This document shows, in pieces, positions 1-46,970 of a stretch of 46,970 nucleotides of DNA. The DNA is from an uncultured Alphaproteobacteria bacterium (lineage in GTDB: Bacteria; Pseudomonadota; Alphaproteobacteria; Rs-D84). Made by a program: the position numbers and the translations under genes. Under the pieces are notes generated by a model. The model worked only from the letters and a program-made list of their open reading frames with translations, ran no database searches and was not told where the DNA came from. How positions within the stretch are numbered: the first letter of the stretch is position 1; each line of letters opens with the position of its first letter. The stretch spans positions 1-46,970 of the forward strand of contig CALXMQ010000008.1 in the NCBI GenBank assembly GCA_944389515.1, given 5' to 3'.

Positions 1-42
1 ACCAGCCCGAATATGTATTTTTGCCTTGTCTAAGAACTTCAT
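1..42 (-). CDS. obgE: Obg GTPase, N-terminal start only (runs off the left edge)
   Basis: Reading leftward from 42, the first 14 codons give [14 protein letters not shown], the characteristic start of the ribosome-assembly GTPase Obg/CgtA (glycine-rich Obg fold). The rest lies outside the window, so completeness cannot be judged. An AGGA-type ribosome site lies in the 35 bases upstream, which are part of a 77-bp repeat shared with the broken copy at 119-217. The gene is divergent from the tmRNA gene. Identity is from memory of the family start; only 14 residues are visible. Confidence 0.6.
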   Translation of the reverse strand, partial: MKFLDKAKIHIRAG

Positions 43-77
43 CTGTATTCCATTTTTCCTGTTGATGCCGCGTATCC
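1..77. repeat. 77-bp direct repeat, copy 1 (obgE start and its leader)
   Basis: Bases 1-77 are identical to 176-252, offset 175. The repeat holds the first 14 codons of obgE (minus strand) and 35 bp of its leader. It may extend further left beyond the window. Confidence 0.9.
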
Positions 78-118
78 TTGCTAACTTGTTCTAAACTCCG
101 CGCTAATAACGCGCGTCG

Positions 119-217
119 TTAAGAACCGTTACGTGCGGATTCGCGGCGGAAACTGGCACTGCCATTGCCACCGTCACCAGCCCGAATATGTATTTTTGCC
201 TTGTCTAAGAACTTCAT
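119..217 (-). pseudogene. Truncated duplicate of the obgE 5' end
   Basis: A second minus-strand ATG at 217 repeats the obgE start and continues with [14 protein letters not shown], which fits the next part of the Obg domain. It then stops at TAA (119-121) after 32 codons. Full Obg is over 320 residues, so this is a fragment left by a partial tandem duplication, not a working GTPase. A hairpin with 5-bp GC arms (99-103 with 111-115) follows its stop codon and might end its transcript. It could still be translated as a short peptide because its leader is identical to that of the copy at 1-42. Confidence 0.7.
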
Positions 218-252
218 CTGTATTCCATTTTTCCTGTTGATGCCGCGTATCC
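176..252. repeat. 77-bp direct repeat, copy 2
   Basis: Identical to bases 1-77. After 252 the two copies diverge, so the leader upstream of the repeat differs between the two obgE starts. Confidence 0.9.
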
Positions 253-301
253 AATTTTATCTAGTTTTTTGCTTTATTTGTGGTCATTATAACTTAAAAA
301 C

Positions 302-329
302 TTGCATTTGCCACCATAAATATTATAAT
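302..329 (+). promoter_or_regulatory. Promoter of the tmRNA gene
   Basis: A -35 box TTGCAT (302-307), a 16-bp spacer and a perfect -10 box TATAAT (324-329) point to a start near 336, just before the acceptor piece of the tmRNA. Confidence 0.6.
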
Positions 330-336
330 TATTTTT

Positions 337-654
337 GTCGCAAAAGCGATGATGATTCTGAAACCGTTGCGGAATAGTCGTTTTGGACTGGGGGGCGGTA
401 CCCCACAGCTCCACCAATAAAGCATATGGGGCTGACATAGTTTCGACAGGCGCAGTAAAGGCAAACTGGTTGAATCCGACATGGCGTCGTTAAAAGCCGA
501 TTAAAAACTGAATGGCGATAGAATCGCTGCGAACGACAACGTTCGCCTTGCAATGGCTGCCTAACAATGGCGTTTGAATATAATTGGCAATCGTTGATTA
601 TATTCGTTTAGCTGATTGCGGGGTCGGTCGGGTACCCGGCAACAGAAACCCGAC
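337..654 (+). ncRNA. ssrA: Transfer-messenger RNA, circularly permuted two-piece form
   Basis: The RNA rescues stalled ribosomes and tags the nascent protein. The acceptor piece comes first and ends CAGCTCC-ACCA at 406-416. An 11-nt intervening segment follows, then the coding piece begins GGGGCTG at 428. The two 7-mers pair as the acceptor stem (one G-U), with a T-stem at 389-393/401-405. This acceptor-first order is the permutation known in Alphaproteobacteria, where the precursor is cut into two RNAs. The tag reading frame at 526-564 gives AANDNVRLAMAA then TAA; the resume codon is GCT or GCG. The predicted T-loop (394-400, GGCGGTA) is not the usual TTC type. The 5' end is estimated from the promoter. 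Confidence 0.9.
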
Positions 655-659
655 TTTTT
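627..659 (+). terminator. Rho-independent terminator of tmRNA
   Basis: A 7-bp stem GTCGGGT/ACCCGAC (627-633, 648-654) is followed by TTTTT. The same hairpin may form the 3' end of the precursor. Confidence 0.7.
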
Positions 660-690
660 GATTTTTTATATATAACTAAAAAGGTAAAAA

Positions 691-921
691 ATGTTCGGAA
701 AGGTAAAAAAAGTATTCTTTACAGGTATGTTTGGTATTTTGTACATTTCTTTTGTTGCGCAAATCGTTTATGTATTAGGCTGGGTGCCGGGTTTTGATGC
801 TAAGTTAGGCTGGATGGGATTGTTGGCATTTGAATGGTTGGCATTGATTGCGGCACGTTATTTATCAAAACGTTCCAGCAACAGCGTGCAATACAACGGG
901 TATAATGGTCGTCGTCGTTAA
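691..921 (+). CDS. Small two-helix membrane protein of unknown function
   Basis: A 76-residue protein. A hydrophobic segment at about residues 10-32 and a second at about 43-58 suggest two membrane helices, followed by a basic C-terminus ending GRRR. An AAGG ribosome site lies seven bases before the ATG. It follows the tmRNA terminator and has its own terminator at 945-969, so it is probably a single-gene transcript or read-through from tmRNA. I do not recognise the family. Reality as a gene is supported by codon use like its neighbours and by the fit between the two terminators. Confidence 0.65.
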   Translation: MFGKVKKVFFTGMFGILYISFVAQIVYVLGWVPGFDAKLGWMGLLAFEWLALIAARYLSKRSSNSVQYNGYNGRRR

Positions 922-944
922 AACATACGACACACATAAACACC

Positions 945-969
945 AAGTCCCCGTTTGGGGGCTTTTTTA
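945..969 (+). terminator. Terminator after the small membrane protein
   Basis: AAGTCCCC (945-952) pairs with GGGGGCTT (957-964) around a GTTT loop, followed by a T run. Confidence 0.75.
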
Positions 970-974
970 TAGGT

Positions 975-1004
975 CTTGAAAAACAATAAAAAAATTCTTA
1001 TATT
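975..1004 (+). promoter_or_regulatory. Promoter of the lon-like gene, heat-shock-like
   Basis: CTTGAAA at 975-981 matches the sigma-32 -35 element, and TTGAAA (976-981), 17 bp, TATATT (999-1004) also fits sigma-70. The start would fall near 1011, only about three bases before the ATG at 1014, and there is no ribosome site, so the message is probably leaderless or nearly so. Confidence 0.5.
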
Positions 1005-1013
1005 ACAAACACT

Positions 1014-2771
1014 ATGAGAAACTATATTTTACCTTTTCGTGATTTAGTTGTACACCCCGGTCTGGCGGTGCCAATTTATGTTGATAACCCACTGTCTGTG
1101 GCATGTATAGAAGCCGCAACCAAAGATAATCAGCAGTTGATTATAACGCCACAACGCAGTTGGTCTTATCCGACTGGGGCGGATGATTTATATAATGTTG
1201 GCACAATCGGTGATATCGCCCAGGTTTTACGTATGCCAGATGGCGCATTACACGCAATTATTCGCACAACTGGGGTTGTAAATTTATCAAACATCAGTGT
1301 TGATTCTGGTATCTTTACCGCGGACACCACCCCAATACAAATGGAAAATGATGATGCGTTTGACCAAACAATCGCATTACGTGATAAAATTGCTGAAAAT
1401 TTACAGTCGTTATCTGTGACACGCAAATTCAAATTAGATAAATTGCGTGCAATCATCCAAAATTATCCAATGGCGGCGTTTGTGGATTCTGTGATGCAAT
1501 CTACTGAAATAGATACAGATGATGCAGTGCGTATTTTGCGTACACCGTCATGGCGTGAAAAACTGATGATTTTATTGGAACGTATCAATTTAATCGCAGA
1601 AACAGCAAAAATTGAAAATTCTATCAATCGTCGAATTCAGCAACAAATGGAAAATGGACGCCGGGACGCAATTTTACAAGAAAAAATGCGCGCCATACAA
1701 CGCGAAATGGGCGACGACAGTGAAGAAGTTGATACAGAAAACCTGCGTAAACGTATTGAACGGTCTGCCATGCCCCAGGACGCCAAAGAAAAGGCTTTGT
1801 CTGAGTGGAAACGTATGCGCAGCATGTCGCCAATGTCAAACGAAGGCGGTTTGCTAAAAACATATATCGAAGAATTATTGGCCATGCCATGGGACAAATC
1901 TGACAACGCACCGATTGATTTGAAAACAGCACGTGCAGTACTGGATTCAGAGCATTCTGGGATGCAGGGTGTCAAAGAACGCATACTGGAACATATTGCT
2001 GTTATGAAAAAGACCGGTGGTAATCACGGCAGTATTTTATGCTTTGTCGGCGCACCTGGTGTTGGTAAAACGTCGTTGTGTAAATCTATTGCTGCGGCGT
2101 TGGGGCGCAAATATCAGCGTATATCATTGGGTGGAATTTCTGACGAAGCACATTTTCGTGGTCATCGCAAAACATATATTGGTGCACAAACGGGGCGTAT
2201 TATGGATGCGCTGAAACGCTGTAAAGCCAATAATCCTGTAATTGTTTTGGATGAAATTGATAAAATGGGGCGTGATTGGCGCGGGGATCCAGAATCTGCA
2301 TTATTAGAAATTTTAGATCCAGAACAAAACAAAACATTTCGTGACCATTATTTGGAAGTTGATTTTGACCTGTCGAACGTTTTATTTATTGCAACAGCAA
2401 ACAGTTTGAACATGTCTAATGCATTAAAAGACCGTATGGAAATTATCGAAATTCCAGGTTACAGCGAAGATGAAAAAGTTCAAATTGCACGCGAACACTT
2501 GATTAAACGTGCGGCAAGTGATACAGGATGGAATCCTGAAAATATTATTATCAGTGATGATGCGTTACGACATTTAATTCGTGATTACACATCCGAAGAT
2601 GGGGTGCGTGAATTGCAACGTGAATTGACGGCTTTATTACGTCGTACGTTATTGGAACATGATTGCGAAGATGTAAAAACTGAATTTACACCACAAAAAA
2701 TAGATGAATTATTATCTGTGCGTAAATCTGCAACGTTATCTAAACGTATTGGGTTTGGTGCACGTGCATAA
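1014..2771 (+). CDS. Lon-type AAA+ ATPase lacking the S16 protease domain
   Basis: A 585-residue protein that matches Lon from its start (LPFRDLVVHPGLAVPIYV, substrate-binding N-domain) through the coiled-coil linker and the AAA+ module: Walker A GAPGVGKT near residue 345, Walker B VIVLDEIDKM, and the sensor region SNVLFIATAN. Lon is normally near 780-800 residues with a Ser-Lys protease domain after the ATPase. Here the protein ends SKRIGFGARA, about where the protease domain should begin, and tsaB starts 14 bases later, so the domain is absent, not frameshifted. It should still bind and remodel proteins using ATP but cannot cleave them as known Lon does. It may work as an unfoldase or with another Lon elsewhere in the genome. 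The promoter looks heat-inducible. Confidence 0.9.
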   Translation: MRNYILPFRDLVVHPGLAVPIYVDNPLSVACIEAATKDNQQLIITPQRSWSYPTGADDLYNVGTIGDIAQVLRMPDGALHAIIRTTGVVNLSNISVDSGIFTADTTPIQMENDDAFDQTIALRDKIAENLQSLSVTRKFKLDKLRAIIQNYPMAAFVDSVMQSTEIDTDDAVRILRTPSWREKLMILLERINLIAETAKIENSINRRIQQQMENGRRDAILQEKMRAIQREMGDDSEEVDTENLRKRIERSAMPQDAKEKALSEWKRMRSMSPMSNEGGLLKTYIEELLAMPWDKSDNAPIDLKTARAVLDSEHSGMQGVKERILEHIAVMKKTGGNHGSILCFVGAPGVGKTSLCKSIAAALGRKYQRISLGGISDEAHFRGHRKTYIGAQTGRIMDALKRCKANNPVIVLDEIDKMGRDWRGDPESALLEILDPEQNKTFRDHYLEVDFDLSNVLFIATANSLNMSNALKDRMEIIEIPGYSEDEKVQIAREHLIKRAASDTGWNPENIIISDDALRHLIRDYTSEDGVRELQRELTALLRRTLLEHDCEDVKTEFTPQKIDELLSVRKSATLSKRIGFGARA

Positions 2772-2784
2772 CAAGGGGTGCGAT

Positions 2785-3324
2785 ATGATTTTAGTTATAA
2801 ATACATCTGGCCCAGGATTAGATTTCGTATTAAATGATGTAACTAAGCACGTGGATACAGATAAACAATCTGTTGCCTTGGCCACAGAAACAGAAAAATT
2901 CATCCAAGAAAATGGCGCAAAATGGACTGATTTATCCGCGATTGGCGTTATTGTTGGTCCCGGCAGTTTCACAGGAATTCGTCTGGGGATTGCATATGCA
3001 AAAGGTTTGGCCATGGGATTAAACATACCTGTTGTTCCAGTAAATGCATTTGAATTATATTTGTATGATGCGCCTGATGCGTTTGTTGCGATTGATTCTG
3101 GGCGTGGTGATTTTTTCGTTGCGTCTGAAAAATTAGAACCATGCACCATGACGATTGATGAAGTTGAAATCAAACAAATGGATTGTCCACGCACCGTTGG
3201 ACATAAACCGTTTAATTTACGTAATGCGGTATCCATTGTGAACACCAAATTAAAACTGGGGGCTGATGAACCTGTGATACCGATGTATTTGCGCCCCAGT
3301 TATGCAGAACAAAATAAAAAATAA
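2785..3324 (+). CDS. tsaB: tRNA t6A37 biosynthesis protein TsaB
   Basis: TsaB is the non-catalytic partner of TsaD in making N6-threonylcarbamoyladenosine at position 37 of ANN-decoding tRNAs. The start MILVINTSGPGLDF and the motif GPGSFTGIRLG (about residues 62-72) are typical of the ASKHA-fold family. At 179 residues it is shorter than the usual 220-230, mainly in the C-terminal half. The start at 2785 is chosen over the upstream ATG at 2704 because it has a good ribosome site (AAGGGG, 2774-2779) and the family's conserved first residues. It follows the lon-like gene by 13 bases and abuts rimI. Confidence 0.9.
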   Translation: MILVINTSGPGLDFVLNDVTKHVDTDKQSVALATETEKFIQENGAKWTDLSAIGVIVGPGSFTGIRLGIAYAKGLAMGLNIPVVPVNAFELYLYDAPDAFVAIDSGRGDFFVASEKLEPCTMTIDEVEIKQMDCPRTVGHKPFNLRNAVSIVNTKLKLGADEPVIPMYLRPSYAEQNKK

Positions 3325-3711
3325 ATGTTTGACGCAGTGGCAAATCTTCACCATTTATGTTTTCCACACAAACCGTGGTCGGCGGATGATTTTGCAGATT
3401 TGAAAAAGTCAGGATGCGATATTATCGCCAGTCAAAACGGTTTTGTTGTCTGGCGCTTGGTTGCGGATGAAGCAGAAATTATAACTGTTGGTGTTCATCC
3501 AGATGCACGTCGTGGTGGAATCGCCGCAGCAATGTTGACATTGGTTGAAAACGATGTAAAAAAGCGTGGTGGTAAAAAAATATTTTTAGAAGTTGCAGAA
3601 AACAACCGCCCTGCCCGTGTGTTATATGAACGTAATGGTTTTACACAAATTGGTATTCGACCAAAATATTATGATGGCGTTGATGCTGTTTTGATGGAGA
3701 AAAAATTATGA
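3325..3711 (+). CDS. rimI: GNAT N-acetyltransferase, RimI type
   Basis: A 128-residue GNAT-fold acetyltransferase. The acetyl-CoA pyrophosphate-binding loop reads VHPDARRGGIAAAML (about residues 56-70), followed by VAENNRPARVLYERNGF, the usual RimI C-terminal signature. RimI acetylates the N-terminus of ribosomal protein S18 in E. coli. Its ATG directly follows the tsaB stop codon, and the tsaB-rimI pairing is common in bacteria, which supports the call. The substrate here is inferred only from the family. Confidence 0.85.
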   Translation: MFDAVANLHHLCFPHKPWSADDFADLKKSGCDIIASQNGFVVWRLVADEAEIITVGVHPDARRGGIAAAMLTLVENDVKKRGGKKIFLEVAENNRPARVLYERNGFTQIGIRPKYYDGVDAVLMEKKL

Positions 3712-4787
3712 ATTACATCCCCAGCAATGCAGAAATAATTCAAAGAATTCCAAAATCTGATTCTGCGCCGTATGGTTGTGTTACTGTGAATCAAGTTCCT
3801 GTACAGCGTCCTGCGTTGGTTGCGTTTGGTGGCGAATTGACCACAAACGCCCAGGCTGCAAATTCATATGCAAAAATGCTGGCAACACTGTTGGATGAAA
3901 ACAACGTAAATGATGTTGATGTTTATTCTGTAATATACAAATTTGGTTCACGTGATGCGATACTGGAACGCGCCGAACAATTTCGTATTGCCGGGCGCCG
4001 TATACGCGCAATGCCGCACCCGTTACAACGTGCCGAGCAAAATAAAATTATACATATAATGCGTAAAAATGAACCTGTGCCACAATATGTTCAACAATTA
4101 TTTGATATATTGTTACGACCACGCATTGTAAATCCAGACGGCACAAAAATAGACACAAATGACGCAATTACAAATATCAGAAAGATAAAATTTTATGCAC
4201 ATTGTCATGGTGCGTCGACTATCTGGCAAATGGCAAATTTAATGCACGATGAAATGTTGCGCATTGGATATTCCATCAGTGATATTCAAAAAATTCAACA
4301 TGAATTATTGGTTGTTCAACACAGTCCTATTGCGCCACTGACACAACAAAAGTTTTTTACTGTTTCATTTGCATCAGCCGAAGATACCATGATGCATCAC
4401 CATAATAATTTCTTTGCGGATTGGTTTAATGAAAATTCTGCTGATGTTGTACCATGCTATTTTGGACCACGTTATGGCAATGTTTTTATCGCTGGTCGAT
4501 TAAAAGCATTATCGTTCAAAGAACATGATAATAAAGGATTATTACAATCTGATGAAGATGTTTGGCCACTGACAGATGATGGTAAAATTATTTTTGCCGC
4601 CGAACGCAATGCCATTGTTCGTGGTGTTATGGGCGCAACAAATGGCACATCAACAACAAATGTACAAAAATTAGTTGACGGCAATGGGGTTGATTTTAAT
4701 CAACTGAAAGAAAACGGTGATGGATTATATAAATTTATGATAAACGATTTGCGTCAACAAAATTCAAAACACGGACATCAAAAATAA
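3708..4787 (+). CDS. Conserved-looking protein of unknown function
   Basis: A 359-residue soluble protein overlapping rimI by four bases (ATGA), so translation is coupled and it belongs to the lon-tsaB-rimI transcript. No signal peptide or membrane helix is seen. The segment KIKFYAHCHGASTIWQMANL around residue 160-180 has a strand-turn-helix shape like the nucleophile elbow of alpha/beta hydrolases, but with CHGAS in place of G-x-S-x-G, so a hydrolase role is only a guess. A histidine cluster (MMHHHNNF) follows. The gene runs 53 bases into the convergent helicase gene. I do not recognise the family. Confidence 0.75.
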   Translation: MNYIPSNAEIIQRIPKSDSAPYGCVTVNQVPVQRPALVAFGGELTTNAQAANSYAKMLATLLDENNVNDVDVYSVIYKFGSRDAILERAEQFRIAGRRIRAMPHPLQRAEQNKIIHIMRKNEPVPQYVQQLFDILLRPRIVNPDGTKIDTNDAITNIRKIKFYAHCHGASTIWQMANLMHDEMLRIGYSISDIQKIQHELLVVQHSPIAPLTQQKFFTVSFASAEDTMMHHHNNFFADWFNENSADVVPCYFGPRYGNVFIAGRLKALSFKEHDNKGLLQSDEDVWPLTDDGKIIFAAERNAIVRGVMGATNGTSTTNVQKLVDGNGVDFNQLKENGDGLYKFMINDLRQQNSKHGHQK

Positions 4788-6021
4788 CATCACGTGGGCG
4801 CAATGGTGATGCAATATGCATATCAGATGCATTGCGTGTGCGCGATAACGCAACATATGTTTGACCATGTGCAAATGCGCCACGTGAAATATCAACAATC
4901 ACACTGTCTAATGTTTTTCCTTGGGCTTTGTGTATTGTCATGGCATACCCCAGGTTTAATGGGAATTGTTTGAAACTGCCCACTTCATTTTCTTGTAATC
5001 TGTCGTTTTCATCGCGTATGTATTCTATTTTTTGCCATGTTTCAGGTTTTACCGTTACAACGTCATGTGATTTGTTTAATAATTCAACCGTAATTTCACG
5101 TGCCGCCAAATTTCGCACAATACCCATCGAACCGTTGTGCCATTTATCGCCATTTTTAACAAATACGACCAATGCCCCAACCTTTAACGTTAAATTCATT
5201 GGCGCCGGAACATCACGTTCAGAAAACGTGCCAGATAATTCACCTGGATATGTTATTTCTGGGGCGTTTATTTGATTTAATCGTGATGCATTTATACGTT
5301 CTGCAACCGCACGAAATGGCGTAATAATTACCGCATTTTCCAAACGTGATGTATCTGTGATTTTACAATTATTAAAAAAGTTTAATGCACTGGTATCATT
5401 ATTACGTAACCGACGCAGGTTATTTAGTAAATCTGCATCACTTTGACGATACACTAAATCAAAGTCATATCGCATAAAATTTGCACGTTGGTACACATTA
5501 CTGTCAAAAAAATATGCGTTATCATATCCATATTCTGCACGATAATAATCCATGGCATCACGTGTTATTACCGGTGGTAATTGAAATAAATCCCCAATGG
5601 CAACAACCTGTAATCCACCAAAAGGCGCGTTATTATGGCGCGCCATGCGTGATAATATATCAATGGCATCTAATAAATCTGGGGCAACCATTGATATTTC
5701 ATCAATTATCAAAACATCAGCCGCGTTTAAGATATTTCTTGGTTTTGCCTTTAATTTTAATAATTCAGGCATTATAAAATCACGTGGTTGTATTTGAAAC
5801 AAAGAATGAATCGTTTGTCCACCAACATTTAATGCCGATACCGCCGTCGGACATGCGCATATAATACGCTTTTTAGATGCACTTTTCAGATAATTTACAA
5901 ATGTTGATTTACCGGTTCCGGCCTGGCCCAGAATCAACAAATTAGAATTTGTACGTTCAATGGTATTAAACGCTGTTGTTTGTATATCACTTAAAATCTG
6001 TACCAATTCCGCCATGGCCAT
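4735..6021 (-). CDS. Pif1/RecD-like superfamily 1B DNA helicase
   Basis: A 428-residue ATP-dependent helicase. Walker A GQAGTGKST is at residues 32-40, Walker B is VLIIDEISMV, motif III is GDLFQLPPV, and the C-terminus has GYAMTIHKAQGKTLD and TYVALSRTR, matching motifs V and VI of Pif1/RecD2-type enzymes. Such helicases move 5' to 3' on single strands and clear difficult DNA structures. The start at 6021 (MAMAELV) is chosen over the in-frame start at 6078 because the family normally begins close to Walker A and the extra residues are hydrophobic and leader-like. It is divergent from the tRNA gene and overlaps the preceding convergent gene at its end. Confidence 0.9.
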   Translation of the reverse strand: MAMAELVQILSDIQTTAFNTIERTNSNLLILGQAGTGKSTFVNYLKSASKKRIICACPTAVSALNVGGQTIHSLFQIQPRDFIMPELLKLKAKPRNILNAADVLIIDEISMVAPDLLDAIDILSRMARHNNAPFGGLQVVAIGDLFQLPPVITRDAMDYYRAEYGYDNAYFFDSNVYQRANFMRYDFDLVYRQSDADLLNNLRRLRNNDTSALNFFNNCKITDTSRLENAVIITPFRAVAERINASRLNQINAPEITYPGELSGTFSERDVPAPMNLTLKVGALVVFVKNGDKWHNGSMGIVRNLAAREITVELLNKSHDVVTVKPETWQKIEYIRDENDRLQENEVGSFKQFPLNLGYAMTIHKAQGKTLDSVIVDISRGAFAHGQTYVALSRTRNASDMHIASPLRPRDVIFDVRVLNFVDANRLS

Positions 6022-6106
6022 TATATTGACACAGGTATCCAGAAAAATAAAGCGGATAATAAAAATTACTTGCAACAAATGATAAATAATATATAATGGC
6101 GTCCGT

Positions 6107-6183
6107 GGGTTAGTAGCTCAGTTGGTTAGAGCGGAGCGCTCATAACGCTTTGGTCGTGGGTTCAAGTCCTACCTAACCCACCA
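6107..6183 (+). tRNA. tRNA-Met (anticodon CAT), elongator type
   Basis: A 77-nt cloverleaf including an encoded CCA. Acceptor stem GGGTTAG/CTAACCC, D-arm GCTC/GAGC, anticodon stem GAGCG/CGCTT with loop CTCATAA, and T-arm around GTTCAAG are all visible; the anticodon CAT is at 6141-6143. The G1-C72 pair argues against initiator tRNA. A lysidine-modified tRNA-Ile(CAT) cannot be excluded from sequence alone. Confidence 0.93.
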
Positions 6184-6195
6184 CATAATAAAATG

Positions 6196-6216
6196 CACGC
6201 CGATGGCGTGTTTTTT
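6196..6216 (+). terminator. Terminator after tRNA
   Basis: CACGCC (6196-6201), GAT loop, GGCGTG (6205-6210), then TTTTTT. Confidence 0.75.
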
Positions 6217-6283
6217 ATTGTCACAAAAAATATTTTTTATTTTGCGGTTGCCCCAGCATGGTATTTTTTGCTATCGTCGTGGC

Positions 6284-9200
6284 ATGGAAAATCAATTCGT
6301 TCATCTTCGTACGCATTCGCGCATATCTATTGGTGCGGGCACATTAAAAATCAAGGAAATACCCGAATTATGCAAGGCATATGGGATGACTGCATGTGCA
6401 CTGACTGATACAAATATGATGTCTGGGTGTGCTGAATTTTCCGATGTTATGCCTAAAAATAAAATACAACCAATTATTGGCACAGAAATCACGTTAAATC
6501 AGCATAATGTTGACCCAAAAATATTACGCGCTGATTCGTTATCACGCATTGTATTATTGGCACAAAATCATGATGGTTATTTGAATCTGTGTGAACTTAG
6601 CCGTATTATGTATATGCGCGAAGAAAATCATCATCTGGGGCCGTATATTACATTTGATGAACTGGCATCACACAATAATGGATTGATATGTTTGTCAGGC
6701 GCACACACTGGCCCAATCGGCATGGCATTGATAAATAACCAAGAAGGATTGGCATCACAATATGCAGACCGTTTTTTAGAAATTTTTGGCGACCGTTTTT
6801 ATATAGAAATCCAACGCCACGGTTTATCAGAAGAAATCAAAACAGAACCAGGATTCTTGAAAATCGCCCAAGATAAAAACATACCGATTGTCGCAACAAA
6901 TGATGTAGAATTTGCCACAGCTAAAAATTATGAGGCCGAAGATGCACTGAGTTGTGTATTAGGCCAAACCAAGGTTATTGACCCAGACCGGCCACGTAAA
7001 TCATCAGAACAATATTTCAAAACAGCTGATGAAATGTCTGAACTGTTTTCTGATTTACCCGAAGCGATTCAAAATACAATAAACATCGCAAACAGATGTG
7101 GTTTTATGGTCAACGTACATGAAAAACCATTGTTGCCACGATTTGGTGATGACTTTGAACAAGAATGCCAAATGCTGCGCGATAATACGATGGCTGGGTT
7201 GGCAAAAAATTTAGCCCAACATGGTATCACAGATACGCAACCATATTATGAACAGGCCGAATTTGAATTGGGCGTTATCATAAATATGGGATTTCCTGGA
7301 TACTTTTTAATCGTTGCAGATTATATTGATTGGTGCCGGCGCAATGATATTATGACCGGGCCTGGACGTGGTTCTGGGGCTGGGTCTATTGTTGCATGGT
7401 CGTTGGGTATTACCCATGTAAACCCATTGCAATATGGATTACTGTTTGAACGATTCTTGAATCCAGATCGTATATCAATGCCGGATTTTGACGTTGACTT
7501 TGAACCAACCGGCATTGAACGCGTATTGGCATATATATGTGATAAATACGGTCATGATTCTGTATGCAGAATCATTACGTTCGGCAGTTTACAGGCACGT
7601 GGCGCAATCCGTGATATTGGGCGCGTGTACGGAATACCGTATTCTAAATCTGACCGGTTATCAAAACTGATTCCCCAAGATGCAAAAACATTAAAAGATG
7701 CGGTTGACGCATCCCCAGAAATACAATCTGTTCTGGCAACTGACGAAGATATGAACAAGGTTGTTTCCATCGCCGAAGAATTAGAAGGGTCTTTGCGTAA
7801 TTTGGGTCAGCATGCATGTGGTGTTGTTATTGGTGACAGACCAACAACAAAAATTGCACCTGTATATCGTGATCCTGCGAACGCGTTGCCGTCATGCCAA
7901 TTTGACGGGCATTATCTGGAATCGTCTGGATTGATTAAATTTGACTTTTTAGGGTTGGAAACGTTGGCAATATTAAAATATGCCATAAAATTGATTCAGC
8001 AAACACGTGGTGTAAATATCGATTTAGACAAAATACCAACTGACGATGAAAAAACAATGAAACTGTGGCAATCTGGTCAAACCGAAGGCATATTCCAATT
8101 CGATGCCCCGTTTGTTCAGCAAACTTTGCGTAAAATGCATCCGACCAGTTTCTTGGAAATTTCGGCATTAAACGCATTAAATCGACCTGGGCCAATCGCA
8201 TTTATTCCACAATTTATTGCCCGTATGCATGGCGAAGAAAAAATTGAATATGTGCATCCACGTGCGGAACCTATATTAAAAGAAACGTACGGTATTATTG
8301 TATACCAAGAACAAGTTATGCAACTGACCCGTGTGCTGGCCGGGTTTACACGTGGCCAATCAGATAACGTGCGTAAAGCAATGGGTAAAAAAATTGCAAA
8401 AATGTTGGATGAATTAGAAGGAAAATTCTATGACGGTTGCGAAAAAGAACAAACGCTGAATCGTGACCAGGCAAAAGCACTGTGGGAACAATTCAAAGAA
8501 TTTGCAAAATATGCCTTTAATAAATCACATGCGGTGGCGTATTCTATTGTTGCAAACCAATGCGCGTATTTAAAGGCAAACTATACCCCAGAATTTTTAG
8601 CCGCATCCATGTCCAGCAATTTGAACGATACAGATCAACTGGCGTTGTTTGTGGATGATGCAAAATCAAATTTTGGTATTCAAATTGTCGCACCAGATAT
8701 AAATGAAAGTGAATCTTTGTTCACTGTACGCAATGGCAAAATTATTTATGCATTGGCCGCGATAAAGGGTGTTGGCACGGTTGCAACAGATGCGATTGTT
8801 GCCGAACGCCGGGCAAATGGTAAATTCAAAAACTTGACTGATTTTGCAAAACGATGCGCAACCATAGTCAACAAGCGTATTTTAGAAGCTTTTGCCAAGG
8901 TTGGGGTTTTAGATTCGCTGGAACCGAATCGCGCGGCAATATTTATGAACGCGGATGCAATATTATCTTATGCATCTAAATCACGCGAAGGTGCAAATTC
9001 TTTATCTTTGTTTGCAAACACAATCGAAGATGATGTCGCCGAAGACAGACTGCGTAAAAATTTACCAAACACATCGCCATGGACATTTGCACAACGATTA
9101 GAAAATGAATTATCAGCATTGGGATTTTATATTTCTGCACATCCACTGGATCAATACAAACATTTAATAAATCGTGCAAAATTAGCCACCAGTGCCACAT

Positions 9201-9694
9201 TGGCATCAATGGGCGACAGAAAACCGGTGCAAATTGCCGCAACTGTCAGTTCTTTTTCACGCCGCAGAACCAAGGCCGGCAAAGATATGATTACAATAAA
9301 TGCATCAGACAGTTTTGGTAATATTGATGCGGTGGCGTTTGGGCAATCGGCCGCGGATTTTGCCCAAGTTTTATCAAATGAAACATTGGTTTTGATTTCT
9401 GGGAAAACATCATGTCGTGATGACAGGGTTTCTATATTCGTTGATTCTATTATTCCGCTGACACAATGGGTTGCAAAAATCGCGAAAAAAATCACACTGG
9501 ATATATATAATGGAAATGTTTTACCAGATGTCAAAAAAGCCATATTGGCACTGCGGCCTGGGACGACACGCGTTGTATTAAATTTGCATGCCGGTGACAA
9601 GGTCGCGGCAATGGCATTACCAGGTGGTGTTGAACTGGGGGCTACAACCGCCACAGATTTTATAAATTTAGGAATCAAGGTTGAAATAGAATAA
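6284..9694 (+). CDS. dnaE: DNA polymerase III alpha subunit
   Basis: The replicative polymerase catalytic subunit, 1136 residues, close to the usual 1160. The N-terminal PHP domain begins FVHLRTHS. The palm has GPGRGSGAGSIVAW and the catalytic PDFDVDFE, with aspartates at 401 and 403 exactly as numbered in E. coli. A helix-hairpin-helix region and an OB-fold segment (PVQIAATVSSFSRRRT) follow. The start at 6284 is chosen because the family begins just before FVHLR; the longer in-frame start at 6203 would lie in the tRNA terminator. No strong ribosome site is seen. The stop codon overlaps the rsmH start (TAATG), so the two are translationally coupled. Confidence 0.95.
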   Translation: MENQFVHLRTHSRISIGAGTLKIKEIPELCKAYGMTACALTDTNMMSGCAEFSDVMPKNKIQPIIGTEITLNQHNVDPKILRADSLSRIVLLAQNHDGYLNLCELSRIMYMREENHHLGPYITFDELASHNNGLICLSGAHTGPIGMALINNQEGLASQYADRFLEIFGDRFYIEIQRHGLSEEIKTEPGFLKIAQDKNIPIVATNDVEFATAKNYEAEDALSCVLGQTKVIDPDRPRKSSEQYFKTADEMSELFSDLPEAIQNTINIANRCGFMVNVHEKPLLPRFGDDFEQECQMLRDNTMAGLAKNLAQHGITDTQPYYEQAEFELGVIINMGFPGYFLIVADYIDWCRRNDIMTGPGRGSGAGSIVAWSLGITHVNPLQYGLLFERFLNPDRISMPDFDVDFEPTGIERVLAYICDKYGHDSVCRIITFGSLQARGAIRDIGRVYGIPYSKSDRLSKLIPQDAKTLKDAVDASPEIQSVLATDEDMNKVVSIAEELEGSLRNLGQHACGVVIGDRPTTKIAPVYRDPANALPSCQFDGHYLESSGLIKFDFLGLETLAILKYAIKLIQQTRGVNIDLDKIPTDDEKTMKLWQSGQTEGIFQFDAPFVQQTLRKMHPTSFLEISALNALNRPGPIAFIPQFIARMHGEEKIEYVHPRAEPILKETYGIIVYQEQVMQLTRVLAGFTRGQSDNVRKAMGKKIAKMLDELEGKFYDGCEKEQTLNRDQAKALWEQFKEFAKYAFNKSHAVAYSIVANQCAYLKANYTPEFLAASMSSNLNDTDQLALFVDDAKSNFGIQIVAPDINESESLFTVRNGKIIYALAAIKGVGTVATDAIVAERRANGKFKNLTDFAKRCATIVNKRILEAFAKVGVLDSLEPNRAAIFMNADAILSYASKSREGANSLSLFANTIEDDVAEDRLRKNLPNTSPWTFAQRLENELSALGFYISAHPLDQYKHLINRAKLATSATLASMGDRKPVQIAATVSSFSRRRTKAGKDMITINASDSFGNIDAVAFGQSAADFAQVLSNETLVLISGKTSCRDDRVSIFVDSIIPLTQWVAKIAKKITLDIYNGNVLPDVKKAILALRPGTTRVVLNLHAGDKVAAMALPGGVELGATTATDFINLGIKVEIE

Positions 9695-10539
9695 TGAAAC
9701 ATGTACCTGTGTTATTAAATTCTGTGTTACGTGCATTGGGGGATATTGATGGCGCGCATATAATTGATGCGACATTTGGCGCAGGTGGATATTCGCGTGC
9801 TTTTTTAGATGCAGGCGCATATGTAACGGCATTTGACCGCGACCCAAATGTTGTCGCAGATGCTGAACAATTATCCATGACATATCCAAATAAATTCAAA
9901 TTTATTCTCCGGACTTTTTCACATATTTCTGAATTACCAGGTACATACGATGCAATCGTGTTTGATTTGGGGATTTCTTCAATGCAAATTGATATTGCAG
10001 AACGTGGATTTTCGTTCCGATTTAACGGGCCATTGGACATGCGGATGTCTGAATCCGGGGTCAGTGCCGCGGAATTGATATCAAATTCCAGCATTGATGA
10101 TTTGGCACGCATACTGCGCGATTTTGGCGATGTAAAAAAAGCCACCCTGTTGGCACGAATAATCAAAGATGCCCATCCACAAACAACATTTGAATTACGT
10201 GATTTAATTCATAACCCACGCGACATCGCCCCTGTATTCCAAGCGTTACGTATTGCTGTGAATAATGAAATGGGCGAATTGACGGACGCGTTAAATTCTG
10301 TGCCAAAATTGTTAAATATTGGTGGAAAGTGCATATGCGTAACATTTCAATCAATCGAAGACAGAATTGTTAAAAACACTTTTCGTGCATGGACAACCGC
10401 GCCGGGGGATCCGCGATTACCAACAACGGTTCTGCCACAATTTACACCAATAAAGACAGAAACACCAACCGACCCAGAAATATCAGAAAATTCACGCGCA
10501 CGCAGCGCGCATATGCGTGGCGTGATAAAATCATATTGA
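9694..10539 (+). CDS. rsmH: 16S rRNA (cytosine1402-N4)-methyltransferase
   Basis: RsmH (MraW) transfers a methyl group from SAM to N4 of C1402 in the ribosomal P site. The 281-residue protein starts KHVPVLLNSVL and has the SAM motif DATFGAGGYSRAFL, the FDLGISSMQID segment, GFSFRFNGPLDMRM and ALRIAVNNEM, all family signatures. It is usually the first gene of the division and cell-wall (dcw) cluster; here it sits behind dnaE, and no ftsL or ftsI follows. Expression depends on the dnaE transcript. Confidence 0.95.
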   Translation: MKHVPVLLNSVLRALGDIDGAHIIDATFGAGGYSRAFLDAGAYVTAFDRDPNVVADAEQLSMTYPNKFKFILRTFSHISELPGTYDAIVFDLGISSMQIDIAERGFSFRFNGPLDMRMSESGVSAAELISNSSIDDLARILRDFGDVKKATLLARIIKDAHPQTTFELRDLIHNPRDIAPVFQALRIAVNNEMGELTDALNSVPKLLNIGGKCICVTFQSIEDRIVKNTFRAWTTAPGDPRLPTTVLPQFTPIKTETPTDPEISENSRARSAHMRGVIKSY

Positions 10540-10599
10540 CCAATGAATATGATTTTGTGTACGATTTAGAAAAACGAATAAAAAGCCAAGGATAAAAAG

Positions 10600-11109
10600 A
10601 TGAAAAAATTATTTTCACCGATGTTATTTGCACTGGTTGCGGCAATTATGATTGTGCCGGCTGCGATGGCTGTGTGTCCGGTATGTACGGTTGCGGTTGG
10701 TGCCGGATTAGAAGGTATGCGTTTATTGGGTGTTGACGATGTTATTACTGGTATTTGGGCCGGTGGATTGACGTTATCGCTGTTTTTCTGGACGGCCGGA
10801 TGGTTAAAAAAGCACAATGTAAAAAGTGTATTTTGGCAAATTATTGTGCCGTTCGTATTTTATTATGGACTGTTGGCATTGGTGTATGCGTTGCCGGGTG
10901 TAGAATTTGGTGCGGCAACACTGTGGGGAATTGATAAATTCTTGCTGGGGATTATTGTTGGAACAATCGCATTTTACATGGGGGCACGTTGGTATATTAA
11001 AATCAAGCGTGACAATGGTGGACATGCCAAGTTTGCATTTCAAAAAGTTGTTGTGCCTTTATCATTTTTAATCATTGCATCAGTTGTATTTTGGCTGATT
11101 ACAATGTAA
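10600..11109 (+). CDS. Membrane protein with signal peptide and CPVC motif, unknown function
   Basis: A 169-residue protein. A signal-like N-terminus (residues 1-24, ending AMA) is followed by VCPVCTVAVGAGLEG, then four hydrophobic segments at about 47-65, 77-96, 110-128 and 148-168. The C-x2-C pair just after the predicted cleavage site could bind metal or act in thiol exchange. Ribosome site AAGGA lies upstream of the ATG. It forms an apparent operon with the following 211-residue gene (28-base gap). I recall similar CPVCTVAVGAG proteins mainly from Patescibacteria/CPR genomes, but cannot verify that here. Confidence 0.75.
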   Translation: MKKLFSPMLFALVAAIMIVPAAMAVCPVCTVAVGAGLEGMRLLGVDDVITGIWAGGLTLSLFFWTAGWLKKHNVKSVFWQIIVPFVFYYGLLALVYALPGVEFGAATLWGIDKFLLGIIVGTIAFYMGARWYIKIKRDNGGHAKFAFQKVVVPLSFLIIASVVFWLITM

Positions 11110-11137
11110 TTCAAATTTACAGAAAGGAAGGAATATC

Positions 11138-11773
11138 ATGAAGGAAAAATCTGGGAAAACAGTAAAAAAAGCAGACACAAAAAAATCAAAAAAAATGTCA
11201 CTGGAAGAAATGGTGGCACGCGTTGATGCATCTAAAAAAGTCAACCCGTTGGATTTATCGTCTGACCAAGATTTATCAATCGCATTGATGAACCTAATTT
11301 CTTTGGAAGAACACTTCTTTTTCAGTGGTGCCAAAACACAAAAAACTGGATTTTATGATTTGATAAACACTGTGCGTGATATGCGCAAAGAACTGATGTC
11401 ACGCATTGTTAAAAAATCTAGTGCGGAAAATGGCGAAGTATGGTGCATTTCAAAACATTTATTGGCGGCATCGATGCGTATTATGGAAGTTGGAACCAAG
11501 GCATTATCGGCCGGAAATACCCAAGATGCATACAATTTATTTAATAAATCTTATGAACTGTATTCGCTGTTCTGGGGCATCAATATGGATTTGATTGATT
11601 TGACTGGGGTAAAAAAAATCGCACCAGAAGTATATGAAAAATGCATGACAGACGGCGAAAAAACGGCACAATCTGATACTGACGCCCATACCCCAAATGT
11701 TGCAGAATCGCGTTCTGCGGTGCGTCGTTTGGGTGATTGGGTAAAAAATGCAGTAAATTGTTGCATTGAATAA
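11138..11773 (+). CDS. Soluble helical protein of unknown function
   Basis: A 211-residue protein with a lysine-rich N-terminus (residues 1-20) and a helical core containing NLISLEEHFFFSGAKT, a VRDMRKELMSRIV helix, WCISKHLLAASMRIMEVGTKAL and AYNLFNKSYELYSLFWGIN. No signal peptide or membrane helix. The ribosome site AGAAAGGAAGGA is strong. It follows the CPVC membrane protein, and the two may act together. I recall the SLEEH and WCISKHLLA pattern from CPR bacteria, as with its neighbour, but this is unverified. Confidence 0.75.
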   Translation: MKEKSGKTVKKADTKKSKKMSLEEMVARVDASKKVNPLDLSSDQDLSIALMNLISLEEHFFFSGAKTQKTGFYDLINTVRDMRKELMSRIVKKSSAENGEVWCISKHLLAASMRIMEVGTKALSAGNTQDAYNLFNKSYELYSLFWGINMDLIDLTGVKKIAPEVYEKCMTDGEKTAQSDTDAHTPNVAESRSAVRRLGDWVKNAVNCCIE

Positions 11774-11782
11774 AATTCGGTG

Positions 11783-11812
11783 TTGATTAAAGTCATTAAA
11801 AAATGATACAAT
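11783..11812 (+). promoter_or_regulatory. Promoter for the secreted-protein pair
   Basis: TTGATT (11783-11788), 18-bp spacer, TACAAT (11807-11812). The start would be near 11819, just before the AGAGAG ribosome site. Confidence 0.5.
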
Positions 11813-11833
11813 ACAACAACAGAGAGATGTAAT

Positions 11834-14368
11834 TTGACAATACGCATTGCGAATTTTTGTAAACCTTTGTTTGTTTTGGCGGCACTGGTGACCGCGGTTG
11901 ACGGTTTTGCCGCCCAGGCGGAAAACCCACGTGCGGCATCATCAAATGTTGTAAAGACATCATCTGCCACGGCGACATCACGTGGCGACAGCAATCGTGT
12001 TGTTCGTGTAAATTCTGGCGCATCAGAATCATCTGGACGTACCAGTGCGGCAAATGTAACACGCAGTGCAACAAATCGCACAACATCAACCGTATCACGT
12101 GCGGCGGCGTTTCAACAACCTGTACGCAGTGCAACGGTTACTGGGCGCAGCGGAACCATACGTCAAATGGCGCCGGTATCATCAACAGCATCGTCATCTG
12201 GGCGCAGTGCGACGGTATCGCGTGCGGCATCATCAAATGTTGTACGTGGTGCGACACATAATCCGGCCAGTACGGCACGTGCCGCATCTGCGAATTCTGT
12301 GGTTGGTGCGTCACGCGCATCAAATGCACGTGCGACTGCGGTATTTACAGATATTGATGCAATCGGTGGCGGATATGCCCAATGCCGCGAAGCGTACGCA
12401 ACATGCATGGATCAATTCTGTGCCAATGCAAACGACCAATATCGCAGATGTGTTTGCAGTGCACGTTATGATGAATTCAGAAATACAGAAAACGCCATTG
12501 ACGAAGCGTTAAATTTGCTGGCGCAATTCCAAGATAATAATTTAACCGCGGTCAATTTATCCGCCGAAGAAGTTACCGCCATGTACACCGCAACCGAAGG
12601 TGAAAATGCAATCAAGCGTGACACCAGTGCCGCGGCAGATATGCTGGCTGAAATCAATGATTTGTTATCTGGGAAAAGTTCAGCTTCTTCGTCCAGCACC
12701 AGCAGTACATCTTTGGGATTGTTGACGGTTGATTTCACATCTGATTTGGGTGATATTTGGGGCGATGGTGGAACATCTATATTTGATACATCAACCGGCG
12801 TTGATTTATCAACATTGGTTGGCGAAGATTTATACAGCGAAGCCAGCAAACAATGCATCGATTTAATCGCAGATTCTTGCGAAAACAATGCTGTTTTAAC
12901 AATGGCACGCAGTGCATACAGCATCATGATTACCCAGGATTGCAACCTATATGAAAAAAGCATAAATGCACAAAAAGAAAGTTTGGAACAAACGGTACGT
13001 ACGGCGGAAAAATACTTGCGCGAAGCACGTTTAGAAGAATATCAATCACACAATTCTGCTGATGTAAATGAATGTATTGCAAATGTTCGCACGGCAATCC
13101 AGGCAGATACAGCATGTGGTCCGAATTATCAACGCTGTTTGGATTATACGGGTGCATATATCAATCAAAGTACCGGCGAACCAATTTATTCACCACGGTT
13201 GTTTGAATTAGTCAATGTCATACAATTACCGGGCGTAAATTCTAGTGATGCCGGCGATGTTTTGGGTGCAAATGCAGAATTTAATAAATTTTTAGATGAC
13301 AAACGTATGTTCGCAGAAACAGCGTTGGATACATGTCGTGATATTTCTGATATTGTATGGGAAGAATTCAAACGCCAGGCATTGATTGAAATTGCCCAGG
13401 CACAAGATGAAAAGATAGAAGAAGTAAAAATGTCATGTGTCAGCACAATGGCCGAATGTTATGACACACAAACAGGTGCATTGCAAGATTTTGACAACAC
13501 AACATCACAATATACCGGTGCAATCAGTGCATATGCCGCACGTTCAATGTGTCAGGACAAAGTCATCGCCTGTGCGTCATTGTATGGAAATACGGAGGAC
13601 TGTCAGTTTGATGGAAATGGGCAATTAGTTGCAAACACCGGTAATAGCAGTGGCAGTTTAAGTGGTGCAGCAGCAAAAGATCGTTGTGGGTTGACAGCAT
13701 TACTGGATTTTGTTGATACGGTGGATACCGTTCGTGTTACCGAAGGTTGTGAAACAGCCATTGATAATTATTTGAAAGATTTGTGCACACCAGACAGTGG
13801 TGAAATGGGATATCCATGGAATTGCAGAAATCTGGAACCTGGGTCTACCGAAGAACCAGGCGAAGGTACATTATATAATTTGGTACAAACTTTTGCGCAA
13901 AATAATTGTGCAGATCCAACCAACCCCAACCCCACAGGGGATAATGCATCGAATCTTTTACCTGAAGTCCAAACTCAAATAACACGTGCGATTTCAGATG
14001 TTCAAGACGAATTGGACGATATGTTGATGAGTCAATGTGAAGAATTGGATGGGTATTGGATTGATAACGATAATTCCATCGACAATGTCGTAGACAGCCG
14101 AGTCCAAGGTCAAGGTACATTATTAGACGGATTTTATGCAGCGGTATATGGTGGAGACAAGGATACATCTTGGGGTCGTTGTGTTGAAAATACGACCATG
14201 CTGCGTTGTCTGGCGTATAATGATGATTTGGGCGATGGCGAAAAAGATGTTGCATCATATGATTCAACGCGTGACGAATGCACATTTACCAATGCTTGGT
14301 ATCAAAAACAATGCGAAGAATTGATGGGCGGATATTATGAAAATTCTGTATGCTATGTTGCGAATTAA
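11834..14368 (+). CDS. Large secreted cysteine-containing protein
   Basis: An 844-residue protein that appears to start at TTG (11834) behind AGAGAG at 11821. Residues 1-27 form a signal peptide ending around GFAAQA. Residues 30-165 are low complexity, rich in Ser, Ala, Thr and Arg with repeated SRAASSNVV-like units, suggesting a flexible linker through the envelope. The rest has spaced cysteines (for example CREAYATCMDQFCANANDQYRRCVC near residue 185) and acidic helical stretches with a coiled-coil look at about 385-400. No anchor, beta-barrel or sorting signal is evident. Function unknown; it shares its transcript and cysteine-rich style with the next gene and with the giant protein at 21763. 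Confidence 0.8.
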   Translation: MTIRIANFCKPLFVLAALVTAVDGFAAQAENPRAASSNVVKTSSATATSRGDSNRVVRVNSGASESSGRTSAANVTRSATNRTTSTVSRAAAFQQPVRSATVTGRSGTIRQMAPVSSTASSSGRSATVSRAASSNVVRGATHNPASTARAASANSVVGASRASNARATAVFTDIDAIGGGYAQCREAYATCMDQFCANANDQYRRCVCSARYDEFRNTENAIDEALNLLAQFQDNNLTAVNLSAEEVTAMYTATEGENAIKRDTSAAADMLAEINDLLSGKSSASSSSTSSTSLGLLTVDFTSDLGDIWGDGGTSIFDTSTGVDLSTLVGEDLYSEASKQCIDLIADSCENNAVLTMARSAYSIMITQDCNLYEKSINAQKESLEQTVRTAEKYLREARLEEYQSHNSADVNECIANVRTAIQADTACGPNYQRCLDYTGAYINQSTGEPIYSPRLFELVNVIQLPGVNSSDAGDVLGANAEFNKFLDDKRMFAETALDTCRDISDIVWEEFKRQALIEIAQAQDEKIEEVKMSCVSTMAECYDTQTGALQDFDNTTSQYTGAISAYAARSMCQDKVIACASLYGNTEDCQFDGNGQLVANTGNSSGSLSGAAAKDRCGLTALLDFVDTVDTVRVTEGCETAIDNYLKDLCTPDSGEMGYPWNCRNLEPGSTEEPGEGTLYNLVQTFAQNNCADPTNPNPTGDNASNLLPEVQTQITRAISDVQDELDDMLMSQCEELDGYWIDNDNSIDNVVDSRVQGQGTLLDGFYAAVYGGDKDTSWGRCVENTTMLRCLAYNDDLGDGEKDVASYDSTRDECTFTNAWYQKQCEELMGGYYENSVCYVAN

Positions 14369-14383
14369 ATGGATGGATAAAAA

Positions 14384-15664
14384 ATGATAAATGCAAAAAA
14401 AATATTTTTATCGTTATTTATTGCGCAAATTATCCCATGTGTTGCGTTTGCAGGTGGTGAAAATAATATAAACGCATTGCTTAGCAGTTGGAAAAATCCG
14501 GTAATGAGTTATTGTAATGATGCAAATATGGGAAATTCAACCATCGGGCGTGACAAAGATACTTGCAAGGGAAATTATCAAATTGATAACAATACACCAG
14601 CGGCATGTGTACTGGGTGATGATATGGGCGTGTTGATGTTGGTTGCACGCGAAGCAAACGAAAATGGCGCACGTTTTTGTCCAACAACAATTTACGCAGA
14701 AAAGAAAAAACGTGGTGATGCATGGACATTATATGCAGAACCAGCCCAGGGGGCACAACCATGTTATTGGTTGTGCAAGCCAGGATATGGTGGCGAAAGT
14801 TGCCAAAGCACAACACCAACCGGATGCGATTCTGCACCGTTTCGTCGTGACGATTTTAACACTTTGACAATGGCGCGTGATCCCCAGGTTGAAAGTGCAA
14901 TCGCAATGTTTCATTGGAACCAATATGACCACTGTAATGCGGACGGGATAAGCAGTCAAAAACAAGAACACGATATGATTTTGGCGGTTTCTGATTGGTT
15001 ACCGGGTGGTCATGGGGCATGGGCGGCACCGTTCGTTATTCGTGCGGAACGCGAAGGTAAAAAATCAAAAAAAGGTGGTATCAACGCGTGGCCAGCCGCA
15101 GAAGCAACATTGTTATGCAAAAACGGATATACCGCCAATGCCGCCGGCAATGATTGTGTGCCGATTGATGAATCTGAATGTGCATTGACGCAAATGTGTT
15201 CTAATTGGCCCAGCAATGATTTTGATGCCACCACCATGGCATTGGAATTTAATGATAATATGGGATGTTATACGTATAAATGTCGTGAAAAAGGTTATGC
15301 GTTCCCATCTAATGCAGACAGAACATGCCAACCATGTACAGAAAATCTGCGTGGTGGACCATCACCCGAAGATGGCACATGTGTACATTGTGATATTGGG
15401 TATATATATGATTCAGAATCCCCATCAACTGGGTATTGTGTCAAAGCGGCAGGATACGATAAAGCCGCAATGCAATATGGTACCGGTCAATCCAAAGCAA
15501 CGCCGCTGAACAACCAATGTTGGATGATTGCAGAGGCCGAGGCTTATTCTGATTGCGTAAAACATGGTGTTACAACATTGACACCGGTACGTGCAACGGC
15601 GATGTCGGTAAAATCTGTATCAAACACTTCGCAATATATATCCAACAAAAAAGTGTTGTTATAG
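14384..15664 (+). CDS. Secreted cysteine-rich protein
   Basis: A 426-residue protein with a signal peptide (residues 1-23, ending VAFA). Cysteine modules of the type CKPGYGGESC, CKNGYTANAAGNDC and CVHCDIGYIYDSES resemble those in the giant protein at 21763, so both probably belong to one secreted family. The last 70 residues are less cysteine-rich. It starts 15 bases after the preceding gene and ends at a strong terminator. Function unknown; extracellular or periplasmic disulfide-bonded protein is the inference. Confidence 0.8.
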   Translation: MINAKKIFLSLFIAQIIPCVAFAGGENNINALLSSWKNPVMSYCNDANMGNSTIGRDKDTCKGNYQIDNNTPAACVLGDDMGVLMLVAREANENGARFCPTTIYAEKKKRGDAWTLYAEPAQGAQPCYWLCKPGYGGESCQSTTPTGCDSAPFRRDDFNTLTMARDPQVESAIAMFHWNQYDHCNADGISSQKQEHDMILAVSDWLPGGHGAWAAPFVIRAEREGKKSKKGGINAWPAAEATLLCKNGYTANAAGNDCVPIDESECALTQMCSNWPSNDFDATTMALEFNDNMGCYTYKCREKGYAFPSNADRTCQPCTENLRGGPSPEDGTCVHCDIGYIYDSESPSTGYCVKAAGYDKAAMQYGTGQSKATPLNNQCWMIAEAEAYSDCVKHGVTTLTPVRATAMSVKSVSNTSQYISNKKVLL

Positions 15665-15673
15665 TTTAGTAAT

Positions 15674-15701
15674 AAAAAAATCCGCAAATGCGGATTTTTT
15701 T
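15674..15701. terminator. Two-way terminator between convergent genes
   Basis: TCCGC (15681-15685), AAAT loop, GCGGA (15690-15694), flanked by an A run on one side and a T run on the other, so it can serve both the secreted-protein gene and the XRE gene. Confidence 0.8.
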
Positions 15702-15707
15702 ATATAT

Positions 15708-16121
15708 TTAATTTACACCATTTAATGCGCGCAACATATTCATTATTGATTGACGCTGTTCATCAGTTGGTAATTTCCAATATAAATTTATCAGTTGCAA
15801 TGATTCATTTTTTGACAATGGGTCATCAGGTTTTTGTTCCGATACACGTGGAATACGGCCACTGCGGTTTGGTTCTGGCATATACCCCGGCAACCCATGA
15901 AAAAAGAAGGTTATCGGTGTTTCTAATGCAGAACTGAGTTCAAACAGGCGCGATGCCGAAATTCTGTTGCCTGCACTTTCGTATTTTTGAATTTGTTGAA
16001 ATGTAACACCACAAATTTTGGCCAAATCTTTCTGCGACATGCCCATCATAACACGCCGTAATTGTAAACGTTGTCCAATGTGTTCATCAACTGCCGTCGG
16101 TTGAAATGCTTTGCCACTCAT
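15708..16121 (-). CDS. XRE-family transcriptional regulator
   Basis: A 137-residue DNA-binding protein. The helix-turn-helix spans about residues 14-68: HIGQRLQLRRVMMGMSQ, then CGVTFQQIQKYESAGNRISA. This form of XRE regulator, with FQQIQKYE and NRISASRL, is common in Alphaproteobacteria. The C-terminal third is helical and may mediate dimer formation. It is divergent from gpmI, and the two promoters share one palindromic -35 box, so it could regulate itself and gpmI; that is inference. Targets are unknown. Confidence 0.88.
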   Translation of the reverse strand: MSGKAFQPTAVDEHIGQRLQLRRVMMGMSQKDLAKICGVTFQQIQKYESAGNRISASRLFELSSALETPITFFFHGLPGYMPEPNRSGRIPRVSEQKPDDPLSKNESLQLINLYWKLPTDEQRQSIMNMLRALNGVN

Positions 16122-16168
16122 ATTTTTTCTCTTTTAATTATGAAAGACTTCCTAACTTCTCTTTATGA

Positions 16169-16220
16169 TTTATACAATTTTTCTTTTTCTTTTGCAATCA
16201 AAAAACCTATGTGATACATT
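16169..16220. promoter_or_regulatory. Divergent promoters sharing one palindromic -35 box
   Basis: TTGCAA at 16192-16197 is its own reverse complement. Rightward, 17 bp then TACATT (16215-16220) leads to gpmI. Leftward, 17 bp then TATAAA (16174-16169) leads to the XRE gene. Polymerase binding in one direction would exclude the other. Confidence 0.55.
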
Positions 16221-16256
16221 TTTGCCGTAAATTTATTACTAAAAGGAAGTAAAGGC

Positions 16257-17732
16257 ATGAAAAAACCGCTTGTTTTATGTATTATGGATGGTGTCGGAAT
16301 CGCACCAGATGGCAAACATAATGCCGTATCAATGGCAAAAATGCCGTTCTTTGATGATTTATTGAAAAAATATCCGCATTGTCGGCTGGATGCCAGTGGC
16401 CCGGCCGTCGGATTGCCAAATGGAACAATGGGTAATTCAGAAGTTGGGCATATAACAATCGGGTCTGGACGTATTGTAAATCAATTTTTACAAAGATTTC
16501 AGATAGAAAATTGGGATAACAACGTTGCATTACGCGATTTTATCGAAGCTGTGCGTGATGGCGGCGGTATTGTCCATATGGCTGGTTTAATGTCTGATGG
16601 ACGCGTTCATTCAAATTTACGTGATATGATGGTGATTGCAGAACGCATATTAGATTCGGGATTAAAGTTATGTATCCATTTTATCGCTGATGGTCGTGAT
16701 ACACCGCCACAATCTGCATCACAATATATTACAAGCATCAAAGACAGTTTGGCGCCATATTTTGCAGATGGCCGGGCGTTTTTTGGGACTTTGTCTGGAC
16801 GATATTATGCAATGGACAGAAATAAAAATATGGACAGGACAGAATTGGCATTTAATGCGATTGCATGTGCAAAATCTGAATACAACGCTGCAACCATAGA
16901 TGACGCACTGGGCGCCGCATATGCACGTGGCGAAACAGATGAATTTATTCGGCCAACGGTGATTGATGGTGATGTACCAATTACGCCAAACGATGGATTT
17001 TTATTCGGAAATTACCGCAGTGACCGTGCACGACAAATTGTGCGCGCAATAATAAATACTGGTGCAAAAATGTTGTGCTTTTCACAATATGGCGAAGGAT
17101 TAAATGAAACATGCCCTGCTTTGTTACCAGATATCGCGGTAAACAATACTTTGGGCGATGTTTTGGCGGCAAATGGTATATCGCAACTGCGTATCGCAGA
17201 AACTGAAAAATACAACCATGTAACATATTTCTTTGATGCTGAACGTAATATCGATTTTGCCGGTGGGGAAAAGATTTTAATTCCATCGCCAGATGTTGCA
17301 ACGTTTGATTTGAAACCAGAAATGTCTGCCAAAGAAATTACAGATGCGCTGATACCAAAACTGGCACAATTTGACGTTGTGATTCTGAATTACGCAAATG
17401 GCGATATGGTTGGGCATACTGGAAACGAATCAGCCACCATACGCGCAATGGAATTTTTAGATGCGCAACTGGCGCGATTGGTCCCAGCAATATTGGATTT
17501 AGACGGCACGATTTTAATCACCGCAGACCATGGAAACGCCGAAAAAATGTGGGATGATGAAAATAATATCCCATGGACGGCGCACACAACCAATCCGGTG
17601 AACTTTATCGTTGTGTCAAATACGCCGTATACGGTGCGCAACGGTGGTTTGTCTGATATCGCGCCAACAATGCTGAAATTATTAGGATTGGCGCAACCCA
17701 GTGATATGACCGGTCACAGTTTAATAGACTGA
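16257..17732 (+). CDS. gpmI: 2,3-bisphosphoglycerate-independent phosphoglycerate mutase
   Basis: Interconverts 3- and 2-phosphoglycerate in glycolysis using two manganese ions and a phosphoserine intermediate. The 491-residue protein has the metal-binding Asp-11 in IMDGVGI, the nucleophile Ser-61 in GTMGNSEVGH, FIADGRDTPP, the FGNYRSDRARQ motif, and the C-terminal metal sites NYANGDMVGHTG and ITADHGNAE. Length is slightly below the usual 510. A good ribosome site (AAGGAAG) precedes the ATG. Single-gene unit between a divergent promoter and a two-way terminator. Confidence 0.96.
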   Translation: MKKPLVLCIMDGVGIAPDGKHNAVSMAKMPFFDDLLKKYPHCRLDASGPAVGLPNGTMGNSEVGHITIGSGRIVNQFLQRFQIENWDNNVALRDFIEAVRDGGGIVHMAGLMSDGRVHSNLRDMMVIAERILDSGLKLCIHFIADGRDTPPQSASQYITSIKDSLAPYFADGRAFFGTLSGRYYAMDRNKNMDRTELAFNAIACAKSEYNAATIDDALGAAYARGETDEFIRPTVIDGDVPITPNDGFLFGNYRSDRARQIVRAIINTGAKMLCFSQYGEGLNETCPALLPDIAVNNTLGDVLAANGISQLRIAETEKYNHVTYFFDAERNIDFAGGEKILIPSPDVATFDLKPEMSAKEITDALIPKLAQFDVVILNYANGDMVGHTGNESATIRAMEFLDAQLARLVPAILDLDGTILITADHGNAEKMWDDENNIPWTAHTTNPVNFIVVSNTPYTVRNGGLSDIAPTMLKLLGLAQPSDMTGHSLID

Positions 17733-17738
17733 TAAAAA

Positions 17739-17760
17739 ACGGCGAATCATTCGCCGTTTT
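17739..17760. terminator. Two-way terminator between gpmI and tadA
   Basis: ACGGCGAA (17739-17746), TCA loop, TTCGCCGT (17750-17757), with A and T runs outside. The tadA stop codon lies in the loop (17747-17749). Confidence 0.85.
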
Positions 17761-18205
17761 TATTTTTTCGTCGCGCCGCAAAAAATTCGCGCAATAATGT
17801 GGCCGATGCATCGGCATATTCTGGGATTTGTATCACGGTTGGACGCCACAAGTGTTTATCTGTATCATATATACGCGCATTGTGTATAATACCGCCACCT
17901 TTGACATCATCGGCGGCATAATAAACATTATGAATACGCGCCAAAGATATGGCTGTGGCACACATGGCGCATGGTTCCAGCGTCACATAAATATCACAAT
18001 CGTCCAAAAATTTTGTCCCCAGTTTTTTACATGCACGATTTATTGCGACGATTTCTGCGTGTAATGTTGGATTTTTTTTCTGTTGTACCTGGTTTTCGCC
18101 ACGTGCGATAACATGGCCATCGCGCACAATCACCGCACCAATAGGAACATCATTATGCGATTTTGCACGAATTGCAGAATTTAACGCTTGCTTCATAAAC
18201 ATCAT
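17747..18205 (-). CDS. tadA: tRNA-specific adenosine deaminase
   Basis: Converts adenosine 34 of tRNA-Arg(ACG) to inosine. The zinc-dependent deaminase motifs are present: HAEIVAI with the catalytic Glu, and PCAMC with the two zinc cysteines. The start at 18205 (MMFMKQAL) matches the family's usual short lead-in; an in-frame GTG at 18214 would add three residues. The gene is divergent from rsmD with only 17 bases between the starts, so the promoters must overlap the coding regions or each other. Confidence 0.93.
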   Translation of the reverse strand: MMFMKQALNSAIRAKSHNDVPIGAVIVRDGHVIARGENQVQQKKNPTLHAEIVAINRACKKLGTKFLDDCDIYVTLEPCAMCATAISLARIHNVYYAADDVKGGGIIHNARIYDTDKHLWRPTVIQIPEYADASATLLREFFAARRKNKNGE

Positions 18206-18222
18206 GGTATACACTTTATCGT

Positions 18223-18786
18223 ATGGATTCTAAATTGCAAATTATTTCAGGACGCTTTCATGGGCGTAAACTATATTTACCCCCAATGGCACGACCAACA
18301 CAAAATCGCGCACGTGCGGCCTTGTTTAATATGATTGCAGCAAATTTATTTAATCCAGATGATGAATTTACTGTGTGGGACGCGTTTGCTGGCAGTGGCG
18401 CGTTCGGTATCGAAATATTATCCAGATACCCAAATGCGCATGTAATATTTACTGATATATCCCCAGAATCTATAAAAACAGTACGTAAAAATTTGGCATT
18501 GATAAATATTGGTGATGTTGCCACCACTGAACAAACAGACGCCACCATGGCAATAAAAAAATACGGTTCATGTGCTGATTTAATATTTGTTGATGCGCCA
18601 TATGATATGGCAGACGTTGGTACAGATTTTGTACGTGCAATTACAAGACGTGCAAAAAATAACGCTGTTTTAATCTGGGAACAAGAAGCCGTACACCATT
18701 GTCCCCCACCCCATGGATGGAATATATTACGTGATAAAACATATGGACGGGCGCGTTTTTTAATCTTGCAGCGCGACAGCGAATAA
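18223..18786 (+). CDS. rsmD: 16S rRNA (guanine966-N2)-methyltransferase-like protein RsmD
   Basis: A 187-residue Rossmann-fold methyltransferase. Conserved RsmD features are IISGRFHGRKL at the start, RPTQNRARAALFNMI, the SAM motif VWDAFAGSGAFGIEIL and TDISPESIKTVRKN. The catalytic motif IV, normally DPPY or DPPF, reads VDAPYD here, with the first proline replaced by alanine. The family modifies G966 of 16S rRNA; the substitution may alter but need not abolish activity. Expressed divergently from tadA. Confidence 0.9.
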   Translation: MDSKLQIISGRFHGRKLYLPPMARPTQNRARAALFNMIAANLFNPDDEFTVWDAFAGSGAFGIEILSRYPNAHVIFTDISPESIKTVRKNLALINIGDVATTEQTDATMAIKKYGSCADLIFVDAPYDMADVGTDFVRAITRRAKNNAVLIWEQEAVHHCPPPHGWNILRDKTYGRARFLILQRDSE

Positions 18787-18791
18787 AAACC

Positions 18792-18820
18792 TTGATTTTT
18801 CAATAATTTTAGTAAATAAT
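18792..18820 (+). promoter_or_regulatory. Promoter of rplY
   Basis: TTGATT (18792-18797), 17-bp spacer, AATAAT (18815-18820). The start would be near 18827. Confidence 0.5.
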
Positions 18821-18827
18821 ATGCGGC

Positions 18828-18851
18828 GCGCAACACCCTTGGAGGTTGCGC
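18828..18851 (+). promoter_or_regulatory. 5' leader hairpin of rplY mRNA
   Basis: GCGCAAC (18828-18834) pairs with GTTGCGC (18845-18851) around a 10-base loop, right at the predicted transcript start. It may stabilise the message or bind the ribosomal protein; no T run follows, so it is not a terminator. Confidence 0.45.
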
Positions 18852-18887
18852 AAGCCTAAAATAAACATAAGTTAAAAGGAATTAAAA

Positions 18888-19535
18888 ATGTCAATTAAAT
18901 TAAAAGCAGAAATTCGCAACGCTGCTGGCAAGGGGGCCGCACGTAGCATCCGTAAAAACAAAAACATCCCCGCAGTGATTTATGGTGAAAAAAAGGCACC
19001 TGTGGCGATTGAATTAAATGGTCGCGATTTTCAAATGTTATTGCAAACACCCAGTTTGCGTACCAAATTGTTTGAAATCGACACTGCAAATGGCCACGAA
19101 GATGCCATGTTGATGGATATTCAATATCATCCTGTGACGGATAATGTTATTCACGCGGACTTCAAACGCATTGATGTTAAAAAACCAGTCAACGTCAGTG
19201 TGCCTGTCGAAGTTATCAATGTTGAAACATCCAAGGGTATTAAATTGGGTGGTGTTTTGAACTTTGCGGTACGTAAAGTCGCATTGCGTGGCTTGGTTCA
19301 CGATATTCCAGAAAAAATTACAGTCGATTTGACAAACTTGAATATCGGTGATTCTGTGCACGGTTCTGACTTGGTATTGCCAGCTGGGGTTGAATTAGGC
19401 TTGCACCAGGCAGAATTGGCATTTGCCACAATCGGTGGTAAAATGGCTGATGAAGATACACCAAAGGCGGCAGCAGCCGCAGCCGCGGCGGCACCAGCTG
19501 CAACCGCAGCACCAGCCGCAGATGCAAAAAAATAA
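18888..19535 (+). CDS. rplY: 50S ribosomal protein L25 (Ctc-type, long form)
   Basis: L25 binds 5S rRNA in the large subunit. The 215-residue protein has the N-terminal 5S-binding domain (KGAARSIRKNKNIPAVIYG, VIHADFKRID) and the second beta domain (VPVEVINVETSKGIKLGG) found in the longer Ctc type. The C-terminus is an alanine-rich tail (about residues 193-215) ending in lysines, common in alphaproteobacterial L25. The AAAAGGA ribosome site is well placed. Single-gene unit with its own promoter, leader hairpin and terminator. Confidence 0.95.
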   Translation: MSIKLKAEIRNAAGKGAARSIRKNKNIPAVIYGEKKAPVAIELNGRDFQMLLQTPSLRTKLFEIDTANGHEDAMLMDIQYHPVTDNVIHADFKRIDVKKPVNVSVPVEVINVETSKGIKLGGVLNFAVRKVALRGLVHDIPEKITVDLTNLNIGDSVHGSDLVLPAGVELGLHQAELAFATIGGKMADEDTPKAAAAAAAAAPAATAAPAADAKK

Positions 19536-19555
19536 TATTTTGCATATCTGTTATA

Positions 19556-19584
19556 ATAAAAACCGTCCGTTGGGCGGTTTTTTA
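19556..19584 (+). terminator. Terminator of rplY
   Basis: AACCGTCC (19561-19568), GTT loop, GGGCGGTT (19572-19579), then a T run. Confidence 0.85.
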
Positions 19585-19605
19585 TTATTATTTTTTTCCT
19601 GTGGT

Positions 19606-19634
19606 CTTGAAATACGATTTATTGTTCACTATAT
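19606..19634 (+). promoter_or_regulatory. Heat-shock-type promoter of dnaK
   Basis: CTTGAAA (19606-19612), 14-bp spacer, CACTATAT (19627-19634), close to the sigma-32 pattern CTTGAAA then CCCCATnT. The same CTTGAAA occurs before the lon-like gene. Confidence 0.55.
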
Positions 19635-19676
19635 GCTAAATCAGCAAATGAAAAACAGTTTGTAAGGAGTAAAAAA

Positions 19677-21575
19677 ATGGCAAAAGTATTGGGTATCGAT
19701 TTGGGTACAACAAATTCCGCCATGGCGTTCATGGACGGTACAGATCCAAAAATTATCGAAAATTCCGAAGGTCAACGCACAACACCATCTGTGGTTGCGA
19801 TGACGTCGTCTGGGGAACAGTTGGTTGGTATTACCGCTAAAAACCAGGCGGTTACAAATCCAGAAAATACAATTTATGAAATTAAACGTTTAATGGGGCT
19901 GCGATTTGACAGTCCGGCGGTCAAAGAAATCGCACAACGTGTGCCGTATAAAATTGTCGCAGGCGATAACGGTGACGCATGGGTTGAAATTGATGGTAAA
20001 AAATATGCACCATCACAAATTTCTGCGATGATTTTGGCAAAATTGAAAAAAGACGCCGAATCGTATCTGGGCGAAACAGTAACAGATGCGGTTATTACCG
20101 TACCGGCATATTTTAATGATTCTCAACGCCAGGCAACAAAAGACGCCGGACGTATTGCTGGGTTAAATGTTCTGCGTATTGTAAACGAACCAACCGCGGC
20201 GGCATTGGCGTATGGTATGGATAAAAGCAAAAACGGCACAATCGCTGTATATGACTTGGGCGGTGGTACGTTTGATATTTCTATATTGGAAATTGTCGAT
20301 GGCGTATTCGAAGTAAAATCAACAAATGGTGATACTGCATTGGGTGGTTCTGATTTCGATGCACGCATATTGAAATATCTGATTGATGAATTCAAGGGTC
20401 AAACAGGTATTGATTTATCAAATGATAAATTGGCACTGCAACGGTTAAAAGAAGCAGCAGAAAAAGCAAAAATTGAATTGTCATCTAAGACATCAACAGA
20501 TATCAACCTGCCTTTCTTGACCGCAGACGCCACAGGTCCAAAACACTTTAATACATCATTGACCCGTGCAAAGTTAGAATCTTTGGTTGATGACCTGATT
20601 CAAAAGACGATTGAACCATGCCGCAAAGCGTTAAAAGACGCAGGTTTGGACAAAGGTCAAATAAATGAAGTTATCTTGGTCGGTGGACAAACCCGTATGC
20701 CAAAAGTTCAAGAAACCGTCAAAGAATTCTTTGGTCGCGAACCGCACAAGGGCGTAAACCCAGACGAAGTTGTCGCATTGGGTGCCGCAATCCAGGGTGG
20801 CGTATTAAAGGGCGATGTCAAAGACGTATTGTTATTGGACGTAACCCCATTGTCATTGGGCATTGAAACATTGGGTGGTGTATTTACACGTCTGATTGAC
20901 CGTAATACAACAATTCCAACAAAAAAATCCCAGATATTCAGCACTGCCGAAGATAATCAGTCGGCTGTGACCATCCGCGTATTCCAAGGTGAACGCGACA
21001 TGGCGGCTGATAACAAATTGTTGGGTCAATTTAATCTGGAAGGTATTGCACCTGCACCACGTGGCATGCCACAAATCGAAGTATCTTTTGATATCGATGC
21101 AAATGGTATCGTGCATGTATCTGCAAAAGATAAAGGCACAGGCAAAGAACAGGCAATTTCAATTAAATCTGATGGCGGTCTGTCCGAAGAAGAAATCAAA
21201 CGTATGGTTGATGAAGCCGCGGCTAATGCTGATGCGGACAAGAAAAAACGCGAATTAGCCGAAGCAAAAAATAACGCCGAGACCGCTGTGTTCACTGTTG
21301 AAAAAGCATTAAAAGAACATGGTGACAAAATCAGCGCCGAAGAAAAGAAATCCATCGAAGATGCAAAACAAGAATTGTCTGATGAATTGGCGAAATCAGA
21401 TGCAACCGCAGAAAGTCTGAAAACAAAAACGGATGCATTGACAGAAAAATCTATGAAATTGGGCGAAGCTGTTTACAAAGCATCCCAAGAAGCCGCCGCG
21501 CAATCTGACGCAAATGGTGAAAACAAACCAAATGATGACGGAACACGTGACGCTGATTTTTCTGAAAAGAAATAA
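19677..21575 (+). CDS. dnaK: Molecular chaperone DnaK (Hsp70)
   Basis: ATP-dependent chaperone of 632 residues. The nucleotide-binding domain has [46 protein letters not shown] and [10 protein letters not shown]; the linker is [19 protein letters not shown]; the substrate-binding domain and acidic helical lid follow. The C-terminal tail ends DADFSEKK, a variant of the usual EEVD-like tail. Ribosome site AAGGAG. dnaJ does not follow; a terminator does, so dnaK is transcribed alone. Confidence 0.98.
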
Positions 21576-21576
21576 A

Positions 21577-21603
21577 AAACGGGGCATTTGCCCCGTTTCT
21601 TTT
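21577..21603 (+). terminator. Terminator of dnaK
   Basis: AAACGGGGC and GCCCCGTTT around ATTT (21577-21598), followed by CTTTTT. Confidence 0.9.
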
Positions 21604-21710
21604 TATATACATATTTATCTGATGCGATAACGTTTTTTATATTATTGTGTGATATAGTTCCAATTATCGATACAAATTATTATTTTTATTACATATTCTT
21701 ATTTTTTCTC

Positions 21711-21740
21711 TTGCACCATATGCATGATTTTTTCTAGAAT
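21711..21740 (+). promoter_or_regulatory. Promoter of the giant cysteine-rich protein
   Basis: TTGCAC (21711-21716), 18-bp spacer, TAGAAT (21735-21740); the AGAGAGG ribosome site follows at 21751. Confidence 0.5.
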
Positions 21741-21762
21741 AAAATATAAAAGAGAGGAAAGT

Positions 21763-24700
21763 ATGGGAAAAAGTCGCTGTTTTCTGGGTATTTTTGTATC
21801 TTTATTCATGGTATTTTTTGTGGGGTCTGCTGCATTTGCGGCCGGATATAATTGCCCGACGTATAAAAAATATACATCGTGCAGTGACGGGTATTATATG
21901 AATGGTGGCTTAGTCGCAGGTAACAGTTGCGTGCCTTGCAATTCTGTTTCTGCAACGGATTTATCCCAAAGCTGTACCAGAAACCCGACAAGTACAGAAT
22001 TATCAAATGCGCATGCCGCGGCTGGTACGATAACAAGCGCATCGCAAAAATGTACTGGTAATCATACTGGTGGTGCTGGTGGCACAGACACGGCCACAGC
22101 CTGTACCGGATGCAGTTCATGGGGCACTTGTACTGGGGGAACATTTACCGCAACATCTTGTTTAGAAGACTATTATCTGTCCAGTGGAAAATGTAATGCA
22201 TGTACCAGCGTCAGTGCCAGTGGCGATGTTGTCAGCACAACAACAATAACTGGGGGAAAACGCATACAAACATGTACTGGTAATCATACTGGTGGTGCTG
22301 GTGGTACAGGCACGGCCACAGCCTGTACAGGATGCAGTTCCAGCACTTATTCTTGCTCTTGTGATTCTGGGTATCATGTCGTCGGCAGTGGTGAAACATG
22401 TACATGCGCACCCGATAATATTTCTGTACAATGTGCGGCCGGCAAATATATTGCCAAGGGCAAAACCACATGCGACACACAATGTCCTGCGAACAGTTGG
22501 TGCGCCGGTGGTTCTTTCACAATTCCATATACTGGTGCAACGACAAATACTGGTATATCTGGGACTTGCGCCAACGAAACAACATCACCAGCAGGCAGTA
22601 ATTCTTACGAAGATTGTACAAAATCATGCACGGTTGCTTGTTCCGGCAATGATACCGCCAGTTGCCCTGCAAATGCAAACTGTACATACGATGAAACGAA
22701 AAAGTATACTGGTACACAGCACTGTACAAATACATCATGCAGTAATTTAAGTGCATGCAGTGCCAGTGGAACATGCCCGTTAAAGTCATTTAGCTGCAAG
22801 GCCGATTACTATCTAAAAAGCGGTGTATGTACTGGCTGTCCAACGAACTATCCAAACAGTGATGGTGGGGCAACGGCCATAACACAATGTTACAGCAATA
22901 CAAAACAACGTCCATGGACGGGTTCAGAAACACCGTGCAAAACCCCAACTGGATGCGCCAGTGCAAAATGTAAAACTTGCAGTCTGTCAGCCTGTAATTA
23001 TGTTGCGTATTCTAATGCAACTGGTACGGGGGATGGTGAACACAAATCTGGATGCACAACAAATAATGCGTCATGTCAGCAGGAAGTTGATACCGTAACA
23101 GCGGCCGACGATCATTATGTCAATTCAAAAACATGTCCTGCGTGTCCGGATACGTATCCGAATTCGGATGGTGGTAATATATCAGCTTCGTATTGCTATA
23201 AATGGGGAACCAAGACGGGCAGCCAACAAAATGGTGAAATACCGAAAAATTGCGCCAGTGTTACATCATGGAGTGCTTGTCAACCCGGGACATGCCAATA
23301 TAAAGATTACAACGGTGCAACCGATGGCACATGCACACCGTCTAATTGTGTCAAAGACCCGGCGGCGGTAACGGCAAAATCTGGATATTATGATGCAGGC
23401 ACCACATGTCCAGCATGCAGCACAGTTGGTGATGGTTCGTATAAATTATCCGCAGATGGTAACGAAGGCGGTAATACAAAATGTTACAAGGCATGTACAC
23501 GCGCCTGTACACAGCAAACATGTCCGGCAAATGCGACATGTACACACGGTTCACAAACGACCAGCGGCACACAGTATTATGGCGGTTCGTGCAGCGCGGC
23601 GGCATCAACATGTACAATAAAAATAACATGCAATTCAGGATACACATTGAAAGACAACGAATGTGTCGCAAATACATATACTGTGACATATAAAAATGGT
23701 GGTGGCACAGGTTCAGATAAAACGCAATCTGTGACGTATAATGCAAACTTTACAACAAAGCCAGCAAGCACATTTACACGTCCTGGATATACGTTCAGCA
23801 GTTGGGGTGGCAGTTATCCAAATCCAAACCAGTCGTATAAATATACAACTGTTGGGAATACAACACTGACTGCACAATGGGCTGCATGTGCCAACAATCC
23901 AACTGGTGAAAACACATGTGACTGTGGCGATGGCAAATATCCAAACGGTTCAGGCTGTTCGAACTGTGTTGTCAGTTGCAGTGGTGTTTCTGGATTTACA
24001 CTGGGACAATATAATGTTTGTGAATCCCAGACAAACAACATATGTTATCGTAATTGCACGATATCGGATGTTGCAAATTCAACCGCAGTAACAGGGACTG
24101 TGACCAAGGGCGGTACAAGGACATGTAAGCCCACAGCTTGTAAAACAGGTTATCAGGTGTCCGCTGATGGAACAAAATGCGAACTAAAAGAATACACAAT
24201 TACACTGAAGAAAAACGGTGGTACTGGTACAATCAATGGGTATACAGGTACAACAGATGCCAAAATCACATGTAAACACGGTGAAGTGTGCACACTGTCT
24301 GATGATGATGCGCTGACCCGTGGTACCAGTGGCGAATATACCTTTGTTGGTTGGGGTACAGAATCAACATGTACCAGTGGTACATTCCAAGAAACATTTA
24401 CTGGCAGTGCAACCAGATATGCGTGCTGGTCACAAAACACAACAAAATGTGAATCTGGTAAATATTACGATGGCACCAACCACGTCGCATGTCCAAAAGA
24501 CAGTTATTGCACAGGAACGGGGTCTGTAAACGTCGGTACACCTGGATGTATGTCAGAATGCCCGGGCACCAGCCAAACATCTGGTACTGGGAACAGCAGT
24601 ATTACGGCATGTTATATCACATGTTCTGGTGGTTCAATTACAAATGGTACACGTACCCCAGTGGAAGCAAATCCACATTATACCAGCACTGGGACAGCAC

Positions 24701-27700
24701 CAACATGTAAATACAACGCATCATGTAACCCAGGATACAAGCCTGTGAATCAAGGCACGGCAACTGCGGCATGTGAAATATGCGAAGCTGGCGAATACTG
24801 TCCTGGTGGTGGCGAAGGTCCGAAATCTTGTCCATCAGGTGGTACATCAGCAGCTGGTGCAGGCGCTATTACTGAATGCTATGCTGCATGCACAGGGGTT
24901 ATAACAGTGGAAAATTCAACATCTGTTAAATCTGATGGTAAAAAGTATTATAATGGCACGGAATATCCAGCATGTACATATGATGTAACCTGTGAATCAG
25001 ATTATAGCGTTCAAGATAATCATACTGCCGCGCCGTATTGTCAATATACTGGCGATTGTCCGCCGGGGTCTTGGTGTGATCCAGACGAAGATAACGGGCA
25101 ACCACAACCATGTCCAGAAGGCGGCACATCTGATGGTACAGCAACATCACCAGAACAATGCTTTGTATCATGCAATCGTGCAGGTGCGATAACGGGTGGT
25201 ACACTGACATCCAACGCCAGTGACACAGATGATCGTCAATACTGGAACGGTACTGAATATCCGGCATGTACATACCATGCAGATTGTGATGGTGGATATG
25301 TGGCGGATAACCAAGACACTGCGACCGCAACATGTATACCGTGCGACGGCGGTGATAAATGTCCGGGCGGTGATGACGAATATGATCCAGATCCATGTGA
25401 CGAAGATTGGTATTGCGAACCGGGCAAAGAACCAAAGCAATGTCCGGATAATGGCAAGTCTGAACAAGGGTCTGATTCAATCACAGATTGCTATCAGCCA
25501 TGTGCAGAATCCATTACAATATCTAATGGAACAACAACATCCACGGGCGATGCATATTACAAGATTGAATTATCTGGGTATCCGCAATGTACGTGGACGG
25601 CAAACTGTAACGAAGGGTACGAAGCACAAAACAGTCCAGGCACGAATCCGTCGTGCACATGGGCAGACCCAGACGCATGTCCAAAGAATCATTATTGCCC
25701 ACCAGAAACTGGGGAAAAAATACCGTGTCCAGATGACGAATATGGTAACCAAGGGTTCACTGAAACGACAGGTGCAACATCACCAACCCAGTGTTATCAC
25801 GACTATGATCCGTACAGTGGATTCAAATATGGTACGGCCGGGGCCAGATGCTTCTATCAGACTATATCATCTAAGTATGATAATTGCAGTGTGTCAGAAG
25901 TTCATACTTGCATCGGCGGATATTGGTATGACAGTGGTATGGAATGTTCACCAACATCCAGTGGTACATACAGTCCAGATGGCAATGTAAACAAAATAGA
26001 CTGTCCGAAAAACCCAACAGGTGGCAGTGTGGCATCGTCTGCCCAGGCGGATAGTTTCACACAATGCTATATGGCATGCGAACTGGATGTTGATAATGCC
26101 AGTACGGTTGCAGCAACAAATCCAAATGTATATGGTATCAGTGCAACAGAATACCAGGCGTGTGAATATACTGTGACATGTAATACTGGGTACACAGTTC
26201 AGAATAACAAGTCTGAAAACCCGACATGCCAGGCAAATAAATACACCATTACATTGGATAAAAATGGTGGTACTGGTAATACACCGGCAACAATCCAGTG
26301 TACTTTTGACAGTGGCGCATGCGAATTACCGGACACAGATGGGCTGACCCGTCCGGGATATACAGGCCAACGCAAGTGGTGCACAAACAAGGATGGAACT
26401 GGGACTTGTCATTATGCAGGTCAAAGCACAACCGCCAATATATCCAGTACTGGTACAAATATAACGTTGTATGCAGTATGGGTACCAAATGTGTACACTG
26501 TGAATTTGAATCACCAAGACGCAGATGTCGCAGGTGCACCAGCAACAGTGTATCTGAAATATGCAACTGGTTGGTTCAGCAACCAAGGTGCAACATCTGG
26601 TATTTCTAAACTGAGTACCGTTCCAACAAAAACTGGATATGAATTTGCAGGGTATTACAGCGCAATATCTGGTGGTGTTCCGGTAATCAATTCAACAGGT
26701 GTGTTCCAGGTGACAGAAAATGCGTTGACGTTCACAACAAATGAACCGGCAACAATATATGCCAGATGGTCAGCCGGTACAACGCACTGTGACGCAGGTA
26801 CATATTATACCGGCACAGGTACAACATGCGCACCATGCGAAGCCAATAATTACTGTCCGGGTGGCGATTTCGCAACCGACAGTGGCACCCCAGAAGGTAT
26901 GGAAAGCTGTCCAGAAAACGGGTTATCACCCAGCGAATCTGAATCAGCCACGGCATGTTACAAAACAGGTCTGGATTATACCGCAACACATGGGGCTGGG
27001 ACGCAAACGTGTAATTGGGATACAAGCGCCAGATCGTACAGTGCAAAATGCCAAAATATCAAAATTGATATGTGCGATGCAGGGTATTGGTTAGAAGATG
27101 CTGATAATGATACAGATTGTACAGCGGTCGGTATCGGTAATTACAGTGGCGATGAACAAATAACCCGTAACGCATGTCCAAACGGCGGAACCACAGATAC
27201 AGATACTGCATCGTCGGTTCAAGAGTGCTTTAAGACAGGTTTGGATTACAGCGCGACGCATGGTTCTGGTAAGCAAACTTGCTTCTATTCGTTCGGCGAA
27301 GGTGCAGATGCGGTATATCAACGCGACTGTCACACCCAGACAATAGAAAAATGTTGGGCTGGTTATTATCTGGCGGCGCCGGCTGATACAGATTGCACCC
27401 CAGTTGGTCAAACATATTACAGTGGTGAAGACGAACTGGAACGCCATCAGTGCCCTGCGAACAGTACCACAGGCGACGAAACAACTGCTGGTTCAATCAC
27501 GCGGTGCAGAAAAGATCGCCAGCCAGTTACCACAGAACATGGCGCAGGTGAACGTACATGCTTCTATACCGGTGGCGAAGGTGATGATGCGTACTTTACG
27601 ACAAATTGCCAGAAAATCACGATGACCAGTTGTCATGCGGGGTATTGGTATGATTATCAACAGGCCGCAGAAGACTGTGTCGCAGTTGGCATCGGATATT

Positions 27701-29118
27701 ACAGTGTCGTAAACGAAATGCAACGTCATATGTGTCCAGATAATGGAACAACGAAAACGACAACCAGTGCAACATCCGCTGAATGTTATCGCGACGATAT
27801 GGCGTGCGATATCGAAAATGGATTCGGTGAACAAACATGTAACTATAACGAAGCTGATGATGAATATACTTTGAATTGTCAGACATGTTATGTGACAAGC
27901 TGTGAATCTGGATTTTCACAAGTTGGTAATACATGTATCGAATGTCCCGAAGACAGCGTATGTGAAGGTGGCGAACAAAAAACGTGTGCGTCACTGACAG
28001 ATGGCCAGTATCCGAATTCAGATCCGGGTACAGAAGATGTGGCATTGTGCTATCGTGACTGTGCATTGGCAGAAAATGCCGCTGCAATGGACGGACGTGA
28101 TTATTATGACAGCACAGATACATGTGAAATTGCACGCTGTGCGGCCGGATACACATTGGATAACGGTCAATGTATCGAATGTCCCGAAGGCAGTTTCTGT
28201 GACGGTGAAACCGACCCAGAAAATCCGGGCGATGATGTGAAATCGTGTGCAGATGTTGGCGATGGCAGTTGGCCTTTGTCACAACCGGGTGCACAAGATG
28301 AACACGGATGTTATCAGACATGCGAAGCATATGAAATTATCAATGGTACCGCAGAACCGGTGTCAGACAAGGCGTTCTATCCAAATGAATGCGAATACGA
28401 AGGCGTATCTGATACGGGCAATCCATGTGAAATCATTGATGGTGAATGTGTCGAAACAATGTGTTTGGGCGGATACGAAATGATTGATGGGGTATGCGAA
28501 CCATGCGACCGTGAATATGCACTGTCATATAAAAATACAGGCGTATGTCAAATCGCACAATGCGTATTGGGATATCATCCAATCGGTGATCGTTGCGAAC
28601 CTAATGTCCAAGAGTGCGCTGCCCCGAACGCAGTATATGCAGAAAAGACATGGAACACAGCCACAGGTGCGTTTGGGTCTTGCATGATAAAAGAGTGCGA
28701 ATACGGTTACCATATCGCATCCAACGCATGTGTATCAGATATCCAACCGTGCAATGTTGAAAACGGAACTGGATTTAAAGAGTGGGACAGCGATATCAAT
28801 GATTGGGGCAAATGTGTTGCGACACAATGTAACCCAGGTTACACAAATGACCCATCAGAAACAAACGAGCTGACCAAGCAATGTGGTGAATGCAAGAACA
28901 AATATAGTGTTATGGGTAAATTGGCGGCCAGCAGTTATATCCAAGGTTGCGAAATCGCGTCCTGTATGTATCAAGGTGAATTGTACAATCTGGAAAATAA
29001 CGAGTGTGTACCAATTTGCCCGATGACAGAATACGAAGACGAAACCGGAACCATGGTGTGGGATGACGTTTCCAAGAAATGCGTCCGCACATGTAACGAA
29101 GGTTACACAATGTGGTAA
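21763..29118 (+). CDS. Giant secreted cysteine-rich protein with InlB-type repeats
   Basis: A 2451-residue protein. Residues 1-27 are a signal peptide ending AAFA; the start at 21763 is chosen for its AGAGAGG ribosome site. The mature part is built of dozens of short cysteine modules (CxxC, CPAC, CxxGY). Four InlB/Listeria-Bacteroides type repeats lie at about residues 639-707, 811-890, 1494-1574 and 1577-1670, each opening YTVT/YTIT-like and closing near a W. Four tandem repeats of about 90 residues lie at about 1735-2015. The C-terminus ends in further CxxGY modules with no transmembrane helix, LPxTG-like signal or recognised autotransporter domain, so release or non-covalent surface display is likely. 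InlB repeats in other bacteria occur in adhesins and surface proteins; an adhesin or coat role is inference. Confidence 0.85.
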   Translation: MGKSRCFLGIFVSLFMVFFVGSAAFAAGYNCPTYKKYTSCSDGYYMNGGLVAGNSCVPCNSVSATDLSQSCTRNPTSTELSNAHAAAGTITSASQKCTGNHTGGAGGTDTATACTGCSSWGTCTGGTFTATSCLEDYYLSSGKCNACTSVSASGDVVSTTTITGGKRIQTCTGNHTGGAGGTGTATACTGCSSSTYSCSCDSGYHVVGSGETCTCAPDNISVQCAAGKYIAKGKTTCDTQCPANSWCAGGSFTIPYTGATTNTGISGTCANETTSPAGSNSYEDCTKSCTVACSGNDTASCPANANCTYDETKKYTGTQHCTNTSCSNLSACSASGTCPLKSFSCKADYYLKSGVCTGCPTNYPNSDGGATAITQCYSNTKQRPWTGSETPCKTPTGCASAKCKTCSLSACNYVAYSNATGTGDGEHKSGCTTNNASCQQEVDTVTAADDHYVNSKTCPACPDTYPNSDGGNISASYCYKWGTKTGSQQNGEIPKNCASVTSWSACQPGTCQYKDYNGATDGTCTPSNCVKDPAAVTAKSGYYDAGTTCPACSTVGDGSYKLSADGNEGGNTKCYKACTRACTQQTCPANATCTHGSQTTSGTQYYGGSCSAAASTCTIKITCNSGYTLKDNECVANTYTVTYKNGGGTGSDKTQSVTYNANFTTKPASTFTRPGYTFSSWGGSYPNPNQSYKYTTVGNTTLTAQWAACANNPTGENTCDCGDGKYPNGSGCSNCVVSCSGVSGFTLGQYNVCESQTNNICYRNCTISDVANSTAVTGTVTKGGTRTCKPTACKTGYQVSADGTKCELKEYTITLKKNGGTGTINGYTGTTDAKITCKHGEVCTLSDDDALTRGTSGEYTFVGWGTESTCTSGTFQETFTGSATRYACWSQNTTKCESGKYYDGTNHVACPKDSYCTGTGSVNVGTPGCMSECPGTSQTSGTGNSSITACYITCSGGSITNGTRTPVEANPHYTSTGTAPTCKYNASCNPGYKPVNQGTATAACEICEAGEYCPGGGEGPKSCPSGGTSAAGAGAITECYAACTGVITVENSTSVKSDGKKYYNGTEYPACTYDVTCESDYSVQDNHTAAPYCQYTGDCPPGSWCDPDEDNGQPQPCPEGGTSDGTATSPEQCFVSCNRAGAITGGTLTSNASDTDDRQYWNGTEYPACTYHADCDGGYVADNQDTATATCIPCDGGDKCPGGDDEYDPDPCDEDWYCEPGKEPKQCPDNGKSEQGSDSITDCYQPCAESITISNGTTTSTGDAYYKIELSGYPQCTWTANCNEGYEAQNSPGTNPSCTWADPDACPKNHYCPPETGEKIPCPDDEYGNQGFTETTGATSPTQCYHDYDPYSGFKYGTAGARCFYQTISSKYDNCSVSEVHTCIGGYWYDSGMECSPTSSGTYSPDGNVNKIDCPKNPTGGSVASSAQADSFTQCYMACELDVDNASTVAATNPNVYGISATEYQACEYTVTCNTGYTVQNNKSENPTCQANKYTITLDKNGGTGNTPATIQCTFDSGACELPDTDGLTRPGYTGQRKWCTNKDGTGTCHYAGQSTTANISSTGTNITLYAVWVPNVYTVNLNHQDADVAGAPATVYLKYATGWFSNQGATSGISKLSTVPTKTGYEFAGYYSAISGGVPVINSTGVFQVTENALTFTTNEPATIYARWSAGTTHCDAGTYYTGTGTTCAPCEANNYCPGGDFATDSGTPEGMESCPENGLSPSESESATACYKTGLDYTATHGAGTQTCNWDTSARSYSAKCQNIKIDMCDAGYWLEDADNDTDCTAVGIGNYSGDEQITRNACPNGGTTDTDTASSVQECFKTGLDYSATHGSGKQTCFYSFGEGADAVYQRDCHTQTIEKCWAGYYLAAPADTDCTPVGQTYYSGEDELERHQCPANSTTGDETTAGSITRCRKDRQPVTTEHGAGERTCFYTGGEGDDAYFTTNCQKITMTSCHAGYWYDYQQAAEDCVAVGIGYYSVVNEMQRHMCPDNGTTKTTTSATSAECYRDDMACDIENGFGEQTCNYNEADDEYTLNCQTCYVTSCESGFSQVGNTCIECPEDSVCEGGEQKTCASLTDGQYPNSDPGTEDVALCYRDCALAENAAAMDGRDYYDSTDTCEIARCAAGYTLDNGQCIECPEGSFCDGETDPENPGDDVKSCADVGDGSWPLSQPGAQDEHGCYQTCEAYEIINGTAEPVSDKAFYPNECEYEGVSDTGNPCEIIDGECVETMCLGGYEMIDGVCEPCDREYALSYKNTGVCQIAQCVLGYHPIGDRCEPNVQECAAPNAVYAEKTWNTATGAFGSCMIKECEYGYHIASNACVSDIQPCNVENGTGFKEWDSDINDWGKCVATQCNPGYTNDPSETNELTKQCGECKNKYSVMGKLAASSYIQGCEIASCMYQGELYNLENNECVPICPMTEYEDETGTMVWDDVSKKCVRTCNEGYTMW
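22051..22118 (+). repeat. 68-bp direct repeat in the giant gene, copy 1
   Basis: Matches 22273-22340 at 65 of 68 bases, offset 222 bp (in frame). It encodes a glycine- and threonine-rich module ending CTGCSS, indicating recent internal duplication. Confidence 0.85.
22273..22340 (+). repeat. 68-bp direct repeat in the giant gene, copy 2
   Basis: Partner of the copy at 22051-22118, three mismatches. Confidence 0.85.
26969..28075 (+). repeat. Four tandem protein-level repeats of about 90 residues
   Basis: Units begin near 26969, 27239, 27521 and 27799. Shared features are T-x-HG-x-G-x-QTC, a CxAGYW segment, DTDCTAVG, YYSG and a C-P-x-NGTT block ending in ECYK. The DNA is well diverged, so the duplications are older than the 68-bp pair. 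Confidence 0.75.
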
Positions 29119-29121
29119 AAT

Positions 29122-29154
29122 ATATCCCGGGGTTCCCATTAAATCCCGGGATAT
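29122..29154 (+). terminator. Strong hairpin after the giant gene
   Basis: A 10-bp perfect stem ATATCCCGGG/CCCGGGATAT (29122-29131, 29145-29154) starts four bases after the stop codon. Only a short T-rich stretch follows, so it may act with the next hairpin or protect the 3' end. Confidence 0.6.
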
Positions 29155-29171
29155 TTATTATTTCACAGCAC

Positions 29172-29199
29172 AAAAAAACGCCACCACGGGCGTTTTTTT
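29172..29199. terminator. Two-way terminator between convergent genes
   Basis: AAAAAAACGCC (29172-29182), 6-base loop, GGCGTTTTTTT (29189-29199). It can end both the giant gene and the minus-strand gene at 29219. Confidence 0.85.
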
Positions 29200-29218
29200 T
29201 ATTTACGACATATGCCCC

Positions 29219-29503
29219 CTATTCCAATGGGCATGCAGATGTGTATTCATAACTGCCTGTATCATCAGTGTATGTTACCCCAGCAGGCGCATACATTATG
29301 CATTGGCCACCTGGATTGGATATCAGGCACGATGTGGCTGAACCTGCATTGACATAGCCAGATGGGCAACTGGTGCCAATGATTGTATATTCTTGGTAAA
29401 TTGTTTTGTATCCGGCCGGACATGTTGTTGACGGTGCATCTGCATGTAATATTGTCGGACAAAACATGAATATTGCAATAACTGGTATAAAATAATTTTT
29501 CAT
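29219..29503 (-). CDS. Small secreted cysteine-containing protein
   Basis: A 94-residue protein with a signal peptide (about residues 1-22, ending LHA) and five cysteines in the predicted mature part, in motifs such as TTCPAGYK, TSCPSGYV and SACPLE. These echo the CPxGY modules of the giant protein. It follows the minus-strand gene at 29527 with a 23-base gap, so the two probably share a transcript. Function unknown. Confidence 0.7.
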   Translation of the reverse strand: MKNYFIPVIAIFMFCPTILHADAPSTTCPAGYKTIYQEYTIIGTSCPSGYVNAGSATSCLISNPGGQCIMYAPAGVTYTDDTGSYEYTSACPLE

Positions 29504-29526
29504 TTTGTATCCCTTTATAAAATTTT

Positions 29527-30027
29527 TTATTCCAATGAACTGAATAACTTGGTTTTGAACGTCAACGGATTATTCCCAGTCGAAGATGTTTTATACATGG
29601 TACGTGCACAAAAATATCCACACTTGGACGCGCAATCGTCGGCGGTCATTGAGGATATATCCATACATAAAGAATCTGTACACACCTCTGGACTGACCCA
29701 ATAAGTAGATATCGCAGGTTCAATCATTTTACACCAGCAATACTTGTTTCCGTTTGCCGCGCTGCGTGATAATGAAGTGCGCGTGTCGCCAACGCCGCTG
29801 GGGCGCAAACTGGAACATGCCGCAATGCCATTGATATTGGTGCCGCCACAACTGGCATACCAACCAATTTGATATTGATAATTGCTATATGAAGATGTAC
29901 ATGTTTGCGACGGATTTAATTTTACACATTTTACAACACTGGAATCGCCGCCAACAATCGCGCCGGCCGTACCAATACACAGCCATGCAATGCCAACAGA
30001 AATGCCAAATACAGATATTTTTTTCAT
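29527..30027 (-). CDS. Secreted cysteine-rich protein
   Basis: A 166-residue protein starting MKKISVFG with a signal peptide to about residue 23. The mature part has 12 or so cysteines (CGGTNINGIAAC, KYCWCKM, CASKCGYFC), suggesting disulfide cross-links. The start at 30027 is supported by GGGGG eight bases upstream. The reading frame stays open to 30195, but that stretch is full of paired repeats and a terminator-like hairpin, so it is treated as leader. Probably in one transcript with the 94-residue secreted protein. Function unknown. Confidence 0.75.
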   Translation of the reverse strand: MKKISVFGISVGIAWLCIGTAGAIVGGDSSVVKCVKLNPSQTCTSSYSNYQYQIGWYASCGGTNINGIAACSSLRPSGVGDTRTSLSRSAANGNKYCWCKMIEPAISTYWVSPEVCTDSLCMDISSMTADDCASKCGYFCARTMYKTSSTGNNPLTFKTKLFSSLE

Positions 30028-30044
30028 ATATGCCCCCAAGATTG

Positions 30045-30154
30045 CAAACCACCGTTTATTTTCGGCATTTTGGGCAAATAAAAAATCCCAGAAAACTGGG
30101 GTTTTTGAAACAAATAAAAACGCCACCATAAACGGTGGTTTGTTTTCGGCATTT
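30045..30154 (-). promoter_or_regulatory. Structured leader element with alternative pairing
   Basis: A 14-bp perfect inverted repeat (CAAACCACCGTTTA at 30045-30058, its complement at 30129-30142) encloses a 9-bp hairpin with T runs (30083-30104). Each arm is followed by the direct repeat TTTTCGGCATTT (30059-30070, 30143-30154). The upstream arm can also fold locally as CCACC/GGTGG (30123-30127, 30134-30138). So two exclusive structures are possible just upstream of the ribosome site of the gene at 30027, as in an attenuator. Confidence 0.5.
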
Positions 30155-30258
30155 ATTTCGTATTTTATGATATCAAAAGAACTGTGTTCCGTCAATATTA
30201 TTTTATTCGTACCAAAGAAAAATAGATTTTTATATCAACATAATATACAATCAATGTT

Positions 30259-31410
30259 ATGAAAAAATACGATGTGATTATTATTGGTGCTGGGGCGGCT
30301 GGATTATCTGCGGCGGCGGTGGCATTATCCCGTGGGCGCCGCGTGGCAATATTAGATATGGGTAACGTGCCGGCACGTAAAATTTCTGTATCTGGGGGTG
30401 GGCGTTGTAATTTTACTAATAATGCTGTGGCGGCAAATAGATATTTTGGAAATAATCCTGATTTTGTTCGCAGTGCCATTGCACGGGTTAAACCAAACGA
30501 TATATTAAATTGGGCGCGCCAAAACAATATTAAATGGACAGAAAAATCACCTGGGCAATATTTTTGTGTTGATGGCGCAAATGTGATTGTTGACGCATTG
30601 ATGCATGATGCACATGGTGTAGATATATGGACATCAACCGTTGTCACGGGTGTCAGTCGCAATTTAACTGGCTTTTTAATCCAATCAGACCAAGGCGATT
30701 TTGCGGCACAATCTGTTATTGTGGCAACAGGCGGAATATCTTTTTCTGCATTGGGGGTATCAGATATTGGATATAAAATTGCAAAACAATTTGGGCATAA
30801 AATTATACCGGTGCGCCCTGCACTGTGCGCAATCGCAACGCATGTGTTTGCATCTGATTTATCTGGGATATCTGTGGATACAGAAATATGTGTTGGACGT
30901 GAAAAAATTCGTGATTATATGCTGTTCACGCATTTTGGGGTTGGTGGCCCGGCCATATATCGTGCAACAGTCCGTGACTTTAACGATATTATAATAAACA
31001 TGGCGCCAGATACAAATATATTCGATATATTACGTCGCGCAAAAACATCCAATGGACGCAAAAGTGTTGCCGGAATTTTATCTGAAACATTGCCGAACAA
31101 ATTGGCGAAATTGATATGCAGCGACACCGGTCATATCGCAGATTATAAAGATTCAGAATTACAAAAAATCGCAGAAAAAGTAAATCATGTCGTTATTCCA
31201 CGTAATGATATAACATTGCACGGCATGCCCAGCGCCGAAGTTGTTCGTGGTGGCGTTGATACCAGCCAAATATCATCTAAAACAATGGAATCCATGATAT
31301 GTCCTGGATTATTCTTTGCTGGTGAAGTAATGGATATTGCCGGTGATTTGGGTGGATTTAACCTGCATTGGGCATGGGCCAGCGGACGTGTGGCTGGTGA
31401 AAATGCATAG
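30259..31410 (+). CDS. NAD(P)/FAD-dependent oxidoreductase, YhiN/HI0933 family
   Basis: A 383-residue flavoprotein. The FAD-binding Rossmann motif IIIGAGAAGLSAA is at residues 8-20, followed by KISVSGGGRCNFTN (the family signature), VIVATGGISFSALG, THFGVGGPAIY and the C-terminal FAD segment PGLFFAGEVMDIAGDLGGFNLHWAWASG. Some members reduce bile-acid intermediates (BaiN) but most have no known substrate. No clear partner lies nearby; the following hydrolase starts 71 bases later. Confidence 0.9.
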   Translation: MKKYDVIIIGAGAAGLSAAAVALSRGRRVAILDMGNVPARKISVSGGGRCNFTNNAVAANRYFGNNPDFVRSAIARVKPNDILNWARQNNIKWTEKSPGQYFCVDGANVIVDALMHDAHGVDIWTSTVVTGVSRNLTGFLIQSDQGDFAAQSVIVATGGISFSALGVSDIGYKIAKQFGHKIIPVRPALCAIATHVFASDLSGISVDTEICVGREKIRDYMLFTHFGVGGPAIYRATVRDFNDIIINMAPDTNIFDILRRAKTSNGRKSVAGILSETLPNKLAKLICSDTGHIADYKDSELQKIAEKVNHVVIPRNDITLHGMPSAEVVRGGVDTSQISSKTMESMICPGLFFAGEVMDIAGDLGGFNLHWAWASGRVAGENA

Positions 31411-31481
31411 TGGAAAACATACCTGTGTAAATTATATGTGCAATATTGTACAGTCCGAAAAAAACAAAAGGCGGCGATAAC

Positions 31482-32393
31482 ATGCATGAAATAAAATTCA
31501 CTGCACAGGATAATAAAAAAATAATTTGTACGCTGTGGGACGATGTCAAACATCCTGTTGGCGTTGTGCAAATTATTCATGGTATGGACGAACATGTATC
31601 CAGATATAATCGATTTGCTAAATTCTTGAATAATAATGGATATATCGTGTTTGGCGATGACCACCGGGCACATGGACGAACAGCCACCGACATATCAAAA
31701 ATAGGACAACCAGATGGTGATGCTGATTTGTTTGCATCAACCGTATCTGATGAAATCGCAATATCAAAATATTTGAAGAAAAAATATAAATTACCAATAT
31801 TATTGTTTGGCCACAGTTACGGCAGTTTTATAACCCAACGTATTATCGAAGAACCAGACTTGGTCGCCGCAGGTGTATGTTTATCTGGTTCTGCAAAATA
31901 TCCTATGCCTTTGTTGGTATTGGGGGTATGTGTTGCATTTATTGGGAACAAGTTGTTTGGCCCAAATGCACCAGCACGATTGATAGAATATTTTTCACCA
32001 ATTCGTGGAAAAATTGGTGGTGGCAGTAAACTGACCCGTGACTCAGCCCAGGCCGCTATGCATGACGCCGACCCAATGCGTGCAAAATATTTTTCTTATG
32101 GTTTTTATTTATCGTTATTCAAAAATTTAATGAAATTATCTGGATATGTACATCATGATTTACCATTACTGATTATCAGCGGCAGTCGTGATTTAGTCAG
32201 CGCCAACAGTCGTCTGGCAACAACACTATATCGTATGTATAAATCACAAAATCCAGAAAACGTCACAATGATAATTTATCCTGGCGCCAGACATGAATTG
32301 CTGATGGAAATCAATTACGCCCAAGTTCAACGTGATATATTAAAATTTTTTAATTCTGTGATACGCAAATATCGGAAAAAGTCAGCGGAATAA
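31482..32393 (+). CDS. Alpha/beta hydrolase, monoacylglycerol lipase/lysophospholipase type
   Basis: A 303-residue serine hydrolase. It shows the oxyanion region IIHGMDEHVSRY, the cap lead GDDHRAHGRTA, the nucleophile elbow LFGHSYGSF, the acid segment ISGSRDLVS and the catalytic histidine in PGARHELLMEIN. This arrangement is typical of the PldB/monoglyceride lipase group. The start at 31482 has AAGGCGG upstream and is preferred over the in-frame start at 31446. Its 3' end overlaps convergent ybaK by 44 bases. Substrate not known. Confidence 0.88.
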   Translation: MHEIKFTAQDNKKIICTLWDDVKHPVGVVQIIHGMDEHVSRYNRFAKFLNNNGYIVFGDDHRAHGRTATDISKIGQPDGDADLFASTVSDEIAISKYLKKKYKLPILLFGHSYGSFITQRIIEEPDLVAAGVCLSGSAKYPMPLLVLGVCVAFIGNKLFGPNAPARLIEYFSPIRGKIGGGSKLTRDSAQAAMHDADPMRAKYFSYGFYLSLFKNLMKLSGYVHHDLPLLIISGSRDLVSANSRLATTLYRMYKSQNPENVTMIIYPGARHELLMEINYAQVQRDILKFFNSVIRKYRKKSAE

Positions 32394-32829
32394 GCCCCAT
32401 CAATGCATCTGGCGTAATTTCAACCTGGTACCCGATGCGGCCAGCACTGAATATAATCGTATCAAAATTACGTGCGGTTGTATCAATAACTGTTTTGAAC
32501 TGTTTTTTCATGCCGATTGGACTGCACCCACCATGTACATATCCGGTTAAACCCAACAAATCACGCATTTTTAACATATCGATTGATTTTTCACCCACCG
32601 CAGTGGCGGCGCGTTTCAAATCCAGTTCAGAACATACAGGAACCATAAACACATAATGATTTCCAGAACGTGCAACCGTTACCAATGTTTTGAAAACCTG
32701 GGCCGGATTTTGTCCCAATGCCGCGGCAACAGCCCCACCATTGACCGCCCCAGTATCCACATATGAATACGATTTATATGGCACATGGTGCGCGTCTAAA
32801 ATTCGCATAACATTGGTTTTTGTTTCCAT
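32350..32829 (-). CDS. ybaK: Cys-tRNA(Pro)/Cys-tRNA(Cys) deacylase YbaK/EbsC
   Basis: A 159-residue editing-domain protein that removes cysteine wrongly loaded on tRNA-Pro. The family pattern is clear: TNVMRILDAHHVPY, ALGQNPAQVFKTLV with the key lysine, VPVCSELDLKRAA and GYVHGGCSPIGMKKQF. Convergent overlap with the hydrolase gene may give antisense interference between the two. Free-standing enzyme of normal length. Confidence 0.93.
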   Translation of the reverse strand: METKTNVMRILDAHHVPYKSYSYVDTGAVNGGAVAAALGQNPAQVFKTLVTVARSGNHYVFMVPVCSELDLKRAATAVGEKSIDMLKMRDLLGLTGYVHGGCSPIGMKKQFKTVIDTTARNFDTIIFSAGRIGYQVEITPDALMGLIPLTFSDICVSQN

Positions 32830-32878
32830 AACAATATGACTTTATAACATATAACCATACAATGCAACACGCGTTATA

Positions 32879-35074
32879 TTAAAATCGCATATGCCGCAAA
32901 TGCCACCAAAACGAGTGATGGTGGGAACGCCGATATTTTACCATTGGTGATTTATACGTCGGTGAAATTGATAATGCAGATTGCAAGAAATCGTATCCGC
33001 GTTTTCTGGCACGCGATATGTTTTGCGACACATTGGTATAATTTATTTTTTTAGCAAAATGACGTCGTTCTGAAATAATATCAGACGCATCAACCAAACG
33101 TTTATGTCCGACCAGTTTCATCAATGTATCAATTCTGTCATTACCACGGAAATAGGTTTTTAATGTTATAAACTGTTTTTCAAAAATCATAGAAAAAACA
33201 GTGCCATGAAACGAATCTGTAACAACATACTTTGCATTTTTTATAATGTCCAACCATTGGCCAATCGGTCTGAAATTGCCGTTTTCATCACGATATGCAT
33301 CAACCAAAATATAAGATTTACCCAAATCACGCAATACGTTTGGTGACGCATCTAACATATAATATGCAACGTATTCTGTTTTTGGTAAATCAAATTTATC
33401 TGCATCAATAATGGGTTGATATTCTGACGCAGTCAGCAACATTGTTGGATCACATACCACTGGAACATCATCAATACCAAATTCATTACGCATGATGTCA
33501 GAACCGCTGTGTTCACGCACAGATAACGCATCAAAACGTTTTAAGCAGCGTTTGGCATAACGTTTCAATTTTGAATTCATGCCTGTTTCGCTGATTCCAA
33601 AACTGGGGGCATATGCCAATAATGCTTTATTTCCATATACCCAATCCAGGTAATAAGCAAAATTATTATGCCATGGATGACGAACAACCTGGTCACTGCC
33701 AATTATAAATTTATCAAATTTTTCATTTATATTATTTTGTAAAGATTCTTTATTTGTGCAAATACCAGTTGTGTTCAAAAAGCGTTGCTGAAATTGCCAG
33801 AACACATGCCGATTTGATACACGATATAATTCTGGGTCTGGGATAAAGCATATGGTTGATGGGTTATACCCTAAATTCTGGACCGCACGTTCCATGGCGT
33901 ATCCAACCAAGCTGGCACCATAATTGCAATCTGTTTTTGATGAAAAATTCATTATAGCAACATCTTTGGTATCCAAGTTTTTATTTATAATGTCGGCCAC
34001 ACTGTCTGAACAAGTGTTAAAATCATTTATAAATTTTTCTCTGTTTTTATGTTGTGCACATGGACGCGCCAACACAGGATTACCACGAACGATATCTGAT
34101 AATTTTACTGGGCGAACAAAACTTAAAGATTTGCGAATATTATCAAACGCGTCCGCGCCACGCGGCGTATTTATCAGCACCGCAGAAATTCCACGCTTTA
34201 TATTACGCCGTTTATCAATGCGTTCATAACCCCAAAAATCACCCAATGTTATATCACTGGTACGTGGGGTTGTTGCAAATTTACATGTCGCACAAGATTT
34301 CCGCAGGTATAAATTCTGTAAAAATCCGTTCATGTATTCATATTGCGGATATGGCCGCGTCACGCAATCGCCATTATCAAAATAAAATGTTACATTATAT
34401 GGACAAGACGGATTATTCAATGCGTGTTCTTTATCCCGGAAATTTATATTTATTATTTTTCGCCCATTGGCAATGTCTTGTATATAACGACGCCATACCA
34501 TCGGTGATGGCGCGCCATGGCAAAATATATCACACGTCAGCAATTTATCATAATCGCGACGCAAAAATCCGTATAATCCGGCAACTTGACACGGGGTGCC
34601 TGAAAATAAAACACGTTTTCCGTCGTCTAATAATTTCTTGATTTGTACGTATACATTATTTGTATTTGATTGCACATATTTACTGACACGTAATTTATCT
34701 AAATCATCCACAGACGAAATTATAATATGCTGAACATCCCAATCACTATTAAACGCCGCCCCACATACATATCCACCATCAGATAAAACAGATTCTGCCA
34801 ATATACCAAATATGCCGCCACTGGAACTGCGCATTGCGTTTTTGTCATCAGAATATGCCGCATAGCATTTTGGACAATCTGTTTTCGGCCGGAATCCAGA
34901 AAACATCGCCGGACATACAGATGTACACATACCGCAATTTATACACTTTTTAGTGTTTATGTTTGGATATAAAAATCCGTCGTCTGATTTCTGCATTTTT
35001 ATTGCACCCACAGGACATATATTTGCACATGCACCACATCCAACACATTTAATTCCAACATATTTTATATTCAT
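32879..35074 (-). CDS. Fusion: 4Fe-4S FrhB-like dehydrogenase and polysaccharide pyruvyl transferase
   Basis: A 731-residue two-part protein. The N-terminal half opens with two ferredoxin-type clusters (CVGCGACANICP and CINCGMCTSVCP, residues 10-50), then an FrhB/F420-hydrogenase beta-subunit-like domain (SGTPCQVAGLYGFL, TLGDFWGYE). The C-terminal half, from about residue 360, matches polysaccharide pyruvyl transferases (CsaB/WcaK type): NYGASLVGYAMERA, IGSDQVVRHP, SVREHSGSDI, DSFHGTVFSMIF. The start at 35074 follows AAGGTGG. Such proteins normally sit in capsule or exopolysaccharide clusters; here no glycosyltransferase is near. A role in decorating a surface glycan is inference. Confidence 0.85.
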   Translation of the reverse strand: MNIKYVGIKCVGCGACANICPVGAIKMQKSDDGFLYPNINTKKCINCGMCTSVCPAMFSGFRPKTDCPKCYAAYSDDKNAMRSSSGGIFGILAESVLSDGGYVCGAAFNSDWDVQHIIISSVDDLDKLRVSKYVQSNTNNVYVQIKKLLDDGKRVLFSGTPCQVAGLYGFLRRDYDKLLTCDIFCHGAPSPMVWRRYIQDIANGRKIININFRDKEHALNNPSCPYNVTFYFDNGDCVTRPYPQYEYMNGFLQNLYLRKSCATCKFATTPRTSDITLGDFWGYERIDKRRNIKRGISAVLINTPRGADAFDNIRKSLSFVRPVKLSDIVRGNPVLARPCAQHKNREKFINDFNTCSDSVADIINKNLDTKDVAIMNFSSKTDCNYGASLVGYAMERAVQNLGYNPSTICFIPDPELYRVSNRHVFWQFQQRFLNTTGICTNKESLQNNINEKFDKFIIGSDQVVRHPWHNNFAYYLDWVYGNKALLAYAPSFGISETGMNSKLKRYAKRCLKRFDALSVREHSGSDIMRNEFGIDDVPVVCDPTMLLTASEYQPIIDADKFDLPKTEYVAYYMLDASPNVLRDLGKSYILVDAYRDENGNFRPIGQWLDIIKNAKYVVTDSFHGTVFSMIFEKQFITLKTYFRGNDRIDTLMKLVGHKRLVDASDIISERRHFAKKINYTNVSQNISRARKRGYDFLQSALSISPTYKSPMVKYRRSHHHSFWWHLRHMRF

Positions 35075-35224
35075 TGATTTGCCACCTTGTTTATGCACAC
35101 GGGTATGGGATTTATATCCTATATTATGCAAAACATGCATACATTAGTCAAACCATAAACCAGGGGCGGCATAAATTCAGTTTTATCTGTACACACCCAT
35201 CACAAAGATATTATTATTTATATT

Positions 35225-35611
35225 ATGAGTAAAAATAAATCCGTACCAGAAACATATCGCGATAAAGTATTGATATACGCATCGCAAAAATATAAAACAC
35301 ACCCAGAATATTTATGGGCGCGATATCCGACATATGCTGTTTTGCGACGTGGTGACAATCGCAAATGGTATGGTATTGTTATGACGATACCACGTGCACG
35401 CATTGGATTAAATGGCGACGGTATAATTGATATACTAAACATAAAATGTGATACAGAATTATATGAAATTTTACGTGGAACCCCCGGCTTTGTACGCGGA
35501 TACCATATGGGCGGCACATGGATTTCAGTATTATTGGACGGCACAGTACCATGTAATCAAATTTATGCATTGATTGATAACAGTTATGAACAAGTCAAAA
35601 AATCAAAATAA
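35225..35611 (+). CDS. MmcQ/YjbR family protein
   Basis: A 128-residue protein of the CyaY-like, double-wing MmcQ/YjbR family (TYAVLRRGDNRKWYGIVMTI, LNIKCDTELYEILRG, GFVRGYHMGGTWISVLLDG, LIDNSYEQVKK). Members are often annotated as DNA-binding, but a defined function is lacking. The ATG is at the end of an AT-rich stretch without a clear ribosome site. It is the last gene with native-looking composition before the defence island. Confidence 0.85.
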   Translation: MSKNKSVPETYRDKVLIYASQKYKTHPEYLWARYPTYAVLRRGDNRKWYGIVMTIPRARIGLNGDGIIDILNIKCDTELYEILRGTPGFVRGYHMGGTWISVLLDGTVPCNQIYALIDNSYEQVKKSK

Positions 35612-35622
35612 CACTGTCGAAC

Positions 35623-35641
35623 CTGCAATCTGCGATTGCAG
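35623..35641. repeat. Short perfect inverted repeat
   Basis: CTGCAATC (35623-35630), TGC, GATTGCAG (35634-35641), extended by GAAC/GTTC with a two-base bulge. No T run follows directly. It could be part of a mobile-element end or a relic RNA structure. Confidence 0.5.
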
Positions 35642-35684
35642 CAGTTCAAACCCTTTGCCCCGGGTTCGAATCCACATTATCAAT

Positions 35685-35726
35685 CACAATAAAAATCACG
35701 CCACAAGGGCGTGTTTTTTATTGTGG
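35685..35726. terminator. Long two-way terminator after the MmcQ/YjbR gene
   Basis: CACGCC/GGCGTG (35697-35702, 35708-35713) with T and A runs; the stem extends outward through CACAATAAAAAT and its complement, giving an almost 18-bp arm. Confidence 0.8.
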
Positions 35727-35806
35727 CGGTGCAAGAAATCTTTTACCTTTGGCTTATGAAAGACCTGCGCCCAACACACAATCAAAACAGCCAAAATCAT
35801 AAAAAA

Positions 35807-35986
35807 CAGGGAAAAACAGGGAATTTTTGCAAAAAACGGTACTTTTAGGCAATTTTTACACAACCTAGATTAGAACATACCCGCAGATTTTCGGGATTTT
35901 CACCCTGCTCTGCACAAAAATTCCCTACAAAAATAACAGGGAATTTTTTGGACTATATCAGGGAATTATCTGCGAATAACAGGGAA
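35807..35986 (+). repeat. CAGGGAA repeat cluster (iteron-like)
   Basis: CAGGGAA occurs at 35807, 35817, 35937, 35959 and 35980, with an inverted TTCCCT at 35921. Spacings of 10, 22 and 21 bases keep the copies on one face of the helix. The stretch 35727-36112 has no convincing gene. Such clusters can bind a transposase, integrase or replication protein; which applies is not known. Confidence 0.65.
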
Positions 35987-36112
35987 CTTTATTTCAGCCC
36001 CCGTTCCACCTGAAACGAACCAAGGTGCGCCAACATTACCCAACTTTGACATTGCGGTATGTCTGTGATGCCTTGTATCCAATAAAAGGTGCAAAGTAAA
36101 AAACAAAATACT

Positions 36113-36175
36113 TTTTCGGTCTGTATTCTAAAAAATATGCAATTTTATAAAGTTTTTGGAATAGAGACCGAAAAA
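36113..36175. repeat. Imperfect palindrome at the island's left edge
   Basis: TTTTTCGGTCT (36113-36123) is the exact complement of AGACCGAAAAA (36165-36175); the inside also pairs partly. It could end the minus-strand HNH remnant or mark a mobile-element end. Confidence 0.6.
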
Positions 36176-36176
36176 C

Positions 36177-36413
36177 TTATTCTATATTATCACTTTTTCT
36201 TAAATTACACTTGCTACACAATAACTGAATATTATCTGGCGTTGTTGAAAAGCCACCTTTGGAAAATGGAATTATATGCTCATAATGCAAATTTGTACTA
36301 GAACCGCATTTTACGCATTTACCCTGATCTCTTTTCCATACAATTTATCAGCCTCAAATAGTCGTTATTTATCTCAATAAACCAACAAATTACTACATAC
36401 CCAGCACTTAGTT
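36177..36413 (-). pseudogene. Decayed HNH endonuclease
   Basis: Minus-strand translation ending at TAA (36177-36179) gives KRDQGKCVKCGSSTNLHYEH, then IIPFSKGG, NIQLLCSKCN and KSDNIE: an HNH nuclease with two CxxC zinc pairs and the catalytic H. The frame closes upstream of WKRDQ with no start codon. In the next frame, EINNDYLRLINCMEK reads like the missing N-terminal part, so a one-base change near 36332 has broken the gene. It lies just downstream of the AlwI-family gene on the same strand and may once have been part of that operon. Confidence 0.65.
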
Positions 36414-37970
36414 TTATGCTTTAAACTGAGACGCTTTTCTAAATTTACCAATTTTATCTATAAATTTATGTATATCTAATGCGACAATATCAATACCATA
36501 TTTCATTTTTTGCCACTCTGTTGCCTCTACGGTGTCTGTATGAATTGTTGGGGCGACAAAAACAGCAAAAGCATCTTTTCTTTTTGCTTGCTTAATTTCC
36601 TTCAAATGCCTCCCGATCGGAATTATCTCATTATTTACCTGATCCGTGCGATTACACATCAATGACACCTCATAATAGCTGTCACAATCATCGTCATAGC
36701 ACTCTATATCGGCTACTCCACCAGACGCAGTAAATACAGGCAATCCTTCATCATCTACAGAATAATTTGGATTTACGTCCAAGCCTTCAAAATGTTGAAC
36801 TAATGCTACACTTGTTAAAAACTCTAATCTTGTCGGAGCATTTATATATCGTAGCACTTGATCTTTACTTTCCTTTTTACTACAAACGTTCAGCAATTCC
36901 TGAATTATAAAATCTTTTGAGTTGTCAGCTGCATATTTATATAAAGTATTCTTTCGAACATCTTTATAATCTACATGATTTTTATCTTCTATTTGTAGAA
37001 TTGTTTTGTCTATGGTACCCATGTAATCGATATAATCATTTTCACTATCAAATTTTGGGTATTCTGTATAATTTTGTGCAACGTAATCCGCAATAGCTTT
37101 TTCAAAAGTATTTATATCAAGGAATCGCCCATTGCCACGCAAAGACAACAAGCCGGACATTCTCATTTTCCTTATATACTCATCTACAGATTCATGACAT
37201 ATTTTATCCATTTTGAAATATGTACGGTTTGTACTCTCCAAAATTGATAAGCAATGTTCATATATAAATTCTTCTGAGCACATAAAACCACATTGTGCAC
37301 GAATTGCCTTGATATATTTATATGCTGCATATGCATTGTTATTTCGCCAACATATTAGTATTGGTAGTTCATGTCTAGCTAATCCAGCATTATTTTCTTC
37401 AGGGTCTTCGTGTAAATATTTTATCACATTCAATAATAGTGGTAATGGCGCATTTTCGTTCAACGTACGTCTTAACGGATTATTCGTCTGATATTTCATC
37501 AATGCATTCAAAAAGATAAGTTGTACTTTCTTTTCATTACTTGGTTCTTCTAAATAAGCATCAACTAACATATGCCCTGTCTGGGTTACTATGATCGGCT
37601 CCCCCATCGCATATTTTATAAAACCGAACTCTTTTATCATTTTATACCACGTGTCAAAACGAGAATCCCAACCATACTCAAATCCAGCCTCTTTATGTTT
37701 TTGCGGAGAATTTGTTATTATCCAGTCTAATTGCGCATCTGTAAAAACGGCATCATCATTTTCTGCGATCGCTCGCAATTCTGGTGTCCTCTGTATAATC
37801 ATTGGAGAATATTCTTTTTCTCTTATAAGACTTTTAACCACATTATATATAATACCAGAAGTTAAATTCTTGCCCTCATAAGGCAATATACAACGCAAAA
37901 AGTTCGGGATTCTCTCAGGATTCCTAATTGTTGTTGAGAAAGATAATGGTTTAGCTTTACTTATTGTCAT
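36414..37970 (-). CDS. AlwI-family type IIS restriction endonuclease
   Basis: A 518-residue enzyme. The opening SFSTTIRNPERIPNFLRCI and the catalytic segment DIECYDDDCDSYYEVSLM (Asp-421, Glu-434) followed by IIPIGRHLKEI match the AlwI/BstNBI/PleI/MlyI family, which cut outside short asymmetric sites such as GGATC or GAGTC. The exact site cannot be read from the sequence. The gene overlaps the upstream methylase by 14 bases, and a second methylase precedes that, so the host is protected on both strands. Codon use is far more A/T-rich than in flanking housekeeping genes, a sign of transfer. Confidence 0.85.
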   Translation of the reverse strand: MTISKAKPLSFSTTIRNPERIPNFLRCILPYEGKNLTSGIIYNVVKSLIREKEYSPMIIQRTPELRAIAENDDAVFTDAQLDWIITNSPQKHKEAGFEYGWDSRFDTWYKMIKEFGFIKYAMGEPIIVTQTGHMLVDAYLEEPSNEKKVQLIFLNALMKYQTNNPLRRTLNENAPLPLLLNVIKYLHEDPEENNAGLARHELPILICWRNNNAYAAYKYIKAIRAQCGFMCSEEFIYEHCLSILESTNRTYFKMDKICHESVDEYIRKMRMSGLLSLRGNGRFLDINTFEKAIADYVAQNYTEYPKFDSENDYIDYMGTIDKTILQIEDKNHVDYKDVRKNTLYKYAADNSKDFIIQELLNVCSKKESKDQVLRYINAPTRLEFLTSVALVQHFEGLDVNPNYSVDDEGLPVFTASGGVADIECYDDDCDSYYEVSLMCNRTDQVNNEIIPIGRHLKEIKQAKRKDAFAVFVAPTIHTDTVEATEWQKMKYGIDIVALDIHKFIDKIGKFRKASQFKA

Positions 37971-38868
37971 AGTTTGTTACAAATACCTCCCTAGAAGTTT
38001 CCTTGATAGTATTATCATTGAAACTTATATAGTTGCTGTTAATATTATAAACCAAATATTTTTTAGACCATTCTAAAAAAGTTGTATTTATTTTTCCTTT
38101 ATGGCTGACTAAATTCGTAATACCGAAGCTTATTCCTTTGCTATTCAGATAATCTAAATATTCGTATAGCCTATGTTCTTCTTTTGCGTTCCAATACTTA
38201 TTATATTCTGATCCGGATATTAAATATGGTGGATCAAAATATATATAACAGTGTTCGTTTAAATCTAATTTATCTAAAAAAGTCATAAAATCAAAGTTGT
38301 AGAATTCTATCTCATGTTTTTTTATAAAATCCATATAGTTGATGATAGCATCATGTACATTTTTATTAAAATCTACATTACCAACAGGAAGATTAAATTT
38401 ACCACAACTGTTAAACCTAATCATATGATTAAATCCATAAATTAACAAAAGGTAAAGGACTTCCACATCTTCTTTTTCGTTGAAGCTATCTCTCAACTTT
38501 TCATATGCGATTTTATTATACCTGGAATAATATGTTTTTACGAATTTTTTCTTAAGATCATCAGGAACTGCAATATTCTTATAAGAACATGACAACCCAT
38601 ATTCTTCGATTAACCTGTACAGTCTTTCTAGAAATTCATTAGGATTTTTAGAATACTTAGCCAGACATTTATGCAAAGCAATCACATAGGGATCTACATC
38701 ATTTACTATATATTTATTGGCTATAGTATTTAGAAAAGAACTTCCTCCACCGACAAAAGGCTCTATATAAATCTCTATTTTTTGTGGAAACAATTTCTTT
38801 AATTGTGGCATTAACTTATATTTGTCCCCAACATAAAAGAAAGGTGAACGAATTGTACTTTTTTTCAT
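37957..38868 (-). CDS. DNA adenine N6-methyltransferase, D12 class (Dam type)
   Basis: A 303-residue methylase. The lead RSPFFYVGDKYKLMPQL, SAM motif EPFVGGGSSF and catalytic DPPY in IYFDPPYLIS are in alpha-class order. In a type IIS system with an asymmetric site, two methylases each mark one strand; this one pairs with the upstream gene. The two overlap by four bases (ATGA), and this gene overlaps the endonuclease by 14, giving coupled translation with methylases first. Confidence 0.9.
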   Translation of the reverse strand: MKKSTIRSPFFYVGDKYKLMPQLKKLFPQKIEIYIEPFVGGGSSFLNTIANKYIVNDVDPYVIALHKCLAKYSKNPNEFLERLYRLIEEYGLSCSYKNIAVPDDLKKKFVKTYYSRYNKIAYEKLRDSFNEKEDVEVLYLLLIYGFNHMIRFNSCGKFNLPVGNVDFNKNVHDAIINYMDFIKKHEIEFYNFDFMTFLDKLDLNEHCYIYFDPPYLISGSEYNKYWNAKEEHRLYEYLDYLNSKGISFGITNLVSHKGKINTTFLEWSKKYLVYNINSNYISFNDNTIKETSREVFVTNYDNK

Positions 38869-39875
38869 ACTCCCACCTTTGTCAGGAATACCAGTTCCTT
38901 ATGTTGTGAAGCAGCTGTTTTGCCTGCATTGAATCTATGATATTCTTTTTCGAAAACTATTGTTTTTCCTCTTGTTTCTAATATCTGCTTTATTTGTTCC
39001 AGTGTTATCTTATTGCGAGAAGATGAACTTTTAGAATCATACGTGTTATTATAAGTTACAACAATATACTTCACATCCAAATTATTTATTAAATCTGCAA
39101 AAACATCAGGGGCGGAATTTCTACAGTAATTAGACATATTTTCTTCTGCAGGTTTCATAGCCGTTCCATGAAGTTTCGGTTTATCCCACTTAACAATAGT
39201 TTCCATAACATGATAAAACCTTGAATATTGACGGCTATTATATGGAGGATCAACAAATGCAATATCTGCAGTTACATGTCTAGCCAATTCATTTGAATCT
39301 TGCCTATATATTTGTACTTCATTCTTTGTTTGTATCGGTTCTATCAATTCGAACACAAAAGCCATACGAATTTTATTATCTTTGATAAAGGCCTCATAAT
39401 GACCGACAGTATTTGCACATTTATCAAACGAATAAAGCAATGACGCAAGCAATATATAATATTCTTTTTCCGTTAAATTGTGATTTTTATAGTCGTCTTC
39501 TATAGACTCACGAATATAACCTATCAGTTTAGCATCTTCGTATTTAAAGTATTTTCCACCATAATTTTCTGACACATAGTTATCTAGCAATGTTTTACGA
39601 TCGATATTTGAATATTTAATTACATATTGATTTAATTTTTTCTTGTCATACTTCGTTGCACCAAAAAACGCCTTATAAAAAACCTCGTTTGAGAATAAAA
39701 AGTCATTTATAATATTCTTTGTTGTCACATCTAATAACTCAGCAGTCACAACCCCTGTTCCCCCAAAAACATCAAATAAAACGTTATGTACAGAACAATG
39801 TCTTAGTATAATTTCCTTAATCCAAGGCATTAGCTTATATTTATTTCCGGTATAACGTCTATTTTGTATTTTCAT
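38865..39875 (-). CDS. DNA adenine N6-methyltransferase, D12 class
   Basis: A 336-residue methylase with NRRYTGNKYKLMPWI at the start, SAM motif FDVFGGTGVVTAELL and catalytic FVDPPYNSRQYSRFYHVMET. It is only distantly like the second methylase, as expected if each reads one strand of an asymmetric site. The start at 39875 is chosen because the family begins close to the RRYxGNK motif; in-frame starts at 39899 and 39944 exist. First gene of the restriction operon. Confidence 0.88.
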   Translation of the reverse strand: MKIQNRRYTGNKYKLMPWIKEIILRHCSVHNVLFDVFGGTGVVTAELLDVTTKNIINDFLFSNEVFYKAFFGATKYDKKKLNQYVIKYSNIDRKTLLDNYVSENYGGKYFKYEDAKLIGYIRESIEDDYKNHNLTEKEYYILLASLLYSFDKCANTVGHYEAFIKDNKIRMAFVFELIEPIQTKNEVQIYRQDSNELARHVTADIAFVDPPYNSRQYSRFYHVMETIVKWDKPKLHGTAMKPAEENMSNYCRNSAPDVFADLINNLDVKYIVVTYNNTYDSKSSSSRNKITLEQIKQILETRGKTIVFEKEYHRFNAGKTAASQHKELVFLTKVGV

Positions 39876-40399
39876 AAAGGACTCTATGTTTTCCCGCATT
39901 ATACTTAGAATCATAATACAAATCAAGACACTAGAGGCACTCATAAAAATATTTTTTAATAAATACGTATATAATGATTATTTACCAAAACTTTGGATAA
40001 AAACCCATAAAAATAGCATATAGCTAGTCTTGAAGCAGAAAACTGTTTTTACATACAACTAGCACAATTTTGAATCTATATACCAACTTGGCTTTCTATG
40101 CATTGCTATCATAAATTGCACAAGCATAAAAACTTCTATAGTTGTTTTTGAGATTTATAGTGTTTTTGTTTCTCAAGTTATACTATTTATAAATAAATCA
40201 AATCATATATTTAAAAAACGTAAAAAATATATTGTTAAGCCCTCAACACTATTGTTAAAGATTATTGTAGAGTATTTATATATAACTTTCAGCGCACCTA
40301 ACTTAAGTCAATATGTAAAAAATTTTTTGATAAAATATAAGTTGATAACCTTTTAGTTTTTATTATATACTGTGCTTGTAGTTTCAATGTAGCATTCCA
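39876..40399. other. AT-rich divergent control region between the two methylase units
   Basis: No gene seen. A promoter for the C5 methylase reads TTGATA (40342-40347), 18 bp, TATACT (40366-40371). The octamer ATTGTTAA occurs twice, 20 bases apart (40231-40238, 40251-40258), a possible operator. No controller (C-protein) gene is present. Confidence 0.5.
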
Positions 40400-41668
40400 A
40401 TGAAAATAACTTTTATAGATCTTTTTGCTGGTTGTGGGGGATTGTCCGAAGGTTTTATACAAGCAGGCTTTGATCCACTCGCCCACGTGGAAATGGATAA
40501 AGCTGCTTGTTTTTCTTTACGCACACGCATGGCATTTCATTGGCTTATTAGACACAAAAAAGCAAGTTTTTATACAGATTACCTAAGTGGAAAAATAACT
40601 AGAGATGAACTCTACTCAAAAATACCGAAACATATAATCAATTCTGTAATAAATGAAGAAATATCCGATAAAACAATTGAAAATATATTTACACAAATAG
40701 ATGCTATCCTTGAGAATAGGCAACTAGATTTAATCGTTGGAGGTCCCCCTTGTCAGGCATATTCGCTTATTGGACGTGGCTCAACCAAAAAGAATGGAGG
40801 TATGCAAGATGACAAACGCAATTGGCTGTTTAAATATTATATCGAATTTTTGATAAAATATAAGCCTAAATATTTTGTATTTGAAAATGTTCTTGGGCTG
40901 CTTTCGGCAAGAGATAAAAAAGGGAAAAAGTATTTTGATACAATTTTAAAGGAAATCAGTAAAAACGGATATTCTGCCGTAGCAGAAATTGTATCAGCAG
41001 ATTTATACGGCGTTCCACAGAACCGTAAAAGAGTTATAATTATAGGCACACGAGGCGACTTAACACCTATAAAATTACATTTATATCCTAAAAAATTATC
41101 TGCACGAATTTCTGATTTGTTTGCTGATTTACCAGAGATTCAAGCTGGTGATAAAACAAAAGATACTATAAAAGCAAAAAAAGGTTGCAAAGGGCTTTAT
41201 GATTTAAATTTAAAAGATGATTTTCCAATAACTTTGCACAAATCACGTCCACACAATGAACGCGATTTGGAAATCTATCGAATAGCTGTTGAAAAATGGA
41301 ACAATGGACATTTACGCCTGAATTATAATGATTTGCCTGCTAAACTTCAGACACATCGAAATAAAACAGCTTTCACAGACAGATTCAAAGTAGTTGCAGG
41401 CGATTTATTAGCTTCACATACAGTTGTTGCACATATATCAAAAGATGGACATTATTATATTCACCCAGACATAAAGCAAAACCGCTCTATAACACCAAGA
41501 GAAGCCGCACGTTTGCAAACATTTCCTGATAACTATTGTTTTGAATCTGCGGATGGCAAAGAATGTTTATCTAGTGCTTTCAAACAAATAGGGAATGCGG
41601 TGCCAGTATACCTTGCGAAACAAATTGCAGAAAGCATCAGAAAGGATATAAAAAAATCAGAAGATTAA
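40400..41668 (+). CDS. DNA (cytosine-5) methyltransferase
   Basis: A 422-residue enzyme with the ordered C5 motifs: FIDLFAGCGGLSEGF (I), VGGPPCQAYSLIGRG with the catalytic cysteine (IV), FVFENVLGLL (VI), the VPQNRKRVIIIG (VIII) block and QIGNAVPVYLAKQIAESI (X). About 75 residues between motifs I and IV and a target-recognition stretch near 225-330 are variable, so the site is not predictable. No ribosome site is visible. It is convergent with, and overlaps by four bases, the receiver/ATPase operon, suggesting one functional unit. Confidence 0.95.
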   Translation: MKITFIDLFAGCGGLSEGFIQAGFDPLAHVEMDKAACFSLRTRMAFHWLIRHKKASFYTDYLSGKITRDELYSKIPKHIINSVINEEISDKTIENIFTQIDAILENRQLDLIVGGPPCQAYSLIGRGSTKKNGGMQDDKRNWLFKYYIEFLIKYKPKYFVFENVLGLLSARDKKGKKYFDTILKEISKNGYSAVAEIVSADLYGVPQNRKRVIIIGTRGDLTPIKLHLYPKKLSARISDLFADLPEIQAGDKTKDTIKAKKGCKGLYDLNLKDDFPITLHKSRPHNERDLEIYRIAVEKWNNGHLRLNYNDLPAKLQTHRNKTAFTDRFKVVAGDLLASHTVVAHISKDGHYYIHPDIKQNRSITPREAARLQTFPDNYCFESADGKECLSSAFKQIGNAVPVYLAKQIAESIRKDIKKSED

Positions 41669-42963
41669 AAAGTACTCGTTCCGATGCGTGCATTATGAAA
41701 TAAGACCTTTTGACGTACATCATTTATGGACATTTCTCTTATTCTAAATAGATGAGAAGTATTTTTGGTAATATCTCTGGCAGAGATACCACTTAGATAC
41801 TTTGCATCTATAATAAGAGTATATTTATAGTCATCCAACGAAATTTCTTTACTGATAATAGACCCAGATGTCTTAATCTTTAGACCATCTACTTTAGGCA
41901 CTAAAAAGGAAAAGACGATTTTATGCAATCCTTCTTTTCCATTAGAAAAATCACACCCTGCAGTTATATCTATAACTCCGAATATTACTTTATTTATAAT
42001 GTTATCGATTTTTTGCTTTTGATCATCATTCTTATTACCTAAATACCCGTATAACAATTCCTGTTTTCGTAACTTTGCGCTTTTGAAAAACAAACCTATT
42101 TTATCTTTTAATGCAGGATTGTTTTGTAGAAAGAGTTTGATGAACTTTCGTGAATTTATTCTACGAAAATCCCCAGGGAAAACAAACCGTGAATTATTTT
42201 CAGACGTATCTATAATCAACATCGTATTTAATACGGGTTTTAAATCATCATTTATACTCATAGCCCCCTGAATAGCAGAACAAAATATTGTATTAGACGA
42301 TGAATTTGATAAAATTGTCTGATTACAAGTGTCAGCAAGTAAATAATGCAATTGCTCTATTATAATTTTTGGCTCACTTCCATGTATACGTTCTTCACTG
42401 ACACTAACTTGAGCTAATGAATTCAATATTGTTCCTATTGTTGTATCTTGATTATGCTTTGACAAGATATACAAATTATCCAATGTTTGTTCGGCTGCTT
42501 GGGCCACAAGGCGTTTCCAATAAAAAAGCGAATATATGTCTTTATCAATTTCTTGAATTTTAGAATTCAGTATATCTACAGTGAAAGTATTTTTATCCAA
42601 ACATAAAAATTGAATTGGTTGTTTTTGTTTTAATCCTTCATTATTTTCTAAATATGTCTTTAATGCTTCAAATTTAGTAGGATTACTTGTCCAAGCTATA
42701 AAAATATAAGCAGTGTCTTCTAGAACTAAATCATTTATAAAATCAGCAATTTGCCTATAATTTTGTTCATCATTAGCACCTGCAATTATCTTTATATCAG
42801 AACAAATTATTCTGGGAACAAATGGTAATTCCGAATATGCTGGAATCGCATTATTCGCATCTAAAATCAAAGGAACGCAACCTCCTTTTATAAACTCGTT
42901 GCGTAACTCTTCGACTTCTTCAAGGCTATCATCAATTATTATTACATTAGATAGATTTTTCAT
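41665..42963 (-). CDS. Receiver-domain protein with unknown C-terminal effector region
   Basis: A 432-residue protein. Residues 1-125 have the complete receiver (CheY-like) active site: acidic pair Asp-11/Asp-12 after the first strand, phospho-acceptor Asp-56 (RIICSDIKII), Thr-92/Ser-93 after strand four and Lys-124 (FLCLDKN). The remaining 300 residues are not a known DNA-binding output domain; a weak IIDAKYL segment recalls the end of some PD-(D/E)xK nucleases but is not enough for a call. The start lies five bases after the upstream ATPase gene, whose last codons carry its AAGGA ribosome site, so expression is coupled. Likely the response half of a two-component pair in a defence setting (inference). 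Confidence 0.75.
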   Translation of the reverse strand: MKNLSNVIIIDDSLEEVEELRNEFIKGGCVPLILDANNAIPAYSELPFVPRIICSDIKIIAGANDEQNYRQIADFINDLVLEDTAYIFIAWTSNPTKFEALKTYLENNEGLKQKQPIQFLCLDKNTFTVDILNSKIQEIDKDIYSLFYWKRLVAQAAEQTLDNLYILSKHNQDTTIGTILNSLAQVSVSEERIHGSEPKIIIEQLHYLLADTCNQTILSNSSSNTIFCSAIQGAMSINDDLKPVLNTMLIIDTSENNSRFVFPGDFRRINSRKFIKLFLQNNPALKDKIGLFFKSAKLRKQELLYGYLGNKNDDQKQKIDNIINKVIFGVIDITAGCDFSNGKEGLHKIVFSFLVPKVDGLKIKTSGSIISKEISLDDYKYTLIIDAKYLSGISARDITKNTSHLFRIREMSINDVRQKVLFHNARIGTSTF

Positions 42964-42968
42964 TTGTT

Positions 42969-45098
42969 TTAATCCTTAAAAATAAGAGCAATTGCTGCAC
43001 CATCGAAAGTTCCAAACTTTTTTAACGACTTTATATCTTCTGGCAACAAAATTCTAACTTCCCCATTGATATTATCCATAATGGTTTTGACAAAATATAA
43101 CCCCAACCCCATACCTGCTCCCATTGGCTTAGTTGTAACAAAAGGACGAAACAATTCCGCCCAATCCCCTTTTGGAAAGCCAGTTCCATTATCAGCAACT
43201 ATCAGTGCAATTCTATCATCAATTTTATCAACATTGACACAAAGCTTCTTCTGACCATCTTTTATCCCAGCCCATCTTACATCTAGCCAATAAATTGCAT
43301 TATCTATTAAATTTATAATAGCACTCGTAATTAACCGTTTAGGAAATTTGAGAGTAGCATCCTCTTGTTTATTTTCTAACAATGGACTTATAAAATGTAT
43401 ACTGTGACGTTCAAAACGCCTTTTATTAAGACACACAACATTCTCCAATATTGCTCTCATACTATATTCTTTGATAGCGTCCTTCTTTAATAAATCACTA
43501 ATACCTTCTATCAAAGTAACTGCGGTATCAATGTCTTGCTTTATCGATAATATATCTTTATTAGATATATCAGATTTGATTCTAAACAAGATTTTCTCTA
43601 TCTCATGAATAGTTATAGCCGCATTCAATGCCGTTCCTGAGTTTAACATCACATTACGCATCTGATTATATGCTTTTTCTACTTTATTAATTTCAAGTTG
43701 AACAGTTTCTAGCATCTTGTTTTCGCGGAGTTTTTTCTTCAAGTCTGCTATAGGATTTTCCATATCTATAATTCTATCATATGGATTTTTTAGTATTAGC
43801 CTCAATTTTTCTTTATCTTGGTTTCTATAATAAGTAAATTTTGAGATTATACTTTGTATGATACTACGAAACAATTCATACATTGAATCTTCTATAAAAC
43901 CATCACGATCCGTTTTTTCGCGCAACACAGATATACTTTTATGTTCCAGATTTATAGCGCCTATTATCATTCTATTACTAATCAGCTCTCCCGGCTGATT
44001 TATTCTCTCCAAGTCTAACTGAAGCCAATCATTTCCTGGAATTCCATAATTATAAATTCTAATACCATCACGATATATACGAATTCCATAATTTTCTCTC
44101 ACATAATCTTTCAGAATTTTTTTATCATTTTCGTATTGTAAAACATCATTACCAAAATCAAACACATAAAAAACGCCAGTAATTTTTCCCAGTTTTTGAG
44201 AATCATCTAGTGATTGCATAAACAAATTACGCTGTTCATTAACTATATCCAACCGCTTTATTTTACCTGATTCTGATCTAGATTTTACATTGGCTCGACT
44301 TTGCAATATTGGGCTCGGACAAAAATTATAATTAAAGCGCAACTCGCCAACTTCAAAAGAAAAATCAAATCGATAAATTGATTTTTTTATTATGTCATCT
44401 AAATTAGTTACTTCAATATTTCTAACATATGTTTCATCAATATCATTACAAATTAATTTAACATTAAATGGGTTCTTATCATTTATAATTCCAAGGCCAG
44501 CATTAACAAATGGAGAAACGATAGTATTTATTTGTTCATTAAGCTTTTTTATAGTTAAGGGCGATAGAGAATCTCGAACTTTCGTAATTGTTATCAAAGT
44601 TCCAGATTCTGATTTAATTTTTCCATCAGACTTAGAAACTTTAGTAATATTTAGCTTTATATCATCCATAAACTCGTTTTTTGATGTCTCATCCAAATCT
44701 ATAGTTAATTCATATTCTGGTGAATTTTTAAATTTAGTATTTAAAGTAATTCTATCCCCAAGCTTGTATGCTGCAAATCGCCCAACTCCTTTTGCTCCCA
44801 AGGGGAACCTATGATATATTGATGATAATTTATTGTCGTTGGCCATTTTTTCTTTATTGTCCGTTCCTATAACAAGCCAATTATTTTTTATCGTATCTAA
44901 AGTCATTCCACAGCCATCATCTAGAATAGATATCTTTGTATTACTTTTATTAGATGGATTATCAATAGTAACTTTCACATATGTAGCATCGGCATCATAA
45001 GCATTTTTTACAAGTTCAAATACAGCAAGGTGCTGGGAAGCAATAAGTTCCTCACCAAGCAGTTTTAGCAATCTTGCCTTCAACTTAAACTGTTCCAT
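42969..45098 (-). CDS. Dual GHKL protein: MORC/Hsp90-like ATPase fused to histidine-kinase core
   Basis: A 709-residue protein with two GHKL ATP-binding modules. The first, residues 15-115, has ELVKNAYDADA (28-38), DDGCGM (60-65) and GAKGVGRFA (101-109), as in MORC, MutL and Hsp90. The second, residues 480-709, looks like a histidine kinase: a possible phospho-acceptor His-498 in IHEIEK, N-box INLIDNAIYWL (595-605), DNGTGFP (636-642) and GAGMGLGLYFVK. A coiled-coil-like stretch near 440-480 joins them. No membrane helix or sensor domain is seen, so it acts in the cytoplasm. The start at 45098 has AAGGA upstream; a TTG at 45116 is less likely. It is operonic with the receiver protein. Confidence 0.82.
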   Translation of the reverse strand: MEQFKLKARLLKLLGEELIASQHLAVFELVKNAYDADATYVKVTIDNPSNKSNTKISILDDGCGMTLDTIKNNWLVIGTDNKEKMANDNKLSSIYHRFPLGAKGVGRFAAYKLGDRITLNTKFKNSPEYELTIDLDETSKNEFMDDIKLNITKVSKSDGKIKSESGTLITITKVRDSLSPLTIKKLNEQINTIVSPFVNAGLGIINDKNPFNVKLICNDIDETYVRNIEVTNLDDIIKKSIYRFDFSFEVGELRFNYNFCPSPILQSRANVKSRSESGKIKRLDIVNEQRNLFMQSLDDSQKLGKITGVFYVFDFGNDVLQYENDKKILKDYVRENYGIRIYRDGIRIYNYGIPGNDWLQLDLERINQPGELISNRMIIGAINLEHKSISVLREKTDRDGFIEDSMYELFRSIIQSIISKFTYYRNQDKEKLRLILKNPYDRIIDMENPIADLKKKLRENKMLETVQLEINKVEKAYNQMRNVMLNSGTALNAAITIHEIEKILFRIKSDISNKDILSIKQDIDTAVTLIEGISDLLKKDAIKEYSMRAILENVVCLNKRRFERHSIHFISPLLENKQEDATLKFPKRLITSAIINLIDNAIYWLDVRWAGIKDGQKKLCVNVDKIDDRIALIVADNGTGFPKGDWAELFRPFVTTKPMGAGMGLGLYFVKTIMDNINGEVRILLPEDIKSLKKFGTFDGAAIALIFKD

Positions 45099-45206
45099 AA
45101 TCGTATCCTTATTCAATAAATTGAGTTTACTATACTTATTTCATATTTTCAATAATCAACTTTATTTGAGCGAATATTCCTAAAAATTAAATATAACATT
45201 TCTGGC

Positions 45207-45248
45207 TACAATGATTATTGTCAATCCGCAACACAAAAAATCATTGTA
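45207..45248. repeat. Inverted repeat upstream of the ATPase gene
   Basis: TACAATGATT (45207-45216) and its exact complement (45239-45248), 22 bases apart. Position about 110 bases upstream of the ATPase start fits an operator or the island's right border. Confidence 0.5.
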
Positions 45249-45325
45249 TTGCAAAACTCTATAAAAATTATCTTATTTTATATAACGATGTCAACAGGTA
45301 GTAAAGCACACAATATTCCTATTAC

Positions 45326-45352
45326 TAACTTGACTTTAAGACAATAGTAAGC
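45326..45352 (+). repeat. Bipartite promoter-like repeat, copy 1
   Basis: TAACTTGACTTT, nine variable bases, GTAAGC. With TTGACT as -35 and 17 bp spacing, a weak -10 (GTAAAT) follows. Confidence 0.55.
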
Positions 45353-45384
45353 GTAAATGCGGCAACTGATTAAAGGGGCGTCGA

Positions 45385-45597
45385 ACGAAGTATAAATCCT
45401 ATGAAGATATCAAGCCAAACAATGTTTCCACCTGCAATATGCTTTATTATTGTGCTTGTCGCATTTTGAATAAAATGGAGCATCGTATTAGACGTCGTAA
45501 CAACGGTTATCTGCCCTGTCGCGACAGAATATTATTACACCGTCTGCACCGTAAAATTACGCAACTAGCCGCTATCTATAAAAACAAATCTATTTAA
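45385..45597 (+). CDS. Possible small basic protein with non-ATG start
   Basis: An open frame of about 70 residues, rich in Arg, Lys and Cys (CRILNKMEHRIRRRNN, RDRILLHRLHRKIT), ends at TAA 45597. No ATG, GTG or TTG start is suitable; a strong AAAGGGG ribosome-like site (45372-45378) lies six bases before an ACG codon at 45385. Codon use is like the recombinase module. It may instead be a gene remnant. Confidence 0.3.
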   Translation, partial: TKYKSYEDIKPNNVSTCNMLYYCACRILNKMEHRIRRRNNGYLPCRDRILLHRLHRKITQLAAIYKNKSI

Positions 45598-45621
45598 CTT
45601 GACTTTCAGGGAAAGGTAAGC
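45595..45621 (+). repeat. Bipartite promoter-like repeat, copy 2
   Basis: Same pattern as 45326-45352 (TAACTTGACTTT, nine bases, GTAAGC), with AGTAAT as the possible -10. It precedes the recombinase operon. Confidence 0.55.
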
Positions 45622-45668
45622 AGTAATTGGACAAACTTAAAAACATAGTAAAAACAAAGGAGTCCAAT

Positions 45669-45863
45669 ATGCCTAAATACCCTGATATAAAGGTTTATTT
45701 AACCAATCGTGATGGTAATGCTTTCGCTATACTTGCGCGCTGTAAAAATGCTCTGGTCTTAGCTGGTTTAGAAGATAAATGGTCTGAATTCTTGACCGAG
45801 GCCACCAGTGCTGATTACCCACACCTGCTTGTCACTGTTATGAAATGGTTTGAGGTTGAATAA
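45669..45863 (+). CDS. Small conserved protein of the recombinase module
   Basis: A 64-residue soluble protein (MPKYPDIKVYLTNRDGNAFA, then an ATSADYPHLLVTVMKWFEVE tail). I recall closely similar short proteins next to serine recombinases in Alphaproteobacteria; the function is not known. The start at 45669 has a near-perfect AAGGAG site. The stop overlaps the next start by one base (TAATG). Confidence 0.75.
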   Translation: MPKYPDIKVYLTNRDGNAFAILARCKNALVLAGLEDKWSEFLTEATSADYPHLLVTVMKWFEVE

Positions 45864-46048
45864 TGCCATATAAAAATCCACCTAAATCAACCAGATTCCA
45901 TATTGGGACGTCCGGCAATCCGTTCGGGCGTATGCCTGCAATTACCAACAAAGACCTGTATCACAACCTGCGCATTCTACGTACGTTAGTTGATATTGCT
46001 ATGCAGCAATTACGTCAAAAAGGAAACAATAATGCAACGGAAAGTTAA
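45863..46048 (+). CDS. DUF5681-like short protein
   Basis: A 61-residue basic protein whose N-terminal PPKSTRFHIGTSGNPFGRMP matches the DUF5681 motif (PPK-x-FKPGQSGNPKGR). Full DUF5681 proteins are longer, so this is a short form. It overlaps its neighbours on both sides, in an operon leading to the recombinase. Function unknown. Confidence 0.65.
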   Translation: MPYKNPPKSTRFHIGTSGNPFGRMPAITNKDLYHNLRILRTLVDIAMQQLRQKGNNNATES

Positions 46049-46481
46049 AGATATTTTGCCAAAAACATTTGAAGAGCTGAAAGCGTTATCACAAGATGGG
46101 CGTGCACGTTTATGGGCACGGTATTCGCCCCACCCTTTTAAGCGACAAATGCGACCACTGTGGTACTATATTCAATGCGAACGCTTAAATCTGCGTATTG
46201 AGCCAAAGTTCATCAAGAAAATCAAAAAGTATAAAGACAACCCCACCGAATGCGTAAATCGTGTATTGAAGCACAGATATAACATAGCACCCGGTACAAC
46301 TATCATTAGGCACTTTCGGAATATAGAACACAAGGTCCTGGTCAATTATGACAACACGTTTTTATATAACGGAAAACAGTATCGTTCATTATCCGCCATT
46401 GCGTCTGATATTTGTGGTGCCAAGACATCGGGTCCACACTTTTTTGAACTGGATAAAAGGAAAGTAAATGTCGGTGAATAA
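46032..46481 (+). CDS. DUF2924-like protein
   Basis: A 149-residue protein. The C-terminal part has the DUF2924 pattern: IIRHFRNIEHKVLVNYDNTF, LYNGKQYRSLSAIASDICG and SGPHFFEL. This family usually sits directly before a serine recombinase in Alphaproteobacteria, as here. The start at 46032 has AAAAGGAAAC upstream; it overlaps the DUF5681-like gene by 17 bases and the recombinase by 14. Function unknown, presumably in recombination. Confidence 0.75.
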   Translation: MQRKVKDILPKTFEELKALSQDGRARLWARYSPHPFKRQMRPLWYYIQCERLNLRIEPKFIKKIKKYKDNPTECVNRVLKHRYNIAPGTTIIRHFRNIEHKVLVNYDNTFLYNGKQYRSLSAIASDICGAKTSGPHFFELDKRKVNVGE

Positions 46482-46970
46482 ATGTGCTGTTTATGTCCGT
46501 AAGTCAACTGAACATGGCTTGGAACAAGAGTTTAATTCCCTGTTAAATCAGGATGAATCTTGTAAAGCATATATTGCGTCCCAGGCATTTAATAACTGGG
46601 AATATGTTAGTACTTATACTGATGCAGCAATTTCTGGCGGAACCATGGAACGACCTGCATTAAAGCAAATGTTAGATGATATATCCAAAGGTTTAATAAA
46701 CACAGTTGTTGTGTACAAGGTTGACCGCCTGTCCCGTTCTATCTTGGACTTTCATAATATGATGAAGTACTTTGATAAGTACAACTGCAACTTTGTGTCC
46801 ATTACGCAGGCATTTGATACCAGTACTTCTATGGGTAAGTTAACATTAAATATGTTATTATCGTTTGCACAGTTTGAACGTGAAGTTGCCAGCGAACGTG
46901 TACGCGATAAAATACGCGCCAGTAAAGCCAAGGGATTATGGATGGGTGGTAATCCGCCATTAGGATACGA
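46468..46970 (+). CDS. Large serine recombinase, N-terminal part (runs off the right edge)
   Basis: The visible 167 residues form a resolvase/invertase catalytic domain: VYVRKSTEHGL with the nucleophile serine, YTDAAISGGTMERPAL, VVYKVDRLSRSILDF, and the helix E segment FAQFEREVASERVRDKI, followed by KAKGLWMGGNPPLGY, which leads into the recombinase domain of large serine recombinases. It should catalyse integration and excision of the element. The start at 46468 follows AAAGGAAAG. The remainder lies outside the window. Confidence 0.9.
   Translation, partial: MSVNKCAVYVRKSTEHGLEQEFNSLLNQDESCKAYIASQAFNNWEYVSTYTDAAISGGTMERPALKQMLDDISKGLINTVVVYKVDRLSRSILDFHNMMKYFDKYNCNFVSITQAFDTSTSMGKLTLNMLLSFAQFEREVASERVRDKIRASKAKGLWMGGNPPLGY

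Follow-up and report, generated by a model that had tools for sequence, protein, structure and literature searches.

The window (the whole stretch of 46,970 nucleotides analysed here) is contig C8 of a 0.947 Mb genome that is 98.6% complete. Published work on the order Rs-D84 portrays it as reduced and fermentative, with a probable dependence on partners (PMC12306168), and the organism is probably a partner-dependent, sub-megabase alphaproteobacterium of the gut. As judged by its predicted genes it is a diderm, with Omp85 found in 8/8 genomes and LpxC and LpxK in its own. On the plus strand, the frame at 21763-29118 is open, intact and stop-terminated, and encodes a cysteine-rich protein of 2451 amino acids, referred to below as the giant. 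Residues 1-26 (21763-21840) form a predicted Sec signal peptide with a 19-residue hydropathy maximum of 2.35, and this N-terminus is conserved in class A and in some class B proteins (see below). After the signal peptide, no 19-residue hydropathy window exceeds 1.6 in any of five orthologues, and none does so beyond residue 150 in 19/19 open frames of class A. With no Cys at +1, the giant does not qualify as a lipoprotein on this criterion. A promoter-like element, CTTGC-N13-TTTTTTCTAGAAT (also written CTTGC-N13-TTTTTTCTAnnAT), lies at 21710-21740 on the same strand and has an exact match in front of a class A giant in 8/8 genomes, the class A assignment in G142 and G171 being judged by coordinates. 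It is followed at 21748-21759 (plus strand) by AAAAGAGAGGAA, a presumed ribosome-binding leader that is conserved in most class A genes and occurs once in the window.

All features of the giant given below are on the plus strand. One InlB-type repeat, residues 639-705 (23677-23877), matches PF09479 at 5.9e-14 with 52.4 bits, above the gathering score of 27, and is assigned to that family. Three further stretches, with limits set by eye, cover residues ~811-891 (24193-24435), ~1494-1576 (26242-26490) and ~1577-1672 (26491-26778). The initial annotation, made from the sequence alone, had proposed four InlB-type repeats, and four PF09479 stretches are indeed recovered at a permissive cut-off, with E<=1e-3 passed by residues 639-705 only. 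It had also reported a tandem array of about 90 residues, which corresponds to four copies with a period of about 93 amino acids at residues 1716-2060 (26908-27942), colinear in five orthologues. Windowed alignment further identified an array of ~93-aa Cys-rich repeats at residues ~931-1316 (24553-25710) that is mostly absent in the orthologue L037. Near the N-terminus, residues ~66-197 (21958-22353) are an insertion absent from the four other full-length orthologues. It contains a 68-bp pair, at 22051-22118 and 22273-22340, of which 65/68 positions are identical, as initially annotated; in a second comparison the pair extends to 74 bp at 95%. The protein closes with a 200-aa domain (28516-29115) that ends ...GYTMW. 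Self-blast of the protein gave no off-diagonal pair, and its repeats were therefore assessed by windowed local alignment, in which 154/2926 window pairs outscored the best of 3000 shuffled pairs. This internal repetition is far beyond chance, and the initial description of a giant, modular, Cys-rich protein with a signal peptide is supported.

The giant contains 201 Cys residues. The initial annotation saw dozens of CxxC modules and drew from them a likeness to variable surface proteins of parasites. CxxC occurs 17 times, against 16.3 +- 3.9 expected from 500 shuffles of the same protein; it is not enriched and was ruled out as an organising motif, and the parasite likeness loses its basis. 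Giardia variant surface proteins are Cys-rich, carry an excess of CxxC, and have a variable N-terminal part and a C-terminal transmembrane anchor. The giant is likewise Cys-rich, with a variable N-terminal and a conserved C-terminal part, but differs in lacking both the CxxC enrichment and the C-terminal membrane segment. The number of Cys residues in the mature form is even in 5/5 orthologues and in 18/27 class A proteins (P 0.06, not significant); this parity is only suggestive. A DsbA family protein was found above cut-off in 8/8 genomes.

Relatives of the giant were detected in 19/23 other members of the genus and in 2/16 other members of the order searched. In many of these the giant lies directly upstream of an HI0933-like gene and/or an abhydrolase gene; in genome G003, a class B giant has this position. 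Four further full-length orthologues, L036 (2463 aa), L037 (1921 aa), L038 (2266 aa) and L039 (2300 aa), are also intact, and the comparison with them is one between species, with one genome per species. All five proteins are colinear from about residue 1350 onward. The C-terminal ~1000 residues are conserved and the N-terminal third is variable: in 150-residue blocks, identity is 22-74% and gapping 0-58% across the N-terminal 900 residues, against 69-86% identity with gaps of <=3% from residue 2101 onward, and over the final 51 residues identity is 76-86%. These alignments indicate that the N-terminal third is rebuilt between species while the tail stays fixed.

The initial annotation took the array to be still changing, and this is true of one part of the protein and not of another. 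The insertion at residues ~66-197, with its 68-bp pair, is found in the window protein alone among the five orthologues, and change there is therefore recent. In the 93-aa array, copies 2-3 share 53-58% identity with their counterparts in the four orthologues and 39-43% with neighbouring pairs. Since this pair is closer to its orthologous pair than to its neighbours, the array predates these species.

The last 200 residues of the giant are shared by 19 proteins with otherwise unlike bodies (alignment A1), with 37 invariant columns and a terminal G[YF]xxW in 19/19. These proteins are referred to as class A, and the window giant belongs with them, having the A1 domain, the invariant Cys residues and the terminal W. 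The A1 profile matches 109/201 genomes of the order at E<=1e-3, with a best E<=1e-30 in 95/201, and these strong matches all fall within one family, f1. In a sample of the class, A1 was found in 4/385 genomes, all of the window's genus and including the window's own. The protein had initially been called unusual for an alphaproteobacterium. It is not unusual in its own lineage, where relatives occur as counted above and the C-terminal domain is family-wide. In stretches chosen by hits, class A frames that have a start number 28 and encode 597 to 3768 aa. A second C-terminal domain, A2, marks the class B giants and is present in 160/201 genomes of the order at E<=1e-3, with up to 14 matches per genome and open frames of up to 6344 codons. 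Taken together, the sequences indicate a lineage-wide family of giant, modular, predicted exported proteins that is undescribed in searchable papers; no description of these giants was found in the open literature, PMC12306168 included.

The class B C-terminal domain, of ~120 aa, has the pattern GRVLNVGD.KIYLRS..KTTPSLNV...FYGNM...YSVYDDSM (e.g. L041, L045, L057 and L058) and is, from its sequence, a candidate sorting tag. Elsewhere in the window, at 11834-14368, an 844-aa Ser/Thr/Arg-rich exported protein is encoded, and its apparent relatives (L089, L090 and L091) carry, by eye, 1-5 A1-type Cys modules at the C-terminus.

Among curated families, Pfam, NCBIfam and PHROGs gave the InlB-type repeat only, and the PDB gave no match by sequence or, at E<=1, by profile. 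The GCC2/GCC3, TNFR and Eph-type profiles were likewise without a match, Pfam at E<=5 listing PF09479 only, though the HMMER filters may hide weak matches. A phage origin was rejected, as the whole protein was unmatched in 50,697 phage records, and a plasmid origin was rejected, as distant blastn of the C-terminal 1.6 kb gave no match in 72,556 plasmid records. No relative was found in viral contigs, either by protein or by alignment A1.

A model of two array copies, built from a 15-row alignment, had a mean pLDDT of 92.2 and a pTM of 0.72. The best Foldseek match was a weak one to Elapor1 (E 7.5e-3, prob 0.92), and the best VIA-align match was to the Chlamydomonas mastigoneme (Z 5.6, rmsd 5.8, 100 residues, 16% identity), although a Z under 8 may mean a common arrangement only, as the comparison tool itself warns. 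The mastigoneme protein is also a giant of extracellular filaments but is eukaryotic, and no sequence relation to the giant was found. Weak similarity was also seen between models of the giant and the metazoan Cys-rich rods of the Eph, TNFR and R-spondin type (Z 5.4 for EphB6; Z 3.3 for R-spondin Fu1-Fu2), families to which the giant has no Pfam match at E<=5. The likeness of the modelled array to Cys-rich rods would most likely represent a common arrangement of disulfide ladders, and the resemblance to Eph/TNFR-type rods is likely to be a similar solution, with descent not implied. The model of the C-terminal 418 residues was poor (mean pLDDT 52.2, five-row alignment) and its fold was not used as evidence, the best R-spondin-like Z there being only 3.3.

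The initial annotation recorded no anchor or secretion domain beyond the signal peptide. There is indeed no later hydrophobic segment, but the conserved ~200-aa C-terminal domain was overlooked. Invariance between strains, together with a C-terminal anchor in a predicted structure, had been named as what would refute the initial reading. No such refutation arises, as species differ in the way described above and the model of the C-terminus is of too low quality either to reveal an anchor or to exclude one. No Pfam domain of a type V autotransporter barrel was found at this C-terminus, and the terminal G[YF]xxW (19/19) presumably does not fit the end signature of such a barrel. Giant adhesins of Gram-negative bacteria are large, repetitive and adhesive. 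The giant resembles them (autotransporters, RTX/type I) in its size, repetition and presumed adhesive role, but has no autotransporter or RTX domain in Pfam. It also resembles surface proteins with InlB B-repeats (Listeria-Bacteroides repeats; PF09479, TIGR02543), having an export signal, a modular build and four such stretches; in the giant, however, the repeats are a small share of the 2451 residues and the remainder matches no curated family.

No dedicated exporter is linked to the giant. Type I secretion was considered and, as far as the two TolC loci of the genome go, rejected, as these adjoin an HlyD-type adaptor and an AcrB-type pump, respectively. An ABC ATPase lies about 6 kb from the HlyD-type adaptor, and an HlyB-type exporter was not seen at these two loci. 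Two-partner secretion was rejected because Omp85 is matched only once in each of 8/8 genomes. Secretin and T2SSE matches are present in 8/8 genomes. In the window's own genome, a PilN-type secretin is located beside a TcpQ protein and, at a separate place, PilO, a GspE-like ATPase and a T2SSF protein are encoded in a row; these type-IVb-pilus-like genes occupy L147:7325-12005 and L144:10474-13121. Type-IVb-pilus and type-II machines pass folded, disulfide-bonded proteins, and for this reason the type-IVb-pilus/type-II-like system is the best candidate for export. Such a secretin machine would suit a folded, oxidised protein, though nothing ties it to the giant. No sequence signature is known to define the substrates of these machines.

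Our preferred interpretation, to which we assign a probability of about 0.5, is that the giant is an exported, disulfide-braced surface stalk that most likely acts as an adhesin, attaching the bacterium to a partner cell or to a surface in the gut. The conserved sigma70-type promoter would drive its expression and the Sec signal peptide would direct it to the periplasm. There, DsbA would oxidise the ~200 cysteines, and the ladder-like Cys-rich modules would assemble into a long, stiff rod. The rod would then cross the outer membrane, with the type-IVb-pilus/type-II-like secretin machine as the best candidate route. The fixed C-terminal domain may serve as the base, as a cap or as an export tag, with the N-terminal third possibly forming the exposed tip, rebuilt by insertion, loss and replacement of modules, an orientation suggested by the pattern of conservation. 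The combination of a signal peptide without another membrane segment, 201 Cys residues, DsbA and a secretin argues for a predicted stalk, and the constant tail, the variable N-terminal third and the rod-like array model are consistent with it, as are the outer membrane, the sharing of the class A tail among proteins with otherwise unlike bodies and the purifying selection described below. The partner-dependent lifestyle proposed for the order (PMC12306168) was also counted in its favour; on partner contact, that study speaks only of hypothetical membrane-bound proteins. Against an adhesive stalk, no curated family backs adhesion, the InlB-type repeat occurs in many contexts, the model-based structural matches are weak (Foldseek E 7.5e-3 and Z 5.6 at best), no anchor was found, and the surface location is a prediction. 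Rs-D84 cells are thought to live off partners, and the giants would be family-wide candidates for the part that does the touching. Should they prove to be docking stalks, the identity of the partner could be pursued through one defined protein, and the tail domains would be new sorting or anchoring modules.

Of the other explanations, the one that survives best, though we consider it unlikely, is that the giant is a periplasmic or outer-membrane-associated structural protein, crosslinked by disulfides, that stiffens the cell and is not an adhesin. The chlamydial cysteine-rich outer membrane proteins are the model for such envelope armour. The very high Cys content of the giant, the presence of DsbA in 8/8 genomes and the lack of a linked dedicated exporter are all compatible with armour, as is a 982-aa open frame in the same genome, in which a weaker A1-type Cys module stands beside an OmpA domain (peptidoglycan-binding type) and a CarboxypepD_reg domain. 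Since the Cys module also occurs in this OmpA-domain protein, some of these modules may have a periplasmic role, which counts against the surface stalk as well. A variable N-terminal part with species-specific insertions is, however, unlike a structural lattice, and the class A tail is strong in only 95/201 genomes of the order.

Less likely than armour is a soluble factor, freed into the gut content to act as a decoy or capture protein for ligands or glycans of the host or of microbes. The signal peptide, with neither a transmembrane segment nor a lipobox, would permit release, and one array weakly resembles receptor ectodomains, e.g. those of Eph and TNFR. Small disulfide ladders typically show such a resemblance, however; Pfam, NCBIfam and PHROGs gave neither an enzymatic domain nor a toxin domain, and conservation of the 200-aa C-terminus suggests that the protein is bound to a partner on the cell.

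More doubtful again is an antigenically varying coat, in which modules shuffled between the two classes of giants in one genome would alter what is exposed, under pressure from immunity, phages or partners. N-terminal blocks are replaced between species, and class A and class B genes have stretches in common. Within G022 (L048/L058) these reach up to 737 bases at 66-83% DNA identity, and within the window's own genome the identity is 71-75%. The class B gene of the latter is repetitive and runs, within repeated sequence, into the ends of two contigs, C1 and C11. The common stretches are, however, old (<=83% identity), so that no recent gene conversion between the classes is seen, and no short tandem array of the phase-variable type was found in the gene.

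The dN/dS ratio was 0.10-0.31 in 8/16 comparisons, the N-terminal third included, and the other 8 were saturated at synonymous sites; purifying selection is thus indicated by the sequences where dS is unsaturated. A mostly neutral expansion, in which repeat-prone DNA grows and shrinks and the variable part has little function, would account for the several-fold differences in giant length across species with genomes of about 1 Mb or less, but is very improbable given that 5/5 full-length orthologues are intact, the promoter element and tail are conserved, and dN/dS is <0.35 wherever computable (8/16 comparisons being saturated).

A surface stalk of the preferred kind may share its regulation with VirB genes. 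When a looser pattern of the promoter-like element was searched in the 8 whole genomes, the 14 exact matches comprised the 8 in front of class A giants, 5 in front of VirB8-like genes and 1 elsewhere, against 1 match for a reversed-pattern control. In G043, the VirB8 site is present with one mismatch. With 2 mismatches allowed, the element is also found at other genes, and the backward control matches too. In the window's own genome, VirB8 (PF04335, 7.6e-10) is followed by VirB9 (CagX, 8.6e-22) and VirB10 (TrbI, 2e-16), and VirB11 is encoded elsewhere (TIGR02788, 2.3e-44, below the curated cut-off). The shared promoter-like element is a lead towards co-regulation of the giant with the virB8-10 operon. 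The element itself differs little from the sigma70 consensus of alphaproteobacteria, given for Sinorhizobium as CTTGAC-N17-CTATAT (PMC2873474), and the likeness between the two sites may therefore mean just two strong promoters. A wider and more speculative proposal, which we rate below any of the alternatives above other than neutral expansion, is that the giant and the VirB apparatus form one contact programme. The stalk would grip the partner and the co-expressed VirB8-VirB11 would act on it; the class A and class B giants would be a variable docking coat, and the two C-terminal domains outer-surface sorting tags of a new kind.

The VirB8-VirB9-VirB10 operon is located at L163:6000-10888 (G000:C6) and the VirB11 ATPase at L148:1191-2186 (G000:C7). 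At 832 aa, the VirB10-like protein is long, and it includes a choice-of-anchor-D-like stretch. A second promoter-like variant, CTTGCAAC...TTTTTCRTAAAAT, was observed at G000:C1:196236, G043:C1:146067, G134:C2:229998, G137:C4:114848, G142:C2:22705 and G171:C5:67071, and precedes class B giants in two cases read directly (L040 and L173) and in two more as judged by coordinates.

Two small secreted proteins that contain Cys are encoded on the minus strand immediately downstream of the giant, at 29214-29505 and 29527-30195; for the 222-aa protein downstream of the giant, no tblastn match (E<=1e-10) was found in the relatives' fetched loci. Further along the window, 36414-46968 is a low-GC island with core genes of 28-34% GC. 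It encodes a Type II restriction enzyme (PADLOC PDLC03507, 8e-179) and three methyltransferases, of which two are Type II and the third has DrmMII as its best match. A 715-aa protein of the island matches REase_II weakly, and at the window end there is what appears by eye to be a serine-recombinase-like gene.
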